Assembly (NCBI RefSeq): GCF_004122035.1
Contig: NZ_SAXA01000018.1
Coordinates: 1 to 64,000 of the forward strand
Length of the DNA: 64,000 nt
Direction of reading: 5' to 3'
Origin: Ancylomarina salipaludis
GTDB lineage: Bacteria; Bacteroidota; Bacteroidia; Bacteroidales; Marinifilaceae
In this document: positions 1-64,000 of the stretch, piece by piece
Position numbering within the stretch: position 1 is the first letter of the stretch
Layout of the letters: the number at the start of each line of letters is the position of its first letter
Made by a program: the position numbers and the translations under genes
Notes under the pieces: generated by a model
What the model saw: only the letters and a program-made list of their open reading frames with translations
Told to the model about the DNA's origin: nothing
The model's database searches: none

Positions 1-128
1 GAATCTTTTCTTAGATAAAGAATAGGAATAAGATTTTTATAACTTTGGATAACCGTAGATGGATAAAAAGATGACACTACTATCCAAAAAATACTAATAA
101 TCTGTCAAGCTATTTCAGGAGAAGACAG

Positions 129-270
129 TTCCGTTGTGCAGACAAGTCTTCCGTTGCATAAATGAGGTACTCCGTTGCAGGTTTGTGGCCTCCCGTTGCA
201 CTCGGCAGGTGTTCCGTTGGGGACTAATACCTTTCCGCTGCACAACGGGGATACTAAATTTTGCAACGGA
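129..270. repeat. 21-bp-periodic array of TTCCGTTGCA motifs
   Basis: The CCGTTG core (once CCGCTG) starts at 131, 151, 172, 193, 214 and 235, so the spacing is 20, 21, 21, 21 and 21 bp. A roughly 10-bp conserved part, TTCCGTTGCA, alternates with about 11 bp of unrelated sequence. Two inverted copies (CAACGG at 243 and 264) follow, also 21 bp apart. Twenty-one bp is two helical turns, so all copies lie on one face of the DNA. No protein-coding role is likely. The function is unknown; it may be a protein-binding array or a degenerate repeat family. The first 128 bp of the window show nothing recognisable. Confidence 0.75.
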
Positions 271-303
271 AGCCCTAAAAAGTATAAAAACCAGACATAA
301 AAA

Positions 304-328
304 AAAGAGAAGTGATGGGCTTCTCTTT
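304..328 (-). terminator. Rho-independent terminator of the 250-aa hypothetical gene
   Basis: AAAGAGAAG (304-312) pairs with CTTCTCTTT (320-328) around a 7-nt loop. On the minus strand it is followed by a T-run, and it lies just past the stop of the gene ending at 339. Confidence 0.75.
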
Positions 329-338
329 ATTATTTACA

Positions 339-1091
339 CTAGGCATCTTCATGAGCCTCTTGGGCTTGCTTTCTTTTATAAGCATTAAACTTATCTCTAT
401 TGTATTTGCTGGAATAAGATTTCACATGATCGGGATTTTTACGGAATACAAAACGACCGTAGTTGCGAATTTCATCCACCACCTGCTTTAATAAGGTGTA
501 GGCCTGGTCGCGAATCACTTTGCTTTCGTCGTCTACATACATATGACCGTTAACAGCCGCAAGCAAACCGCTCATTCTATCAGCATCTGCTGCAGCCTTG
601 TCCAATAATGTTGCATCGAAATTGATGGCCTCCAGGAGTTCCAAATTCGCCTTACCCAAAACCGAAAGATTTGCCATATCCTGAATGGCATCAGCCTGAG
701 AATCCCCTTCTTTAATGGCATTCATCTTTCTGATCAGGGCTTCCTTATTGCGAAAGGCGAAGTCCATATTGTCGATTAAATCTTCGCGAAACGCCATAAA
801 AACAGGCCACTCAATCTTCCAGTTTTCCTTAGCATCCTGCCTAACGGTATTTAGCTCTTCCCAATTGCTTTGGGCTGTGCGTAGAGCACCTATACGAGGC
901 AATAATTTATCCAGAAGTTCAGCAGTCATCCCTGCTGTGTTAAGGAAAGCCAAATCGGCTGTTGCACGGGTGTGCAGGTTTTCCGATTCCTGCAAATAAA
1001 TGCCAATGGGCATATCGCACTGCTTAATTTGCTGCTTGGGAACAGCTTTAATCTCTTGCAAGAGATCCAATAAATCTTGTTGATCTGACAT
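339..1091 (-). CDS. Conserved hypothetical protein, 250 aa
   Basis: I do not recognise a family. The protein has no signal peptide or membrane segment and looks mostly helical and cytoplasmic, with many Ala, Leu, Asp and Lys residues. The best-defined stretch is near the C-terminus, with aromatic and basic residues (GRFVFRKNPDHVKSY), followed by a charged tail. It is a single-gene unit: a clear terminator follows the stop and a 313-bp gap precedes the start. Codon use looks like that of neighbouring core genes, so I take it as a real gene. No function is inferred. Confidence 0.8.
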   Translation of the reverse strand: MSDQQDLLDLLQEIKAVPKQQIKQCDMPIGIYLQESENLHTRATADLAFLNTAGMTAELLDKLLPRIGALRTAQSNWEELNTVRQDAKENWKIEWPVFMAFREDLIDNMDFAFRNKEALIRKMNAIKEGDSQADAIQDMANLSVLGKANLELLEAINFDATLLDKAAADADRMSGLLAAVNGHMYVDDESKVIRDQAYTLLKQVVDEIRNYGRFVFRKNPDHVKSYSSKYNRDKFNAYKRKQAQEAHEDA

Positions 1092-1404
1092 GAGTCTGAA
1101 TTTTAAATGTTTATAAAATCTTCAGCACAAATCGTTCATCACATAATTTTTAAAAAAAATGGCGTCATTTTTAACCATCATATTATAAATAACAATCTAA
1201 TTTATATAATTTTTTTGGAGATAAAAAGTAAGTATGAGTTAAATATAAGGATCTTTTGACTTGTCATACTGATAGTTATGGGGCTAGAATTATTTCAAAC
1301 AGAATATTATTGAGACTTTAACAAGGGCAGTTTTAAAAAAGAAAAAGATGTAACTTAGATAACAGAAAGTATTTATCCACACCTATCAATTTGGAGGAAT
1401 TAAA
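1092..1404. other. Divergent intergenic region, no gene seen
   Basis: AT-rich DNA between the minus-strand hypothetical gene and the plus-strand pirin gene. It should hold both promoters, but I see no convincing -33/-7 pair. The pirin start is preceded by TTTGGAGGAATT (about 1391-1402), an unusually good Shine-Dalgarno sequence for this phylum. Confidence 0.5.
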
Positions 1405-2121
1405 ATGAAAACTGTTTTACACAAAGCTAATACCCGGGGGCATGCCAATCATGGCTGGTTAGACGCCCATCATACCTTTAGTTTTGCCGATTATTATCAT
1501 ACCGATCGCATGAACTTTGGCGTATTGCGTGTTTTAAATGATGATCGAATAGCTGCAGGGAAAGGTTTTGGTACGCATCCTCATAGCGATATGGAGATTA
1601 TCACGATTCCGCTTTCCGGGGCATTGCAACACAAGGATAATATGGGGAATTCAACTGTGATTCAAGCGGGTGAAATTCAGGTGATGAGTGCTGGTACAGG
1701 GGTGCTTCATTCTGAATTTAACCCCAATATGGATAAAGAAGTCAATTTGCTTCAGATTTGGGTTTTCCCCAACAAAAAAGGTGTAGAACCCCGATACGAT
1801 CAGATTTCAATTCAAGATATTGAAACTCACAAGGGCTTGAAGCTTATTCTATCGCCCAATGCCGAAGATGCGGGTGTTTGGATTCACCAGAATGCCTGGT
1901 TTCATCTGGGGGAATTTGATAGACAAACAGAGGAAACTTATACCTTTAAGGATGCCGGCAATGGTTTGTATGTTTTTGTAATCGAAGGTGAGGTTTTTAT
2001 TAAAGATTATGAATTGAAGAAGCGTGATGGTCTTGGTATATCTGAAACCAATCATGTTGATCTTAAATTTGGTGCCAACTCAAAGGTCTTGCTCATGGAA
2101 GTGCCAATGTTTGATATTTAA
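1405..2121 (+). CDS. Pirin family protein
   Basis: Bicupin metalloprotein of the pirin family. Members bind Fe(II) or another metal; some have quercetin 2,3-dioxygenase activity or act as redox-sensitive regulators. The N-terminal cupin carries the metal motif HPHSDME near residue 58, with the remaining ligands in GVLHSEFNP near 102-104; both are intact. The length of 238 aa is normal. The start at 1405 is supported by an upstream GGAGG. The gene is monocistronic and followed by the REP-like repeats of the adjacent transposase. The physiological substrate cannot be read from the sequence. Confidence 0.92.
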   Translation: MKTVLHKANTRGHANHGWLDAHHTFSFADYYHTDRMNFGVLRVLNDDRIAAGKGFGTHPHSDMEIITIPLSGALQHKDNMGNSTVIQAGEIQVMSAGTGVLHSEFNPNMDKEVNLLQIWVFPNKKGVEPRYDQISIQDIETHKGLKLILSPNAEDAGVWIHQNAWFHLGEFDRQTEETYTFKDAGNGLYVFVIEGEVFIKDYELKKRDGLGISETNHVDLKFGANSKVLLMEVPMFDI

Positions 2122-2152
2122 ACCTAATTTCTGAGGTTTTTAGCTGAAAACA

Positions 2153-2437
2153 TAGAGCATGACCTGTTACACTTTGAGGGTCTCACTTTTTTGTGATCCC
2201 GAATTTCGGGATCAATGAAAGTTGGCCAATAAATCTAGTCATACCCTGACATTTACGGCTTGCTTATAGTCAGAGCATGACGGTCAATATTTTGAAGGTC
2301 TCACTCCCAGTGAGGCTCTCAATATAAGAAACACAAAGGCAAAACTTTAGTCATACCCTGACATGTGCAGCTTGCCTATAGTCAGAGCATGACCTGTTAC
2401 ACTTTGAGGGTCTCACTTTTTTTGTGAGGCTCTCAAT
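2153..2437. repeat. REP-like repeat cluster upstream of the transposase gene
   Basis: Three related units. A partial one at 2153-2193 contains the GAGCATGACCTG part. Two full ones lie at about 2235-2320 and 2347-2437. Full units start TAGTCATACCCTGACAT, continue through a CTTGC-TATAGTCAGAGCATGAC part, and end in a hairpin made of CTCACT/AGTGAG or CTCAC/GTGAG. Copies of such repeats next to a Y1 transposase are the hallmark of REP/RAYT systems, where the transposase acts on its neighbouring repeats. A related piece follows the gene at 3042-3091. Confidence 0.8.
2195..2213. repeat. 19-bp perfect palindrome inside the REP cluster
   Basis: GATCCCGAA-T-TTCGGGATC. It interrupts the first, partial repeat unit where the other units carry their GTGAG arm. 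It may be an alternative hairpin arm or an inserted small palindrome. Confidence 0.6.
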
Positions 2438-2454
2438 AAAATTTAGATAATATT

Positions 2455-3045
2455 ATGGTGCTTGAAGAAGGATACGTTTATCATATATACAATAAGACTA
2501 ATAATCATATGCCCTTGTTTTATTCAAGGGAAAATTATTTGTTTTTTTTAGATAAATTCAAATATCATATCAGCCCTTTTTGTAGCATTTTAGCATGGTG
2601 TCTGATGCCTACACATTTTCATCTTATGGTTTATGTGAATAAAACGAAGATTGACAATCGCAAGGAAGATTTAAACTCATCAATAGGTAAAATGTTGAGC
2701 AGTTATACCAGATCTATTCAGAAACAACAGAAAATTACGGGCTCCATATTTCAAAACCATACTAAGGCCAAGTGTTTAAATCAAATCGAGAGTCTATCTC
2801 CAAATTATTGGCAAACTGAATTTGGCACACAAATAAATATTGAACAGGACGGGCATAACTATCCGTTGATTTGTTTCAATTACATACATATGAATCCCGT
2901 TGCTGATTGTATGGTTCATTCTCATGAAGATTGGGAATTCTCATCTTATCGAGATTATTTTAATGGACGAAATGGTAAACTCATTGATTACGATAGAGCT
3001 AAAGAAGAACTTGGGGAAATTTTTATAAGTTTGAATAACTTTTAG
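2455..3045 (+). CDS. REP-associated tyrosine transposase (RAYT, Y1/IS200-like)
   Basis: Single-strand-specific HUH (Y1) endonuclease related to IS200/IS605 TnpA. The HUH motif is visible as MPTHFHLMVYV around residues 50-60. A tyrosine-containing helix follows (SSYTRSIQKQQ), then the GSIFQNHTKAKCL segment typical of the group. The C-terminal half has CFNYIHMNPVAD and a terminal SSYRDYFNGRNG block, common in Bacteroidota RAYTs. The length of 196 aa is complete. It is flanked on both sides by its presumed target repeats (2153-2437 and 3042-3091), with no IS ends or partner gene, which fits a domesticated, single-copy REP processor better than a mobile IS. The catalytic Tyr assignment is inference. 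Confidence 0.88.
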   Translation: MVLEEGYVYHIYNKTNNHMPLFYSRENYLFFLDKFKYHISPFCSILAWCLMPTHFHLMVYVNKTKIDNRKEDLNSSIGKMLSSYTRSIQKQQKITGSIFQNHTKAKCLNQIESLSPNYWQTEFGTQINIEQDGHNYPLICFNYIHMNPVADCMVHSHEDWEFSSYRDYFNGRNGKLIDYDRAKEELGEIFISLNNF

Positions 3046-3091
3046 TCAGACCCTGACCTGAGATTTATAGTTTGCTTATAGTAAGTGCATG
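3042..3091. repeat. Downstream REP-like unit (partial, diverged)
   Basis: Begins TTAGTCAGACCCTGACCTG immediately at the transposase stop codon and continues to a GCTTATAGTAAGTGCATG part. It matches the first half of the upstream units in order and spacing, but the hairpin half is missing. The transposase gene is therefore bracketed in direct orientation. Confidence 0.7.
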
Positions 3092-3107
3092 GGGGGCCTA
3101 AAAATAC

Positions 3108-3141
3108 AAAAAGCGGTCATTTCCGTAGAGATGACCGCTTT
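3108..3141 (-). terminator. Terminator of the amidotransferase-like lipoprotein gene
   Basis: AAAAAGCGGTCAT pairs with ATGACCGCTTT across a 10-nt loop. On the minus strand the stem is followed by a T-rich run. It is 25 bp past the stop at 3166. Confidence 0.8.
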
Positions 3142-3165
3142 GTGTTTCTAATTGTTGGCTATTCG

Positions 3166-4323
3166 CTAATTTTTAGATCCCAAAATTTCTTTCAAGGCTT
3201 TTAGGTTCTTTTTCAATTCTGTTTTAGTTTTCTTGTCTTTTTCTGTCATCACAGCTGCTTCCAGGTCAGGAATGGCATCGGTGCGTTCCAATTGAACTAA
3301 TGCCCAGGAAGCTTTCACTCTCACTGCAGCATCCTTATCGCGAAGCATGCCAGGTATCCATTTCTTCGATGACCAGCAAGCCAATTCGATTACTTTTTCA
3401 ATACCCTCCAATTTCTCAGCTCTTGTACCGCTCAATTGCTTATGGTATTGGGTCTGCAAGTCGTTGATATCATCCGTGTAGATAATCTCATTCTTAAAGA
3501 TATCCGGGCGAACCACATTCTCAGGATAAGCAATGAGTTCTTTATTGCAGGTCCAACGAACCATACGAGGCAGCATCCAGCGCATACCTGGTGTGCACTC
3601 AGGGTGTCCCACAAATGAAGCCACTCTGCCTTTACCGACTTCAGCAGCAACTACAAAAGGGCGGTTGTTGGTCATGTTGGCAGGTGTTCCTTCAACGGTA
3701 TGCACATCGCTTAGCATGGTTGCCAGCTCCATAAACTTAGCATTCGATTGGGCAGGAACTAAAACGGGTCCCTCATAATATTGACAAAAAGAGAGTTTTC
3801 TATCCTTCAGCTCCGGAAAGATCTCTTTGCCTTCTTTGGTTAACGAAAATTTTGCTAAACCATGCCCGCGATGATCGTGTTCAATATCAATGGCCTCACA
3901 GCCATTTAAGGCTAAGCTGGGATAATCAGGTGTTTCGGTCATGATGTAAGCACCCGCGCAAATCCCCACAACGGCTTTGCCATTATCTTTCACCATCTTA
4001 ACTAATTTTTCCATACCCGTTTCACCCAGACTTTGGGTTTCGCCACGTCCACTTCCGCCAGGGAATACAATGGCATCAAAACTGTCGAGTTCACCCGACA
4101 TAATTTGAGAGGCACGAACCACTTCCGCTTTTATATTGGGATCGATTCTTAATGCTTCAATCGCATCGGTTATACACCAGGGGCTATCGCCATTTTTATC
4201 GAAAACACCTACGCGGATGATTTCCTTAGTTTGAGTTTGTTTTTTTTCAACTCGCTTGCAAGCACTTAATAGGCAGAAGCTCATGCAGGCAATCAGTAAA
4301 AGATTGATTTTTAGTTTGGTCAT
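3166..4323 (-). CDS. Lipoprotein with class I glutamine-amidotransferase-like (BPL_N) domain and C-terminal HEAT-like segment
   Basis: The N-terminus has a lipoprotein signal ending in a lipobox (LLSAC), so the mature protein is likely lipid-anchored outside the cytoplasmic membrane. Residues about 35-260 form a DJ-1/amidotransferase-like fold: an IVFPGGSGRGE turn, then a GICAGAY nucleophile elbow with the Cys retained. This resembles the N-terminal domain of eukaryotic biotin-protein ligase (BPL_N), but no ligase domain follows. Residues about 300-385 contain a HEAT-like pair (DKDAAVRVKASWALVQLE). The substrate is unknown. It stands upstream of the cobalamin genes on the same strand with a 117-bp gap and its own terminator, so co-function is not implied. 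Confidence 0.8.
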   Translation of the reverse strand: MTKLKINLLLIACMSFCLLSACKRVEKKQTQTKEIIRVGVFDKNGDSPWCITDAIEALRIDPNIKAEVVRASQIMSGELDSFDAIVFPGGSGRGETQSLGETGMEKLVKMVKDNGKAVVGICAGAYIMTETPDYPSLALNGCEAIDIEHDHRGHGLAKFSLTKEGKEIFPELKDRKLSFCQYYEGPVLVPAQSNAKFMELATMLSDVHTVEGTPANMTNNRPFVVAAEVGKGRVASFVGHPECTPGMRWMLPRMVRWTCNKELIAYPENVVRPDIFKNEIIYTDDINDLQTQYHKQLSGTRAEKLEGIEKVIELACWSSKKWIPGMLRDKDAAVRVKASWALVQLERTDAIPDLEAAVMTEKDKKTKTELKKNLKALKEILGSKN

Positions 4324-4440
4324 TTTTGTTTAAGCTTTGTTAGTCGGTTATGTTGTCAGCTGATAAAGATAATAAAAGGATTGAGTTGAGAATCAATTTA
4401 TCTTTATGTTGTATTGGCATACCAAGTTAAAAAGCAGTTT

Positions 4441-4956
4441 TTATTTATTGGGAGATTTTATTTCTACCGGAATTCCGGAAATAACAAGGCTCACACGGTC
4501 AGCTTTAGCAGCAATATACTGGTTGATTCGCCCCTGTAGATCATTGAATCTCATGGCTACTTCATTACCCGGATGGCCACCCAGACCAAGCTCATTACTG
4601 ACAATGATCCAATCACAATCCTGAGAAAGGATTTTGTCTAATTCAGCTTTGGCATCGTTCAAACTTTTATCGTCCTGCTCACCATTATCGAAAAAGATAT
4701 TGGTCAACCACAGGGTGATGCAATCCAGCAGGACCAATCTTCCCGTAAAATTGTGAGAACTAAGAGCTTTTTCTTCCTCAATACTCTCCCATTGCTCACC
4801 ACGTCGGGCCTTATGAGCTTCAATACGAGCACGATGCCCTTCATCCCAAACACGAGATGTTGCCAAATAAATTGGATTGGTAGATTGCTCAAGAGCCAAT
4901 TTTTCAGCGTATTCACTTTTTCCTGATCGCTGACCGCCTGTAATGAAATGAATCAT
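4441..4956 (-). CDS. cobU: Adenosylcobinamide kinase / adenosylcobinamide-phosphate guanylyltransferase
   Basis: Bifunctional enzyme that phosphorylates adenosylcobinamide and then forms adenosyl-GDP-cobinamide in nucleotide-loop assembly of vitamin B12. The P-loop GGQRSGKS lies at residues 7-14. The His guanylylated in the family is H48 in RIEAHKARR. The conserved NELGLGGHPGNEVAMRFNDLQGRIN region is present as two adjoining motifs. The length of 171 aa is standard. It is the last gene of cobD-cbiB-cobU, 67 bp after cbiB. The next enzymes (CobS, CobC, CobT) are not in the window. Confidence 0.95.
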   Translation of the reverse strand: MIHFITGGQRSGKSEYAEKLALEQSTNPIYLATSRVWDEGHRARIEAHKARRGEQWESIEEEKALSSHNFTGRLVLLDCITLWLTNIFFDNGEQDDKSLNDAKAELDKILSQDCDWIIVSNELGLGGHPGNEVAMRFNDLQGRINQYIAAKADRVSLVISGIPVEIKSPNK

Positions 4957-5023
4957 GATGATATACTTGAATTGCTAGTCTATAAAGAGACGCAAATAAT
5001 TTATAATCTTAAAGCTAATCAAT

Positions 5024-5974
5024 CTATTTAATTAACAGATTGATGCTTAAATAAAAACCGATAATCAATATAATTGTCGAAAGACAAACCGCATGATTGA
5101 TATAAGCAATGCGTTTGATCTCCGAATTCTCAATTTTACGATCGATCTCTCCAATATAGGGTTTCTCAACCAGTTTGCCACCATAGTCGTGTGCACCTCC
5201 AAACCGACAGTTTAAAATGCCTGCCAATGCTGATTCGGGATAACCGGCATTGGGACTGGTGTGTGAACGTCCGTAACGGAAAATAAAAACAAAACCCCTG
5301 TAACTCAAGCACACTGCGACCATTAAGAAAGCCGTAATTCGAGCAGGAATAAAGTTTGCCGCATCATCAATACGAGCCGCAACACGCCCAAAGTAGAGGT
5401 ATTTCTCATTCTTATAACCAATCATCGAGTCCAGCGTATTGATCATCTTATAAGCCATCATAGCCGGCAAACCACCTACTGCATAATAAAATAAAGGCGC
5501 CACTACACCATCCGATAGGTTTTCAGATAGGGTTTCGAATACGGCCAGGCGGATTTCTTGTTCACTCAGATGCTTGGTATCGCGTCCTACAATCCACGAT
5601 AGTCGCTGACGTCCGGCATCCAAACCCTTTTCTTCGAGGTGTTTAAAAACTTCGTAACCCTCTTGCAATAAACTGCGATTGGCCAGACCATAAAACACAA
5701 ACACAGAAGTGAATGCAATAAATGCCCACTTTTCCCAGCCTAATAACAGGATGGAAAGAAAATAGAAGGATGAATAGATCAGTAGAATTAAGCCCAAACT
5801 CATAAAAGCACCTTTTAAAATCCGATGTTCTCCATGATTGAGTTTTTCAGTTCCCAGATTGATCATATTGCCAAAGCCCACAATGGGGTGAGGTAAGTTT
5901 CGTGGGTCCCCAAAAATGAGATCCAAAATGTATCCTATAATAAGAGGTAGTATTATGAGTTCGATTTGCTCCAT
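5024..5974 (-). CDS. cbiB: Adenosylcobinamide-phosphate synthase
   Basis: Integral membrane enzyme that attaches (R)-1-amino-2-propanol phosphate to adenosylcobyric acid. It starts with a hydrophobic helix and the family signature LIFGDPRNLPHPIVGFG around residues 19-35. Conserved SWIVGRDTKHL and ETLSENLSDGVVAPLFYY follow, and the protein ends in a hydrophobic helix. The length of 316 aa is normal. Its first 22 bp overlap the 3' end of cobD, indicating translational coupling. It acts directly on the product of the upstream decarboxylase. Confidence 0.95.
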   Translation of the reverse strand: MEQIELIILPLIIGYILDLIFGDPRNLPHPIVGFGNMINLGTEKLNHGEHRILKGAFMSLGLILLIYSSFYFLSILLLGWEKWAFIAFTSVFVFYGLANRSLLQEGYEVFKHLEEKGLDAGRQRLSWIVGRDTKHLSEQEIRLAVFETLSENLSDGVVAPLFYYAVGGLPAMMAYKMINTLDSMIGYKNEKYLYFGRVAARIDDAANFIPARITAFLMVAVCLSYRGFVFIFRYGRSHTSPNAGYPESALAGILNCRFGGAHDYGGKLVEKPYIGEIDRKIENSEIKRIAYINHAVCLSTIILIIGFYLSINLLIK

Positions 5975-6981
5975 TGAGTCAGTGCGTCGATTAAAAGTTG
6001 ATTTTTGTCTTTGGATAAAGTTGCAACACGAATAAACTGATTATTCAGTCCCCGAAAGTTGCTGGCATCACGAATCAGCAGGCCAAATTCAGAAATCAGG
6101 TAATTTTTGAGTTCCGAAGCACTCGATTTCTCTAGTTCGATCAAAAAATAGGACGTTTTTGAAGGCCATATTTTAAGACCGGGAATTTGAGCCAATTTTT
6201 CTACAAATTCCTTTTTGTCTGATTTGTATTGTTTTACAGGAGGCAGAAAAGTCTGTTTCCTTTGCAAAATGTACTTTCCAGCCTCAATTGCTATGGAATT
6301 AACCGTCCAGGGAGGCTTGAAAAATCGGATATTCTGTACCATATCCTTGTTTGAAATCAAATAGCCCAATCTCAGGCCGGGTATGGAGAAATTTTTGGTC
6401 AGTGACTTTACTAAAATCAAATTTGAGTGCTCATCAATCAAATCGATTGCAGATGAAATTGCATCAGTAAAGTCGATATAGGCTTCATCCACCACAAAAG
6501 CGCACTTAGGATTGTTTATAAGAAGAGATTTTAGGAAAGTCTTCTCAACAACACGACCATCCGGATTATTGGGGTTGCATAGCCAAACCAAACCTTCTGT
6601 AAAGAGGGTGGTAGCTTTCAGGTCAGACCAATTATGGTAGTTTAGCTGGTGTTTGTTCACGCTGCATGCATCTTCATACTCAGCAAAAGTGGGGACAATG
6701 ATAGTCGAAGTCTTTGAATGAAAGGCTTGTGCAATCAGATAGAAGGCTTCAGTTGCCCCATTGCTGGCTAAGACCTGATCGGGGCTAATAGTCAAATCCT
6801 GAGCAATTAAATCGCAAAGGCTTTCAGCTGCTGGTTCAGGGTAAGCATGTATTTTATCCCAATTGGCTTGAATAAAGGCCTTTAGGTCTTCAGATTTTCC
6901 ACCATACCAGATATTTGTCGAAAAATTGGCCTTTATAGCTTGTGTATAGAGATAGGCGTCATCGCCATGTCCGTGTAACAT
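5953..6981 (-). CDS. cobD: Threonine-phosphate decarboxylase (CobD-type PLP enzyme)
   Basis: Fold-type I PLP enzyme of the histidinol-phosphate aminotransferase family, here most likely L-threonine-O-3-phosphate decarboxylase, which makes aminopropanol phosphate for the B12 lower loop. The start MLHGHGDD is typical of CobD. Other visible motifs are ASNGATEAFYLIAQ (PLP phosphate binding), NPNNPDG, VVDEAYIDF, and the Schiff-base Lys K196 in SLTKNFSIPGLRLGY. A HisC role is possible from sequence alone, but the overlap with cbiB and linkage to cobU favour CobD. It heads the operon; no B12 riboswitch was recognised upstream. Confidence 0.88.
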   Translation of the reverse strand: MLHGHGDDAYLYTQAIKANFSTNIWYGGKSEDLKAFIQANWDKIHAYPEPAAESLCDLIAQDLTISPDQVLASNGATEAFYLIAQAFHSKTSTIIVPTFAEYEDACSVNKHQLNYHNWSDLKATTLFTEGLVWLCNPNNPDGRVVEKTFLKSLLINNPKCAFVVDEAYIDFTDAISSAIDLIDEHSNLILVKSLTKNFSIPGLRLGYLISNKDMVQNIRFFKPPWTVNSIAIEAGKYILQRKQTFLPPVKQYKSDKKEFVEKLAQIPGLKIWPSKTSYFLIELEKSSASELKNYLISEFGLLIRDASNFRGLNNQFIRVATLSKDKNQLLIDALTQWSKSNS

Positions 6982-7061
6982 ATTGAATATGAGTCGTATT
7001 TATAATAGATTGTCTTGGAAATTAGACAATTCAAATTAAGCGAATAATGCCAATAAAAGCA

Positions 7062-7099
7062 AATAGGTTTACAGTTGTAATTACATCCGTAAACCTATT
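7062..7099 (-). terminator. Terminator of the pyrK-pyrD operon
   Basis: AATAGGTTTAC (7062-7072) and GTAAACCTATT (7089-7099) form an 11-bp stem with a 16-nt loop. A TTTTATT stretch follows on the minus strand. It lies between the pyrD stop and the cobD start. Confidence 0.7.
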
Positions 7100-7173
7100 A
7101 TCTGCTCAATAAAGAATTAATTCTTTATTTAAAACTTTAATTGAAGAAATAAATCTTTAATTGCCAATTCACT

Positions 7174-8088
7174 TTATTTCAGGTTGATAGCGCCAATCAA
7201 ATCATTGATATCACTTACCTGATGACGTATCATATAGTTTTTAATTCCTTCAACCACCTTTACACTTACCTGAGGATCGATAAAGTTGGCTGTACCAATT
7301 TGAATGGCTGTTGCACCTGCCAGAATAAACTCGATAGCATCTTTAGCATTCATGATACCTCCTAAGCCAACTACAGGGATATTAACCGCCTGAGCCACCT
7401 GCCATACCATTCTAAGCGCTACGGGCTTCACACAAGGACCTGAAAGGCCACCCGTTACTGTTGATAAAAGCGGACGACGGGTTTCTGCGTCTATTGCCAT
7501 ACCCAATAAGGTATTGATTAAGGATACCGAATCAGCACCTTGTCCTTCAACAGCTTTCGCAATGGCCGTAATATCAGTCACATTGGGGGATAGCTTCACC
7601 ATTAAATGCTTTTTATACACCTTACGGACCTCACGAACCACCTCTTCAGCCGAAGCACAAGAGGTTCCGAAAGCCATACCACCTTCTTTCACGTTTGGAC
7701 AAGAGATATTAAGCTCGATTCCCGGAATATGTTCCAAATCGTTGATCATTGCAGCCGTTTCTACATAATCCTGAACCATAGAACCTGAAACATTAACCAT
7801 CACATTAGTCTGATAGTCTTTAATTCGTGGGTAAATGTCCTGACAGAAGTTCTCAACACCCTTATTTTGTAGTCCCACAGCATTTAGCATGCCTGAAGGC
7901 GTTTCAGCCATTCTGGGATAAGGATTACCTTCCCGGTGATGTCTTGTGGTTCCTTTTACAATAATGCCTCCTAAATCGCTTAAATCGATAAAATCAGCGA
8001 ATTCTTCACCAAAGCCGAAGGTCCCCGATGCTGTCATGACCGGATTCTTTAAAACCAAATCCTTAAGTTTTACTTCTAAATTTACCAT
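7174..8088 (-). CDS. pyrD: Dihydroorotate dehydrogenase, class 1B catalytic subunit
   Basis: FMN TIM-barrel enzyme oxidising dihydroorotate to orotate in pyrimidine synthesis. Class 1B enzymes pass electrons through PyrK to NAD+. Visible features are [10 protein letters not shown] near residue 20, NAVGLQNKG near 69-77, the active-site motif NISCPNV with Cys130, KLSPNVTDI near 165, and the FMN-phosphate loop VGLGGI...AIQIGTANF near the C-terminus. The length of 304 aa is typical. The pyrK stop overlaps its start by 7 bp, so the two subunits are translationally coupled. Confidence 0.96.
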
Positions 8089-8846
8089 TTTAAGTCCTTT
8101 ATATTGAAGACAGGGCCTTCAGTACATACACATTTATTACCTTTTTTTGTGTCTGTCACACAGCACAAACAAGCTCCAAAACCACAAGCCATGGTATTCT
8201 CAAGAGAAACCTCACAAGGAATGCCTTTGGACTCAGAATAGGCCGCTACAGCTTTCATCATGGGCTCAGGACCACAAGTAAAGCTGTAATCAAAGCTTTC
8301 GTTTTTCAATACAGAGTGGTGAGTTGGATACCCTTTTTCGCCTTGAGATCCGTCCTCGGTGGTCACCAGAATGCGTCCATAGGGCTTATAGACTTCGAGC
8401 CCAACAGCATCGTAAGAGGAACGAACACCCAAAATAATGGTTACTTCATTTCCAGCTTCATGCAAGTGTTTAGCCAGGTATAATAAGGGAGCAACCCCAC
8501 AGCCACCGCCAATAAGCAGTGTTTTAGAGTTTTTAGGAATGGAATAAGAGTTGCCTAAAGGATAAACAACACTCAGTTTGTCTCCAATTTTAAGCTCACC
8601 TAAAGATTTGGTTCCTTCACCAATGCGTTTAACAAAGAGTTGAATGACATTCCTTTCGTAATCTACATTATGGATGGATAAAGGGCGGCGTAAGAAAACC
8701 GAACTGTTATTGTCAACTCTCACATTGACAAACTGGCCTGGCAGAATCTCAGGCAAAGCTTCGTAGGCTTTGATGTCGAGTATAAAATGCTCACAATTAA
8801 GCTCTTCGTGCTTAACAAGTTCAAAGTCCTGAATTAGTTTCTTCAT
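8082..8846 (-). CDS. pyrK: Dihydroorotate dehydrogenase B electron-transfer subunit
   Basis: FAD and [2Fe-2S] protein linking PyrD to NAD+. An N-terminal ferredoxin-reductase-like FAD domain contains [12 protein letters not shown] near residue 52. The NAD domain has [19 protein letters not shown] near 110. The C-terminal cluster loop has clustered cysteines, [10 protein letters not shown], followed by CVCTEGP. The 254-aa length matches the family. First gene of a two-gene operon. Confidence 0.95.
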
Positions 8847-9016
8847 ACTTTTTTACGGGTATAAAATGGAAGCATCAGAGCTTTAGAGGCTTTAGATGCT
8901 GTTTAATAGTAAATCGTGCCCAAAGATAAGTGAAATATTCGCTTGCTCAAAGCGAAATAGATCCGTGTGGAGACTTTAAAATCATTCAATGCAATGGGTT
9001 AAAATTGCGTGTAAAA

Positions 9017-9046
9017 AAAGCCTTAGAAAGAGGAATCTAAGGCTTT
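9017..9046 (-). terminator. Terminator of the XRE regulator gene
   Basis: AAAGCCTTAGA (9017-9027) pairs with TCTAAGGCTTT (9036-9046). A seven-residue T-run follows on the minus strand. Confidence 0.85.
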
Positions 9047-9079
9047 AAAACATATATAGCATACCCATTGGCAGTATAT

Positions 9080-9514
9080 TTAGGCTGGATTGTATTCTTT
9101 AAACGTTTTATCGCTGTAGAAGACAACAACTTTTTCAATCTTTTTGCCCGAAACAAAGGCTGACATATCCAGATTAGGCATCTCTTCATCTTTTGATTTT
9201 GGAGTATCTGGGACGTCTTTTTTAAGTCTGGGAGGTTGAGCAGATTGGTAGGGAACAGGCTCCTCTTCCTTTATAAGCTCCTGAAAAAGGCTGGCTGTCC
9301 CCGAGTTTTTACTCATCTCTCCACTTCCTGAAATCAACCAGTCTCCGCTGATATGAGGGAAAGAGCGTATAATTTTTTGTATAAAGTCCAAACTTGGGTT
9401 ATTACGGCCTGATAAAATATGAGACATACTTGAGCGCTGTACACCAATGATATCGGCAAATTTTGAGGCACTTAAGCCTTCACTGTTGAGTAATTGAATG
9501 ATTCTATCTTTCAT
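9080..9514 (-). CDS. XRE-family helix-turn-helix regulator
   Basis: The N-terminal 60 residues form a Cro/CI-type HTH: LNSEGLSASKFADIIGV, then the recognition helix QRSSMSHILSGRNNPSLDFI. A short SGDWLISGSGEM part follows, then a low-complexity Pro/Lys/Glu linker and a small C-terminal piece with KIEKVVVFYSDKTFKEY. No S24 peptidase domain is present. The protein type is common in Bacteroidota, and its targets are unknown. It has its own terminator and a very long upstream non-coding region rich in TGTAAC/GTTACA motifs, including a TGTCATGACA palindrome 72 bp from the start codon. Autoregulation is a reasonable inference. Confidence 0.88.
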   Translation of the reverse strand: MKDRIIQLLNSEGLSASKFADIIGVQRSSMSHILSGRNNPSLDFIQKIIRSFPHISGDWLISGSGEMSKNSGTASLFQELIKEEEPVPYQSAQPPRLKKDVPDTPKSKDEEMPNLDMSAFVSGKKIEKVVVFYSDKTFKEYNPA

Positions 9515-10731
9515 ATTTTATGCGATTTATATCAAAAAAGGATAAAGTCTTCTAATTTGTTAAAGTTGTTACAAGTGTTAATTCTTGTCATGACACAAAT
9601 GTAATTTAAAAATAACAAATATCAAAATAGACAATTCACAAATAACAACTATGTAAATACACATAAGTAACAAATAAAAAACCCTTAAAATGTTACATAT
9701 GTTACCTCATATACGTGTGGTATTCATCTATCGGATGAAAGCTATTAAAACTGAGAATAATTAAGCCTAAATATAAATTTGTTTACAAATAAATAGCTGA
9801 ATAAGCTTGTAACATCAAGCTTTGCCCTATATATGATAAACGACTCATTAACTACTATTTTAGATGCTTTTTCCAGATAATAAAATCACTTGTAAACCTA
9901 TATTACATCTGTATTGAATCAATTTAAAGTAAATTATGCCTTTATATGCATAAACATCTGATTATAAGTAGATTTTATCAGTGGTTTGCTGAAGTATTAT
10001 TCAATGTTTACAGGATTTGTAACATATGTCATTTTTACATTAAAGAATTACTTTATATAAAGCTTATAAAAACTTGGTTTATTGATTCTATTTATAAATA
10101 AATGTTATTGTTTGTGTAGTTCCAAAACTATGTTCCATAATTGAATTATTAACTAATTACAGATGTTTACAATTAACATTTTAAACAGGCTAGGTAACAT
10201 ATTGCAACAGTAAAATCAGATTTAATCTGTAACTTACTTGAACTTCTAATTGTAAAATGTAATTCACTTGTGTAACATTACATTTTTAATACATTTCCAT
10301 ATATATTCTAATTTTGTAAATTTTGAGATTTGCTTTTGTCTCCCCTTTTAAGCTCAAACCTTGATGACAATTGTAATTTATATAGTATATGGCGCATAAA
10401 GAATTAAATATGTAAATCTCAGAATGGTTTTAAGGCTCTTGAATTGCAATCAATTACTTAAAAATCAGTGTGAAAGATAGGTTTTGCCTGATATTTTCAA
10501 GCTTAATTTATGCGATGAAGTAGACAAAATGCTTCTTTTAATATGTATTCGAAGCTATATGTGTGGAAAATGAGGAATTAGACGATTCAGGATAAATTGA
10601 AAAAAAGCTTTCCTCCCTATTGTTTCAGATCCTGGAAATAGAATCTGTCCATTTTTTATTTGAATGTGAACCGTGATAGGATAAATTGAAATATCAAAGG
10701 CTAAACATATTGAGATGGATTAAAAAAACAA
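9515..10731. other. 1.2-kb AT-rich non-coding region with repeated TGTAAC/GTTACA motifs
   Basis: No open frame here looks coding. TGTAAC, GTTACA and close variants recur at about 9568, 9691-9706 (TGTTACATATGTTACC, near-palindromic), 9809, 10018, 10193, 10229 and 10271. AATAACAAAT-like copies occur near 9611, 9650 and 9667. The 12-mer ACATATGTCATT at 10022 recurs upstream of fabG at 17423. It is the longest gene-free stretch in the window and may be a regulatory region, an unrecognised RNA or decayed DNA. Confidence 0.5.
9586..9595. promoter_or_regulatory. Candidate operator palindrome upstream of the XRE gene
   Basis: Perfect palindrome TGTCATGACA, flanked by an outer GTTACA (from about 9568) and ATGTAA (to about 9604) in inverted orientation. 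It lies 72 bp upstream of the XRE start codon. The role as operator is inferred from position and symmetry only. Confidence 0.35.
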
Positions 10732-10764
10732 AAAGTGTAAAAACGCTAGCCGTTTTTACACTTT
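10732..10764 (-). terminator. Terminator after the tandem permease genes
   Basis: AAAGTGTAAAAACG (10732-10745) and CGTTTTTACACTTT (10751-10764) make a 14-bp stem with a 5-nt loop. A T-run follows on the minus strand. Confidence 0.85.
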
Positions 10765-10806
10765 AAATTACTTATTCTAAAATTAAATTTATTTGATCAT
10801 TTAGAG

Positions 10807-12069
10807 TTATTCATCCCGAATAGCATCAATGGGCTTGATAGAAACGGCACGTTTGGCAGGGATAGTTCCTGCTACAATTCCGGATAAAATCAGAATAACC
10901 AAAGCGATCATTGCTAAATTAAAATTCACTTCAGGATTGGTAAACATGGGTTGCTCTCCTCCGCTTTTTTCAATAGCAAAACTCAATAACTCCAACAAAA
11001 CAACGCCAATAGTTAATCCAATCCAACCTGCTATTGATGTTAACACAACGGATTCGGTAATAACAGAACTAATAATCATGGATGGCGACGCACCGATTGC
11101 TCGCTGAATACCAATTTCCTTGGTTCTTTTCTTCACGATAAATAGCATGATATTACTCACACCAATAATTCCAGCCAAAAGCGTACCAATACCAACAATC
11201 CAAATTAAGCCCGAAATACCCAGGAAAAGTTTATTGATTTTAATAAATTCCTGTTCAACATTGTGACTGCCAATAGCCCTTTCATCATCAGGATGTATTT
11301 TATGGCGGCGTTTTAATAGATCTTTCACTTTAGCTTCCACATAACTGGCCGTGTAATTATCTTTGGATGTGATAGAATAATGTCCAACCCGATTCCCAAA
11401 ATTGTATGTTTTTTGAAGAGTCGTGAAAGGAATAAAAACGCATTGATTCTGCCACTCGCCCCATCCCTGAGAATGCATTGAGTGGAATACACCAACCACT
11501 TGAAAAAAGATTCCGTTGATCTTGATGTATTCGCCCACTGCCTTTTCATCTTCCTTGAAAAGAACCTCTTTCACCCGTTTACCAATCACGGCAATCTTCC
11601 GGTTCTGTTGCAAATCAATTTCATTTAGAAAACGTCCAGAAGTCATACTTAAGGGATCAATCTTATTTACATCAGGAACATCACCCAATATGCTGAAAGC
11701 ACCCGTTTTAAGACCACGAACCACATTATTGTTTGCATTACCGCCTCTGGCTTCAATACGTGGGGCCAGAAGTTTAATTTCGGGGATATTGTCCAATATA
11801 GCCTTTGTATCTTCATTGGTGAAATTATAACGACGCCCCTGCTTGAATCCTTTATAGGCCTTACTGGTGGGTTGCGCCCAAACAAAAACGGAATTTGTAG
11901 CAAAGTCTCCCATGCCATAATACACCCCATTCTCAAGTCCCTTTCCCGATCCCAACATGATAATCAGCATAAATATTCCCCAGAATACACCAAATGCAGT
12001 AAGGAAGGTTCGCATTTTATTACTCTTAAGAGCCATATAGACTTCTGTCCATCTATCTTTATCGAACAT
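10807..12069 (-). CDS. ABC transporter permease, MacB/FtsX family (second of pair)
   Basis: Mechanotransmission-type ABC permease. A single N-terminal membrane helix (about residues 22-42, FLTAFGVFWGIFMLIIML) is followed by a large periplasmic MacB-type domain to about residue 275. Three C-terminal FtsX helices follow, with the conserved coupling segment KKRTKEIGIQRAIGASP near 312-330. It ends IPAKRAVSIKPIDAIRDE, the usual family end. It is a paralogue of the gene 57 bp upstream (12127-13353), with the same N-terminus and C-terminus. These proteins need an ATPase and usually a membrane-fusion partner; neither is adjacent. The substrate is unknown. Confidence 0.92.
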   Translation of the reverse strand: MFDKDRWTEVYMALKSNKMRTFLTAFGVFWGIFMLIIMLGSGKGLENGVYYGMGDFATNSVFVWAQPTSKAYKGFKQGRRYNFTNEDTKAILDNIPEIKLLAPRIEARGGNANNNVVRGLKTGAFSILGDVPDVNKIDPLSMTSGRFLNEIDLQQNRKIAVIGKRVKEVLFKEDEKAVGEYIKINGIFFQVVGVFHSMHSQGWGEWQNQCVFIPFTTLQKTYNFGNRVGHYSITSKDNYTASYVEAKVKDLLKRRHKIHPDDERAIGSHNVEQEFIKINKLFLGISGLIWIVGIGTLLAGIIGVSNIMLFIVKKRTKEIGIQRAIGASPSMIISSVITESVVLTSIAGWIGLTIGVVLLELLSFAIEKSGGEQPMFTNPEVNFNLAMIALVILILSGIVAGTIPAKRAVSIKPIDAIRDE

Positions 12070-12126
12070 CTTAGTTTATTTAAGTGTGAATCAATACCAT
12101 TTCTTTAAAATAGATTCTTTCAAGAT

Positions 12127-13353
12127 TTATTCTTCGGAAAGCGCCTCAATTGGTAGAATAGACGCTGCTTTTCGGGCAGGAAAGAATCCAGCAACAGCTC
12201 CGGATAAAACCAATAAAACGGTGGCACTAAATGCAACCCGTAAATCCACAGAAGGATTCATAAAGAATTCAATTTGAGTGTGTGGAGCAAGTACCTCCAG
12301 AAGAATGACTCCCATAGCCAAACCAACATAACCGGCAACCGAAGTAATGAGTATGGATTCGGTTAAAACCAACGAGACTATTGATAAAGGAGTAGCACCT
12401 AAGGCTTTTCGGATACCGATTTCACGGGTTCGTTCTCTAACCACGATAATCATGATATTACTTACGCCAACAATTCCGGCAATAATGGTTCCCAATCCAA
12501 TAATCCAAACGAACATGCGTATTCCGGCAAATAAAGCCATAGTTCGCTGATAATTTTCCATATTATTGTTGATGAACATGGCTCGCTTGTCTTCGGGATT
12601 GAATTTGTGTCGTGCAGCGAAGGTGCGTTTTAACATCTTCTCCATCTGCTTTAATTCTTCAATATCATGGGTATTGGTGGTAAAAGACATATTGGAAATG
12701 CGGTTGGCCCCGTCAAAAACCCGTTGAGCAGTTGAAACCGGAATATACACCCTTTGCAAATCCCTCTCCGAATGATCGGTAAAGGTTCCGATAACCAAAA
12801 AAGGAATGTTGTTGATTTTGACATATTTACCAACAGGTTCTTCCTTTTTAAATAAAGCATCTTCAACAACTGTTGAGATGGCCACAACCTTTCGATATTC
12901 TTTAATATCGATATCATTTAAAAATCGCCCTTTCAGACTTGTTGTATTCTCCAGCGTTTCGGTATCCGGATGAACAGCGACAATGGTGTAATTAACGTAT
13001 TCTGTTTTGTAGGAAATTAAGTTATCGCCTTGGATAGTAAATCGGGAACTAATTTTATCCACATCCAAACCAGAATGTTTCGTTCTTGAATAATCTTCAT
13101 TGGTAAATTGGATGCGCCGACCGGGTTGCATGCCCGCAAAGGCCATACTGGTTTGGCCACTGTAGAGCCAAAGGCTGTTTTCAGCATCAGCCTTAAATTG
13201 GTTTAAGACTCCATTTTGAAGACCATTCCCTGATCCCAATAAAATGATGAGCATAAAGATACCCCACGACACACTAAAGCCGGTTAGTATGGTACGAAGC
13301 TTATTTTTGCGAATGGTTTCGTAGATTTCTTGCCATTTATCAAGGTCAAACAT
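12127..13353 (-). CDS. ABC transporter permease, MacB/FtsX family (first of pair)
   Basis: Same architecture as its downstream paralogue: MFDLDKWQEIYETIRKNKLRT, a first membrane helix around residues 22-42, a periplasmic MacB-like domain, then RERTREIGIRKALGATPLS and three membrane helices ending FPARKAASILPIEALSEE. The 408-aa length is complete. It probably forms a heterodimer with the second permease, giving the two halves of one transporter. It starts 126 bp after the terminator of the TonB-dependent receptor gene, so the permease pair forms its own unit. The ATPase must be encoded elsewhere. Confidence 0.92.
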   Translation of the reverse strand: MFDLDKWQEIYETIRKNKLRTILTGFSVSWGIFMLIILLGSGNGLQNGVLNQFKADAENSLWLYSGQTSMAFAGMQPGRRIQFTNEDYSRTKHSGLDVDKISSRFTIQGDNLISYKTEYVNYTIVAVHPDTETLENTTSLKGRFLNDIDIKEYRKVVAISTVVEDALFKKEEPVGKYVKINNIPFLVIGTFTDHSERDLQRVYIPVSTAQRVFDGANRISNMSFTTNTHDIEELKQMEKMLKRTFAARHKFNPEDKRAMFINNNMENYQRTMALFAGIRMFVWIIGLGTIIAGIVGVSNIMIIVVRERTREIGIRKALGATPLSIVSLVLTESILITSVAGYVGLAMGVILLEVLAPHTQIEFFMNPSVDLRVAFSATVLLVLSGAVAGFFPARKAASILPIEALSEE

Positions 13354-13478
13354 GGGCTTAGTTTTGGTTTAAAATATTCATACGGCAATGAATAGTGCCC
13401 AAATGGTGGTTTTAACAGACAATACGGTGGTTTTCTGACTTCAATATAATCAAAGATTTGGAAATGAGCAAAATAAAA

Positions 13479-13499
13479 AAGACCACACAAGGTGGCCTT
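13479..13499 (-). terminator. Terminator of the TonB-dependent receptor gene
   Basis: AAGACCAC (13479-13486) pairs with GTGGCCTT (13492-13499), with one G-U pair. A TTTTTTATTT run follows on the minus strand. Confidence 0.7.
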
Positions 13500-13536
13500 T
13501 TCTGAAAATTTTTGAACTGATATTAAAATTTGATGC

Positions 13537-15585
13537 TTATAACGCAAGATTTAATTTTACTCCTGCACGAATCCAACGTCCGGGTTGAGTAATATTGCCC
13601 ATGTCGTAATAATCGTGATTCAATAAATTGCTGGCCTCAAGATAGATTGTATAGGATGGTTTTTGCCAGTATAGTTTTGTGTCAACCAACCAGAATGGAC
13701 GGTACGATCTTTCTTCGGATTGACTTAAATCGTTTTTATTATACCAGGTATATGATCCATTTCTGTCCTGCCAGGCAAATTGCCAGGAAGCCCCCAGAGA
13801 TTTATAAATCTTGTGATTCATCGATATATTCAACTTGTGCTTTAGTTGATCTAATACATAGTTCGAAATAAATTCGTCACTCGATTTATCCATTTCGAGG
13901 TACGCATATGTGATAGCAATATGCTTCACAAAGAAATTTTCATCAATCAGATTCCTCATATCGATATGTGAAGAAAATTCAATTCCCCAAGTATCTAATT
14001 TGGTAATATTTTGAGCTTGCCATTTATCTTCGGAATTGGCTTTTACCCAATCAATCATGTTTTTCCCTTTTCTTTTGAAGATACCAGCATGAGCTTTAAG
14101 CCAGCCCTTTTGATATTTCAATCCCGTTTCATAAGTGGTTGCTTCTTCAGGTTCTAAATTGCTATTTCCGATATTGCTTGGTCCTACATAATACAAATCG
14201 GTAAAAGTTGGCATGCGCAATGATTTATTTACAGATGCATACAATTTAGTGTCTTCTGTAATTTGGTAACTCATATCCAAACCCGGATAGAAGCTGAAAC
14301 TTCTATCTAAATCTGAATTCCAGTTGGCCAGTACACCTGCGGTAAAAGTAAATCGGTCAAGAAAAACATTGTGTTCTAAAAAATAACTCAAGTTTGTTCT
14401 CGTGTGATTTTTAGTGAAAAATGCACCAGATTCACCAGGAACTTTCATGGGTTCATCCATTAGTTCTCCCAGGACATTACTCCATACATTTTCTGATCTG
14501 AATTCCACACCTGCAGCTGTTTTTCCTAAACTCGATGAGAATGCGAAATTTATGCTCGATCCATAAACATCGGTCAAGTGATAGTTGTGATTTGTGTACC
14601 AGGATGCCGGGTTGTTTCGAAACAACTCAAATCTGTCCTGACTGCGTCTCCAATAAATATTGGGAGTCATTTTTACTTTCCCATGGGTTGTTAAACGCAG
14701 GCTGGCAAAAGAGGTTTTATTTTCTTCAAATTGATTTGGAAATTTGGGCGTGTAGAATGAATTGGCACCATAGGCCTTTTCATTATATCCCAGTTGAAGA
14801 TCTACGAGTCCGACCTCAGTTGAAAGCTTTCCCTGATAAAAAGCATTTGAATTTTTAAAGTCAGTATTCTCAATATAACCATCGCTTGATTTATGAGCTA
14901 AAGCAATGTATGACTTTAATTTCCCGCTAATGATAGTCGTATTGGCCGATCCGGAATAAAAACCATTTTCACCAGCTGAGATATTTACTTTTAGCTTATT
15001 TTTATTTTCCGTTCCTGTAATAAAATTGATGGCTCCACTAAAAGCATTAGGTCCATAAACCCGGGCTCCCGGCCCTTGTAGCACTTCTACCCTTTCAATA
15101 CTTTCAATATCAACGGGAAGATTCAAACTCAGATGGCCTGTCTGTGGATCGGTAATATTTACCCCATTGAGTAAAATCATGGTCTGATCGAAATTGCCTC
15201 CCCGAATGCTGACATCGGCCTGCACCCCGTGATTTCCCCTTTGGCGCACATCCACATTTAAAACATACTCCAGTAAATCTTGCAAACTTTGAACCGGAGC
15301 GGCCTCAATTGCCTTTTTATCCATGATGGTGACAACCCGAGCCATTTGCGAATAGGTCACACTTGCCCTTTGGGCGCTGACGACAACTTCATCGAGCTCT
15401 TTATTGTTATTTACAAGAATAGTATCTGCCTGAGCAAAACTTTCGTAAGGAACAGCAACAAGGCTGTAAGCAACCAGTAGTGATGATATTGCACATTGCT
15501 TATTAAGACTCTTGAAGACTGAATACGATTTACGTGTCCATTTCCTAAAATAGGATATATCTGAATTTACTTTTAATTTCTTCAT
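13537..15585 (-). CDS. TonB-dependent outer-membrane receptor
   Basis: Outer-membrane 22-stranded barrel with plug. The N-terminus carries a basic region and a hydrophobic signal segment ending near SFAQA at about residue 51. A TonB-box-like DEVVVSAQR follows (about 64-72). The plug domain contains the VQADVSIRGGNFDQTMILLNG region and a VEVLQGPGARVYGPNAFSGA signature near residues 160-190. The barrel ends in the aromatic/hydrophobic strand GRWIRAGVKLNLAL. The size of 682 aa and the lack of an N-terminal carboxypeptidase-D-like domain or SusD partner fit a BtuB/siderophore-type receptor better than a glycan receptor. The substrate is not known, and no B12 riboswitch was seen. Confidence 0.93.
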   Translation of the reverse strand: MKKLKVNSDISYFRKWTRKSYSVFKSLNKQCAISSLLVAYSLVAVPYESFAQADTILVNNNKELDEVVVSAQRASVTYSQMARVVTIMDKKAIEAAPVQSLQDLLEYVLNVDVRQRGNHGVQADVSIRGGNFDQTMILLNGVNITDPQTGHLSLNLPVDIESIERVEVLQGPGARVYGPNAFSGAINFITGTENKNKLKVNISAGENGFYSGSANTTIISGKLKSYIALAHKSSDGYIENTDFKNSNAFYQGKLSTEVGLVDLQLGYNEKAYGANSFYTPKFPNQFEENKTSFASLRLTTHGKVKMTPNIYWRRSQDRFELFRNNPASWYTNHNYHLTDVYGSSINFAFSSSLGKTAAGVEFRSENVWSNVLGELMDEPMKVPGESGAFFTKNHTRTNLSYFLEHNVFLDRFTFTAGVLANWNSDLDRSFSFYPGLDMSYQITEDTKLYASVNKSLRMPTFTDLYYVGPSNIGNSNLEPEEATTYETGLKYQKGWLKAHAGIFKRKGKNMIDWVKANSEDKWQAQNITKLDTWGIEFSSHIDMRNLIDENFFVKHIAITYAYLEMDKSSDEFISNYVLDQLKHKLNISMNHKIYKSLGASWQFAWQDRNGSYTWYNKNDLSQSEERSYRPFWLVDTKLYWQKPSYTIYLEASNLLNHDYYDMGNITQPGRWIRAGVKLNLAL

Positions 15586-15933
15586 CTAAAATTTAATCTG
15601 ATTTGTATGGTTTAATAAATTTATTTTTATCGAGTCTTAATAAGAGTCGGCAATTTGAACAAATATAGATATTTAATCAGAAGATAAGCGCGATCTTAAT
15701 TCGTATTTTTAAAGCATCAGTTCAATCCAAAAGAAGGCTGCTGATAATCATTGAATAAGGGAATGTGCTTTTGTTGGGGTTTTCAATTGCATTTGAATAA
15801 TTGCAAATACAAGCCGGTGTTTTTAGTATTTATTTGGACTTTGTCCCCATGTGACATATAAAATATTACCATCCCAGGGAAGAATGGTAATGAAAGAGTT
15901 CGTTAGGCTTAAACAAAGACAGGAATAGGCCCT
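15586..15933. other. Intergenic region upstream of the TonB-dependent receptor
   Basis: 348 bp without a gene. It should contain the receptor promoter; no clear TAnnTTTG box or B12-box was found. The part nearest the thioesterase gene holds a weak hairpin, listed separately. Confidence 0.4.
15865..15891 (-). terminator. Weak hairpin after the thioesterase gene
   Basis: ATTACCAT and ATGGTAAT form an 8-bp stem, with further TCCC/GGGA pairing inside the loop. Only a short ATATTTTA follows on the minus strand, so terminator function is uncertain. Confidence 0.35.
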
Positions 15934-16338
15934 TTAGTTTAGGTGTTCAGCAAAAAGTTCATCGAAGATCTCCCCCTTGGTTAGTCTGCCATTCTTTAAG
16001 CAAATTGTAAAAACCTTCCCTTTGGCACAAAGCTTATTATCAGATAAACGATAGATGTCTTCGTGAAAGATTAACTTAGGACCATCCCTATCGATATTCA
16101 ATTTTACACTAAATTCATCCCCGGAGCTCAATGACGTTTTAAAGTCGATCTCAACCCGAGCTACCATGGCATCTAAGCCCTGTTCATGTAAAGCTTTAAA
16201 ATTATTACCAACCGATTCAAGAAATTCATGACGGGCATGTTCAAGATAGTTTTGATAAACTGAATTATTCACAACACCCTGTAAATCACATTCGTAATCG
16301 CGAACCTTTAATTTTAATTCGTAGATATAGTTTTTCAT
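15934..16338 (-). CDS. Acyl-CoA thioesterase, hotdog fold (4HBT/YbgC-like)
   Basis: The small 134-aa single-hotdog protein hydrolyses acyl-CoA or acyl-ACP thioesters. The family active-site segment is near the N-terminus: YECDLQGVVNNSVYQNYLEHAR, with the catalytic Asp at about D18 and the following helix intact. The strand SSGDEFSVKLNI and later KGKVFTICLKNGRLTKGEI are standard. It is 96 bp downstream of fabG on the same strand, but a good terminator separates them. The substrate chain length cannot be predicted. Confidence 0.88.
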   Translation of the reverse strand: MKNYIYELKLKVRDYECDLQGVVNNSVYQNYLEHARHEFLESVGNNFKALHEQGLDAMVARVEIDFKTSLSSGDEFSVKLNIDRDGPKLIFHEDIYRLSDNKLCAKGKVFTICLKNGRLTKGEIFDELFAEHLN

Positions 16339-16383
16339 TATATATAATTTTTCCTTTGAATAAGAAATGCAAGTTCATAAAAA

Positions 16384-16404
16384 AAGGATTGCCAAACGAC
16401 AATC
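16384..16404 (-). terminator. Terminator of fabG
   Basis: AGGATTG and CAATCCT with an 7-nt loop, followed by seven T residues on the minus strand. It lies between the fabG stop and the thioesterase start. Confidence 0.75.
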
Positions 16405-16434
16405 CTCTCCAATATTTTTTGTCTATCCTAAGAT

Positions 16435-17181
16435 TTACATGTTCATACCACCACAAACGTGGATAGTTTGACCTGTAACGTAAGCAGAAAGATCTGATCC
16501 TAAGTAAACACAAGTTTTTGCAATTTCTTCTGGTGTACCACCTCTTTTCAAAGGAATTTTAGCTGCCCAATCTTTTACTACATCTTCAGGAAGTTGTCCT
16601 GTCATCTCAGTGATGATAAAGCCTGGTGCAATTGCATTGGAACGGATTCCACGAGAACCCAGCTCTTTAGCTACAGATTTTGTAAAACCAATGATACCAG
16701 CCTTTGAAGCTGAATAGTTAGCCTGACCAGCATTCCCGCTCACACCTACTACAGAACTCATGTTGATAATAGATCCGCTACGTTGTTTCAACATGGTACG
16801 CTGAACAGCTTTTGTAAAGTTGAATACAGACTTAAGGTTTACATTAATAACCATATCCCACTGCTCCTCAGTCATTCTCATCAACAATGTATCCTTAGTG
16901 ATACCTGCATTGTTAACCAAAATATCTACAGCACCAAATTCTTTTACAATCTCTGCCACAACTTTGTCTGTATCAGCAAAATTACTTGCATCTGAAGCAT
17001 AGCCTTTAGCTTTAACACCATATGAAGCGATTTCTTTTTCAGTTTCCTGAGCTGCTTCATTATAAAATAAGTCGGTGAATGCTACATTTGCACCCTGCTT
17101 TGCAAATTCAATTGCTACTGCTTTACCAATACCGCGAGACGCTCCGGTAATAATCGCTGTTTTTCCTTCTAATAACTTCAT
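16435..17181 (-). CDS. fabG: 3-oxoacyl-[acyl-carrier-protein] reductase
   Basis: NADPH-dependent short-chain dehydrogenase of type II fatty-acid elongation. The cofactor motif TGASRGIGKA is at residues 12-21 and NNAGITKD at 90-97. The catalytic triad is Ser143 (NMSSVVG), Tyr156 and Lys160 (YSASK), followed by the PGFIITEMT loop. The C-terminus YVTGQTIHVCGGMNM is typical of FabG. The length of 248 aa is canonical. It is transcribed alone from a 566-bp divergent region shared with the ABC-F gene. Confidence 0.95.
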   Translation of the reverse strand: MKLLEGKTAIITGASRGIGKAVAIEFAKQGANVAFTDLFYNEAAQETEKEIASYGVKAKGYASDASNFADTDKVVAEIVKEFGAVDILVNNAGITKDTLLMRMTEEQWDMVINVNLKSVFNFTKAVQRTMLKQRSGSIINMSSVVGVSGNAGQANYSASKAGIIGFTKSVAKELGSRGIRSNAIAPGFIITEMTGQLPEDVVKDWAAKIPLKRGGTPEEIAKTCVYLGSDLSAYVTGQTIHVCGGMNM

Positions 17182-17747
17182 TTTTCAATATTTTAGATAT
17201 AAGACGACTTATTTTATCTGTCTAAGTTAGAAATACTCAAACAATAAATATCATCAAAATTCATGATGAATTGCATCTTAACAAGTAAAAATAATTCAAT
17301 TTAACTCGTTGATATGCTTTGCTATATTCAAAACATATGTCATCGGTCAAGTCTTTTGATTTCTCAAAAATTGACCAACAAATATAGGATATTTTAAATA
17401 AAATAATGTTTTTTCTCTTTGAACATATGTCATTAAACTCTCTACGGCATTAGAAACAAGCTGCTTTCGGCCAATATTGAAATACCTAATTTTATCTCTA
17501 ATTCTGGTTTCAAATTTCTTTTCCATATGTGCTGTATTCTAATCTATTATTATTAATTTCGCAAACCGAAAATGGTCCTAATTTCAAGCTTTCCAACATT
17601 TCTGTAAAGAGATGATTTAAAAGGTAAAAGGCAAATTTTCTCACAAACAATACATTGTATTTTATGTATTGATATATTTATTTTTAATTGCTTCTCATCT
17701 TTTCCCAAAGATAAAGCAGAGGCATAAATTAAAAGATTCGCGTTTAA
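17182..17747. other. Divergent regulatory region between fabG and the ABC-F gene
   Basis: 566 bp, AT-rich, with no coding frame. It contains two copies of an ACATATGTCAT motif 89 bp apart (17334-17345 and 17423-17434); the second is identical over 12 bp to 10022-10033. GGTCAA near 17346 and TTGACC near 17371 form a spaced inverted repeat beside the first copy. No canonical promoter was found for either gene. Confidence 0.45.
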
Positions 17748-19361
<1,614 letters not shown>

Positions 19362-19382
19362 TCTGAACATACAGATATTTAA

Positions 19383-19420
19383 AATCCCTCTAAGACCTTA
19401 GTTTTAGAGGGATTTTTATA
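19383..19420 (+). terminator. Terminator of the ABC-F gene
   Basis: AATCCCTCTAA (19383-19393) pairs with TTAGAGGGATT (19404-19414), followed by TTTATATA. It lies between two convergent genes and may also act on otsAB. Confidence 0.85.
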
Positions 19421-19454
19421 TATAAAGAATTTGTCAAGATCATTAAAAAAATAT

Positions 19455-21662
19455 CTATTGGGTCAACTCAGCCAATATATTTCGAACAATAGATACAGAT
19501 TCAACCTTATATTTGGCAGCTGTGTGTTTTAACCCCACTTTGATGGTATGTGCTGTATCAGGGAGTTCCCTAAACATATATTCATCTGTCCAGTCATCAC
19601 CCACCGCTAAAATAAAATCAAAATCCTTATTTTTAATGAATTGCAAAGCTGCTATTCCCTTATTAATCCCCCCGGTTTTTACCTCAATCACTTTGTTTCC
19701 TTCTAATATCTCGAGATTATGATTGGCAATCATGGTTGTTAATTCATCTTTCAATTCATTGGCTCTCAAATCAGCTTGTTCTGGTTCGGCTTTTCTAAAA
19801 TGCCAAACTAAAGAGTAATTCTTTTCTTCAATAAAAGTGCCAGGCGTTCGGTCAACAAAAGTTTCGAGTATTGGTTTAATGCTTGACTTCCAAGCATCTG
19901 TAACATTTGAAAGCATTTTCCATTCTCGATTTAATTTTTTACTCCAAACCCCGTGCTCAACAATTAAGTTGATTTTATGTCCTTTAAACCAAGTTTCAAG
20001 ACTTGCTCTATCACGTCCACTAATAATGGTAATAACATTAAGGGGATCTTCTTCCAACTTATATAATAATTGGTGCAATTCTTCATCGGGTTTAGCATCA
20101 CTGGGATTTTTCTTGAAACCGGTCAGCGTCCCATCATAATCCAAAAACAGGGCACGCATCTTAGCATTCTGATAATCAGATTGTATTTTATCCATTATCG
20201 TATTGTTAATGCGTTTGGCATGCAATGAATTTTGAATATTCTCCATCCTCGAAAGAGATTTAACAAACTCACTTGACCATTTAAACACGTCGTAACGTTT
20301 GATTCTGTCTTGTAGGAATATCATGCGTTCGCGTTGTTCATCAAGAGGCATTGTCAGGGCTTGTTTGATGCTGTCAGCTATCTCATTAATATTATTGGGA
20401 TTAATGATAAGCGCCTCTCCCATTTCTTTTGCCACACCGGCCATTTCGCTAAGAATGATTACTCCGGTTCGGTTGGTTCTGGATGCAACATATTCCTTTG
20501 CAACCAAGTTCATTCCATCGCGCACAGGTGTAACCAGCGCTACATCGCAAGAGCTGTATAATTCGATGAGACTCTCAAAAGGCATCGACCGGTAAAAGTA
20601 CCAAACCGGTGTGTAGTTAATATTACCGAATTGCCCATTCACATTTCCAACCAACTCTTCAACTTCTTTCTTGAGATTGATATAGTGTTCAACTGTCCCA
20701 CGTGAAGGCACTGCCAGCATTATAAGGGTTACTTTTCCAACAAACTCAGGATAGTCCTTTAAAAACTTTGCAAAAGCTTTTAAGCGATTCGGTATTCCTT
20801 TCGAATAATCTAATCTGTCAATGGATAGAATTAATTTGCGATCTGGTGACAGGAGAAAGTATTTTTCAAGTTCACGGTGCAATTTTGATTTTTCCTGAAG
20901 TGGTTTCTGAAAAATATCGGATGCTGCCTTTTTAAATTTGTCATAATCAATCCCCATGGGGAAAGCATCAACAATAATAATCCGATCCTCTATTTGGATC
21001 TGATTAAAAGAAATTTCATAGCCCATTAAACGACGAACCGAACTGAAAAAATGACGTTGATAGTCATAGGTGTGAAAACCGATTAAATCAGCTCCCAGCA
21101 TACCTTGAATTAATTCTTTTCGCCAAGGCAATATACGTAAGACTTCGAAAGACGGGAAAGGTATATGAAGAAAAAAACCAATTGTAACACCAGGCTTCTT
21201 TGATTTAATCATTTCGGGAACTAATAACAACTGGTAATCATGAATCCAAATAGTATCTCCTTCTTCTAATGTTTCAAGAGCTTTATCAGCAAATTTCTTA
21301 TTCACATTTACAAATGCCTCCCAAAGTTCCGGATCGTAATCGATATACTGGGCAAAATAGTGAAATAAGGGCCAGATTGTTCGATTACTAAAGCCATCGT
21401 AATACAACTCAATTTCTCTTTTAGAGAGATGAACGGAAATACAATCTTCTTCAAATAATTTTTTTTCAATTCTGTCAGCCAGCCCATCATCAATGTCATC
21501 ACTAGGTAAACCCGGCCATCCAATCCACTTTCCATTATATTCTTTATAAACCGATCGCATACCTGTAGCCAAGCCTCCAACGCTTGGAATCAGGTCTATT
21601 TGGTCATCTTTTAGGTTTATACTAAATGGTAGTCTATTGGAAACAATGTGTATTCTATTCAT
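19455..21662 (-). CDS. Bifunctional trehalose-6-phosphate synthase / trehalose-6-phosphate phosphatase
   Basis: Makes trehalose from UDP-glucose and glucose-6-phosphate. The N-terminal GT20 synthase (about 1-470) shows VSNRLPFSI at the start, SVGGLATGM near 28, WIHDYQLLLVPEM near 140, FFLHIPFPS, and the donor loop RLDYSKGIPNRLKAF near 280. The C-terminal HAD phosphatase (about 500-735) begins with LFLDYDGTLTGF, carrying the DxDGT nucleophile motif, and ends with ILAVGDDWTDEYMF. It is an OtsA-OtsB fusion, frequent in Bacteroidota. It is transcribed divergently from the GH15 gene 101 bp away, pairing trehalose synthesis with a possible trehalose or glucan hydrolase. The likely role is osmotic or stress protection. 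Confidence 0.95.
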   Translation of the reverse strand: MNRIHIVSNRLPFSINLKDDQIDLIPSVGGLATGMRSVYKEYNGKWIGWPGLPSDDIDDGLADRIEKKLFEEDCISVHLSKREIELYYDGFSNRTIWPLFHYFAQYIDYDPELWEAFVNVNKKFADKALETLEEGDTIWIHDYQLLLVPEMIKSKKPGVTIGFFLHIPFPSFEVLRILPWRKELIQGMLGADLIGFHTYDYQRHFFSSVRRLMGYEISFNQIQIEDRIIIVDAFPMGIDYDKFKKAASDIFQKPLQEKSKLHRELEKYFLLSPDRKLILSIDRLDYSKGIPNRLKAFAKFLKDYPEFVGKVTLIMLAVPSRGTVEHYINLKKEVEELVGNVNGQFGNINYTPVWYFYRSMPFESLIELYSSCDVALVTPVRDGMNLVAKEYVASRTNRTGVIILSEMAGVAKEMGEALIINPNNINEIADSIKQALTMPLDEQRERMIFLQDRIKRYDVFKWSSEFVKSLSRMENIQNSLHAKRINNTIMDKIQSDYQNAKMRALFLDYDGTLTGFKKNPSDAKPDEELHQLLYKLEEDPLNVITIISGRDRASLETWFKGHKINLIVEHGVWSKKLNREWKMLSNVTDAWKSSIKPILETFVDRTPGTFIEEKNYSLVWHFRKAEPEQADLRANELKDELTTMIANHNLEILEGNKVIEVKTGGINKGIAALQFIKNKDFDFILAVGDDWTDEYMFRELPDTAHTIKVGLKHTAAKYKVESVSIVRNILAELTQ

Positions 21663-21763
21663 AAAATCAGAAGTTTTATTTTACTGAATAATTAATTGAA
21701 TATCATGAAAATTAGCTACTTTAAGATTTGTTTCGTGAACACATACTAAAGTAATCTTTTTTT

Positions 21764-23575
21764 ATGAAAAATTTAAATTATGGCGTCGTTGGAAATTGTC
21801 GGTCTGCAGCATTAATTTCTGAAACAGGATCTTTGGATTGGTTATGCTTGCCTCAGTTTGACTCTTCATCAGCTTTTGCTAAAATTATTGACAAAGAAAA
21901 AGGGGGTAGTTTTGAAGTCATCCCAGAAAAATTAATTCGCAGTGTTCAATACTATAAAAAAAACACCAACATTCTCTGTACACGTTTCATTTGTGAAGAT
22001 GGAATCTTTGAGCTAGTGGATTTCATGCCTCGATATATTACAGAGAATAATGATTATTATTCACCACCTGACCTTGTTCGGTATTTTAAACACATAAAAG
22101 GGAAACCAAGCTTTCGTATTTTTTACAATCCCAAGTTGGATTATGCCCGTAATCATACTGAAAATAAATATGGTGAGTTCGATTTCATTAAATCATTTAC
22201 GACAACAGGAACTTACGATTCTCTTTATCTGTATACAAGTTTTGGCTGTGAGTCAGTTTTAAATAGTGACATTATTCGACTGGAAAAACACGAATTTTGT
22301 TTGGTTACCTATAATCAGAAACTCTTAAAACAAACAGATGAAAGAATTTATCTGATTATGCAAAGAACCAAAACCTATTGGTTGAATTGGTCAGAAAAAA
22401 CAAAAACTCACCCCAAATATAAAGATGAGATCAATCGATCTGCCCTGGTTTTAAAATTACTTAACTATCAAAAGTCGGGCGCCGTATTGGCTGCAATAAC
22501 CACGTCTTTACCTGAAACTATCGGTGAGGTTCGTAATTGGGATTATCGTTTTTGCTGGATTCGTGATGGCTCTATGGTTGTTAAAATTCTCACCCAATTA
22601 GGACATTATAATGTCGCCAAACGCTACTTGGATTTTATTATGGATATTATTCCTGAGAAAAAAGAAAAAGTTCAAATTATGTATGGTATTAATGGTGAAA
22701 AAAATCTCCAGGAATACGAATTAAGCCATTTGGCCGGTTATGAAGGATCAAAACCGGTACGCGTAGGAAACGCCGCTTACAAACAAAAACAAAATGACAT
22801 ATATGGTATTCTGTTGGATTTGATTCATCAACAATTCGAATTATTTGAAAATTCGTTGGAACATACCGAAGAGCTCTGTACAATTGTGCGAAGCATTGTG
22901 AATGTTGTGGACGAAAATTGGCAAAAACCTGACAAGGGAATCTGGGAAATTCGCGGCAAGAGCCTTCATTTTACCTTTAGTAAGGTAATGTGTTGGGTGG
23001 CTTTCGATCGGGCTGTAAAAATCGCTAAACTCCTCAAAGCTGACTACTATGTGAACAAATGGATTCCTTATCGCGAAGCTGTAAAAAAAGACATCATGAA
23101 AAATGCCTGGAATGAAAAAGTACAGGCTTTTACTCAATATTATGGCTCAGATGACTTAGATGCATCAGTTTTGTTAATGGAAAGTTATGGTTTTATTGAT
23201 GCTTCGGATGAAAAATACGTTTCTACGGTTCTCACTATTCAAAAAGAATTGGAACATGATGGACTGATGTTTCGCTACAAAAATCATGATGATTTTGGAA
23301 CTCCAAAATCTGCTTTTACGATTTGTTCGTTTTGGCTTATTAACAGCCTTTTCAAGATTGGCAGAAAGCAGGAAGCCAAAGAAAAATTTGATATTCTAAT
23401 GAGCTATTCCAACCATTTAGGCCTATTTTCGGAGGATATCGATTTTGTATCGAAACGTTTGCTGGGTAATTTTCCTCAGGCCTATTCTCACCTGGCAGTA
23501 ATCGAAACAGCATTAAATTTATCAGAGGATCAATCATCTGAAACAGAAGGACTATTGGAACAGTTAAATTGTTAA
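21764..23575 (+). CDS. Glycoside hydrolase family 15 protein (trehalase or glucoamylase)
   Basis: Inverting exo-glucosidase of family GH15. The N-terminal beta-domain starts NYGVVGNCRSAALISETGSLDWLCLPQFDS, typical of bacterial GH15. The (alpha/alpha)6 barrel has NWDYRFCWIRDGSM near residue 262. The catalytic-acid segment GIWEIRG is near 391, and the catalytic-base region LFSEDID...GNFPQAYSHLAV is near 555-580. There is no signal peptide, so it is cytoplasmic. Because it is divergent from the OtsAB fusion, trehalose is the favoured substrate; some actinobacterial GH15 enzymes are trehalases. Maltodextrin or glycogen hydrolysis cannot be excluded. Confidence 0.93.
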   Translation: MKNLNYGVVGNCRSAALISETGSLDWLCLPQFDSSSAFAKIIDKEKGGSFEVIPEKLIRSVQYYKKNTNILCTRFICEDGIFELVDFMPRYITENNDYYSPPDLVRYFKHIKGKPSFRIFYNPKLDYARNHTENKYGEFDFIKSFTTTGTYDSLYLYTSFGCESVLNSDIIRLEKHEFCLVTYNQKLLKQTDERIYLIMQRTKTYWLNWSEKTKTHPKYKDEINRSALVLKLLNYQKSGAVLAAITTSLPETIGEVRNWDYRFCWIRDGSMVVKILTQLGHYNVAKRYLDFIMDIIPEKKEKVQIMYGINGEKNLQEYELSHLAGYEGSKPVRVGNAAYKQKQNDIYGILLDLIHQQFELFENSLEHTEELCTIVRSIVNVVDENWQKPDKGIWEIRGKSLHFTFSKVMCWVAFDRAVKIAKLLKADYYVNKWIPYREAVKKDIMKNAWNEKVQAFTQYYGSDDLDASVLLMESYGFIDASDEKYVSTVLTIQKELEHDGLMFRYKNHDDFGTPKSAFTICSFWLINSLFKIGRKQEAKEKFDILMSYSNHLGLFSEDIDFVSKRLLGNFPQAYSHLAVIETALNLSEDQSSETEGLLEQLNC

Positions 23576-23631
23576 AATAATTTTAATAGAAAACTATTGG
23601 GAAAAACATTTTAATCCTATCATAATATAAT

Positions 23632-23640
23632 TATTTTTGC
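23632..23640 (+). promoter_or_regulatory. TAnnTTTG-like -7 element of the LURP-one-like gene
   Basis: TATTTTTGC, 30 bp upstream of the ATG at 23671, fits the Bacteroidota -7 consensus TAnnTTTG. A matching -33 element is not clear. Confidence 0.35.
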
Positions 23641-23670
23641 GCCTTATTTAAAATTAATACAAATTATATT

Positions 23671-24258
23671 ATGAATCCTATACTCAACCGAAACCTCTAT
23701 TTCGTTAAGGAGCATGTTGGAATGTTTAAGGCGGCCAACAACTTTGATATTTTAGATCCTGAAAATCAGGAAATGATTATGAATTGCCGTGAAGAAAACC
23801 TTGGTTTTTTCACCAAACTATTTCGATTCACGGGTTATAAAAGAATGACACCTTTCGATGTAGAAATAAAGACTATTCCCGGAGCTAAAGTTCTTCGTGT
23901 GAAACGAGGGGTTTCACTTTTTTTATCTAAGGTAGAAGTGTTCGATGAAAACGAGCAATTAGTCGGACGATTTAAACAAAAATTCTTCTCTATTGGAGGC
24001 AAGTTTAGTGTTTTTGATGTAAACGACAAACAACTTTGTACTCTAAAGGGTAAATGGACCAGCTGGGATTTTAAATTCATGAAAGACAATGTCGAATTGG
24101 CTCATGTGAGCAAAAAATGGGCAGGTATAGGAAAAGAATTATTTACAACTGCAGATAACTACATACTGGAAATTAAAGATAATGTACCAACTGATCAGCC
24201 TATACGCGTTATGATACTGGCAGCAGTTATGTGTATCGATATGGTTCTGAAAGAATAA
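23671..24258 (+). CDS. LURP-one-related / phospholipid-scramblase-like beta-barrel protein
   Basis: 195 aa, strand-rich, with the Tubby/LURP-one-like pattern: alternating hydrophobic strands carrying GFFTKLFRFTGYKRMTPFDVEI, a VEVFDENEQLVGRFKQKF strand pair, then FSVFDVNDKQLCTLKGKW and a C-terminal hydrophobic helix (IRVMILAAVMCIDMVL). This C-terminal helix is the buried or membrane-linked helix of the fold. Bacterial members are annotated as scramblase or LURP-one family without proven function. The gene lies between GH15 and arfB on the same strand with its own -7 element. The role is unknown. Confidence 0.75.
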   Translation: MNPILNRNLYFVKEHVGMFKAANNFDILDPENQEMIMNCREENLGFFTKLFRFTGYKRMTPFDVEIKTIPGAKVLRVKRGVSLFLSKVEVFDENEQLVGRFKQKFFSIGGKFSVFDVNDKQLCTLKGKWTSWDFKFMKDNVELAHVSKKWAGIGKELFTTADNYILEIKDNVPTDQPIRVMILAAVMCIDMVLKE

Positions 24259-24339
24259 GATATCAAATGATTCGTTCCAATAGGCTATCTTTGAAAATGG
24301 GGTTTCTATTGGATATTGGCATTTGATTACTCTATAAAA

Positions 24340-24371
24340 TTGACTAAAACTTTAAATTTTCCTTAATCTTG
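24340..24371 (+). promoter_or_regulatory. Bacteroidota-type promoter directly before arfB
   Basis: TTGAC at 24340 and TAATCTTG at 24364-24371 are 21 bp apart, close to the -33/-7 spacing of Bacteroidota promoters. The box ends only 5 bp before the ATG at 24377, so the transcript could be leaderless. Confidence 0.5.
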
Positions 24372-24376
24372 CACAA

Positions 24377-24799
24377 ATGGGACGTGGTATATCAGATCAG
24401 GATGCTTTTATTCGGGAATTCAAATTCCAAACCTCTCGAAGTAGTGGTCCCGGTGGACAAAATGTAAATAAGGTGAGTTCCCGGGTTGAATTGCGTTTTA
24501 ATCTGAAAGAAACGCAATTACTTAGCGAAGATGAGAAGGATATCCTTTATAAGAAACTGGCTTCACGTATTAGTCAGGAAGGGATCTTAATTGTTGTCGT
24601 TCAGATAGATCGCTCTCAATTACGAAATAAACAGTTGGCTATTGAGCGATTTTTCAAACTGGTTGCTTATGCTCTCAAACCGGAAAAGCAACGTAGAGCG
24701 ACAAAACCGAGTCGTGCAGCTCGCGAAAGACGTTTGCAAGCCAAACGCTTGGGAGCCGAAAAAAAAGCCCGTAGGCGTGCTTCAGATTGGAAAGACTAA
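24377..24799 (+). CDS. arfB: Alternative ribosome-rescue factor, peptidyl-tRNA hydrolase
   Basis: ArfB (YaeJ) homologue that releases peptides from ribosomes stalled on truncated mRNA. The class I release-factor domain has RSSGPGGQNVNKVSSRVEL, with GGQ at residues 26-28. A strongly basic C-terminal tail (KPSRAARERRLQAKRLGAEKKARRRASDWKD region) replaces codon-recognition domains and enters the mRNA channel. The 140-aa length is canonical. A promoter box sits right before the start, suggesting a leaderless or very short-leader mRNA. Confidence 0.94.
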   Translation: MGRGISDQDAFIREFKFQTSRSSGPGGQNVNKVSSRVELRFNLKETQLLSEDEKDILYKKLASRISQEGILIVVVQIDRSQLRNKQLAIERFFKLVAYALKPEKQRRATKPSRAARERRLQAKRLGAEKKARRRASDWKD

Positions 24800-24909
24800 C
24801 CGGGGATTTCACGAAGACAATGCAATTTTGTGAAAACACTCTTATTTTAATTAAGAAAAATTTATCGATACGAGTCTATTAAAATCGTTTATTACTTCTG
24901 AAATAAAAT

Positions 24910-24935
24910 AGGCTGCCCAATTACTTAGGCAGCCT
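24910..24935 (-). terminator. Terminator of the polyamine operon / acidic protein gene
   Basis: AGGCTGCC (24910-24917) and GGCAGCCT (24928-24935) with a 10-nt loop, followed by a T-rich run on the minus strand. Confidence 0.75.
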
Positions 24936-24956
24936 TTATACATTCTACGAAGTGTT

Positions 24957-25280
24957 TTAATCTTCGTCTTCTTCGAAATCATCGTCATCACTGGCATACT
25001 TCTCTTCGTATTGTTCTCTTCTACTGCTTAAGAGTATACCATCATCATCATAATCAGAATCCTGATCCACCAATTCGATTGCTTTACGCACTGACATTCG
25101 AACCATATAGATTTTTTCATCGGTTTCGAATGGTAAAGCTGATACTAACTCACCTTTATGGTTTGTAAATTCAATAAGGTGTTCACTAAAGCCTTCTAAA
25201 TAAAATAGTTTGATCTGCTCTTGTATTTCTTTTGAGAGCTTCTCATAATTTTGAATGACTTTTGGTTTGTTCGTTTCCAT
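24957..25280 (-). CDS. Small acidic hypothetical protein, 107 aa
   Basis: No family recognised with confidence. The protein begins METNKPKVIQNYEKLSKEIQEQIKLFYLEGF and ends in a very acidic tail (DDDDFEEDED). The core contains ALPFETDEKIYMVRMSVRKAIELV. It has no membrane or signal segment. It lies 27 bp downstream of the DHS-like gene on the same strand, with a shared terminator after it, so it is probably the fourth gene of the speA-speB-DHS unit. The acidic tail could bind cations such as polyamines, but that is speculation. Confidence 0.75.
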   Translation of the reverse strand: METNKPKVIQNYEKLSKEIQEQIKLFYLEGFSEHLIEFTNHKGELVSALPFETDEKIYMVRMSVRKAIELVDQDSDYDDDGILLSSRREQYEEKYASDDDDFEEDED

Positions 25281-25307
25281 GACTAGAATAAAATAATTAA
25301 GTGTGAA

Positions 25308-26285
25308 TTACCAGCCCAAAAGGTAAGCAAAAATCAAAGGAGCAACAATAGTTGCATCAGATTCTACAATAAACTTTGGGGTTTTGATATCCAGTTTACC
25401 CCAAGTGATTTTTTCATTTGGAACGGCTCCTGAATAGGATCCATAACTGGTTGTTGAGTCAGAAATCTGACAAAAATAGCTCCAGAAAGGTGTTTCGGTT
25501 CTTTCCATATCCTGATAAAGCATTGGCACTACGCAAATTGGGAAATCACCTGCAATACCACCACCAATTTGGAAAAAGCCGATGCCATTGTCTTGTGTGT
25601 TTTCAGTGTACCAATCAGCCAACCAAGTCATGTATTCAATACCTGATTTCATAGTAGACGGCTTCAATTCGCCTTTCAGACAATATGAAGCGAAGATATT
25701 ACCCATGGTTGAATCTTCCCAGCCTGGAACTACGATAGGTAAGTTCTTTTCAGCTGCGGCAAGCATCCAGGAATTCTTAGGATCGATCTCGTAATATTGC
25801 TCCAGTACACCAGAAAGTAACATCTTATACATATACTCGTGAGGTAAATAGCGTTCACCAGCCTCCTCTGCTGCTTTCCAAATTTCGAAAATATGCTTCT
25901 GCAAACGACGGAAAGCTTCTTCTTCAGGAATACAAGTGTCAGTTACACGATTTAATCCTTGCTCCAACAAATCCCACTCCTGCTGCGGTGTAAAATCACG
26001 ATAATCCGGCACACGACGATAGTGTGAGTGTGCAACCAAATTCATAATATCTTCCTCAAGATTGGCACCTGTACAAGTAATAATCTGTACCTTATCCTGA
26101 CGAATCATTTCAGCCAATGATTTGCCCAACTCTGCCGTACTCATGGCACCTGCCAGGGTAATCATCATTTTATTGCCCTGCTCAAGCTGTTGTTCGTAAG
26201 CTTTAGCTGCATCAACCAAAGTTGCTGCATTAAAATGTTTGTAATGCTCAGTTACAAATTGTGATATGGGTCCTTTTGTTGTCAT
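25308..26285 (-). CDS. Deoxyhypusine-synthase-family protein
   Basis: NAD-dependent aminobutyl transferase fold. Eukaryotic and archaeal DHS modify a lysine of eIF5A with spermidine; bacterial relatives act in polyamine metabolism, for example homospermidine synthesis. Visible parts are the NAD-binding TLAGAMSTAELGK and ITCTGANLEEDIMNLVAH segments, PGWEDSTMGNIFA, GGGIAGDFPI, and the catalytic-lysine motif ITWGKLD with K297. The 325-aa length is complete. It follows speA and speB with a 66-bp gap. A polyamine acceptor (putrescine, agmatine or similar) is likelier than a protein substrate, because bacteria lack eIF5A; this is inference. Confidence 0.9.
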   Translation of the reverse strand: MTTKGPISQFVTEHYKHFNAATLVDAAKAYEQQLEQGNKMMITLAGAMSTAELGKSLAEMIRQDKVQIITCTGANLEEDIMNLVAHSHYRRVPDYRDFTPQQEWDLLEQGLNRVTDTCIPEEEAFRRLQKHIFEIWKAAEEAGERYLPHEYMYKMLLSGVLEQYYEIDPKNSWMLAAAEKNLPIVVPGWEDSTMGNIFASYCLKGELKPSTMKSGIEYMTWLADWYTENTQDNGIGFFQIGGGIAGDFPICVVPMLYQDMERTETPFWSYFCQISDSTTSYGSYSGAVPNEKITWGKLDIKTPKFIVESDATIVAPLIFAYLLGW

Positions 26286-26351
26286 TTTATGCGTTATTAT
26301 CTAATTGTAATCTTCAAAAGATTTAAATTGTTTTTTTACCTGGTATTTGCT

Positions 26352-27212
26352 TTATCGCGTTTGGTTTGCCAGCATGAATTTATAGGATAGCATTTTATAA
26401 TACAACTTAGCTACTAAAAATTCAGGGGCTTTATTGCCTTTAACAGGGGCTAATTCAACCAAATCAAAACCCAATACCGTTTTTTGTTCAAATACCTTTC
26501 TCAAGTAACGAATAGTGGTATTCCAATCCAATCCTCCGGGTTCAGGTGTTCCTGTTGCCGGCATGATAGAAGGATCAAATGCATCCAGATCAAAAGTAAT
26601 GTAAACCTTCTCTCCCATCATATCAATGGATTTTTGCATCCACTCATCAGTTCCGTAAATATCTTCAGCGAGAAAGCATTTTTCTCTGTTTAAATAAGCC
26701 AACTCGCTTGTATCCATACTTCGAATACCAACCTGAATTAAATTGGTGTTTTTTGAAGCATCGTGCAAGGCACAAGCATGATTATAAGGAGTTCCCAAAT
26801 AATCTGAACGAAGATCAGCATGAGCATCCAATTGCAAGACCGTGATATCAGGATACTGTTCATAGAAGGCTTTAATCACCCCTATGCTAATGGAATGTTC
26901 CCCTCCAAAAAATGTGGGGAATTTTCCTGATTCAATCATTTTCTTAGCTACGCGGTAAGATTCTTCAACAACTGCTTCAGGACTGTGATTTACCGTCAAT
27001 TCTGGAAGAATATGTATACCTTTTGTATAAACTTCTGAATTCGTTTCTATATCGTAGAGCTCCATATTTTCGGCAGCGTCTAAAAAGGCTTCAAAACCAT
27101 TATCAGCACCTTTTCCCCAGGTACTTGTTCCATCATATGGTATAGATTGCAATAAGACAGAAGCAGATCCAAAAGCTGCAAACTCGTCTTCTATTCCAGC
27201 AAAATTATTCAT
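26352..27212 (-). CDS. speB: Agmatinase
   Basis: Ureohydrolase converting agmatine to putrescine and urea with two Mn(II) ions. The ligand motifs are GGEHSISIG, DAHADLR and TFDLDAFDPSIMP, all intact. The length of 286 aa is normal. It begins 11 bp after the stop of the arginine decarboxylase gene and supplies the next step of the same pathway. A formiminoglutamase or guanidinobutyrase activity would be the alternative, but context supports agmatinase. Confidence 0.93.
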   Translation of the reverse strand: MNNFAGIEDEFAAFGSASVLLQSIPYDGTSTWGKGADNGFEAFLDAAENMELYDIETNSEVYTKGIHILPELTVNHSPEAVVEESYRVAKKMIESGKFPTFFGGEHSISIGVIKAFYEQYPDITVLQLDAHADLRSDYLGTPYNHACALHDASKNTNLIQVGIRSMDTSELAYLNREKCFLAEDIYGTDEWMQKSIDMMGEKVYITFDLDAFDPSIMPATGTPEPGGLDWNTTIRYLRKVFEQKTVLGFDLVELAPVKGNKAPEFLVAKLYYKMLSYKFMLANQTR

Positions 27213-27223
27213 GCTACTTTTAA

Positions 27224-28630
27224 TTATTCGTTATAACCAAGAATATTCATCATATCATCAACACTTTGTTCGTTACGGTAAACGTAATCTATAAAGTTGC
27301 CCGATTCATCTCTATCCACAATAACATGTTTGGGTGACGGGATCAGGCAATGTTTAATGCCGCCGTATCCTGAAATAGAATCTTGATATGCTCCCGTATG
27401 GAAAAACCCAATATAAAGAGGTTCTTTCGCCTTAGGAGAAAAACGTGGCAGCATAATTTGCTGATTAAAGTCTTCTGAGTTGTAATAGTCAGAATGATCG
27501 CAAGAAATACCACCTATATTAATTTTGGTGTAATCGTTATCCCATTTATTAATAGGCAATAGAATAAATTTCTCGTGGATAGACCATGCATCCGGTATCG
27601 TATTCATCAATGAGTTATTGATAATGTACCACAATTCATGATCGTTTTGCTGTTTTTGTTCAACCACTTCGAAAATAATAGCACCACTCTCACCTACCGT
27701 ATATTTTCCAAATTCGGTGTAAATATCAGGTTCATGAACCCCTCCGTTATCGCAGGCTTCTTTAATATTATTTACAATTTCACGAATCATATATTCGTAA
27801 TCGTATTCAAATCCCAAGTGGTTTCTAATTGGAAATCCACCACCCAAATTTAAAGAGTCAAGCGATGGGGATTCTTTTTTTAAAGCAACAAAAAGATTAA
27901 GTGCTTTCTGAAATTCCCCCCAATAATAAAGGCTGTCTTTAATTCCAGAATCAACAAAAAAGTGAAGCATTTTTAATTCCACATTTTTATTGTCTTTGAT
28001 ATGCTTATTAAAAAACTCAAGCATCTCTTCAGGGCGAATACCTAATCGTGAGGTATAATAAGCCGATTGAGGTTCTTCATTAATTGCCATTCGAACACCA
28101 ATCTTTATCTTTCTTTTCCCAACAAGCTTTTGCAAACGACTCATTTCGCTGGTGCTATCAAGAATGATGATACAGTTCTCAAACCCCGCATCAATCAACT
28201 TGATAATTTTAGATAAATAATCAGTGGTCTTGTAACCATTATGCACGATGGTATGTGTTAGACTCAATTCTCCTTTCTGGTGGAGTTTTAAAATCAAATC
28301 GATATCGAAAGATGACGAAGTCTCCAGATTGACATTGTGCTTAAGTGCCTCACCAATAACATGATGAAAATGGCAACACTTGGTGCAATAACAATAATTA
28401 TACGTGCCTCTATAATGTGAGGCTTTAATAGCGCGATTGAATAGATTTCGCGCTTTTTTGATTTGTTCTCCAATCCGAGGCAGATATATTAATCGGAAGG
28501 GTGTCCCGTATTTTTCAATTAAATATTTGATGGACACTCCATGAAAAGACAGGTAGCCTCCACGCAAGTCAAAACCTTCCTGAGGAAAGTAATAGGTTTG
28601 CTCAATCAAATCAAAATATGTATTCTTCAT
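27224..28630 (-). CDS. speA: Arginine decarboxylase, short Bacteroidota fold-III type
   Basis: PLP-dependent alanine-racemase-fold decarboxylase making agmatine from arginine. The PLP lysine is K84 in YCTKCCHF; ETSSSFDIDLI and LNLGGGFPIRNHLGFEYDYEYM follow; the C-terminal beta domain begins around residue 330 and contains GISCDHSDYY and the FHTGAYQDS tyrosine loop. At 468 aa it is much shorter than the 630-660 aa of E. coli-type SpeA, as is normal for this phylum. First gene of the speA-speB-DHS-acidic protein unit. The assignment to arginine rather than another diamino acid rests on the adjacent agmatinase. Confidence 0.9.
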   Translation of the reverse strand: MKNTYFDLIEQTYYFPQEGFDLRGGYLSFHGVSIKYLIEKYGTPFRLIYLPRIGEQIKKARNLFNRAIKASHYRGTYNYCYCTKCCHFHHVIGEALKHNVNLETSSSFDIDLILKLHQKGELSLTHTIVHNGYKTTDYLSKIIKLIDAGFENCIIILDSTSEMSRLQKLVGKRKIKIGVRMAINEEPQSAYYTSRLGIRPEEMLEFFNKHIKDNKNVELKMLHFFVDSGIKDSLYYWGEFQKALNLFVALKKESPSLDSLNLGGGFPIRNHLGFEYDYEYMIREIVNNIKEACDNGGVHEPDIYTEFGKYTVGESGAIIFEVVEQKQQNDHELWYIINNSLMNTIPDAWSIHEKFILLPINKWDNDYTKINIGGISCDHSDYYNSEDFNQQIMLPRFSPKAKEPLYIGFFHTGAYQDSISGYGGIKHCLIPSPKHVIVDRDESGNFIDYVYRNEQSVDDMMNILGYNE

Positions 28631-28808
28631 TTACACCATAAAAAATAAAATCGTTTTATAAAAAAGTGAGCGAATATATCATTTTTTTTAATCGCTTGTT
28701 TCCCTCTAAAATATTTTTGAGCGATTTTTGTTGTGATACAAGATAAAATTAATCTTCGAACTTACACCTAATCTTTTTTATTGAAAAGATAAAAAAACAA
28801 TAATCAAA

Positions 28809-29330
28809 ATGGAAATTAGACAAGCTAATATTGACGACGCGCTTAATATTAAATACTTAAAAACTCAGGTTTGGTTACATACATACGCAACTCAAGGTGT
28901 TTGTAACGAATATACAGAATATTTAGATGCAAATTTCACAGTTGAAAATTGTTTGAAAAAAATTGAAGATAAAAGTAAATTTTGTTTGGTAGCTGAACAA
29001 AACGGGTTCCTGATTGCATATTGTGAATTAGATTTTACGGCTATTTCTCCTGAAAACAAACAAAACATTGCAGAAATGACCATTTTATATGTTTCCGAAC
29101 ATTTCCATGGTCAGGGTATCGGAAAAGCTCTCATTATTGAAGCCGAAAAGCGACTTGCTTCTTTAGGTAGGTATACATACTGGCTGTCTTGTTATATTGA
29201 AAATAAAAATGCCATTGAATTTTATAAGTATCTCGGTTTTAAATCAAGCTCCTCAATCTTTTTTACCATGAATGACAATAGATATGAAAATCTCGTATTT
29301 CAAAAGGAAATAAGGATGAAGATACAATAA
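28809..29330 (+). CDS. GNAT family N-acetyltransferase
   Basis: 173 aa, single GNAT domain. The acetyl-CoA loop is HFHGQGIGKALIIEAEKRL around residues 99-117, followed by YWLSCYIENKNAIEFYKYLGF, the usual motif B with the conserved Asn and Tyr. The N-terminus MEIRQANIDDALNIKYLKTQVW is a normal start. The substrate is unknown. Monocistronic, with AT-rich flanks. It is divergent from speA (178 bp), so a polyamine acetyltransferase role is conceivable but not shown. Confidence 0.85.
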   Translation: MEIRQANIDDALNIKYLKTQVWLHTYATQGVCNEYTEYLDANFTVENCLKKIEDKSKFCLVAEQNGFLIAYCELDFTAISPENKQNIAEMTILYVSEHFHGQGIGKALIIEAEKRLASLGRYTYWLSCYIENKNAIEFYKYLGFKSSSSIFFTMNDNRYENLVFQKEIRMKIQ

Positions 29331-29417
29331 TTATCCTGGGTCTGTTTTGTTTATCAGCTTCTCTTTTCTAATTTCGACAACTACCCTTTCTCTTCTAATC
29401 ACAAAAATCAGCTAAGA

Positions 29418-29450
29418 CTTGCTATTTCGGATAAAAACATCTTATTTTGC
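29418..29450 (+). promoter_or_regulatory. Possible promoter of the flavin reductase gene
   Basis: TTG at 29418-29420 and TATTTTGC at 29443-29450, 22 bp apart, resemble the Bacteroidota -33/-7 pair. They lie about 80 bp before the ATG at 29534. Confidence 0.3.
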
Positions 29451-29533
29451 GAAAGCTTATTTTGATCGATTCCATATAATAAGATATCGATTTTAATAGC
29501 CTTATATTTCAAAAAAAAAGCAAGACAAAATAA

Positions 29534-30178
29534 ATGAATTCGCATAAAGTTATTAGCATCAGAAACCTGACTCCATCAACTTACGTTATTCGAATGGAGA
29601 AAAAGGATTTTACATTTAGAACAGGACAATACATTACTCTTGGTTTTAGTGGTAGCATAGATCGTAGAGAATATTCAATATACAGTGCAGAACAAGATGA
29701 TTATTTGGAGGTCTTAATCAAAGAAGTTGAAGACGGGTTGCTTTCAAAGAGATTGAAAAAATGCAAACCAGGTGATGAATTGGATGTGGATGGTGCATTT
29801 GGTCACTTTTCACTTAAAGACGATGAAATAAAATCTAAGAAATTCATGTTTATTAGTACAGGAACAGGTATCTCTCCTATCCATAGTTTTATACATACAC
29901 ACCCTGAGATGGATTACACTCTTTTGCATGGTATTCGTCATAAAGAGGAAGCCTATGAAAGTGAGTCGTATGATCCCAATCGCTACATTTTATGCACTTC
30001 AGGAGAAAATACAGGTGATTTTAACGGTCGGGTAACCGAATATCTTCTGAAAAATCCCGTATCACCTGATACAATCTGTTATCTTTGCGGCAATTGTCAC
30101 ATGATTTACGAAGCCTATGATATTCTTGAGAAACAAGGTATCAAATTGGGCCCAATACATACCGAAGTTTATTTTTAA
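29534..30178 (+). CDS. Ferredoxin-NADP reductase-like FAD/NAD(P) oxidoreductase
   Basis: Compact 214-aa flavoprotein with the two-domain ferredoxin-reductase fold. The FAD motif REYSIYSAEQDDYLEVLIKEV (R-x-Y-S) is at about residues 51-71. GDELDVDGAFGHF follows, then the nucleotide-binding FISTGTGISPIHSFI near 112-126. The C-terminal YLCGNCHMIYEAYDILEKQG and the end HTEVYF complete the fold. No iron-sulfur cysteines or fused domain are present. It could be a flavodoxin/ferredoxin reductase; the partner is unknown. It stands 121 bp before the miaB-like gene on the same strand, and radical-SAM enzymes need such an electron supply, so linkage is plausible. Confidence 0.88.
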   Translation: MNSHKVISIRNLTPSTYVIRMEKKDFTFRTGQYITLGFSGSIDRREYSIYSAEQDDYLEVLIKEVEDGLLSKRLKKCKPGDELDVDGAFGHFSLKDDEIKSKKFMFISTGTGISPIHSFIHTHPEMDYTLLHGIRHKEEAYESESYDPNRYILCTSGENTGDFNGRVTEYLLKNPVSPDTICYLCGNCHMIYEAYDILEKQGIKLGPIHTEVYF

Positions 30179-30299
30179 AACAAGGTGCAGAAAGATGAGC
30201 CAAAGCTATTTTGCTTATGATTTCAAAATAAGAATTCGTAAATTAATTTGATGGTTATTAAATCATCGTATTTGCAAATAATCATATTATCAGATTGAA

Positions 30300-31625
30300 A
30301 TGAAATATCATCTAATATCACTGGGCTGTCAAATGAATGCTTCTGATGGAGAGCGCGTTAGAACCGTGATTGAACAAATGGGTTATACCTGGACTGAAGA
30401 AGAAACTGAAGCTAATTTAATTGGAATTCTGGCCTGTTCGGTACGTCAAAATGCGATCGATAAAGTTTATTCTAAAATAGCAAAATGGAATAGATGGAAA
30501 AATCGTTCCAACCTGATTACCTTTGTTTCTGGCTGTGTTCTGCCTTCTGATCATGAAAAGTTTTTAAAGCTTTTCGATATTATCTTTCAGATGAAAGATT
30601 TGCCAAACTTGCCAGAAATGATTCATCAATATGGTATTACAACCCCCAACGGGATCCAAAATGGTTTCGATACTCATAATGATAACATTACAGAGTTTTG
30701 GAATGTAAAACCTGATTATGCTTCCGATTTTGAGGCTTTTGTGCCCATTCAGAATGGTTGTGACAAGTTTTGTTCATTCTGTGCGGTTCCTTATACCCGT
30801 GGACGGGAAGTGTCACGCCCATCATCAGAGATACTTGCAGAAGTCAGATCTTTGGTTGGCAGAGGTTATAAATCGATTACACTATTAGGACAAAATGTAA
30901 ATTCATACGGTTTGGATAAGCCTGATACGGAAATCATGTTTCCCGAATTGCTTCGTCAAATTGGGGAAATGGGAAATCAATTAGCAAGCGAATTTTGGGT
31001 TTACTTCACCTCACCTCACCCTCGTGACATGACCGATGAAGTCATTGAAGTGATTGCTCAGTACAAGTGTTTGGCAAAACAAATCCATTTACCTCTTCAA
31101 TCTGGTGACGACAAACTGTTGATTGCTATGAATCGTAAACATGGACTCGAAAAATACCGACAATCCGTTACAACCATTCGCCGTTTGATTCCTGAAGCCA
31201 CGTTATTTACCGATATTATTGTTGGTTTTACAGGTGAACGTGATGAGCAATTTGATGCTACTCGTGCTGCACTGAAGGAATTTAATTTCAATATGGCTTA
31301 TATTGCTAAATATTCACCGCGTCCCGGAGCATTAAGCCATCGTTGGTTCGATTCAGTACCGCTTGAGGTAAAGAAAGAGCGTCATCAGGTTTTAACCGAA
31401 GATTTAAAACTGACTTCAAGAAATTATAATGAAAGTATGATTGGCAAAATCTTCAGGGTTTTGGTGAAAGGACCTGCAAAACACGAAGGCTATTTGGCCG
31501 GAATGACAGAAGGTAAAATCAATGTTAGGTTTTTGACTGATAATACAGATTTGATCGGACAAATTGTTGATGTTAAAATCAAATCGGCAACTGATTTTTC
31601 TGTAGAGGGAGATCTTATCAATTAA
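30300..31625 (+). CDS. MiaB-like radical SAM methylthiotransferase
   Basis: tRNA methylthiotransferase family. The N-terminal UPF0004 domain binds an auxiliary cluster through C10 (GCQMN), the Cys in ACSVRQNA (about 47) and the Cys in SGCV (about 79). The radical-SAM core has CDKFCSFCAVPYTRG. The C-terminal TRAM domain lies around 375-441. Overall it fits MiaB, which adds the 2-methylthio group to i6A37 of tRNA. The N-terminus (LGILACSV rather than INTCSV) is diverged, so a paralogue or RimO-like role is possible. It is 51 bp upstream of mtaB and co-directional. Confidence 0.87.
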   Translation: MKYHLISLGCQMNASDGERVRTVIEQMGYTWTEEETEANLIGILACSVRQNAIDKVYSKIAKWNRWKNRSNLITFVSGCVLPSDHEKFLKLFDIIFQMKDLPNLPEMIHQYGITTPNGIQNGFDTHNDNITEFWNVKPDYASDFEAFVPIQNGCDKFCSFCAVPYTRGREVSRPSSEILAEVRSLVGRGYKSITLLGQNVNSYGLDKPDTEIMFPELLRQIGEMGNQLASEFWVYFTSPHPRDMTDEVIEVIAQYKCLAKQIHLPLQSGDDKLLIAMNRKHGLEKYRQSVTTIRRLIPEATLFTDIIVGFTGERDEQFDATRAALKEFNFNMAYIAKYSPRPGALSHRWFDSVPLEVKKERHQVLTEDLKLTSRNYNESMIGKIFRVLVKGPAKHEGYLAGMTEGKINVRFLTDNTDLIGQIVDVKIKSATDFSVEGDLIN

Positions 31626-31676
31626 TAATAGAATAGCTGTGCGTTCTGACAAAGAATGCAAACAATATAGAATAAA

Positions 31677-32957
31677 ATGAAAACAATAGCCTTTAAAACC
31701 TTAGGTTGCCGTCTGAATCAGTACGAAACAGATGCTCTGGCGTCTACCTTTCAGAACAACAACTACAAGTTGGTTGATTTTGAAAGCGAAGCTGATGTTT
31801 ATGTGATTAATTCATGTACAGTTACACATCAGAGCGATCACAAATCACGTAACTTCATCAGTCAGGCCAATCGTCGAAATAAGGATTCTGTTTTGGTTGT
31901 AACAGGCTGTATGGCTAACAATGCAAAAGAAGAGTTAGAAAGTAGGGATGAAATCAATTATGTGCTTGAAAATGACAATAAATCGGCCCTGTTTTCATTG
32001 GTTGATTCACATTTCAAAGGCGAATTAAAACATCCGTCACAACTTGATAAAGATCTTTTTGCTTATGGGGCTACTGAAAAAGGCTTTCATACCCGCAGCA
32101 TGATCAAGATTCAGGATGGATGTGATAACTTCTGCACGTTCTGTATCATTCCATCGGTGCGTGGTCGTGCTAAAAGTCGTCCTTTTCAGGCCATTCTCGA
32201 CAACGTGAAGGCTGTAATTAATCAGGGTGCAAAAGAGGTTGTGATTACCGGCGTGAATATTGGTCGTTACGAATTTGAAACTTACAAATTTGATGATTTA
32301 ATTGAAGCTATTCTGAATTTGGATGGTGATTTCCGTCTAAGAATTTCCTCGCTTGAGCCAGATGGTTTTGGTGATAAATTTTTAGGCCTGTTGTCTCATC
32401 CTAAAATGACACCTCACCTGCACCTTTGTCTGCAGTCAGGTTCTGATGAAGTGCTTTTGAGAATGCGTCGTATGTATACTGTCAAGACCTTTAGAAACAC
32501 AGTTGAAAAAGTCAGAGCCATTCGTCCTGATTTTAACTTTACAACGGATATCATTATTGGTTTTCCGGGCGAAAGCGAGGCTGACTTCACCGAAAGCTGT
32601 GATATGATTAAGAATCTTGAATTTGGTCATGTGCATGCTTTTAAATACTCTATTCGTAAGGGAACACGAGCTGAAAGAATGACCGATCAGGTTTTGGAGA
32701 AAACGAAAACCGAAAGAAGTGAGATTCTGAGAGGCATTGCTGAAAATAGCAAACTGAACTACAGAAGCCAGTTTATTGGTAAAATTCAGCGAGTTCTTGT
32801 TGAAAGCACAGATGGGAATACGGCTAAAGGTTATGGCGAACATTATATTCCGGTCCAGTTTGAAGGTGAAAACCTAAAGAAAAATACGTTCTATAGTATT
32901 TTAATAAAAGATATTGCAGCTGAAAATGATGGCCTGTTATTAGGTGAGTTAGTTTAA
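31677..32957 (+). CDS. mtaB: tRNA t6A37 methylthiotransferase
   Basis: MtaB converts t6A37 to ms2t6A37 in tRNA. The auxiliary cluster cysteines are C11 (GCRLNQYE), the Cys of NSCTVTHQSD and the Cys of TGCMANN. The radical-SAM motif is CDNFCTFCIIPSVRGRAKSRP. The family marker THQSDHKSR after the second Cys distinguishes MtaB from MiaB. The TRAM-like end is present. 426 aa, complete. Its stop codon abuts the stop of the convergent CsgH-like gene, with no space for a terminator. Confidence 0.92.
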   Translation: MKTIAFKTLGCRLNQYETDALASTFQNNNYKLVDFESEADVYVINSCTVTHQSDHKSRNFISQANRRNKDSVLVVTGCMANNAKEELESRDEINYVLENDNKSALFSLVDSHFKGELKHPSQLDKDLFAYGATEKGFHTRSMIKIQDGCDNFCTFCIIPSVRGRAKSRPFQAILDNVKAVINQGAKEVVITGVNIGRYEFETYKFDDLIEAILNLDGDFRLRISSLEPDGFGDKFLGLLSHPKMTPHLHLCLQSGSDEVLLRMRRMYTVKTFRNTVEKVRAIRPDFNFTTDIIIGFPGESEADFTESCDMIKNLEFGHVHAFKYSIRKGTRAERMTDQVLEKTKTERSEILRGIAENSKLNYRSQFIGKIQRVLVESTDGNTAKGYGEHYIPVQFEGENLKKNTFYSILIKDIAAENDGLLLGELV

Positions 32958-33338
32958 CTATTTTTTAGCCCCGTGGAAAACCACTGAATCCAAAGCAACA
33001 ATCTGATTATCCTGAAGAACTTTGATTTGAACACAAAGTTCTTCGGTTATTTTTACATTCATTCTGGATTCAGAAAGTGCAAAAACTGACTGTTTTAGTG
33101 CCAGAAATTTACCTTTCTCGAGTGTCTTCTGTTTTTTTATCCGACTGCGACTAAAAATTTCTAATTCGTAATTCAAAAATACATTCTCATTACCTGTATT
33201 TTCGATTTTAGCTTTAACTGATAAAGCATTTAGCTCACCTTCAATCTCAATCCAAGCCTTAATCTGATGCTCTTTAGGAGCTGAATTAAGCCCTAAAAGA
33301 CCAAAGAAATGGAGCACTATGAGAAATTTATAAATCAT
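32958..33338 (-). CDS. Small exported protein resembling the curli chaperone CsgH
   Basis: 126 aa with a hydrophobic signal segment (KFLIVLHFFGLLGLNS), so probably periplasmic. The mature part is a short beta-sandwich: KAWIEIEGELNALSVKAKIENTG, NYELEIFSRSR, then a GKFLALKQSVFALSESRMNV run and a final VQIKVLQDNQIVALDSVVFHG strand. This order matches the CsgH-like domain of curli-type systems. No csgA, csgB, csgE, csgF or csgG is in the window, so it is an orphan here. Assigned by pattern only; a generic fimbrial or chaperone-like sandwich is the alternative. Confidence 0.5.
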   Translation of the reverse strand: MIYKFLIVLHFFGLLGLNSAPKEHQIKAWIEIEGELNALSVKAKIENTGNENVFLNYELEIFSRSRIKKQKTLEKGKFLALKQSVFALSESRMNVKITEELCVQIKVLQDNQIVALDSVVFHGAKK

Positions 33339-33546
33339 AGAAAGAAACTAAATAGAACCGTATTATAAAAATAGGTAAGATTGACATAACTATCACTAAG
33401 TTTTACAATATATTTATCAATGATTTACAAATTCCTGTCAATTATTATTTTATTAGTCGTTTATTATGAAATGTTTGTCAAGGAATTTATGGTAACAAGG
33501 GACTCACACAGAGAAAAATGCTCGATGCAGATTAGTGAATCCTTCG

Positions 33547-34338
33547 TCAGACAACAAAGCTGGAATAATCTGCATTTAAAAAGCGACGCAATTCCGAAGT
33601 GCTGATTCTTACCTTAATTTTCCCACCCATGATATAGGAGATATTACCCGTTTCCTCTGAAACAATAATTACATGGGCATCAGTTATTTGACTAATACCT
33701 ATCCCCGATCTGTGACGCAAACCCAAACTACCAGGAATATTAGGATTGTCAGAAACCGGCAAGATACAACGTGCGGCAAGAATGCGATTGTTATCCAAAA
33801 TTAACGCCCCGTCGTGTAAAGGCGAATTTTTATAAAAGATCGATTCCAATAAGCTAGACGAGATACGAGCCTTTATTATTTGGCCGGTCTCAGCAAAACT
33901 ATATAAATCAGTCCGTTTTGTAATCACAATCAACGCCCCGGTTTTCGTCTTTGACATATTCTCACATGACTCGATGAGGGCATTTATTTCATTGTCTTTT
34001 ATCGACTTGTCATCAACAGCCAACCATTTTTCAAAAGAAAACTTCTGACTAAAATTGTAACGAGATCCCAGATGTAGCAGGAATTTTCTTACCTCTTGCT
34101 GAAACACGATGATTAATGCAATAACACCAACTCCTATAAACTGGCCAAGTATACTACCAAGCAGTTCCATATTGAGGGCCTTTACAAATAGCCACATCAA
34201 ATAAAACAAAAACAGTCCGACAAAAATATTGATAGCTACCGTTCCTCTAATCAGCATATAAACCTGATACAGTAAGAAAGCCACCAGTAAAATATCCAGG
34301 ACATCGAAAAAACTTAGCGTTATAAAAGCTAGGGGCAT
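33547..34338 (-). CDS. cdaA: Diadenylate cyclase CdaA
   Basis: Membrane-bound c-di-AMP synthase. Three N-terminal membrane helices (about residues 8-80) are followed by a DisA_N catalytic domain. The active-site motifs are NSPLHDGALI (DGA) and LRHRSGIGIS (RHR), both intact. The length of 263 aa is typical. c-di-AMP controls potassium and osmolyte balance, which fits with the trehalose genes elsewhere in the window, although there is no direct link. The gene lies 114 bp downstream of folP on the same strand, an arrangement I associate with Bacteroidota. No YbbR partner is adjacent. Confidence 0.95.
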   Translation of the reverse strand: MPLAFITLSFFDVLDILLVAFLLYQVYMLIRGTVAINIFVGLFLFYLMWLFVKALNMELLGSILGQFIGVGVIALIIVFQQEVRKFLLHLGSRYNFSQKFSFEKWLAVDDKSIKDNEINALIESCENMSKTKTGALIVITKRTDLYSFAETGQIIKARISSSLLESIFYKNSPLHDGALILDNNRILAARCILPVSDNPNIPGSLGLRHRSGIGISQITDAHVIIVSEETGNISYIMGGKIKVRISTSELRRFLNADYSSFVV

Positions 34339-34451
34339 ATGTAAAATATTAAGCTAATTATGACTTTAGAATATACAGTGCATCTTGTTTGAAATGCATC
34401 CTTAACAAAAATAGAAATTTATAATAGATAATCCTTAAGAGAGAAGCTCTA

Positions 34452-35321
34452 TTATTTAATCAACACCTGATTGTAGATCTTCACGCATTCAACAGCCTCT
34501 TTTACATCATGAACACGTAAAATATGAGCACCACCCATAAGAGCAACCATGTTTAAGGCAGTTGTGCCATTTAAACTATCTTTAGCTTCTCCACCAAGTA
34601 ATTTGTAAATCATCGATTTACGTGAAATCCCAATTAATAAGGGCAGGTTAAACGCCTTGAAAGCTTCCAGTTGAGACATAATTTGATAGTTATGCTCCAG
34701 TGTCTTACCAAAACCAAAACCTGGATCTATAATAATATCTTTTGCGCCAAGCTCATTCAATTGCTTCACTCGTTCTTCAAAAAACTGGACTAATTCAGCC
34801 ATAAGATCTTTGTAGACAGTTTGCGATTGCATGGTTTGAGGTGTGCCTTTGATATGCATCATGATATAAGGCACCTTTAATTCAGCAACGGTTGCAAACA
34901 TTTTATCATCCATTGTACCACCTGAAATGTCATTCACAATGCAAGCACCAAACTCGCTAACAACTCTGCGAACCAGTTCTGAACGAAACGTATCAATCGA
35001 CAAAACCACATCCGGCAATTCTCTCCTAATAATTGCCAAAGCCGGTTGCATTCGTCTCCACTCCTCTTCAACATCGATATCTGCGGCTCCCGGGCGCGTT
35101 GAATAGGCTCCCAAGTCGATAATCTCTGCGCCTTCTGCAATAATTTGTTTGGCTCGTTTTAGAATTGAATTGGCATCGATATATTGTCCACCATCAAAAA
35201 AGGAATCAGGTGTTAAATTCAAAATCCCCATAACCAAAGGTTTATCAAAAGATATTGAATTCTTACCACACATAATTGATTCGATCTTCTGATTTGAAGG
35301 ATTTGTTTTATATTTTTGCAT
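34452..35321 (-). CDS. folP: Dihydropteroate synthase
   Basis: Condenses pABA with the pterin pyrophosphate in folate synthesis; sulfonamide target. Visible motifs are MGILNLTPDSFFDGG (pterin loop 1), DLGAYSTRPGA (loop 2), DTFRSE, NDISGG, MHIKGTPQTMQ, DPGFGFGKTLEHN and GISRKSMI. The open frame runs to 35441, but I choose the ATG at 35321 (289 aa). The extra 40 residues are AT-rich, hydrophobic and unlike FolP N-termini, and the family starts shortly before MGILNLTPDS. It is divergent from the DUF1599 gene. Confidence 0.94.
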   Translation of the reverse strand: MQKYKTNPSNQKIESIMCGKNSISFDKPLVMGILNLTPDSFFDGGQYIDANSILKRAKQIIAEGAEIIDLGAYSTRPGAADIDVEEEWRRMQPALAIIRRELPDVVLSIDTFRSELVRRVVSEFGACIVNDISGGTMDDKMFATVAELKVPYIMMHIKGTPQTMQSQTVYKDLMAELVQFFEERVKQLNELGAKDIIIDPGFGFGKTLEHNYQIMSQLEAFKAFNLPLLIGISRKSMIYKLLGGEAKDSLNGTTALNMVALMGGAHILRVHDVKEAVECVKIYNQVLIK

Positions 35322-35464
35322 GTGATGGCTATTTTTATTAATAATTGAACAAAAATAAAAGAAAATTGTCAAAGCTGCCGGTTTGTCCTGAGATAAGACG
35401 TTTTTATTATTTAATTCAATTATCAAGATAGACTGATTCATTAAAAATTAAGCTTCATTTATAG

Positions 35465-36034
35465 ATGACTACAATAGAACAAACTCAAAAATCCAACATG
35501 ACCACCAACGAGCAATACGATAGCATTATCAAGATTTGTACCGATATCTATACCAAGAAAATGAAAGATTATGGTACGGCATGGCGTATTTTACGTCCGA
35601 CTTCACTAACGGATCAAATTTATATCAAAGCGCAACGTATTCGGAGTATTGAAGAAAAAGGGATGAGTAAAATTGAGGATGATATTCGTTCTGAGTTTAT
35701 TGGTATTGTAAACTATTGTATCATGGGAATCATCCAACTTGAACTTGGCCCTTCGGACGAAGCCTTAGATCATGATAAAGCTTTGGAATTGTATACTAGA
35801 TACTTTCAGGAAGCCAAAAGCTTGATGGAAAAGAAAAATCATGATTACGATGAAGCCTGGAGAAGTATGAGGGTGTCTTCTTATACTGACCTGATTTTGA
35901 TGAAAATTAATCGCACCAAGCAGATCGAAGATAATAAAGGAAAAACGATTATATCGGAAGGAATTGATGCCAATTACTACGATATGATTAACTATTCGGT
36001 ATTTGGACTAATTAAGCTGGAATTCGGTGAATAA
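35465..36034 (+). CDS. DUF1599 protein with an internal duplication
   Basis: 189 aa made of two copies of the same roughly 80-residue helical unit. Copy 1 (about 20-95) has KMKDYGTAWRILRPTSLTDQI and VNYCIMGIIQLELG. Copy 2 (about 112-189) has KNHDYDEAWRSMRVSSYTDLI and INYSVFGLIKLEFG. The domain is linked to nucleotide-modification-associated proteins in phages (Nmad1-like), but its chromosomal role in Bacteroidota is unknown. It is the first gene of DUF1599-BT_3928-tpiA, an arrangement I associate with the phylum. Intergenic gaps of 36 and about 7-16 bp indicate one operon ending at the terminator near 38100. Confidence 0.9.
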   Translation: MTTIEQTQKSNMTTNEQYDSIIKICTDIYTKKMKDYGTAWRILRPTSLTDQIYIKAQRIRSIEEKGMSKIEDDIRSEFIGIVNYCIMGIIQLELGPSDEALDHDKALELYTRYFQEAKSLMEKKNHDYDEAWRSMRVSSYTDLILMKINRTKQIEDNKGKTIISEGIDANYYDMINYSVFGLIKLEFGE

Positions 36035-36070
36035 ACATATTATAAGCAACCCCCAAAAGTAAACAATTGC

Positions 36071-37303
36071 ATGAGCTTACTAAGATCTATAAGCCGCCTT
36101 CTGGTCGGTTCCCTTTTTATTTTTTCAGGCTTTGTTAAAGCCATTGATCCTATGGGATCGACCTTTAAGTTTAAAGATTATTTTTTGGCTTTTGGAATGG
36201 ATTCATTGACAGGTATTGCCTTTTCAATGGCTATTATCCTTTCCACGCTCGAGTTCAGCGTCGGAATGCTTATCTTATTTAATGTGTATAAAAAAAGTGC
36301 ATCCTGGCTGGCACTTCTTTTCATGTTATTCTTCACTCCCCTTACATTGCTGTTAGCTCTGACGAATCCGGTTACTGATTGTGGCTGCTTTGGTGACGCA
36401 TTAATATTAACGAACTGGGAGACATTTGGAAAAAACATTATTATTCTGGCTTTTACTCTTGTTGTATTCTTTACCCGAAATATGGAAAAAGATAAAAGCT
36501 CTAAAATAACTCAGAACCTCTTGCTTGCCTTTTCATTAATGATTGCATTGGGCAGTTCTTATTATTCATATCGCCACTTACCCTTTATCGATTTCCGTCC
36601 TTATCACATTGGTGCCAATATTCAGGAAAGTATGACGATTCCTGAAGGTGCACCCGCTGACGAATACAAATCTATTTTTAAATACGAAAAAGATGGCGTA
36701 ATTAAGGAGTTTGATGAAAGCAATTACCCCTGGCAGGATTCAAGCTGGACTTATGTTGACGTTGAGCAGATTAAAATTAAAGACGGTTATAAAGCGCCTA
36801 TCCACGATTTCTCTATCTCGAATGAGCAGTCTGGTGATATTACCGAACAAATTCTGAATGACTCATCCTACACATTTTTATTGGTCAGTCGTCATCTTAA
36901 AGGAATGAATCTTACAAATTTGAAAGAGATTAATGAATTGGCAGATTGGTGCAGAAATCAGAACTACAATTTCATCTGCTTAACGGCTTCTGCTGATGAT
37001 GAAATAAACAGCTTTAAAGAAAAGAACAATGCTTTCTACGAATTTTATACTACTGATGAAATTCAGTTAAAAACCATTATTCGTTCCAACCCTGGTCTCG
37101 TACTTTTACAAAATGGAACGATTTTAAACAAATGGCATTGGCGAGATATACCCAAAACAACAGAAATAAAGGCTAATTTAGCAGCCTATTCAATAACACA
37201 ACATCAAACACTGACTAATAAATTAGTTATTTTAAGTATTACAACAACTTTACTGCTTTTAATCGGAGGATTCCTTATACTAAAGTCCCGATTTAAGCTT
37301 TAA
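36071..37303 (+). CDS. BT_3928-family membrane protein (DoxX/MauE-like plus thioredoxin-like domain)
   Basis: Integral membrane protein of 410 aa. The N-terminal half has four helices of the DoxX/MauE type, beginning [22 protein letters not shown], with a conserved [12 protein letters not shown] loop near residue 100. A periplasmic or extracytoplasmic part of about 220 residues resembles a thioredoxin fold ([12 protein letters not shown], then [14 protein letters not shown], then [18 protein letters not shown]) but lacks a CxxC pair. A final membrane helix ends the protein. The family is typical of Bacteroidota, and its function is not established; a quinone- or disulfide-linked redox role is possible. 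Confidence 0.9.
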
Positions 37304-37319
37304 AAAACAGATGACAGTT

Positions 37320-38078
37320 ATGAGAAAAAAAATTGTTGCAGGAAACTGGAAAATGAACAACAACCTTCAAGAAGGTATCGAGTTGGCAAAAGAAATTAAC
37401 GGTTTGGTTGAGTCTACCGATATCAAAGATGTTCAAGTTATCATTGGCGCTCCTTTCGTTCACCTTACTGAGCTAAATAAGGCCATTACCAGCAATAAGA
37501 TTCGTGTTTCGGCTCAGAACTGTGCCGATGAAAAAAGTGGTGCTTACACAGGTGAAATTTCAGCTTCTATGATTGCATCTACAGGAACTGAATGTGTGAT
37601 TCTTGGTCACTCAGAGCGTAGAAGCTACTATGGTGAAACCAGTGAAATTCTGGTAAAGAAAACCAACCTTTGCCTTGAAAACAATCTAACACCAATCTTC
37701 TGTATTGGCGAAGTTTTGGAAGAACGTGAGAGTGGAAAGCATTTTGATGTGGTTAAATCTCAAATTGCTGACGGTTTATTCCACCTTTCTGTTGAAGATT
37801 TTGGAAAAGTAATTTTGGCTTATGAACCCGTATGGGCGATTGGTACGGGTGTAACGGCATCAGCCGATCAGGCTCAGGAAATGCACGCTTTTATCCGCAA
37901 GACGCTTGCTGAACAATACGGTGAAGAGGCTGCACAAAACTGTTCTATTCTATACGGTGGAAGCTGTAAGCCATCTAATGCCAAAGAGCTATTTAGTAAC
38001 GAAGATGTTGATGGTGGTCTTATTGGTGGTGCTTCGCTGGTTGCTGAAGACTTCATGGGTATTATTACTGCCTTTTAA
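37320..38078 (+). CDS. tpiA: Triose-phosphate isomerase
   Basis: Glycolytic TIM barrel interconverting DHAP and glyceraldehyde-3-phosphate. The residues are intact: Lys in AGNWKMN near the start, His in ILGHSERR near 97, Glu in [11 protein letters not shown] near 167, and the phosphate loop [12 protein letters not shown]...[10 protein letters not shown] at the end. The frame opens at 37311 (MTVMRKK...), but the ATG at 37320 gives the standard [13 protein letters not shown] start. The gene is the last of its operon and is followed by a strong terminator. Confidence 0.96.
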
Positions 38079-38099
38079 TTTAAGAAATTGGAAAAATTT

Positions 38100-38135
38100 A
38101 AAAGTCGGGGAACAAATACGTTTCCCGACTTTTTT
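38100..38135 (+). terminator. Terminator of the DUF1599-BT_3928-tpiA operon
   Basis: AAAAGTCGGG (38100-38109) and CCCGACTTTT (38124-38133) with further GAA/TTT pairing, followed by a T-run. The A-run before the stem may let it also serve the convergent DUF2007 gene. Confidence 0.85.
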
Positions 38136-38161
38136 ATGCTTTTTATAAAATACGAAATAGG

Positions 38162-38389
38162 CTATTCTTGCAATCCTTTGATACATTCGAGGGCCTTTTC
38201 TGCATTATCCATATCAACCAATAACTCAATAGCTTCGGGAGATCCACCAATGAATCCTGCATGAATTCCAGACTGAAAATCATCTTTAATAATAGACGAA
38301 ATACCTATTTCATCCAGGCACTCCATATAGTAGTTGACATCAATAATTGAACCTTTAAATACGCAAACACTTTCTTTTCCTTCGGTCAT
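38162..38389 (-). CDS. DUF2007-like small protein
   Basis: 75 aa. The pattern VCVFKGSIIDVNYYMECLDEIGISSIIKDD, then AGFIGGSPEAIELLVDMDNAEKALECIKGL matches the DUF2007 (putative signal-transducing) family: a small ferredoxin-like fold that starts with a phrase about moving a strand-loop between chains and ends in an acidic-residue-rich helix. The biochemical function is unknown. Single gene convergent with tpiA. Confidence 0.8.
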   Translation of the reverse strand: MTEGKESVCVFKGSIIDVNYYMECLDEIGISSIIKDDFQSGIHAGFIGGSPEAIELLVDMDNAEKALECIKGLQE

Positions 38390-38512
38390 AATATTTAATT
38401 TTAGATGGGTTTAAATTCATGTTTCTATTAAAGATAAGATCTATTTTCTTAATATCAAGCGATTAAATCTTGTATTTGGATCATTATTTCAATACAATGT
38501 AAAAGTATGACA

Positions 38513-39094
38513 TTACAAATAACATCGCATAAATGGCCTATTTCCGGTTTCTTTAGCCACTTCTTTAAAACCCACTGCTTTATAAGCTTTAGAAATCCCT
38601 GTCCAGGCAAAAGCATCCGGATATTTACTGAAAGTAGAATTACAAGGATAACCTTCAATAACTTTGGCCCCTTGCATACCGCAATAATCGATTAGATGCT
38701 TTAACAAGGCTCTTTTAACGCCTCTCCTTCTCCAGTTTCTTTTAACAAACAGACAAGTGATAACCCATGCATTCCTGTCTTCAATTTCAAGTAGCTCTTC
38801 CGATTTGGGTAATCTTGGGAAGTGTTCCCGATTTCCAAAAGAACACCAGCCAATAGGTTCATTAGCATTGTAAACGATAATACCCGCAAGCTCACCTGAT
38901 TCGACCATTGCTTTCATTGCAAGCCGATTTTTCTCCCCTTTACCAGCTTCAAATTCTTCTGCCTGCAAACGCCAATACATGCACCAACACCCATTACATG
39001 TTCCTCTTTCAGCAAAAAGATATTCAAAATCACTAAAATTGGAGATATTCAAAGGCTGAAAACTGAGCTGATTCTTTTGATTTGGTTGATCCAT
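38513..39094 (-). CDS. GNAT family N-acetyltransferase with Cys-rich N-terminal motif
   Basis: The predicted protein is 193 aa from the ATG at 39094; the frame extends to 39142 but the extra 16 residues look non-coding. A GTCNGCWCMYWRL motif sits near residue 35-47, seen in a GNAT subfamily that often carries this Cys/Trp signature. The acetyl-CoA loop VKRNWRRRGVKRALLKHLIDYC follows near 120. ISKAYKAVGFKEVAKETGNRPFMR closes the fold. The substrate is unknown. It lies 48 bp after trhO on the same strand and may be co-transcribed. Confidence 0.85.
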   Translation of the reverse strand: MDQPNQKNQLSFQPLNISNFSDFEYLFAERGTCNGCWCMYWRLQAEEFEAGKGEKNRLAMKAMVESGELAGIIVYNANEPIGWCSFGNREHFPRLPKSEELLEIEDRNAWVITCLFVKRNWRRRGVKRALLKHLIDYCGMQGAKVIEGYPCNSTFSKYPDAFAWTGISKAYKAVGFKEVAKETGNRPFMRCYL

Positions 39095-39142
39095 AATTCT
39101 TGTTTTTGTTTTGAAGATACAAAAAAAAGAAACTGATTTCAC

Positions 39143-40177
39143 CTAAGAATGATTCAATTTAGGACGAATTCGTTGACGGTAAATCTGACTCTTTGAATAC
39201 TTATCGTGAAATTTTGAACGCATCAAAATTCTTTCCTCCTGTGGCAAGGCAATAATGTCTTTACATTCATCGGTGCAGCAACCTTGGTATTGCTCACGAC
39301 AAGACTGACATTGAATAAAAAGGAGGTGACAATCATCGTTAGCACAATTGGTATGGGTATCACAAGGAGCCCCGCATTGGTGACATTTGCTTATAATTTG
39401 TCCATCAATACTTTCTCCCAAACGCTCATCAAAAACAAAGTTTTTACCAATAAATTTTGATTTAACTCCCAGTTGTTTGATTTGTCGGGCATATTCAATA
39501 ATACCACCATGTAACTGATTTACATCATTAAAACCATGATGTCTGAGGTATGCACTAGCCTTTTCGCATCGCACCCCTCCTGTGCAATAAAGCAAAACCT
39601 TATTATCCTTTTTATCAGAGAAGTCATCAACAACCATTTGAATTTCTTCCCGGAAAGTATCCACATCGGGACATATGGCATTTTCAAATTTACCAACTTC
39701 ACTTTCGTAATGATTTCTCATATCTATCACAACAGTATTGGGATCGTCCAAAGATTCGTGAAATTCCATTGGACTAAGATGTTTCCCAACATTGGTCACA
39801 TCAAAACTCCCATCATCCAAACCATCAGCAACAATCTTCGGACGAACTTTAATTATTAATTTGAAGAAAGATTTCCCGTCATCTTCTACAGCCCATTTTA
39901 TCGGCATATCTTTCAATTCGACCCGAACATTCAAAGCTTCCTTAAAAGCGTCTAAATTGTGCTCAGGAACGCTCATTTGAGCATTTATTCCCTCACGGGC
40001 AATATAAATTCGTCCCAAACAACCTAATTTATCCCATTCAAGAAACAAGGCATCTCTAAACGATTGGGGATCTTCAAGTATAACGTAACGATAGAAAGAA
40101 AGTGTTGTGCGTTTAAAACTCTCTGCATGAAGTTTTTTGAGCGCTTCCTCCTTGCTCAATTTATTGTGGAGTTGCAT
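39143..40177 (-). CDS. trhO: tRNA uridine-34 hydroxylase, rhodanese family
   Basis: TrhO (YceA) hydroxylates U34 of certain tRNAs using oxygen. The N-terminal acylphosphatase-like domain (about 20-120) is followed by a rhodanese domain (about 130-235) with the active-site loop LLYCTGGVRCEKASAYLR; the Cys is present. The C-terminal tail is rich in Cys (CHQCGAPCDTHTNC, then CQSCREQYQGCC), suggesting a zinc site, as in many members. The 344-aa length is standard. The gene is followed by the GNAT gene with no clear terminator between. Confidence 0.92.
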   Translation of the reverse strand: MQLHNKLSKEEALKKLHAESFKRTTLSFYRYVILEDPQSFRDALFLEWDKLGCLGRIYIAREGINAQMSVPEHNLDAFKEALNVRVELKDMPIKWAVEDDGKSFFKLIIKVRPKIVADGLDDGSFDVTNVGKHLSPMEFHESLDDPNTVVIDMRNHYESEVGKFENAICPDVDTFREEIQMVVDDFSDKKDNKVLLYCTGGVRCEKASAYLRHHGFNDVNQLHGGIIEYARQIKQLGVKSKFIGKNFVFDERLGESIDGQIISKCHQCGAPCDTHTNCANDDCHLLFIQCQSCREQYQGCCTDECKDIIALPQEERILMRSKFHDKYSKSQIYRQRIRPKLNHS

Positions 40178-40291
40178 TTTATTTTTATTTAGAATAATTT
40201 AAAATGCAAAAATAATGGATTTGAAACGAGTTGCAAAGATTTGACTAATAAATCAGACCTGAAAGTGTTTTATTGCGTAGTATGCAAAAAA

Positions 40292-40319
40292 AATAGCCTT
40301 CCATTTCCGGAAGGCTATT
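40292..40319 (-). terminator. Terminator of the isocitrate dehydrogenase gene
   Basis: AATAGCCTTCC (40292-40302) and GGAAGGCTATT (40309-40319) with a 6-nt loop, followed by eight T residues on the minus strand. Confidence 0.9.
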
Positions 40320-40340
40320 GTTACAGTTATCGTTTTAAGC

Positions 40341-42599
<2,259 letters not shown>

Positions 42600-42820
42600 T
42601 TAATTAAAAAATAAACTTGATTGTGTGTTTTTATTGTGAATTAAACAGCGTTTAATTCGAGGGTAAACATATGTATTTTTTTTATTTCAGAATATAAAAG
42701 TGCTTATTTTTTAACGATTTTTTTCTCTAATAAAAACAGCCTAAAAATCAACACAATACATACTTGAATACCGGGTGTATAATGTGACTTTTAGTCATTT
42801 TTAAGGCTTCAAAATCTTAT

Positions 42821-44590
42821 TTATTCGAAATCGAGGGAAAATTTCTGCTTCAACTGCTCTAAAACCGGATTTTTCTCACACAAATATTTGAATTTATCGG
42901 TGTCAGTATACAATCTTTTTTTCGTTGCGGTCTCTGTTACTTCTGTAATAAAATTGATGGTCGAATTTTGTAATTCTCTTTTCAGATAATTGACCATTTC
43001 ATTTTTAACGGCTAGAATATCATCCTCTTGAATTTGATTACTCACCTTTACAACCAGCTGTCCATCTTTTCTTATTTCAGCGTCACAATTGGCTACAGCT
43101 AAGCGAATTCGTTCACTTTTACCTCTAATAATTGTATATTCCTTCAACTTTTCAACAACTGTTTTAGCTGAATAAGGCTGATTCTGTGCCTCTTTATAAT
43201 TAGCTGGAGATTCCTTTGATTTTAATTCTTGTTTGGGTGAAGTTTCTGGTCTGTTAGCAATACCCCGGCTCATAGCCGCCTTAATTGATATTGAGGATGG
43301 ACTTACACTCGGCGAAATCGAAACTCTTTGTTGAGCTTGTGAGGAAGCAGGAGGAGTCGTTCGCTGCGCTTCTTGCTGAGGATGAACAGGAGCTTTATCT
43401 TTGGTTCCTGCAGTTTTGGGAGTTGAGGCACGTCCCTCAACTCGTATTTTCAAAAGTCGTCGGAAATTTTTCTTCAGACTAGCACCTTTTTTTTTTGATT
43501 CAATTATCTGGGACAATTGAATTAGAGTGAGCTCGATAAGTAGGCGCTGATTTTGACTGCTTTTATAATGTATGTCACATTCGTTAAGGATACCTAAAGC
43601 ATCGTATAAAAAATCAACCTCGCATTTCTTTGACTGCTGGGTGTATTTTTCTTTAACACTATCACTAACCTCAAGCAATTGAAGGGTTGCAGCATCTTTC
43701 CCCACCAGTATATCTCTGATATGAGAACTCAAACCTGCGACAAAATGATGTCCATCGAATCCTTTTTCTACAATCTCATTAAATAGAATTAAAACATCAG
43801 TGACTTTTCCTTCAAGGAAAGCGTCCACCATCCTGAAATAGTAGTCGTAGTCCAAAACATTCAGGTTCTGAATCACATTCTCGAAAGTAATATCCTTACC
43901 TGAAAAACTAACAATCTGATCGAAGATTGATAAAGCGTCACGCATAGCACCGTCCGCCTTTTGTGCTATTACATTTAAGGCTTCTTCAGCAATACGGATA
44001 TTTTCAGTTTCGGCAATATGTTTCAAATGACTCACCGCATCACCAACCTTTATACGACTAAAATCGAATATCTGGCAACGCGACAAAATTGTTGGGATAA
44101 TTTTATGCTTTTCAGTTGTTGCCAATACAAAAATGGCATGTGCAGGTGGCTCCTCTAAAGTTTTTAGAAAAGCATTAAAAGCCTGCTGCGATAGCATATG
44201 AACCTCGTCGATAATATAAACGCTGTATTTCCCAATTTGCGGTGGGATACGCACCTGATCGATCAGGGTTCTAATATCATCTACTGAATTATTCGATGCA
44301 GCATCCAACTCATGTATATTATAAGAACGATTCTCGTTAAACGCCATACACGACTCGCAGGTATTGCAAGCCTCAAAATCAGATCCTACGTTTGAGCAAT
44401 TAATGGTTTTGGCAAAAATACGGGCACAAGATGTCTTCCCTACTCCACGCGGACCACAAAACAAGTAGGCATGAGCCAAATGATTATTTTTTATGGCATT
44501 TTTTAGTGTAGTGGTGATTGACTGCTGCCCAACTACTGTTTGAAAGCTTGATGGGCGATATTTTCGAGCCGAAACGATAAAATTCTCCAT
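42821..44590 (-). CDS. dnaX: DNA polymerase III subunits gamma and tau
   Basis: Clamp-loader ATPase. The Walker A motif GPRGVGKTS is at residues 46-54 and the zinc-binding Cys cluster (CSNVGSDFEACNTCESC) at about 65-81. The Walker B box is VYIIDEVHML and the SRC motif is ILSRCQIFDF. The ATPase and collar domains run to about residue 360, followed by a Lys/Pro/Ser-rich linker and a C-terminal tau-like domain. 589 aa. I see no obvious A-run frameshift site in the linker by eye. Divergent from the DUF3843 gene. Confidence 0.96.
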   Translation of the reverse strand: MENFIVSARKYRPSSFQTVVGQQSITTTLKNAIKNNHLAHAYLFCGPRGVGKTSCARIFAKTINCSNVGSDFEACNTCESCMAFNENRSYNIHELDAASNNSVDDIRTLIDQVRIPPQIGKYSVYIIDEVHMLSQQAFNAFLKTLEEPPAHAIFVLATTEKHKIIPTILSRCQIFDFSRIKVGDAVSHLKHIAETENIRIAEEALNVIAQKADGAMRDALSIFDQIVSFSGKDITFENVIQNLNVLDYDYYFRMVDAFLEGKVTDVLILFNEIVEKGFDGHHFVAGLSSHIRDILVGKDAATLQLLEVSDSVKEKYTQQSKKCEVDFLYDALGILNECDIHYKSSQNQRLLIELTLIQLSQIIESKKKGASLKKNFRRLLKIRVEGRASTPKTAGTKDKAPVHPQQEAQRTTPPASSQAQQRVSISPSVSPSSISIKAAMSRGIANRPETSPKQELKSKESPANYKEAQNQPYSAKTVVEKLKEYTIIRGKSERIRLAVANCDAEIRKDGQLVVKVSNQIQEDDILAVKNEMVNYLKRELQNSTINFITEVTETATKKRLYTDTDKFKYLCEKNPVLEQLKQKFSLDFE

Positions 44591-44823
44591 ACTGAGGTAT
44601 AAACGAAACGATTAGTTCTTATTCTTAGTTTTTCAAGGAATTCAAAGATAAACATTCATCCCTAAAAAGCGATTATTTCCGAGCAAATTGTTTTCAATTA
44701 AAACAAATATTCGAGCCAACACTTTTTTTATTTTTAATTATCAATATCTATATTTTATCATTAAAATTCATTAAGTTTATTTAACACTTAAACTTGTAGT
44801 TAATCTTATAAACATCTAATCCT

Positions 44824-46419
44824 ATGCAAAATAATGAAATTACCATTCACGATTGGTTGTTGTTGAAACCCTATAACGAGGAAGTCGTCAGTGACTCGTC
44901 CTATATTAATCTGGCTAATCAATTTAAAGATGTCCTGATGGAAGATCTTTACTTTACCGAAGATAACGCCATGCAAGAGGAAGATGCAATTGAATTTGCA
45001 TGTATGCTGGCCTCTTTTGTTGAAGATATTGTTTCGGATACTCAAATTTACCAAACATTCAGACGCCAGCACAAAGAACTTTACGGGCATGCCGTTCCTT
45101 TTTCAAGCGAAGAGTATGACGAAGGTGGTTCTATCAATTCCTGTGATATTCAATTTTTAGTTTGGTATTACCTAAGTGTAAAACGACCTAATACCATTAT
45201 ATTTTTGAATAGCTTTTTTATTGCCGGTCTGATTGATCAACTCATAGATGTTCTCAACAATGAAAGTATCGATTATGAAGTGAATGAGGATCTGAAACAA
45301 TATTATAGCTTACCCCATAAAGCTTGTCATATCAACTGTGTCAGAGATCTGATTGATAATATCCTGTTTCGGACTTACCTCTTTTATCCGGACGCATATA
45401 ATCGTCTCGCAAATTTTGAAGAGATCATACTGGCCGAAGACTTTTCGGATATGAGTCCTGAGCATGCAGCAGACACCCAAAACGCTAATTTATTCGAAAA
45501 TCGCTACCACTTTATATGGCACTATCGCACCCGTTTGCTTGCTTTAAATGGTAAAGAATGGGCTGCGAGCCTTATTGGCAAAGCGCATCCCTTATATCAG
45601 GATGTTTTAAATATCTCGAAAAGCATAAGGGCCGCTTTTATCTATAAAAGCGAGGATGAAAATGATCTCATCGTCGAGCATATTGCTTCAGGCAGACGAT
45701 TTGAGATAACAAAGCAATCCATTACGCCCAAAATGAGCTTGACCCCAAACGAATCGATTCTTTTTCTGTCTATCAACCAGTGGCAAGGCAAATGGTGGAA
45801 TAGCGGCATTGTTTTGTATAAAGATTTCGACGCCGATTTCATACTGGATGAAAAGGCATCAGAAGAAGAAAAACTGAAGCTCGCTTTTTTAGATCCTGCC
45901 ACACAGCGCTTAGAAATTGAGGAACTTGAAAAGCAGAAGAAACACTTTATCTCTTTTAACAAGAATTCTCCAATTGCTTTTATGCCATCAAATGAGCTGT
46001 CTAAATTTGTATCTGATTTTGGGTGTTACTACCGGAAATGCGAGAATATAAAGCTACCCGAAGGCTCTGCTGATATAACGATTGAAATGGGATCGGACGA
46101 ATTGGACGATTTAAATAAGAAATGGACAGAAGCTTTTGTTTTCGTTAATTCGCAACAGGGCATGGAGATTTCTTACAACTTTGTCGATATCATCCCTGAC
46201 GAGAAGAACCCTTTCTACAAGGCTGAGAAGCTGAGAGACAAGTTTTGGGATGTCATTGTTTCTAAACATGCCTCAAAGGAGCTCACACAATACTACTTCG
46301 ATCAGTACAAAGAGCAGCTAAGTGGCCTTTCTTCAGAATTCGATAAGGTATTCTATCCAAACCTGGATTTTCTAACACGTTTTTGGAAACACGACATCTA
46401 TTTCAGCGAAACAGAATAG
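44824..46419 (+). CDS. DUF3843-like protein of unknown function
   Basis: 531 aa, cytoplasmic, no signal or membrane segment. It begins ITIHDWLLLKPYNEEVVSDSSYINLANQF, a start I associate with the Bacteroidota DUF3843 family. Composition is acidic and aromatic. The middle contains ALNGKEWAASLIGKAHPLYQDV and a C-terminal half with FLDPATQRLEIEELEKQKKHFISF. The function is unknown. Single gene with a strong terminator. Family assignment is from memory of the N-terminal pattern and is moderately certain. Confidence 0.7.
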   Translation: MQNNEITIHDWLLLKPYNEEVVSDSSYINLANQFKDVLMEDLYFTEDNAMQEEDAIEFACMLASFVEDIVSDTQIYQTFRRQHKELYGHAVPFSSEEYDEGGSINSCDIQFLVWYYLSVKRPNTIIFLNSFFIAGLIDQLIDVLNNESIDYEVNEDLKQYYSLPHKACHINCVRDLIDNILFRTYLFYPDAYNRLANFEEIILAEDFSDMSPEHAADTQNANLFENRYHFIWHYRTRLLALNGKEWAASLIGKAHPLYQDVLNISKSIRAAFIYKSEDENDLIVEHIASGRRFEITKQSITPKMSLTPNESILFLSINQWQGKWWNSGIVLYKDFDADFILDEKASEEEKLKLAFLDPATQRLEIEELEKQKKHFISFNKNSPIAFMPSNELSKFVSDFGCYYRKCENIKLPEGSADITIEMGSDELDDLNKKWTEAFVFVNSQQGMEISYNFVDIIPDEKNPFYKAEKLRDKFWDVIVSKHASKELTQYYFDQYKEQLSGLSSEFDKVFYPNLDFLTRFWKHDIYFSETE

Positions 46420-46457
46420 AGCGAATTCCATTCAGTTATGATTTTTACTTACAACTC

Positions 46458-46498
46458 GCCCCTCAGACCGAAAAACTTTCGGAATAAGGGGCTTTTTT
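46458..46498 (+). terminator. Terminator of the DUF3843-like gene
   Basis: Nested stem: GCCCCT/AGGGGC outside and CCGAAA/TTTCGG inside, ending in TTTTTT. Confidence 0.85.
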
Positions 46499-46555
46499 AT
46501 TCATTCAGGCCATACCTTGAGCTTATACATCGGTTACTTCTTTCCCATACAATCC

Positions 46556-46575
46556 AAACAAAGTTAAGATAATCG
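46556..46575. repeat. Copy 1 of a degenerate AAACGAAGTTGAGATCA repeat
   Basis: AAACAAAGTTAAGATAATCG, just 3' of the gene ending at 46595. Related copies lie at 52777-52798 and 54402-54427, also just 3' of minus-strand genes. Confidence 0.4.
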
Positions 46576-46594
46576 TGAGATTGAGATTCGTGGT

Positions 46595-47617
46595 TTATAA
46601 ATAATCCCTTACTTCCCGAATATGAATAAAACCTCCATTGTTGTGATCTAACTTCATTATAAAAGTTGCATTTGCATTTGATGCTAATAAAGAACCAATG
46701 ACTCCAAAAAACATTCCGGCAGCCACCACATCACCCGAATTTGCAGAAACGTTTGTTTTACCAACAAAATAAAAATCACCTTTTGATTTTTGTAATGGAA
46801 AATAGCCAAACTTTGTTGTAACGTAAGGCTTGCCATTATATACAATCGCATATATATCTTTAGGCTTAACTTTTATAATCTTATTCTCTGCGTTTGAAAT
46901 TTTAACACGAGAAATTTTACCGTTTTTTTCCACCTCTACCTTTGCCTGTTTGTCGGGTTTCTGACAACTAAAAGATTGATAAGTATAATAAAGGCCTTCT
47001 GTATAGGTATCAGTATTATAAACCTTTATTTTACGTTTCTCGAGACTATCAATTTCCTGGATATCATTGAAAGTATAATAATCAGAATCAATAGATTCTT
47101 TTAAAAGGTTATTTGCAATAAAATCGGTTATCGTTTTACTTGCACTCTTAAATAAAGGCTTGGTTACATCCAATGATTTTATCAGAATTAAGGTATCTAT
47201 TGATGCTAATTTCTGGTATTGATCATTATTTTGGGAATATAATTCTGCTTTTAAATAGCAATATCCTTTTTCACTCATTGCTCCTGTTACTTCAGCAAAT
47301 GTAAGTTGTCTTAATTGGAATAATAATTCACCATTATTTGCCGTGGAATCTATTAATGACTCAATCACATTTTTCAACTGGATTGATAAAGGAACTTTAG
47401 CAATAACTTTGGCTTTTCTATTAAAAGCACCACGTTGTATAATCCCCATTTTTAAAGTATCAATCCTTGAATCGACAAAATCAAGTGAACTATAGCGACT
47501 CTCGTGTATTGTGTATTCTGGTAATGATATTTTAAAGTCTTTAGTCAGGTTTTGACAAAATAGGGTGTTTGCACCTAATCCAAAAAAAATAATAGCGCTT
47601 AAAATTATTTTATTCAT
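46595..47617 (-). CDS. Secreted protein of unknown function, 340 aa
   Basis: I choose the ATG at 47617 (MNKIILSAIIFFGLGANTLFCQ), which gives a normal signal peptide; the frame opens 27 bp earlier. The mature part is not a recognised family. It contains a helical N-terminal half and a C-terminal half of short strands (VEVEKNGKISRVKISNAENKIIKVKPKDIYAIVYNGKPYVTTKFGYF) followed by a small hydrophobic segment, AAGMFFGVIGSLLA, that could be a membrane helix. The first 20 bases before the start and the first codons match the YARHG gene at 53563. Function unknown. Confidence 0.7.
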   Translation of the reverse strand: MNKIILSAIIFFGLGANTLFCQNLTKDFKISLPEYTIHESRYSSLDFVDSRIDTLKMGIIQRGAFNRKAKVIAKVPLSIQLKNVIESLIDSTANNGELLFQLRQLTFAEVTGAMSEKGYCYLKAELYSQNNDQYQKLASIDTLILIKSLDVTKPLFKSASKTITDFIANNLLKESIDSDYYTFNDIQEIDSLEKRKIKVYNTDTYTEGLYYTYQSFSCQKPDKQAKVEVEKNGKISRVKISNAENKIIKVKPKDIYAIVYNGKPYVTTKFGYFPLQKSKGDFYFVGKTNVSANSGDVVAAGMFFGVIGSLLASNANATFIMKLDHNNGGFIHIREVRDYL

Positions 47618-47705
47618 ATTGATTGTTAAATTATTATATCTCACTTTTCATCATTGCCCTCACGTTACCACACGATCAGACTTACCATATTCAATGCAAC
47701 TGAGT

Positions 47706-49904
47706 TTAATTGTTTTCCAGTTGAATTAAAAGCTGCTTTTCGTTCATGTCTTTACAGCGATCAAAAAAGGAAACAACATTATTCCATTCTGATTTATCTA
47801 AGTGATTTGATTTTATTTCTTGTTCAAAACGCACTTTTGAATCCCCTGCTGTCGTATCAACGATACAATTCATTTTAAAGTTTTCATCTTCAAAATGGCT
47901 TGACAAGTTTTCCAGACCACTGAGTTTATAAGTTTCAGGAATTTTAATTTTAATCTCATGAGAAATGGTATTACTACCGTCGAAATGAATATCCAGATGT
48001 CTATCTTTCTCCAAATCTGCTTTATTAATTCCACGTTTTGAAAATTTACCTATCGATAAAAACAGATTCTCACCTGCCGAAACAAGAGGCTCACCTGTCT
48101 CCCACTTAAGTCTAAATTTCAAATCTTCATTCTCAAACCACCGACCTGATGAAATAAGCTCAAACTCCAATACTTTAGGTTGATTTATCCCAAAGAAATA
48201 TTCCAATTGCTTTTCCATTTTTTTCAGTCTAAGCTTATCTCCTTCTTCCAATTGTATGGCTAATTTCTCTTGAAAATTTCGATAGGCATCCAAATCTTTC
48301 CTTTTACCTCTATCCTCTATATACTCGCCATATTCAGCAGATTTAAATTCTCGGTGATAAACGGCACGATTCAGAACAACTGAATCCCATTGCTGCTTGG
48401 CCAATCCTGAAATATTAAATTCAGATACAATTTCCAATTTTGAATTCTCATAATCAAGCGAAAGTTCAGATTGAATATCAATATCCACTTTTCCTCGCTT
48501 ACCAAGTGGTATTTCAATTTCCTTTACATTGGGGTTTTCTGCCAGTATTGGAACAGCATAAGCCTTAACCCCTCTAAAATAATCTGAAATCAGGTTTGGA
48601 AACGAATTTAAATTCAGGTCAGTTATGAAAATTGGCTTGTCAGAACATTTTACATGTAACCCTACACGCAGTTCATCAATAAACAAGAGGTCAGATTCCT
48701 TAGCCAGAGATTTGGGAACCATAAACAGGATATCATGTTCAATCTCATAATATCTAAGCAAACGACTCATTGCTCCTACCAATTTGTTCATATTAAAGTT
48801 ATACCATGAGCCACCATTTTGAGCTTCCATAAATAAAGGCTGTTGACACCAGAATTCACGTAAAAAGAAATAGGCATCGTTCACAATAAGCTCTGGTTTT
48901 ACCATGGCTTTTTTTCCATACTTGTCTTTAATATATTTTTTCAATGACGAATAATAAACCCCATAACCCGGGTTTTGTATTGTTTTAGATAAACCTATTA
49001 CCCCCTTTAAATTCACATCCGATTTTTTTTTCTGAAGGTCTCCCCAAAAATCGGCATAAGCTGGTACAGCTGTAAAAGCTGGCGCAGAATTAAACGCTTG
49101 AAATTTAATGCATGGCAGCTCGGCATAAGGATATGACCAGCCTTGAATCTCTAATTTATCTCTGTCCTGATCAATCATACGATAAGTAAAAACTCTTTTA
49201 TCACCTCCCGTGCTGTCTTCCTGTAATTCCGGGGCTCCATTTACGGATTTACAGTTCAAGTAACATCTTCGGGCAAGTTCAACAGTAAGTTCCTGATGGA
49301 CTATTGGGTAATTATCGTTAATGAAATAACGAATGGGATCAAAAACATAAAATGCATTCATCGCAAACTTTTTTTCAACACAATAGTAGAAGTCTATTAT
49401 ATCTCCCTTTTCCAAATTAGGAATCGCTATTTTATTATACCCAACTTGTGATCTTCGATGAGACACCTCCTCACGCACCTCTTCTGAATTATCAATCAGT
49501 TCTTCTCTTCCGTCTGGCTTAATCAATTTAATTCCATAGTAATACGACACAGAATTTGATAAGAAAATACTGTTATAGCCTCTGTTTTCTGTTTCTCCAA
49601 AAGTGAATTGAGAATAAGCAGTAACTGCATTATCATCCAGAACTTTTATTCTCTTATGCGTATGATATTTCTCCTCTAAAACAGAAATAATGGCTTGTTT
49701 CTTCACCCAATAATTAGTTTCCTTAGCCAGAATAACCGCAGACTCATTATCCCATTTGCCTGGAATGTCAGTCGCCTTCCATTTTTCTGTTGGATTGTCC
49801 CAAAATAGCTTTCGCAACTGAATTTCTCTTAAAGTGTCTTTTTGTCCAAAAGCATTACAGTAGCTAACAAGCAAGATTCCAACTAATAAAATTTTACGTA
49901 CCAT
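47706..49904 (-). CDS. DUF3857-type exported protein with a degenerate transglutaminase-like domain
   Basis: 732 aa with a signal peptide (KILLVGILLVSYCNAFGQ). The N-terminal half is the DUF3857-like beta domain (KIAIPNLEKGDIIDFYYCVEKKF). The middle corresponds to a transglutaminase fold. Where the neighbour has GDCKGMANLLKAM, this protein reads NFNMNKLVGAM, so the catalytic Cys is replaced by Asn. A His (LHVKC) and Asp (FITDL) survive. It is therefore likely non-enzymatic or a partner subunit. It starts 2 bp after the stop of the active paralogue, so the two are co-translated. Confidence 0.8.
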   Translation of the reverse strand: MVRKILLVGILLVSYCNAFGQKDTLREIQLRKLFWDNPTEKWKATDIPGKWDNESAVILAKETNYWVKKQAIISVLEEKYHTHKRIKVLDDNAVTAYSQFTFGETENRGYNSIFLSNSVSYYYGIKLIKPDGREELIDNSEEVREEVSHRRSQVGYNKIAIPNLEKGDIIDFYYCVEKKFAMNAFYVFDPIRYFINDNYPIVHQELTVELARRCYLNCKSVNGAPELQEDSTGGDKRVFTYRMIDQDRDKLEIQGWSYPYAELPCIKFQAFNSAPAFTAVPAYADFWGDLQKKKSDVNLKGVIGLSKTIQNPGYGVYYSSLKKYIKDKYGKKAMVKPELIVNDAYFFLREFWCQQPLFMEAQNGGSWYNFNMNKLVGAMSRLLRYYEIEHDILFMVPKSLAKESDLLFIDELRVGLHVKCSDKPIFITDLNLNSFPNLISDYFRGVKAYAVPILAENPNVKEIEIPLGKRGKVDIDIQSELSLDYENSKLEIVSEFNISGLAKQQWDSVVLNRAVYHREFKSAEYGEYIEDRGKRKDLDAYRNFQEKLAIQLEEGDKLRLKKMEKQLEYFFGINQPKVLEFELISSGRWFENEDLKFRLKWETGEPLVSAGENLFLSIGKFSKRGINKADLEKDRHLDIHFDGSNTISHEIKIKIPETYKLSGLENLSSHFEDENFKMNCIVDTTAGDSKVRFEQEIKSNHLDKSEWNNVVSFFDRCKDMNEKQLLIQLENN

Positions 49905-49906
49905 TT

Positions 49907-51817
49907 TTACAATTTTGTTTCAAACACTATTTTCTGACTTCTGTATTTTTTTTGTTGTTTCAATATATCCAATAAATTCGACAGCTCCTTAGTTGTGAAA
50001 ATTCGATTGGGAATCTGTAATTGGGAAAAATAGCTTACTCTCCCATTACTACTATCAAAACCTGCTTTAAAAGAAACATCATTAAACTGAACCCTAATTG
50101 ACTTTGGTAAGCTTTTCAGATGTAATGTATCAGGTATCTCAAAATCTACTTTCACATTCTCATTAATCGTTTCCTTAAAATACAATTTATTACATTTAAG
50201 TGTATCGATATAAGGATTAAAATAAGGTGTTAAATCAGAAATCCCTAAATAGACTTCATTACCAATTTTTAACAAGGCATTCGATTTTAAAACCCTTGAT
50301 TGCATCACAAAATTCGTATCGCGATTAAATTTAATGGGTAAAGGGTGTATCGAATCAATCTCGCATTGAGCCTCATGATCAAACAAATTAACAATCGCCT
50401 TTTTCTGATCTTCTAATTTTACCGTGGACATAAACTGGAAAAATCGTCTTTGACTTTCACCCAGATACTCGAAACGCATTTCACCTTTAAGGCTTTTCTT
50501 TTTAAGCCCTAATTTCAAGTTATAATTTTTACGATTCGCCGGCATGCCATCTACTTCGATTGTATCGATTATAAACGATTGACCATCTTCAATTAAAACC
50601 TCTTTGGATTGAATTCGTTCTCCACAATCGCCTAAGCGAACATATCTCTCTGTCGCATCCATAAAGATTTTGTCCTCCTTATCAATCAAGGTGCAAATCA
50701 TATGATTATCCACAGCAATTGATGATGTTGCGTAATTATAAGGTAAATCTCGTGTTCCCAACCAGCTTAAGCGTGCATCAAATCCAGCGGCATTTAACAT
50801 GGCTTTTAACAGATTTGCCATCCCCTTACAATCGCCATATTTGTTTTTAAAAACCAAGTCAGCGCTCTGGGGCCTGAACCCATCTATCCCTTTCTCAAAT
50901 GCAATATATCGGATATTATCCTGTACCCAATAAAATATAGAACGGATGCTATCCTGTTTACTGCTTTTATCTTTCAGAATTTCAGGAAGTACAGAGGCGA
51001 AACTTTTTGAATTCAGATCACTATTCCCCAACATTTCTTTGTACCATGCATAGAGATCTTGTGTTGTTTTTAAAATAGGTGTCCATTCTGTTTCCTCCAG
51101 TTGATATGCCTCAGCTGAAAAAAACAAATGAGGTATTTCATGCGGAGCCGAAGGTGAATAGTCACATTGAACCGGAGAAGAGATATGATCAAATTCATAT
51201 CTGATGATCTGATGACCATCGACAGATACAGAATCTGACTTCTGAACTTGTGCCTGATCGAAGTTATAGTCGCGTATGTTTAATTTTAACCAAGTTGGTT
51301 TTATAAGATTAACACGTCTCTTTTTCACAAAAAACTGATTATCTGGAATCATTTCTCGTGTAAAAAAGCGGATGTCATCATAAACCGTCACAATCTTAAA
51401 CTCAATAAATTGATCTTTTTCAGTCACATTCAGCGAAAAATGATAAAATTGACCATCCGTTTGAAAGATATCAGTATCCTTCTGATCCCCAATAACCGGT
51501 TTTACACGTCGATTCCCTTTTGATGATACAATTTTGTACTTCTGAAGAGCTTTGTGTGAATTCGTAAAATAGGTTCTGGTCAACTGTCTACCACACAAGG
51601 GAATTATTTTACACACATCGGTTTTAATCACCCTGGGCATCATCTGATTAGCCTGCTTTTCAAACTCAAAGGTGGTATTCCATTCACTTATTACAGCACT
51701 TTTATCGTCGTTCTCATTCAATATCTGATACCAGGATCTTATATCATTCTGTGCTTTAAGCACACAAACGATACTCAACAAACTTAGGGTCAAACAGATT
51801 TTCTTAATTACATTCAT
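49907..51817 (-). CDS. DUF3857 / transglutaminase-domain exported protein (catalytic triad intact)
   Basis: 636 aa with a signal peptide (KICLTLSLLSIVCVLKAQ). The N-terminal DUF3857 part (to about 260) is followed by a transglutaminase-like papain-fold domain. Its catalytic Cys330 is in YGDCKGM, His372 in AVDNHMI and Asp387 in IFMDATE. The usual preceding segment IFYWVQDNIRYIAFEKGIDGFRPQSA is present. A long C-terminal beta region follows. Such proteins are common in Bacteroidota and are probably periplasmic; substrates are not established. It is first in a two-gene operon with the degenerate paralogue. Confidence 0.88.
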   Translation of the reverse strand: MNVIKKICLTLSLLSIVCVLKAQNDIRSWYQILNENDDKSAVISEWNTTFEFEKQANQMMPRVIKTDVCKIIPLCGRQLTRTYFTNSHKALQKYKIVSSKGNRRVKPVIGDQKDTDIFQTDGQFYHFSLNVTEKDQFIEFKIVTVYDDIRFFTREMIPDNQFFVKKRRVNLIKPTWLKLNIRDYNFDQAQVQKSDSVSVDGHQIIRYEFDHISSPVQCDYSPSAPHEIPHLFFSAEAYQLEETEWTPILKTTQDLYAWYKEMLGNSDLNSKSFASVLPEILKDKSSKQDSIRSIFYWVQDNIRYIAFEKGIDGFRPQSADLVFKNKYGDCKGMANLLKAMLNAAGFDARLSWLGTRDLPYNYATSSIAVDNHMICTLIDKEDKIFMDATERYVRLGDCGERIQSKEVLIEDGQSFIIDTIEVDGMPANRKNYNLKLGLKKKSLKGEMRFEYLGESQRRFFQFMSTVKLEDQKKAIVNLFDHEAQCEIDSIHPLPIKFNRDTNFVMQSRVLKSNALLKIGNEVYLGISDLTPYFNPYIDTLKCNKLYFKETINENVKVDFEIPDTLHLKSLPKSIRVQFNDVSFKAGFDSSNGRVSYFSQLQIPNRIFTTKELSNLLDILKQQKKYRSQKIVFETKL

Positions 51818-52118
51818 TTCTTATCAATTTCCTCACTTATATAAATTATTATGATATAAAATGCAAAAATATATATTAAAACTATTTGATTATGTAGAAA
51901 ACTTAATTTATTAGCATTTATATTGATTTTGTTTAAAAAGATCAAGCTAAAACTGTTCCGGATTAAGATGAAAAACGATTAATCAACTCATGTAAATCAT
52001 TCATCTCCACGATCAATGAATTTTCTTAATCCAATCACGATAAAGACTGGTAAATTGAATCCCACGCTGCCGCAGAATTAGGGGCATTCCCTCTTTATCT
52101 TGTTACAAGATAGCATTC
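51818..52118. other. Intergenic region with a possible gene remnant
   Basis: About 300 bp. The minus strand near 52026-52086 can be read as LRQRGIQFTSLYRDWIKK, which looks like the end of a decayed frame. A 13-codon frame with a GGAG ahead follows at about 51967-52008. Neither is long enough to support a gene. Confidence 0.3.
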
Positions 52119-52688
52119 TCATTCATAAAATTTATCCTTCATCCATTTTAAAGGATTGTTTTTGATGTAATTTCTTATACGACATAAGGATTCATCATTC
52201 CGTATAATATGATCGTAATAACGAGATTGCCATGCAAAATCGGCATGAATTTTTCTGGCATTTATCGTACATATTCGTTTGTATTGATTGATAATAACCC
52301 CTAATGATCCGGGTTGCCATGCATTTGATGCCATCCTTGTGGCAGATACGCCCAATGTAGAGACGCCCAAATTGGACGTCTCTACATAACGTTCATCATG
52401 ACATTCATCATTGGGTTTGTTAATTATTACGATACCATGTACGTGGTTTGGCATAACCACAAATACGTCCAATTCAACAAACGGAAAATGGTTAGGGATT
52501 TCTGACCAATATTTGTGTGCCAGATGTCCAATATCAGACAATTGCATTTCCTCATTTACAATATCACCAAAATAATGTTTGCGACCATGGGTACAAATCG
52601 TTACAAAATACGCAGCATTCCATCCATAATCCCACCCTGGTAAACGAGCTGATGCAATACGGTATTTATTTTGATATTTCTCTGTCAT
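52119..52688 (-). CDS. IS200/Y1-type transposase-like protein with an in-frame palindrome
   Basis: 189 aa. The HUH motif is VMPNHVHGIVII near residues 79-90. The N-terminal GWNAAYFVTICTHGRKHYFGDI and C-terminal YYDHIIRNDESLCRIRNYIKNNP blocks are typical of the REP-associated or IS200-like Y1 family found in Bacteroidota, of a subfamily different from the one at 2455. The stretch ETSNLGVSTLGVSATRMASN between the two catalytic halves is encoded by the palindrome 52356-52386 and its neighbour, so a small repeat has been accommodated without breaking the frame. No flanking REP cluster was seen. Confidence 0.85.
   Translation of the reverse strand: MTEKYQNKYRIASARLPGWDYGWNAAYFVTICTHGRKHYFGDIVNEEMQLSDIGHLAHKYWSEIPNHFPFVELDVFVVMPNHVHGIVIINKPNDECHDERYVETSNLGVSTLGVSATRMASNAWQPGSLGVIINQYKRICTINARKIHADFAWQSRYYDHIIRNDESLCRIRNYIKNNPLKWMKDKFYE
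52356..52386. repeat. Nearly perfect 31-bp palindrome with GTAGAGACG arms
   Basis: TGTAGAGACG (52356-52365) and CGTCTCTACA (52377-52386) are perfect arms. Inside, CCAA and TTGG also pair, leaving one C/A mismatch and a 1-nt loop. It lies inside the transposase reading frame. GTAGAGACG palindromes are familiar as dispersed repeats in Bacteroidota genomes. Confidence 0.75.
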
Positions 52689-52776
52689 GATAACTAAATG
52701 AGCTTCAGGCTTCCCTTGTTTCGGGATTAATTAAACCTATGCATTTTTTTGCCTTTGCAGAGTACCAGCTACAAGC

Positions 52777-52798
52777 AAAACGAAGTTGAGATCAGCGG
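52777..52798. repeat. Copy 2 of the degenerate AAACGAAGTTGAGATCA repeat
   Basis: AAAACGAAGTTGAGATCAGC followed by GG, ending 7 bp before the stop codon of the YARHG gene in coordinate order (3' of that gene). Confidence 0.4.
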
Positions 52799-52804
52799 GT
52801 AGCG

Positions 52805-53563
52805 TTATTTCTTAATTATACCTCCCTTATAGTTAATTTTATATCTATCGATACTAAACTCCTCACCCTCTACAGTTGAGTAATTTCTTCTCACTTCTAT
52901 CAGATCTCCTTTTATAAATCCAGCTTCGTGATAGTACACATCAGACTGCCTCTCATATTTGGCTAACCGAACACTTTTAATCTCCTTTCCTTGATTATTA
53001 AATGTTGAAAAAAAGATAAGTTTAAGATTCCCATCCAATTCTAAACCAGGAAAAAAAACAAAGGAAATCACGCCATCGATTTCATCTGTTATGCGAAATC
53101 TTTTAATTTCATAGTAAGTTGCTTTCGTTTTAATATAGCTATAAACTGATTCATGCTCAGCTCGTCCAAATACAGGATTTTTTAAAGCGATAAGCTTTTT
53201 TGTCAGCTTCGGTTCAAATTTTTTTATATCCGGAGAATCTATTTTGAAGATATAATCGGTGTTTTTAGTTTTTTCAATTGACATTATTCGCTCTAAGTAT
53301 TCTTTCTCTTGATCTGAGAGCCTGTCATTTGTATAGTTACGAGATTCTGCATACCAACTGGTATTGTTAAAATAGTCTCGTAAATCAGCAGATTTGAAAC
53401 TATAGCCATGACGTGCAAAGACTTCATTTTTCAATAATCGGAGTTCAACAGCTGACATATTTATCAATTCCTGCTTTGTATGGAACACCGCACTTGTTTG
53501 AGCCATTGTTTTCACATTGCATAATCCCCAAAAAACAATAACGATTAAACTAATTTTATTCAT
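52805..53563 (-). CDS. Exported YARHG-domain protein
   Basis: From the ATG at 53563 the protein is 252 aa with a signal peptide (KISLIVIVFWGLCNVKTMAQ). The YARHG domain lies at about residues 40-75: LRLLKNEVFARHGYSFKSADLRDYF followed by SWYAESRN. It is an extracytoplasmic domain of unknown binding role. The rest contains several beta strands with no recognised family. The frame opens 57 bp upstream, but the chosen start gives a normal signal peptide. The region around the start is almost identical to that of the gene at 47617. Confidence 0.82.
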   Translation of the reverse strand: MNKISLIVIVFWGLCNVKTMAQTSAVFHTKQELINMSAVELRLLKNEVFARHGYSFKSADLRDYFNNTSWYAESRNYTNDRLSDQEKEYLERIMSIEKTKNTDYIFKIDSPDIKKFEPKLTKKLIALKNPVFGRAEHESVYSYIKTKATYYEIKRFRITDEIDGVISFVFFPGLELDGNLKLIFFSTFNNQGKEIKSVRLAKYERQSDVYYHEAGFIKGDLIEVRRNYSTVEGEEFSIDRYKINYKGGIIKK

Positions 53564-53638
53564 GCTGATTGTTAAACTATTTTGTGTTACTTGTTGAAAC
53601 AGAAATACTGCAGCTGACATTTCCTCCTGTGCTTACTC

Positions 53639-54292
53639 TTATTTCACCTCAATTCTAACCGGCTCTATCCGGATATGAGCTGGTAGTTTTTTAAACACAT
53701 TTCGATTTATTTCAAATATGCCCTTACGCTTAAGCGTGGCTGTGTACTCGTTTTTGATTGTATATTTTCCGTTTGATACTTGTGAGCTACAGGATTGAAT
53801 GTTGATTTTTAAAACATCGTTTTCTTTAAACTCTGTTGACAGTGAACCATTAGAATGACCTGTTATTTTGATGTTAATTCTTTCACCTACCCGACCTTCT
53901 TTGGGCATTTCGACATGAATGTACTCAACTGATTGCTCGACAACCTCAACAATAACTTCGTTGGAGGTCAGCTCCTTACCCATCAACGTAATTTTAAATG
54001 GACCAAGCTTGTTTTTGCCCAGCGATTTAGGACATACACTAACAAAGGTTCTGAAATTATTATCGTCTTGAAAATCTGCAAAAAAATTGTCCAGACCACA
54101 CCCCTTAGCTTCTCCATTTCTTTTTAAAACATCACTTTCAATACCTTCTATGGCCAAACGGATGCGAAGACTTTCACCCAAATGAATTTTACTTTTTGAG
54201 GCACTGGCTTTCAGGCTCAGTTCTTCATGTGCACAAGCTGATAAAACAAGACAGACTGTTGCCACTATCAATACATTTAATTTATTCATCAT
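53639..54292 (-). CDS. Lipoprotein with a beta-sandwich domain, unknown function
   Basis: 217 aa. The signal ends in a lipobox VLSAC, so lipid-anchored. The mature part has two Ig-like or BatD-like beta-sandwiches: SKIHLGESLRIRLAIEG, then KLGPFKITLMGKELTSNEVIVEVVE, then VGERINIKITG. The pattern resembles the N-terminal parts of BatD-type proteins, but the length is too short and no membrane helix follows. The function is unknown. It is 76 bp upstream of the YARHG gene on the same strand. Confidence 0.7.
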   Translation of the reverse strand: MMNKLNVLIVATVCLVLSACAHEELSLKASASKSKIHLGESLRIRLAIEGIESDVLKRNGEAKGCGLDNFFADFQDDNNFRTFVSVCPKSLGKNKLGPFKITLMGKELTSNEVIVEVVEQSVEYIHVEMPKEGRVGERINIKITGHSNGSLSTEFKENDVLKINIQSCSSQVSNGKYTIKNEYTATLKRKGIFEINRNVFKKLPAHIRIEPVRIEVK

Positions 54293-54519
54293 TCTAAATC
54301 GTTCTTCTTAGGTTAATTACTTAAGTGATGTATGTTGCCCCCTTTAATTATATTTTAATCTCACAAGCCGTATTACTCTGCTTTTGCAAAGCACAAACAA
54401 TAAACCTAACGAAGTGGAGATCAACGGAGGGATAACATCGTGCAACAATGCGACTATGCATGAACCCCTTATTGCCATTTTTTGAAGATAAATGCCGTAA
54501 ATTGAGGTTGTATCAAGCT
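54293..54519. other. Intergenic region containing repeat copy 3
   Basis: Between the lipoprotein start and the WG-repeat protein stop. It holds the third AAACGAAGTTGAGATCA-like repeat (54402-54427) and a preceding GCTTTTGCAAAGC palindrome near 54380. No gene seen. Confidence 0.4.
54402..54427. repeat. Copy 3 of the degenerate AAACGAAGTTGAGATCA repeat
   Basis: AAACCTAACGAAGTGGAGAT followed by CAACGG; similar to 52777-52798 over about 20 of 26 positions including neighbouring bases. Confidence 0.4.
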
Positions 54520-55095
54520 TTATGGATAACATAGCACCCGCTGTTGTAGGGCGTTTAAATTCATTTTTTTTCCTGTTTGATCAATGTAAAACCAGTTTTC
54601 GCTTTCCCATCTTTTATGCTCATCTTCTGGAATAATTCTACAATCATTCGAAACCTTTGCTTTGCCATTTTTAAAAGGAAACGCGCAATCGAATTGTGGG
54701 ACTATTATAATTTCACCGTACTTGTTTGCATAACCAATTTTTCCATTTTTTTTGATTCTGAAAAGTCCCTCCGAAATAGGGTCAGGACCATTGTCAAACC
54801 AAAAGATTTCGAATAATTCCTGATCATTCTTGTCAATTGCTATTAACCCTCCTTGTTTCCGCAAAACTATCGCATAATTTCTAAGAGTATCTGTGTAACA
54901 ATAGTGATATTTTCCAATTGGAATTATTGTATCACCAGCAATATTTACATATCCACTTTCAACGCCAACCTCGTCAAATTCTCCAACAAACACTTTTATT
55001 AAGTCGTCATTTTTTTGCTGTTGACCATACCCGCAAACAGAAACGAAAAATATTAATGCTATTAATATTAATCTGTAATGTCTTTTGTTCCTCAT
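54520..55095 (-). CDS. Exported WG-repeat protein
   Basis: 191 aa from the ATG at 55095, giving a signal peptide (YRLILIALIFFVSVCGYGQ). The frame runs 60 bp further, but that part translates the adjacent palindromic spacer and is unlikely to be coding. The mature protein has several WG-type beta repeats: GYVNIAGDTIIPIGKYHYC, LIAIDKNDQELFEIFW, GKIGYANKYGEIIIVPQFDCAFPF and GKAKVSNDC. WG-repeat proteins are common and mostly uncharacterised. It stands at the boundary between the secreted-protein block and the cassette-like region. Confidence 0.82.
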   Translation of the reverse strand: MRNKRHYRLILIALIFFVSVCGYGQQQKNDDLIKVFVGEFDEVGVESGYVNIAGDTIIPIGKYHYCYTDTLRNYAIVLRKQGGLIAIDKNDQELFEIFWFDNGPDPISEGLFRIKKNGKIGYANKYGEIIIVPQFDCAFPFKNGKAKVSNDCRIIPEDEHKRWESENWFYIDQTGKKMNLNALQQRVLCYP

Positions 55096-55113
55096 ATTAC
55101 TATAGGGGGAATT

Positions 55114-55246
55114 ACACACAACAGCTCGGTTATGAATAGTTGCGTGATTTAGCACTTAACTTTGCAAGTACACACCAAACTGAAAATACGCTAGGATTTT
55201 CAGAAGTAGGCGATAACAAGCAATTACTTATAGCCGAGCCCTTGTA
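55114..55246. repeat. attC-like imperfect palindrome A
   Basis: The left arm ACACAACAGCTCGG (55116-55129), continuing TTATGAATAGTTGC, pairs with right-arm CCGAGCCCTTGT (55234-55245), preceded by GCAATTACTTATAG. About 22 of 29 arm positions match, with a large loop. Located between the WG-repeat and RidA-like genes. Confidence 0.6.
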
Positions 55247-55264
55247 TTTTAGTGCTCTTAAAAT

Positions 55265-55657
55265 TTATTCCGATTTTACTACTGCATCTGCTTCAATTTC
55301 TACTAACCATTCAGGATTAATAAATCTTGTTACTTGCATAACGGTATCTACTGGTTTGATTTTCTTAAAATATTCGGCTCGCACTTTTATAACTTCTTCC
55401 CAATCTTCAATTCTGGTCAGCATAATGCGGGTTCTAACAACATCTTCTAATCCAGATCCTGCCCGTTCTAGAGCATCTTTAATTATTTCCAAACACCTAC
55501 GAGTTTGAACGCCAGGATTACCAATACCAACAGTTTTTCCATCGGGTCCTACAGGAGCAGTTCCACCAACAGAAATATATGGACCTACTCTTACGGCTCG
55601 ACTAAAACCGATTACATCTTCTAATGGATTTCCGTTTGAAATAAGTTCTCTTTTCAT
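55265..55657 (-). CDS. RidA-family protein lacking the catalytic Arg
   Basis: 130 aa, RidA/YjgF/UK114 trimeric fold. It has VGPYISVGGTAPVGPDG near residue 25-40, GVQTRRCLEIIKDALERAGSGLEDVV and the final WLVEIEADAVV strand. In true RidA enzymes an Arg in a R-S-C-V-E-V segment hydrolyses enamines or imines; here the corresponding stretch is PVDTVMQV, so the Arg is Asp. The protein is probably one of the non-deaminase Rid groups, with a small ligand or another activity. It lies between spacers A and B. Confidence 0.87.
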   Translation of the reverse strand: MKRELISNGNPLEDVIGFSRAVRVGPYISVGGTAPVGPDGKTVGIGNPGVQTRRCLEIIKDALERAGSGLEDVVRTRIMLTRIEDWEEVIKVRAEYFKKIKPVDTVMQVTRFINPEWLVEIEADAVVKSE

Positions 55658-55702
55658 AAATTAGACATTTTTGATTAGTATCCGTCTTCAGTCAAGCATT
55701 AA

Positions 55703-55847
55703 ACACAACGGTTCTGCCGTATGAAGTGGCCCCGCCATGCGTGTGGTATTTTCGCTTTCTTGTTTGTACTGCAGCTCACGCAGGAGCTGAACTTTCAAAT
55801 CCCACCAAGCCAGAGCTATTTTACGATGGCTTGTTGCGCCGTTGTAT
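55703..55847. repeat. attC-like imperfect palindrome B
   Basis: Ends are ACACAACGG (55703-55711) and CCGTTGTAT (55839-55847), inverted. A CTTGTTGCGC element lies next to the right end, also present at spacer C (56544-56553). The right end stops 4 bp from the stop codon of the GyrI-like gene, as expected for a recombination site directly 3' of a cassette gene. Confidence 0.65.
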
Positions 55848-55850
55848 ATT

Positions 55851-56396
55851 TTATTCAATAATTTCTTTTCTGTACTCTATTTTTTTATTTGGGACATCGT
55901 AAATTTCCATAACAAACCCCTCTTGTTTATTATGATTTTCCTTCACAAATTTCTCAATTGCAGGGTACACTTTCATTAGTCCAAATAAGATTGAAAGTTT
56001 TCCTTTATTTGGAAATTCGGCTATTATATACTTTTTTTCAGGAAATGTTTTTACTTTAAAATCATTTTGTATTTGAGTCAATTTAGAACTATCCTTTTTC
56101 TCAATAACACAACCGATTTCAGAACGCAACTTACTTTTTTCCACTTCTTTGGGATTGTCATAATAAATTCCAAATCCTTTAAACGTTTCAATTTCATATT
56201 TATCGAGCAATGAATGATAAATTTCATCCATTAATTTTGCACTTTGAGCATAGTCACCAGTCATTTGTCTATATACAAGAATTTCTCCTCCTTGTTTTTC
56301 AATATGGCAATTTACTTTTTTAAAACCTCCATAATAAGCCCAAACAATTATGGTAATCATTAAAATAACCCCTACAATAATCAATATAATTTTCAT
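55851..56396 (-). CDS. Membrane-anchored GyrI-like (effector-binding domain) protein
   Basis: 181 aa with one N-terminal membrane helix (IILIIVGVILMITIIVWAYYGGF), then a GyrI/AraC-type effector-binding domain: ILVYRQMTGDYAQSAKLMDEIYHSL, GFGIYYDNPKEVEKSKLRSEIGCVIE and YIIAEFPNKGKLSILFGLMKVYPAIEKFV. Such domains bind hydrophobic small molecules or inhibit gyrase, and are sometimes found as stand-alone, membrane-tethered forms. No DNA-binding domain is present. Flanked by spacers B and C. Confidence 0.85.
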   Translation of the reverse strand: MKIILIIVGVILMITIIVWAYYGGFKKVNCHIEKQGGEILVYRQMTGDYAQSAKLMDEIYHSLLDKYEIETFKGFGIYYDNPKEVEKSKLRSEIGCVIEKKDSSKLTQIQNDFKVKTFPEKKYIIAEFPNKGKLSILFGLMKVYPAIEKFVKENHNKQEGFVMEIYDVPNKKIEYRKEIIE

Positions 56397-56441
56397 TTTT
56401 TTTCTTTTTGAGAATAATATTAGTGTGTCATATCTATATGT

Positions 56442-56522
56442 GACACAACAGCTAAGCTATGCGTAGTATGCCTTGTGTTGCGCCTGCGACAAGGCATATT
56501 AGGTATGAACCATTGTTGTGTA
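56442..56522. repeat. attC-like palindrome C
   Basis: ACACAACA (56443-56450) is inverted by TGTTGTGT (56514-56521). The inner arms TATGCCTTGT and ACAAGGCATA pair perfectly around GTTGCGCCTGCG. The structure is a strong nested hairpin. A CTTGTTGCGC element follows at about 56544. Confidence 0.7.
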
Positions 56523-56561
56523 TTCGGTGCTACTTTATGATAACTTGTTGCGCTTTTGTTT

Positions 56562-57224
56562 TTATTGTCTAGATTCATAAGTTTCAATTCCTAATCTAGA
56601 CTCAGTTATAAATTTCTTAGCTAATTCCTTACTATTAATTTGGCTAATAAATCTCACTCTGTCTTCTTCTGATTGATCACCCAGCCATATCCCAAATATT
56701 ATATTTCTAGAAACTTCACTATGTTCAGTCTTTAGTTTACTTAGACAAGCACAGTATAATTTATTTAGTCTCTGAATAATCTTATTGTCAACAACTACTA
56801 ATGCACTGTCAAAGTCATTATACTTGTCAATAATCAAATTTGATATTTCATTTAACTCCTGAAGTTTTTGGTCAACTTTATCCAATTCATCATTATTTAT
56901 TTCGCAATTATAAACCCAATCGCAAGGAGACCATTTTAGTTCATGTTTCAAATCATCAACAGATACATTTGTGTAGGAGGAATTGTCTTTATATTCCTTG
57001 ATAACTTTGTCTAGTCCTGAATATGTGTTTGCAGTAATTCCAGCATAACTATATTCACCCGAGGTAAAAATCCCAAAAGAGTATAATTCACCGTCTTTTA
57101 TATCCTCAAGTAATGTATTGAATGCTTTTAATAAACCTTGGTATAGATTCTGGTTAAAAGAATTGTCATCGAAAATTTCATCAACCTTTTTATACTGCTT
57201 TTTTAAAAAGAACTTTCTAAACAT
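56562..57224 (-). CDS. DUF4303-family protein
   Basis: 220 aa. The DUF4303 pattern is present: GELYSFGIFTSGEYSYAGITANTYSGLDKV near residues 45-74 and LKWSPCDWVYNCEINNDELDKV near 110-130, with a C-terminal helical half. The family appears in immunity-like or SMI1/KNR4-like gene neighbourhoods, but its function is unknown. There is no signal or membrane segment. It lies downstream of the DJ-1 gene with only 59 bp between. Confidence 0.78.
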   Translation of the reverse strand: MFRKFFLKKQYKKVDEIFDDNSFNQNLYQGLLKAFNTLLEDIKDGELYSFGIFTSGEYSYAGITANTYSGLDKVIKEYKDNSSYTNVSVDDLKHELKWSPCDWVYNCEINNDELDKVDQKLQELNEISNLIIDKYNDFDSALVVVDNKIIQRLNKLYCACLSKLKTEHSEVSRNIIFGIWLGDQSEEDRVRFISQINSKELAKKFITESRLGIETYESRQ

Positions 57225-57266
57225 GTTTTGTATTTACTTTAAATATAATATGAGTTTTCAAATGAA

Positions 57267-57274
57267 GCCCAACG
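57267..57274. repeat. Single attC-type core GCCCAACG
   Basis: GCCCAAC matches the R-type core RYYYAAC of integron attC sites and lies in the 59-bp gap between the DJ-1 and DUF4303 genes. No palindromic partner was seen, so it may be a deleted site or chance. Confidence 0.3.
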
Positions 57275-57283
57275 TCGACTTTA

Positions 57284-57862
57284 TTATTCACTCCATATCC
57301 CATTTTTGAATAATTGAAACCATTTTTCAATTTCATCATCAGATTTCAATTCTGTTTTCTTAAAAATTTCAGTCGCAAATTCAATTGGGGCAATTCCATT
57401 CGCTGTAATGATATTCTTGTCGGTCTCTGCTAATTTATTTTGGTAATTTTCTTGTCCTCCATACTCTGGAACAATAGCTTTTAAATAACTCAAATCGTTG
57501 CTTGTATGCTTCAGATTATCTAAAATCCCCAACTGTCCTAAATAAAAAGTTGCCCCACAAATTGCAGCAATTGTTTTCCCCTTTTCAAATAGTTCTGAAA
57601 CCAGATTGTTGATCGTTGTTATTTCTCTTTTCTCCCAAGCTACTCCTCCCGGAAGAATTAACATCTCCACGTCTTCAATTTCCAATTCATTGAGTGATGT
57701 CGTTGGAATCACTTGTAAGCCACCCATTGAAGTTACTTCATTTCCAGTCTCCGAGAAATAAATCAAATCAAAACGTTCATCTTTAGCAATCTCCGGACCT
57801 AGATAAGCTATTTCCCAATCCGAATACCCATCAAATAGAAACACATATATTTTTTTTTTCAT
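57284..57862 (-). CDS. DJ-1/PfpI family protein
   Basis: 192 aa. The fold shows KIYVFLFDGYSDWEIAYLGPEI at the start, including the conserved Glu17, MLILPGGVAWEKR, and the nucleophile elbow AAICGATFYLG with Cys102. A typical GIAPIEFATEI end follows. These proteins are cysteine hydrolases or glyoxalase/chaperone-like; the substrate is unknown. Its 5' leader (57861-57902) is nearly the same as that of the next gene, the YdeI-like gene. Confidence 0.88.
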   Translation of the reverse strand: MKKKIYVFLFDGYSDWEIAYLGPEIAKDERFDLIYFSETGNEVTSMGGLQVIPTTSLNELEIEDVEMLILPGGVAWEKREITTINNLVSELFEKGKTIAAICGATFYLGQLGILDNLKHTSNDLSYLKAIVPEYGGQENYQNKLAETDKNIITANGIAPIEFATEIFKKTELKSDDEIEKWFQLFKNGIWSE

Positions 57863-57902
57863 ATTATTTCCTTTTTAAGTTTGTGTGCGGTCTTTTTTAG
57901 TT
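57861..57902 (-). promoter_or_regulatory. Shared 5' leader, copy 1 (before the DJ-1 gene)
   Basis: On the plus strand ATATTATTTC, then CTTTTTAAGTTTGTGTGCGG, then TCTTTTTTAG. The copy at 58502-58543 matches about 34 of 43 positions. Both lie immediately 5' of a minus-strand start codon, so on the coding strand each supplies a GGAAATAAT-like sequence before the ATG. Confidence 0.6.
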
Positions 57903-57933
57903 AATAAATAAAGTCCCGACTGTAGTTTTACTG

Positions 57934-58500
57934 TTAATAGTATTTGTCAATTCCCCCAAATCCTTTAATCAGTTTATTTTCTTTTGTTTTGTCGATAAAG
58001 TTGTTTAGACGCTTTTCAAATTCCTCTGGTCTTTTTCTTGCACTATCAATATATGCAATTCTAATTCGTTTATATGGCTCAGAAAAGGCTTGATAATTTT
58101 CCCAAACAATCTTATCTGACTCCAATTTCTTTAATATATATTCCGGAAAAACGAATTTTTGTTGAATTATTTGTAAAACTTCCTTCTCAATTGAGTTATG
58201 AATCAAATTGTTTTCAAAAAGCCATTTCAATCGTTCAATGTTTGGTTGTGAGAAGGTCGAGTTTTTTCTTCTCTTACAAAATCTCTGAATAGTAGTCTCT
58301 TCGTTTAGTGATTTAACAGTACTATCAATCCATCCAAAACAAAGGGCTTCTTCAACCGCATCATTATACAAGATTCGTTTTTTACCAGTCTTCTTAACAG
58401 GATACTCCAACCAAATAGCATCTTCTGTCTCAAAATTAGTTTCGAGCCACTTTCGCCATTCTTTTCTATCAATGAAATATTTGGTTGTTAGTTCGTTCAT
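57934..58500 (-). CDS. YdeI/OmpD-associated family protein
   Basis: 188 aa. It has the family start FIDRKEWRKWLETNFETEDAIWLEY, then ALCFGWIDSTVKSLNEETTIQRFCKRRKNSTFSQPNIERLKWL, the usual YdeI core, and a C-terminal YKRIRIAYIDSARKRPEEFEKRL helix. Members have been linked to bacteriocin or polymyxin protection without an established mechanism. It shares a 42-bp 5' leader with the DJ-1 gene. Flanked on the upstream side by spacer F. Confidence 0.87.
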   Translation of the reverse strand: MNELTTKYFIDRKEWRKWLETNFETEDAIWLEYPVKKTGKKRILYNDAVEEALCFGWIDSTVKSLNEETTIQRFCKRRKNSTFSQPNIERLKWLFENNLIHNSIEKEVLQIIQQKFVFPEYILKKLESDKIVWENYQAFSEPYKRIRIAYIDSARKRPEEFEKRLNNFIDKTKENKLIKGFGGIDKYY

Positions 58501-58501
58501 T

Positions 58502-58543
58502 ATATTATTTCTTCTTTGAGTTTATGCACGGTCTTTTTTTAGC
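58502..58543 (-). promoter_or_regulatory. Shared 5' leader, copy 2 (before the YdeI-like gene)
   Basis: ATATTATTTC, then TTCTTTGAGTTTATGCACGG, then TCTTTTTTTAGCT. It is closely related to 57861-57902 and sits in the same position relative to the start codon, immediately beside attC-like spacer F. Confidence 0.6.
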
Positions 58544-58546
58544 TGA

Positions 58547-58617
58547 CACACAACGGATGGGCATGCTGCGAGAATCCGACCTTGCGGAGCCCACTATGCT
58601 CCGCTATTAGCACTCGT
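58547..58617. repeat. attC-like palindrome F
   Basis: The left end is ACACAACGGATGGGC (from about 58547). Inside, GCGGAGC (58584-58590) and GCTCCGC (58598-58604) form a perfect hairpin. The right arm GCTATTAGCACTCGTA is a weaker match to the left. It lies between the YdeI-like and ClbS-like genes. Confidence 0.55.
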
Positions 58618-58621
58618 ATTT

Positions 58622-59134
58622 TTATGTTTCAGTTAAACTCTTTTTATGTTTCTTGATTTTCTTCATCGCCCAATCATAATGACTGGAAGTAGCAGAAACG
58701 CAATAACTTCCTAAACTCGTTGTTCCAGTCCAGCGGAAATACTTTTTTGTAAATAATTCCTTGTCCGAAAATGAGTCAATTAATTTCATTGCTTCAGCGT
58801 GACTTTTCTCCAAATCTTTCACGGATTTGTCAAATGGCGTTTTTTGATGCTTTTCCCAAAATTCAATGTTCATTTGCGGATAAGTTTTCCAGTTATAGGG
58901 TTCTGGTAAAAAACTCATTTCTTTTCCGGATTGATTTAAGTCAACCCAGTTTAATAAAAGTTGATGCCATTCATATAAATGCACTAAAATGTCTCGAATA
59001 TTTTTATCTCTGTCCTCAAAGTCAAATGTTTTGTCTTGCTCTTCCTTTGTCATAGAACTAATCAGAGTGAATAATTTTTCAAAATTCAGTTTACTCGCCT
59101 CTTTCAATTGTTCTTTTGTCCTTGGTCTAGCCAT
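58622..59134 (-). CDS. ClbS/DfsB-family four-helix bundle protein
   Basis: 170 aa. The N-terminal ARPRTKEQLKEASKLNFEKLFTLISSMTKEEQ and the DRDKNIRDILVHLYEWHQLLLNWV helix are typical of the DinB-like ClbS/DfsB family. The C-terminal SLGSYCVSATSSHYDWAMKKIKKHKK is also typical. ClbS protects from the genotoxin colibactin by hydrolysing it; other members have unknown roles. The His residues HLYEWH and SSHYDW are conserved. Flanked by spacers F and G. Confidence 0.87.
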   Translation of the reverse strand: MARPRTKEQLKEASKLNFEKLFTLISSMTKEEQDKTFDFEDRDKNIRDILVHLYEWHQLLLNWVDLNQSGKEMSFLPEPYNWKTYPQMNIEFWEKHQKTPFDKSVKDLEKSHAEAMKLIDSFSDKELFTKKYFRWTGTTSLGSYCVSATSSHYDWAMKKIKKHKKSLTET

Positions 59135-59197
59135 TATTTCGTTTTTTTGAATTATTCTATTTCACTAAATCCAATACAGCTTGCAGCATTCTTTTAT

Positions 59198-59334
59198 ATG
59201 AGTACTAAGCAGTCTTGCTAAGTTGCTTGGGCGATTTCGAAGCACTTCCCTATCAAACCGTTGCTATTTTTATTAAATGTACTCATGATAAATTTACCAC
59301 AACACGCCGCATTACTTATGACACATTGTTAGGT
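59198..59334. repeat. attC-like palindrome G
   Basis: ATGAGTAC (59198-59205) is perfectly inverted by GTACTCAT (59279-59286). Next to the stop of the HerA gene, TTGTTAGGT (59326-59334) contains GTTAGGT, a full match to the integron core GTTRRRY. Its orientation is opposite to that of the cores in most other spacers. Downstream of HerA, upstream of the ClbS gene. Confidence 0.45.
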
Positions 59335-59343
59335 TTTCGTGCT

Positions 59344-61500
59344 TTATTCTTTTGGTTCAACATCAGGTTCAGTGGGGTTGTATTTCTCACCCTTCTCCCA
59401 AGCTTCTGCAATTTTTTCATAGTTGGGAAAGTCTTTTGTCAATTCCATAGTCCAGTTTTCAATAAATTTAGGATTATTACTATTAGGTCTTGGACTTGCC
59501 GTATTCATTCTAGCCTGAACAGGTGTCCTTACTGCATCACCCATAATTACAACATGTTGTTGTGGTAAAATTGGTAATTGTTGTAAAATATCCTCATTCG
59601 CAGCAGAAACTAATTGTCTAACGTACTTTTGGTCTTCTGGATTTTGAAGTCTATGAATAATAAAAGAGTTGCATTGCGATAATACTGTTTTTGACAATTC
59701 GGAAGGTCGTTGACTAGAAACAAGTAAAGAAATACCATATTTACGACCTTCTCGTGCAATTCTCTCAAATACTTTTTTAGCTATTGATTCTCTATCTCCT
59801 CTATTCTTCTCTGGAATGTAATTTTGTGCTTCTTCCAAGGCTATTACCATTGGAAGTTTACCTCTATCATTTTCGGGAAAACGAGAAACAAAGTCTAAAA
59901 TAAGTCGACCTATTAAACCCGTGATTGTTTCTAAAACTTCATAAGGCAATAAAGACATGTCAATAATTGTTATCTGACTTGGCTTATTTGCAGCGAGTTT
60001 TTCAATTTCTTCTTTACCTAATTGTTTCTTATAAAAATCAGTAAATAAGTCTGTTTCTTCAGTTTTATATATTTTACAAAAATCACCTAGAATGAAAGAA
60101 ATAAATTTTGCTAGAATATTAGGAATCTCCTCTTTCTGATTTAATAATAATGGTTGTGAAATTCTTTCATCACCTAAATATGACTGCAATCTCAATCTAA
60201 GAGTTGATACAAATTCCCTAAGCCTATTTCCTGAATTTTCTTGTTCACTTATTGCCTCATCAAAGAATCTTTCCAATAGACCTTGAAAATTAAAATAGAT
60301 AGGCAGATCAATATTGCGTTCTTTTGTTATTTCAATCTTGTTAGCAGAGGAATAATACAACGACAATTCCCTTCTTAATATCTCTGAACTTTCCGTTAAT
60401 ACTGCAGAACTTACATTTCCATTTACATATTGACCAGGCTTAGATAGCTTATCCTTTTCTTTTAAAAGTTCCCTCAATGCACTCAATAAATTCGTTTTAT
60501 CAAAGTCAGTATCTAAAGCTGCTAATTCAATTCCGAAGTTATCTAACCCATCATAAATTGTATTTTTTATTTTAAAATCATTCTCTTCACATTCATGAAG
60601 TATAGTTGTCAACCTTGCAATAAAAACTTGTGGTATTAGCTTTTGATTTAATGCTTGTGTTTGATTTTTTGCCAATCCAAGGGCATGTTTAAAAACTGGG
60701 GCTTGTGTACCTGAGGTTGGTTCAAATAGGTAATCAAAGTCAGCAAAGTTCATAAACCAAAAGGGAACTTTCATTCCATCTTTATCTATATGAAATGGAT
60801 TGACTAGTTCGAGATTCTTATATGGAGCTTCTTTCGTTCCTTGAAATGCTTGTTTGTATTCTCCATTTGTATCAAATATAATGACATGTGCATTTTGTAG
60901 CTTCTTCCCATCGTAATCAAAGTCGAATATGCTCTGAATGATAGATGCAAACGTGCAAGATTTTCCTGAACCGGTATTACCAAGTATTGCAGCATGCTTG
61001 CCGAAAAATTTATCCGGATTTATCTTGATTTTATAATCAGAAAATGAAGGTGATGTTCCTATGGGTAAATAATAATCATCTTCAAAATTTATTCCCTCTG
61101 TGTCTTTCTTTCTCTTTTGGTCAAAGATATTATCCAAGTCTTGACTTGTTACATACCAAACAGGATTGTCTAGAATAGGATAATTGTAAACACCTTGAAT
61201 ATATTTACCACTATTCTCAATTGTACCAATCATAGTTGCCACCAAGTATCTTGCAGATTTGGTTAAAAATATTGCCTCCTTGTTTTTTGCAATTTCAGTT
61301 TCATCAATTGCTCTAACACTCGTAACCATTGCTACAATTTTATCCGACCCAATTGGAATAATTACGTAAGAATTAATTCTAGCAACTTCAAAAATATCTT
61401 CATAGCCACTTTTATATAAGCTCTTTAAATTATCATCTAGTCGTATGTATGCTCTGAAACTATCAACAGATATCACCTTTCCAATGCTTCTTTCACTCAT
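59344..61500 (-). CDS. HerA-type ATPase of a SIR2-HerA anti-phage system
   Basis: 718 aa, HerA/FtsK-like hexameric AAA ATPase. Walker A is LGNTGSGKSCTFA at about residues 173-185, Walker B is VIALEEAQNYIP near 555, followed by the arginine region KKVFERIAREGRKYGISLLVSSQRPSEL. The N-terminal HAS-barrel-like region includes GKVISVDSFRAYI. It overlaps the SIR2 stop codon by one base (TAATG), so the two are translated in strict coupling. In known SIR2-HerA (Nezha) systems the ATPase and SIR2 subunit form a large complex that depletes NAD+ on phage infection. Assigned by this pairing. Confidence 0.92.
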   Translation of the reverse strand: MSERSIGKVISVDSFRAYIRLDDNLKSLYKSGYEDIFEVARINSYVIIPIGSDKIVAMVTSVRAIDETEIAKNKEAIFLTKSARYLVATMIGTIENSGKYIQGVYNYPILDNPVWYVTSQDLDNIFDQKRKKDTEGINFEDDYYLPIGTSPSFSDYKIKINPDKFFGKHAAILGNTGSGKSCTFASIIQSIFDFDYDGKKLQNAHVIIFDTNGEYKQAFQGTKEAPYKNLELVNPFHIDKDGMKVPFWFMNFADFDYLFEPTSGTQAPVFKHALGLAKNQTQALNQKLIPQVFIARLTTILHECEENDFKIKNTIYDGLDNFGIELAALDTDFDKTNLLSALRELLKEKDKLSKPGQYVNGNVSSAVLTESSEILRRELSLYYSSANKIEITKERNIDLPIYFNFQGLLERFFDEAISEQENSGNRLREFVSTLRLRLQSYLGDERISQPLLLNQKEEIPNILAKFISFILGDFCKIYKTEETDLFTDFYKKQLGKEEIEKLAANKPSQITIIDMSLLPYEVLETITGLIGRLILDFVSRFPENDRGKLPMVIALEEAQNYIPEKNRGDRESIAKKVFERIAREGRKYGISLLVSSQRPSELSKTVLSQCNSFIIHRLQNPEDQKYVRQLVSAANEDILQQLPILPQQHVVIMGDAVRTPVQARMNTASPRPNSNNPKFIENWTMELTKDFPNYEKIAEAWEKGEKYNPTEPDVEPKE

Positions 61501-62951
61501 TATTCTGTGTCTTTAGTAGGTTCCGTATTAGAAGCTTTATTTCTCAAAAGCTCGTTCAAAGTATTTGCAACATTTTCGTTATTGTCAATATTGTTGAAAT
61601 TAGGCATAAGAGTGTCTGCAAAAGTCAGGAAGTCACCAAAAAACTCTCCTTCAAGTATTATTATTCTTGGATCATTAAGTTCTTTCAGGTTAAGAATGTA
61701 GTCGTTTCGTGTACCTTGAAAGTCAATTACAATAAGAGTGAAAGTAGGGTTTGATAATGCCTGATAGATAATATCGTTAAAATGGTCGTCACCAAATGAA
61801 TATCCAACCGTAACGAGCACCGATTGAGATTGAGTTATGGTTGAAGCAAATTGTCTAAATAGTTCAGAGTATGGAAGGTCAAGTGTGTACGACTTCTTTA
61901 CAGCAGTGGGATAGATAATAATTTCTCCCTTTTTCTTTAGAGATTCTATTAATTCTAGCGATTTCTCTTCAATACCATATAGATTGTTTGCATCCCTTGA
62001 TTCAGAGTTAATCCAAGATAATGAACCATGTAATTTATAATACCGTACTACTTTTTCGATTCTTTGAACTTTACCCGAAGTGGTAGAACCTGGGTAAAAA
62101 ATGTCATATTCAAATGTTTCTGGTTTAAATAACCTTTTATGAAATCCTGAAAAACCATCTATATAATGAACCCCTAGTTTATCAAAAGCGTATTCAAAAG
62201 CTAAATCATAATTAGCTGTAAAAATATTTGCTCGCCTCAAATTCAAAGGTCTTTGAAGAAGAGCCTTTAAGAATTTTTCATGAAAGATATATTTGCTTCT
62301 TGATTCAAGTAGTTCACCTTGTGCTATTTCTTTTGGGAACTGGCTTGCTTTTTTTCTGTCGATTATTGTTTGAGAAACTGGTCTGTTTTCCAAATTACAT
62401 ACATTAAATAACCCTTCCTTAATCGCAGTAATTAATTCAGCATACTTATCAGTTCTTACTTTACTTTTATCTTCATTAAAAACAAAGTCCGTAGCGATTA
62501 AGAAATTTAAAACCTTTTCATATTCAATAGCTATTTCCTTTGATTCAATATCTCGGACAATATCATCTACAATTTCAAATTTCCATTTTCTTTTATCTTC
62601 AAAGATTTTAGTGTCATCAATTAGATTCTCCTTTCCGTATTTTAATAATTCACCTTGAAGTTGTTTAATCACAAAAACGAAATGAGAAAATATTCCAGTT
62701 CCTTCAGGATCTTGTTCTTTTATGTAACCCTCTACTTCTAAAGGAAAATTTCTGATTGCCACTGCCCCCAAATGAATTGACGTACCCGAACCAAACAAAA
62801 AACTAACATTGTCTAATTCAAGGTAATTTTTAAGCATTAACTTGATTTTGTCAATGATTTTACCTTGGTCTAAACCTTCAGCTGTCCAATCAGCTAACTT
62901 ATCTGTACTTCCAAAGAGAACTTTATTTTTTACTGGGTCAAAATGTGTCAT
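61500..62951 (-). CDS. SIR2-like NADase subunit of a SIR2-HerA anti-phage system
   Basis: 483 aa with a SIR2-like NAD-binding core. Motifs in order: FLFGSGTSIHLGA near residues 51-63, ANIFTANYDLAFEYAF near 243-258, YYKLHGSLSW near 303-312 and VTVGYSFGDDHFND near 378-391. The middle of the protein (65-235) is a helical insert typical of defence SIR2 proteins rather than deacetylases. It is the first gene of the pair, upstream of herA, and its stop overlaps herA by one base. The function is inferred to be NAD+ depletion on infection, leading to abortive infection. Confidence 0.92.
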   Translation of the reverse strand: MTHFDPVKNKVLFGSTDKLADWTAEGLDQGKIIDKIKLMLKNYLELDNVSFLFGSGTSIHLGAVAIRNFPLEVEGYIKEQDPEGTGIFSHFVFVIKQLQGELLKYGKENLIDDTKIFEDKRKWKFEIVDDIVRDIESKEIAIEYEKVLNFLIATDFVFNEDKSKVRTDKYAELITAIKEGLFNVCNLENRPVSQTIIDRKKASQFPKEIAQGELLESRSKYIFHEKFLKALLQRPLNLRRANIFTANYDLAFEYAFDKLGVHYIDGFSGFHKRLFKPETFEYDIFYPGSTTSGKVQRIEKVVRYYKLHGSLSWINSESRDANNLYGIEEKSLELIESLKKKGEIIIYPTAVKKSYTLDLPYSELFRQFASTITQSQSVLVTVGYSFGDDHFNDIIYQALSNPTFTLIVIDFQGTRNDYILNLKELNDPRIIILEGEFFGDFLTFADTLMPNFNNIDNNENVANTLNELLRNKASNTEPTKDTE

Positions 62952-62993
62952 TCAGTTTCATTTAATTAATTGGTTAGCTTTTTTTGGCATGAA

Positions 62994-63123
62994 GCACAAC
63001 GTTTGACAATATGAAACGGTTGGGTTTGCGGAGTGCGTTCATATCCACCAAGGTAAACGATGGAGCGAGAACTGAAGCTTCGCAAGCCCCTGAACCCCAA
63101 CTGTTTTATATTGTGTTGTACAA
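62994..63123. repeat. attC-like palindrome H
   Basis: The left arm includes GCACAACG then ACAATATGAAACGGTTGGG (63006-63024). The right arm CCCCAACTGTTTTATATTGT (63096-63115), then GTTGTACAACG, matches it in reverse over about 25 positions. A large loop of about 70 nt separates the arms. It is the longest and cleanest palindrome in this region, between the SIR2 gene and the CxxCxGxG gene. Confidence 0.7.
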
Positions 63124-63128
63124 CGTGT

Positions 63129-63359
63129 TTAATCAAATTTTGGAATCGTCTTAATACCAATTCCATTGCAAGAAGGACAAATTGATTCCGTATCATATCG
63201 TATATATTTGTGACCTGTTCCTTGACAATAAGCACATTCATCATGATTGGAAGGTACTTCTAGTTTTCCAGCACCTTCACATATCTGACATATTGTTTCT
63301 GTATCTGTTCTAGCATATTTTCGTCCAGTTCCTTTACAATAAGCGCAAGCTATAACCAT
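63129..63359 (-). CDS. Stand-alone CxxCxGxG (DnaJ-type) zinc-binding protein
   Basis: 76 aa containing four CxxCxGxG repeats: CAYCKGTG, CQICEGAG, CAYCQGTG and CPSCNGIG. The protein is thus two copies of a roughly 38-residue unit, the same fold as the zinc-finger arm of DnaJ, but no J domain is attached. It may bind unfolded protein or RNA or act as a redox chaperone; the function is unknown. It starts 2 bp after the stop of the membrane zinc-ribbon gene, so the two form an operon. Confidence 0.87.
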   Translation of the reverse strand: MVIACAYCKGTGRKYARTDTETICQICEGAGKLEVPSNHDECAYCQGTGHKYIRYDTESICPSCNGIGIKTIPKFD

Positions 63360-63361
63360 AA

Positions 63362-63898
63362 TTATTGTTTTTTATTAAATTTAAAACTATCTCCACTTTT
63401 ACTAAATGAGCTTGGTGAGTCTCTTTTTTCAAATGAATTACTATATAAACTTTTTTGGAATGCCAATCGTTTATTGTCGAGCTTATACAACCCGTTTTCT
63501 AATATGTATACTTTATTCTCAAAATTGATTTTTTTTCTTAGATTCTTTTCAAAGCAATTCGAACATTTTATTAAAGAATCACTTTTATCCTTGATATAGT
63601 AGTGAGTATCTTTATTACAAACTCCGCAAAATAAAGCAATGTCATTATATGGAACTGTCTTTTTAACTCCTGATGTTAAATCTGTTTCGATTATATCGGA
63701 AATCATACCTGCAAATAATTCTTTTGCAGCCCCTCCAGGTAACAGGCTACTGGCAAGGTCAAAAAGAAAGACTGCTCCAGCATTTTTCGCTTTCGACACA
63801 GTATATTTGACAACACTACCAACAATGCCAATTATTGGTGATATTATTGGGTCGACTAGACTGACTATTGCCATTAATATATTAGACCACCAGCTCAT
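63362..63898 (-). CDS. Small membrane protein with a zinc-ribbon-like motif
   Basis: 178 aa. The N-terminal 30 residues are hydrophobic (ILMAIVSLVDPIISPIIGIVGSVVKY), a likely membrane or surface helix, and a second weak hydrophobic segment follows. Two Cys pairs, CGVC near residue 91 and CSNC near 112, suggest a zinc ribbon. The C-terminal third is charged and Ser/Lys-rich. No family recognised. It is the first gene of a two-gene unit with the DnaJ-type zinc protein. Confidence 0.75.
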   Translation of the reverse strand: MSWWSNILMAIVSLVDPIISPIIGIVGSVVKYTVSKAKNAGAVFLFDLASSLLPGGAAKELFAGMISDIIETDLTSGVKKTVPYNDIALFCGVCNKDTHYYIKDKSDSLIKCSNCFEKNLRKKINFENKVYILENGLYKLDNKRLAFQKSLYSNSFEKRDSPSSFSKSGDSFKFNKKQ

Positions 63899-63919
63899 AT
63901 TCAGTATTTATTACATGTT

Positions 63920-64000
63920 ATACAACGGTCACTTGTATGTGGTCGGGCTGGATTTCTGAGAGAAATCGTGTCAGACCTCTAAAACCCCCGCCTGACATAT
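63920..64000. repeat. attC-like palindrome I (partial at window end)
   Basis: It begins ATACAACGGTC, and inside GATTTCT (63951-63957) and AGAAATC (63961-63967) form a perfect hairpin. The second arm runs off the end of the window. It follows the same pattern as palindromes A-H. Confidence 0.5.

Follow-up and report, generated by a model that had tools for sequence, protein, structure and literature searches.

A cassette array of integron type in Ancylomarina salipaludis, probably filled by an integrase other than IntI

Integrons are bacterial gene-collecting devices. With the IntI/attC integrons (class 1, the Vibrio superintegron) the system described here shares arrays of single-gene cassettes on one strand, sites that form hairpins and have R and L arms, a variable top and a GTT/AAC core, cassettes whose two ends are complementary, a more stable bottom strand, and a tyrosine recombinase with conserved R, K, H, R, H and Y residues. 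The pairing of cassette ends in integrons can reach 9-11 nt (Bouvier 2009, PMC2727003). In the chromosomal integrons of Treponema transcription of the integrase gene points at the array and runs the same way as the cassettes (PMC3607928), as it does here; those are, however, described as intI systems, while the enzyme considered below, judged by its sequence, is not IntI. Our integrase family, which groups with IntI apart from Xer, may belong to the "integron-like" subgroup of tyrosine recombinases (Smyshlyaev 2021, PMC8138268); the relevant parts of that source describe no cassette arrays or sites for the insertion-free members. A folded single-strand site without extrahelical bases, used by an enzyme without I2, is known from the integration of CTX-phi by XerCD, which in contrast has neither an array nor a dedicated integrase (Escudero 2016, PMC4792948). 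Integrons have hardly been reported from Bacteroidota, with one complete example named for Bacteroidetes proper, that of Salinibacter ruber M1 (IntegronFinder 2, PMC9024848). We found no description of a system like the present one in the open-licence PMC literature, although a subscription journal or preprint may hold one.

The window, a stretch of 64,000 nucleotides of A. salipaludis, ends inside an array block (54.3-67.2 kb) that extends beyond it to the contig end; the cassette run was traced to about position 66700 of the 67222-bp contig. Between 55265 and 63898 lie eight genes and a two-ORF zinc pair. The pair consists of a 178-aa gene without a Pfam match (63362..63898) and a 76-aa gene with DnaJ-type CXXCXGXG zinc repeats, slightly below the Pfam cut-off (63129..63359). 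Then follow a SIR2-domain gene (61500..62951) and a HerA-type ATPase gene (59344..61500), which share one cassette, a DUF1706 gene (58622..59134) and an OmdA/YdeI gene (57934..58500), and genes of the families DJ-1/PfpI (57284..57862), DUF4303 (56562..57224), GyrI-like (55851..56396) and RidA/L-PSP (55265..55657). The GyrI-like gene has in addition a weak match, under the Cass2 cut-off, to the integron-associated effector-binding protein Cass2. The last likely cassette gene is WG-type and secreted (54520..55155, minus strand); its listed ORF start overlaps the neighbouring site, and its likely start is at about 55094. An earlier reading of the sequence alone had seen nine genes plus the zinc pair, a count that is reached only if this WG-type gene is included. 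Its description of unrelated families, all on the minus strand, holds for the eight genes and the pair, and its gaps of 60-210 bp were measured as 59-209 bp, with SIR2 and HerA abutting. The anti-phage system that it suspected among the cassettes is there: by PADLOC (E 7e-99 and 4e-180), SIR2 and HerA correspond to a known anti-phage pair.

The gaps between these genes, numbered g1 to g9 from the right and all read on the minus strand, differ greatly in preservation. Site g1 (63899..64000, continuing to 64040 on the contig) runs from ACACAAC to GTTGTAT and has two A/G-type mismatches in its L stem; it is also present at G000:C2:8499-8584 and at C34. The best preserved L stem is that of g2 (62952..63128; TACAAC to GTTGTGC, cores 114 nt apart), which has relatives at G000:C53 and C4. 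Site g3 (59135..59343) is a hybrid, its left part being 76% like the G010 site L136:8187-8273 and its right part (59212-59260) resembling the long "A-type" site of the array behind our genome's own integrase on contig C20. The partly decayed g4 (58501..58621) keeps a right end, GTTGTGT; g5 (57863..57933) is degenerate and without a clear site, and g6 (57225..57283) has only a right end of GTTGGGC type, GTTGGGCTTCAT, there being almost no site in either. Site g7 (56397..56561) runs from ACACAAC to GTTGTGT, with a second left end, GCGCAAC, ahead of it, and is 82% identical over 61 bp to a site within the G010 integrase array; g8 (55658..55850) runs from ACAACG to CCGTTGTGT and has a relative in G628:C6; and g9 (55094..55264) matches a site of the integrase-led G010 array at 91.7% over 120 bp. 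Right ends of the form GTTGTGY or GTTGTAT occur in six of the nine gaps (g1, g2, g4, g7, g8, g9), and together with an AAC-type left end in four (g1, g2, g7, g8). The sequence-only reading, by which most gaps contain imperfect palindromes with such ends, is confirmed in part.

These palindromes are not due to chance, since three of the four occurrences of GTTGTGYNNMATGC in the 4.15-Mb genome lie in the window array, one of the three past the end of the window (contig position 66603), and the fourth is within a coding gene; the reversed control pattern occurs once. C55:16266 was rejected as a further site because it falls within a coding gene. Over 295 genomes of the order the GTTGTGYNNMATGC pattern matched in 234, and only one of 20 loci inspected (L032) had a palindromic, site-like appearance, so that away from the array its matches are for the most part fortuitous.

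The window array is partly decayed. When each spacer was folded, a check that the earlier reading had proposed, clear folding above shuffles on the bottom strand was found for g2, g7 and g9 (z -2.32, -2.12 and -2.75) and for none of the other seven among the ten spacers g0-g9. Within the cassettes of the window, agreement between left and right ends exceeds that of permuted ends by only a little (p 0.06, 8 cassettes), and the longest strict chain in the window array is 1, inside the shuffle range.

Gene-by-gene turnover is apparent. Each of g1, g2, g3, g7, g8 and g9 was found singly in other genomes or contigs, and in 55 other genomes of the taxonomic family no match to the window array was longer than one gene or one site. 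The OmdA gene has copies 82-84% identical, with different flanks, in G004, G636, G001 and G016; the window has the gene in common with them but not the site, and so over that distance the two have not remained linked. DUF1706 has single-gene relatives in other genomes: of 506 relatives 80 loci were kept, and among the 27 whose flanks were inspected, site-like palindromes stand upstream of a few (L049, L053, L094) and are absent from most. In a strict chain test of the 80 loci one, L053, reached a chain of at least 3, through links that are doubtful. No two close strains were found that differ by an excision or insertion.

The window contig carries none of the genome's five PF00589 matches, which bears out the sequence-only reading as to an array without an integrase, but contig C20 of the same genome encodes an integrase (L039, 6329-7417, 362 aa) that is followed by same-strand cassettes of its own. 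Joining of contigs C10 and C20 could not be demonstrated. The C20 enzyme scores 202.5 bits with the IntI model (cut-off 265), and no IntI above the cut-off was found in this genome or in four genus relatives; IntI was accordingly rejected as the driver of the window array. Across 11 rows of its family R215, K240, H304, R307, H330 and Y339, the catalytic residues of tyrosine recombinases, are invariant, and the additional domain that distinguishes IntI (reference L006) is missing in all 11. The C20-type family groups with IntI, apart from Xer.

Arrays of same-strand cassettes following such an integrase were found on contig C20 and also in G016 and G010, each a genome in one contig, with the integrase transcribed in the direction of the cassettes (L039, L130/L139, L136), and at several loci a G|TT start, a candidate attI position, is found 30-120 nt past the stop codon of the integrase. 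Chains of four or more cassettes stand behind 8 of 20 chosen integrase loci and behind none of 8 XerD control loci; the remaining 12 integrase loci have no chain of 4. Seven of the eight exceed every shuffle, the exception being L176 (4 against a shuffle maximum of 6); the chain of L175 begins 8.8 kb downstream of the integrase, and both L178 and L183 contain one link that seems fortuitous. In G010 14 strict cassettes form one chain, where shuffles reach at most 3, in an array with repeated near-identical cassettes (1030 bp at 100%; 1035 bp at 99.8%). With loose matching, shuffles overlap the real arrays (L126 reaches 3.3 and its shuffles up to 4.3; L130 reaches 11.5 and its shuffles up to 12.3), and the opposite-strand control of that test is void because the test is symmetric. 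Three window sites are related to sites in integrase-adjacent arrays: g9 (E 2e-43), g7 (E 1e-8) and g3 (E 1e-9 and 2e-8). Together with the turnover, this homology upholds the idea of an integron-type array in a Bacteroidota host.

Compared by sequence, the two ends of a cassette in the integrase-led arrays match each other and not the neighbour. In ten cassettes from three such arrays, chosen by the repeat motif only, own ends were complementary at 56/60 positions, against 25/60 with the neighbouring cassette (0 of 20000 permutations); the C20 array alone, with sites picked by eye, gave 46/48 against 14/48. A cassette starts with GTT and six free bases, usually followed by C or A, A, T, and its first bases are the reverse complement of its last. 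Such free bases are foreign to IntI/attC integrons, as is the core: among 65 strict cassettes, which include a few chance pairs, GTTRRRY occurs in 4 and GTTR in 60. The sites, often 115-180 nt, differ in this too. Imperfect hairpins are predicted for their spacers, more strongly for the bottom strand (z -2.23) than for the top (-1.58; 52 sites; control -0.34, 48 windows), and the score of L arms is 26.1, that of arms taken from different sites 13.7. Where IntI/attC sites have a bias of extrahelical bases, on the R''-L'' arm, no excess was seen here (left arm 12, right arm 18; 35 distinct sites); instead, stem mismatches are A/C on the top strand and T/G on the bottom, 60 against 4 the opposite way, at 9 of 9 loci.

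We therefore regard the block as probably an integron-type cassette array of Bacteroidota, filled by a C20-type integrase acting on the bottom strand and now partly decayed. Each cassette would be one gene, rarely two, with mutually complementary ends. The integrase (L039, C20) would work on the site's bottom strand once this has folded, cutting at G|TT in the manner of IntI at attC, and by that reaction a cassette would leave as a circle or insert. The strand would be chosen by the A/C (top) versus T/G (bottom) mismatches and not by bulged bases. The window array may have been filled by this route and may since have decayed in part, apart from its integrase.

An unlikely alternative is a classical CALIN, the remnant of an IntI integron with ordinary attC sites and an IntI that was lost or never assembled. 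An IntI that is genuine, if truncated, does exist in the same order (G024, 367 bits), and the window cores depart from GTTRRRY by one position only, as the sequence-only reading had pointed out. That deviation is right for GTTGTGY, but the wider system keeps GTTR alone; against a CALIN there are further the relationship of the window sites to sites beside a non-IntI integrase, the left arm's lack of an extra-base excess and the absence of IntI above the cut-off in this genome and its four relatives. A search of the genome for intI or another tyrosine recombinase had also been advised, and its outcome was the latter, the C20 integrase. The suggestion that a related but different capture system might be at work came nearer the truth than a plain CALIN, because only GTTR is kept at large and the integrase is not IntI. 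Less probable still is a defence or accessory island assembled by ordinary homologous recombination at similar intergenic repeats, with the recombinase a bystander: the separation of OmdA from its site and the hybrid g3 would suit it, but it leaves unexplained both the nine-base own-end complementarity, in cassettes with differing ends, and the strand asymmetry of the mismatches. Least credible is the movement of dispersed palindromes, without gene capture, by an adjoining transposase (52119-52688), which we take to be RAYT-type; it lies 2 kb from the window array and has a relative (77% over 285 bp) near the G004 array, but the sites, unlike REP elements dispersed regardless of genes, are 80-200 nt long, single at each gene junction, all gene-oriented and complementary across each gene, and the chains occur behind a tyrosine recombinase.

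The reading of the window array as partly decayed and filled by a C20-type integrase leads to a wider one, for and against which we see the chances as even: a second, IntI-independent integron lineage spread across Bacteroidota (with one contig from Spirochaetes), in which an I2-free integrase works on folded single strands and the strand is chosen by A/C mismatches, T/G wobbles on the bottom strand, in place of extrahelical bases, and which would be either ancestral to the IntI integrons or a parallel development. The I2 domain and extrahelical bases have been viewed as adaptations to single-strand sites, with a Xer-like ancestor imagined as gaining I2 (Escudero et al., PMC4792948); an I2-free enzyme that groups with IntI and stands before hairpin-site arrays makes the question of integron origin testable. 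The enzyme that most likely moves the window cassettes is the one on C20, which lacks the part by which integron enzymes are otherwise defined; the active strand of the sites seems to be marked in another way than in classical integrons. If the arrays are active, searches for IntI and classical attC would have missed a gene-capture system in an entire phylum of bacteria from gut, sea and soil, one whose cassettes include anti-phage genes. Among five non-IntI integrases scanned, four had NF040815 ("site-specific tyrosine recombinase/integron integrase") as their best NCBIfam match (218.2-221.9 bits, against a cut-off of 220), so that some family members already bear the name integron by annotation; that model, however, is an archaeal XerA equivalog, and its name has no bearing on arrays.

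On contig C10 (67222 bp) of the 4.15-Mb Ancylomarina salipaludis genome, a minus-strand run of genes from unrelated families and their spacers extends from ~54.5 kb to ~66.7 kb; spacer g0 (66562-66700) lies beyond the window, and g9 (55094-55264) is the last of the g0-g9 series. One cassette holds SIR2 and HerA, an anti-phage pair according to PADLOC, in agreement with the anti-phage system of the sequence-only reading. GTTGTGY or GTTGTAT occupies the right end of the spacer in six of the nine window gaps, and a clear matching left end is found in four; the GTTGTGYNNMATGC pattern occurs four times genome-wide, three of them inside the C10 array. A presumably RAYT/IS200-like transposase gene (52119-52688) adjoins the array, which is also flanked by a conserved gene pair (47705-51849). 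In the genome G004, the counterpart of the pair is 91.7% identical but has a cassette array on the opposite flank, and a relative of the transposase gene (77% over 285 bp) is found near both.

The run had been read as lacking an integrase, which is true of contig C10. Neither A. salipaludis nor four genus relatives had an IntI scoring above the TIGR02249 cut-off, and among 30 relatives only G024 had one, with a truncated frame. The 12-kb contig C20 of A. salipaludis nevertheless encodes a tyrosine recombinase of 362 aa, followed by small, unrelated same-strand genes to the contig end. The C20 spacers contain a ~190-bp repeat recurring at 79-84% identity (the A-type site, CTAACAAAAGCTAAATTTCATGGGCG ... 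CGCCCACGCAACTTAGCAAGACCGTTAG), intermixed with shorter sites of different sequence. Two intersite stretches of this locus (L039 1863-2330 and 3420-3960) have no gene of at least 80 aa and represent gene-less cassettes. The same layout is present in the single-contig genomes G016 (~11 genes) and G010 (~16 genes), the latter with a ~1-kb cassette in three copies (99.8-100% identity). G010 has two near integrase relatives, of 548 aa (L136 1990-3636) and 481 aa (L138 15679-17124), each followed by same-strand genes. Within the genus, G002 has the integrase (74% identity) and G001 its C-terminal part only, in 78- and 79-aa open frames. TIGR02249 matches were no better than 2.6e-20 in G003 and 2.8e-20 in G004. 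Three A-type repeats nevertheless form part of a small array in G004, together with an OmdA gene (84% identity to the window's copy), and tandem repeats lie nearby (L126 4320-4571).

The catalytic R, K, H, R, H and Y are invariant in 11/11 rows of the family alignment, whereas the long insertion that IntI carries before the second histidine motif is absent from the family. The C20 protein scored 202.5 bits against TIGR02249 (cut-off 265) and 218.6 bits against NF040815 (cut-off 220), and its nearest PDB sequences were XerA-type enzymes, then IntI4 (2a3v). In a midpoint-rooted 43-row tree with three IntI rows, two of them deviating in composition, a split with 100/100 support set ten Xer rows apart from the family and IntI together; the IntI rows formed one clade, attached at an unresolved fork within the family, and 10% of bootstrap trees had a branch separating the family from all other rows. 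Given the Xer split, the family enzyme groups with IntI rather than with the sampled Xer rows. A passage of PMC8138268 already describes an "integron-like" recombinase subgroup with an incompletely conserved insertion.

Every intact cassette opens with nine bases, GTT plus six, that are reverse-complementary to the nine at its close, six plus AAC. In a set of ten cassettes from C20, G016 and G010, with sites located by the A-type motif only and one counted pair skipping an unrecognised site, 56 of 60 free positions matched the cassette's own end vs. 25 of 60 for the next cassette, and 0/20000 permutations reached 56. C20 alone, with sites picked by eye, gave 46/48 vs. 14/48 (permutation fraction 2e-5). 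Strict chains, defined by perfect nine-base ends and cassettes 60-260 nt apart, reached 14 in G010 (array behind the L136 integrase), 5 in G016 and 4 in C20, with shuffle maxima of 3, 3 and 2, respectively. In the window the longest strict chain was 1, within chance level, the own-end permutation test gave p 0.06 (eight cassettes), and the array looks decayed. Its place in the system comes from site homology, not from its own cassette ends. By BLAST, g9 matches one G010 array site (91.7% over 120 bp, E 2e-43) and g7 another (82% over 61 bp, E 1e-8), while g3 is a hybrid, its left part resembling a G010 site and its right part a C20 A-type site; g2, g4, g5, g6, g8 and g10 had no BLAST match among the loci compared. 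Judged by these sites, the window array is part of the same system as the integrase-led arrays of C20, G016 and G010. Spacer g0, a possible attI remnant, weakly matches (87% over 31 bp, E 2e-4) the G016 stretch that separates the integrase from its first cassette.

The sequence-only reading described cores that deviate at one position from the classical consensus. Among 65 strict cassettes, which include a few chance pairs (L039's among them), GTTR is kept in 60 but GTTRRRY in only 4; base 7 of the free bases is C or A in 61/65, the next base is A in 59, and the one after that is T in 46. Median site length was 137, 18 flanking bases included (55 sites), and 52 of these sites folded better than shuffles (mean z -2.23 for the bottom strand, -1.58 for the top and -0.34 for control windows). 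Arm mismatches in 35 distinct sites numbered 98, with left A opposite C in 60 and the reverse in 4, a bias seen in 9/9 loci (binomial 7e-14, for sites that are not independent). These top-strand A/C mismatches are T/G wobbles on the bottom strand. In the same 35 sites, C/T-type mismatches had no comparable bias (5 vs. 6). Bulged bases, 12 on the left arm and 18 on the right, showed no leftward skew, in contrast to attC with its extrahelical bases as described in passages of PMC2727003. The window's g1, g2, g7 and g9 have two A/G-type mismatches each, and seven window-array sites showed 9 mismatches in the bias direction vs. 3.

At 1e-40, the 11-row integrase profile hit 254/296 phylum genomes, Xer proteins among them; by hand count, about 94/296 had a best E of at most 1e-59, beyond Xer-like rows. 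For 20 chosen integrase loci, the majority from contigs that are complete or very long, the 15 kb downstream was searched. Chains of at least four followed 8/20 (L171, 7; L172, 4; L174, 7; L175, 5; L176, 4; L178, 4; L183, 8; L184, 6), and seven exceeded all 40 shuffles, that of L176 failing to do so. The L175 chain starts 8.8 kb from its integrase, and one link each in L178 and L183 looks like chance. The remaining 12 loci, like eight XerD control loci, had chains of 1 or 2 only. On a contig filed as Spirochaetes (L069), a family member lies 3 kb before a DUF1706 gene.

The proposed comparison with homologous genomes yielded single cassettes and single sites. Array DNA matched 28 of 56 family genomes, its own included (best candidates scored, at most five per genome): OmdA in G004, G636, G001 and G016 (82-84%), DJ-1, DUF1706 and pieces of HerA in others, and g1, g2, g3, g7, g8 and g9 each singly. 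Among the matches listed outside the window, the longest was ~670 bp and none covered two cassettes, as single-cassette turnover would leave. Nearest to a common order was G001, where 2.8 kb separates a copy of OmdA from a g3-like site. Further g0-, g1- and g2-like sites occur in the A. salipaludis genome on C53 (L220 7118-11606), C4 (L221 9177-9988), C2 (L222 4809-8584) and C34 (L223 9809-9947); on C53 and C4 the g0-like stretch comes first and the g2-like one later.

For arrays combining complementary ends, strand-asymmetric hairpins, linkage to an integrase without the IntI insertion and gene-by-gene mosaicism, we propose that the integrase would bring the folded bottom strand of one site together with a double-stranded site downstream of the integrase gene, with strand exchange at G|TT inserting or removing single cassettes and T/G wobbles setting strand choice. 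The window array would have been assembled by such insertion and now lie far from its integrase. The system very probably works like an integron, and the chances are even that it forms a lineage of its own in which strand choice is encoded differently. Its integrase points in the cassette direction, as a passage of PMC3607928 reports for Treponema integrons. Of the two sequence-only suggestions, an integrase-less (CALIN-like) integron run and a related but different capture system, the second is nearer the mark. As a classical integron the system fails on three features, namely IntI domain, GTTRRRY core and extrahelical bases. Because it appears integron-like in its working, fails these three features, has published precedents for single traits, and no description of such arrays was found in open-access PMC text, we call it a variant of integron-type systems, not previously described as far as that text goes.

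The attI-like g0 and the ~500 gene-free bp beyond it speak rather for C10 as a separate, integrase-less array. C10 and C20 might instead be one array, since one array runs into the start of contig C20 and the other into the end of contig C10, in compatible orientation. The gene-free contig end upstream of g0 (L014 6700-7222) carries REP-like GAGCTTGTCGAG / GTCGAAG repeats.
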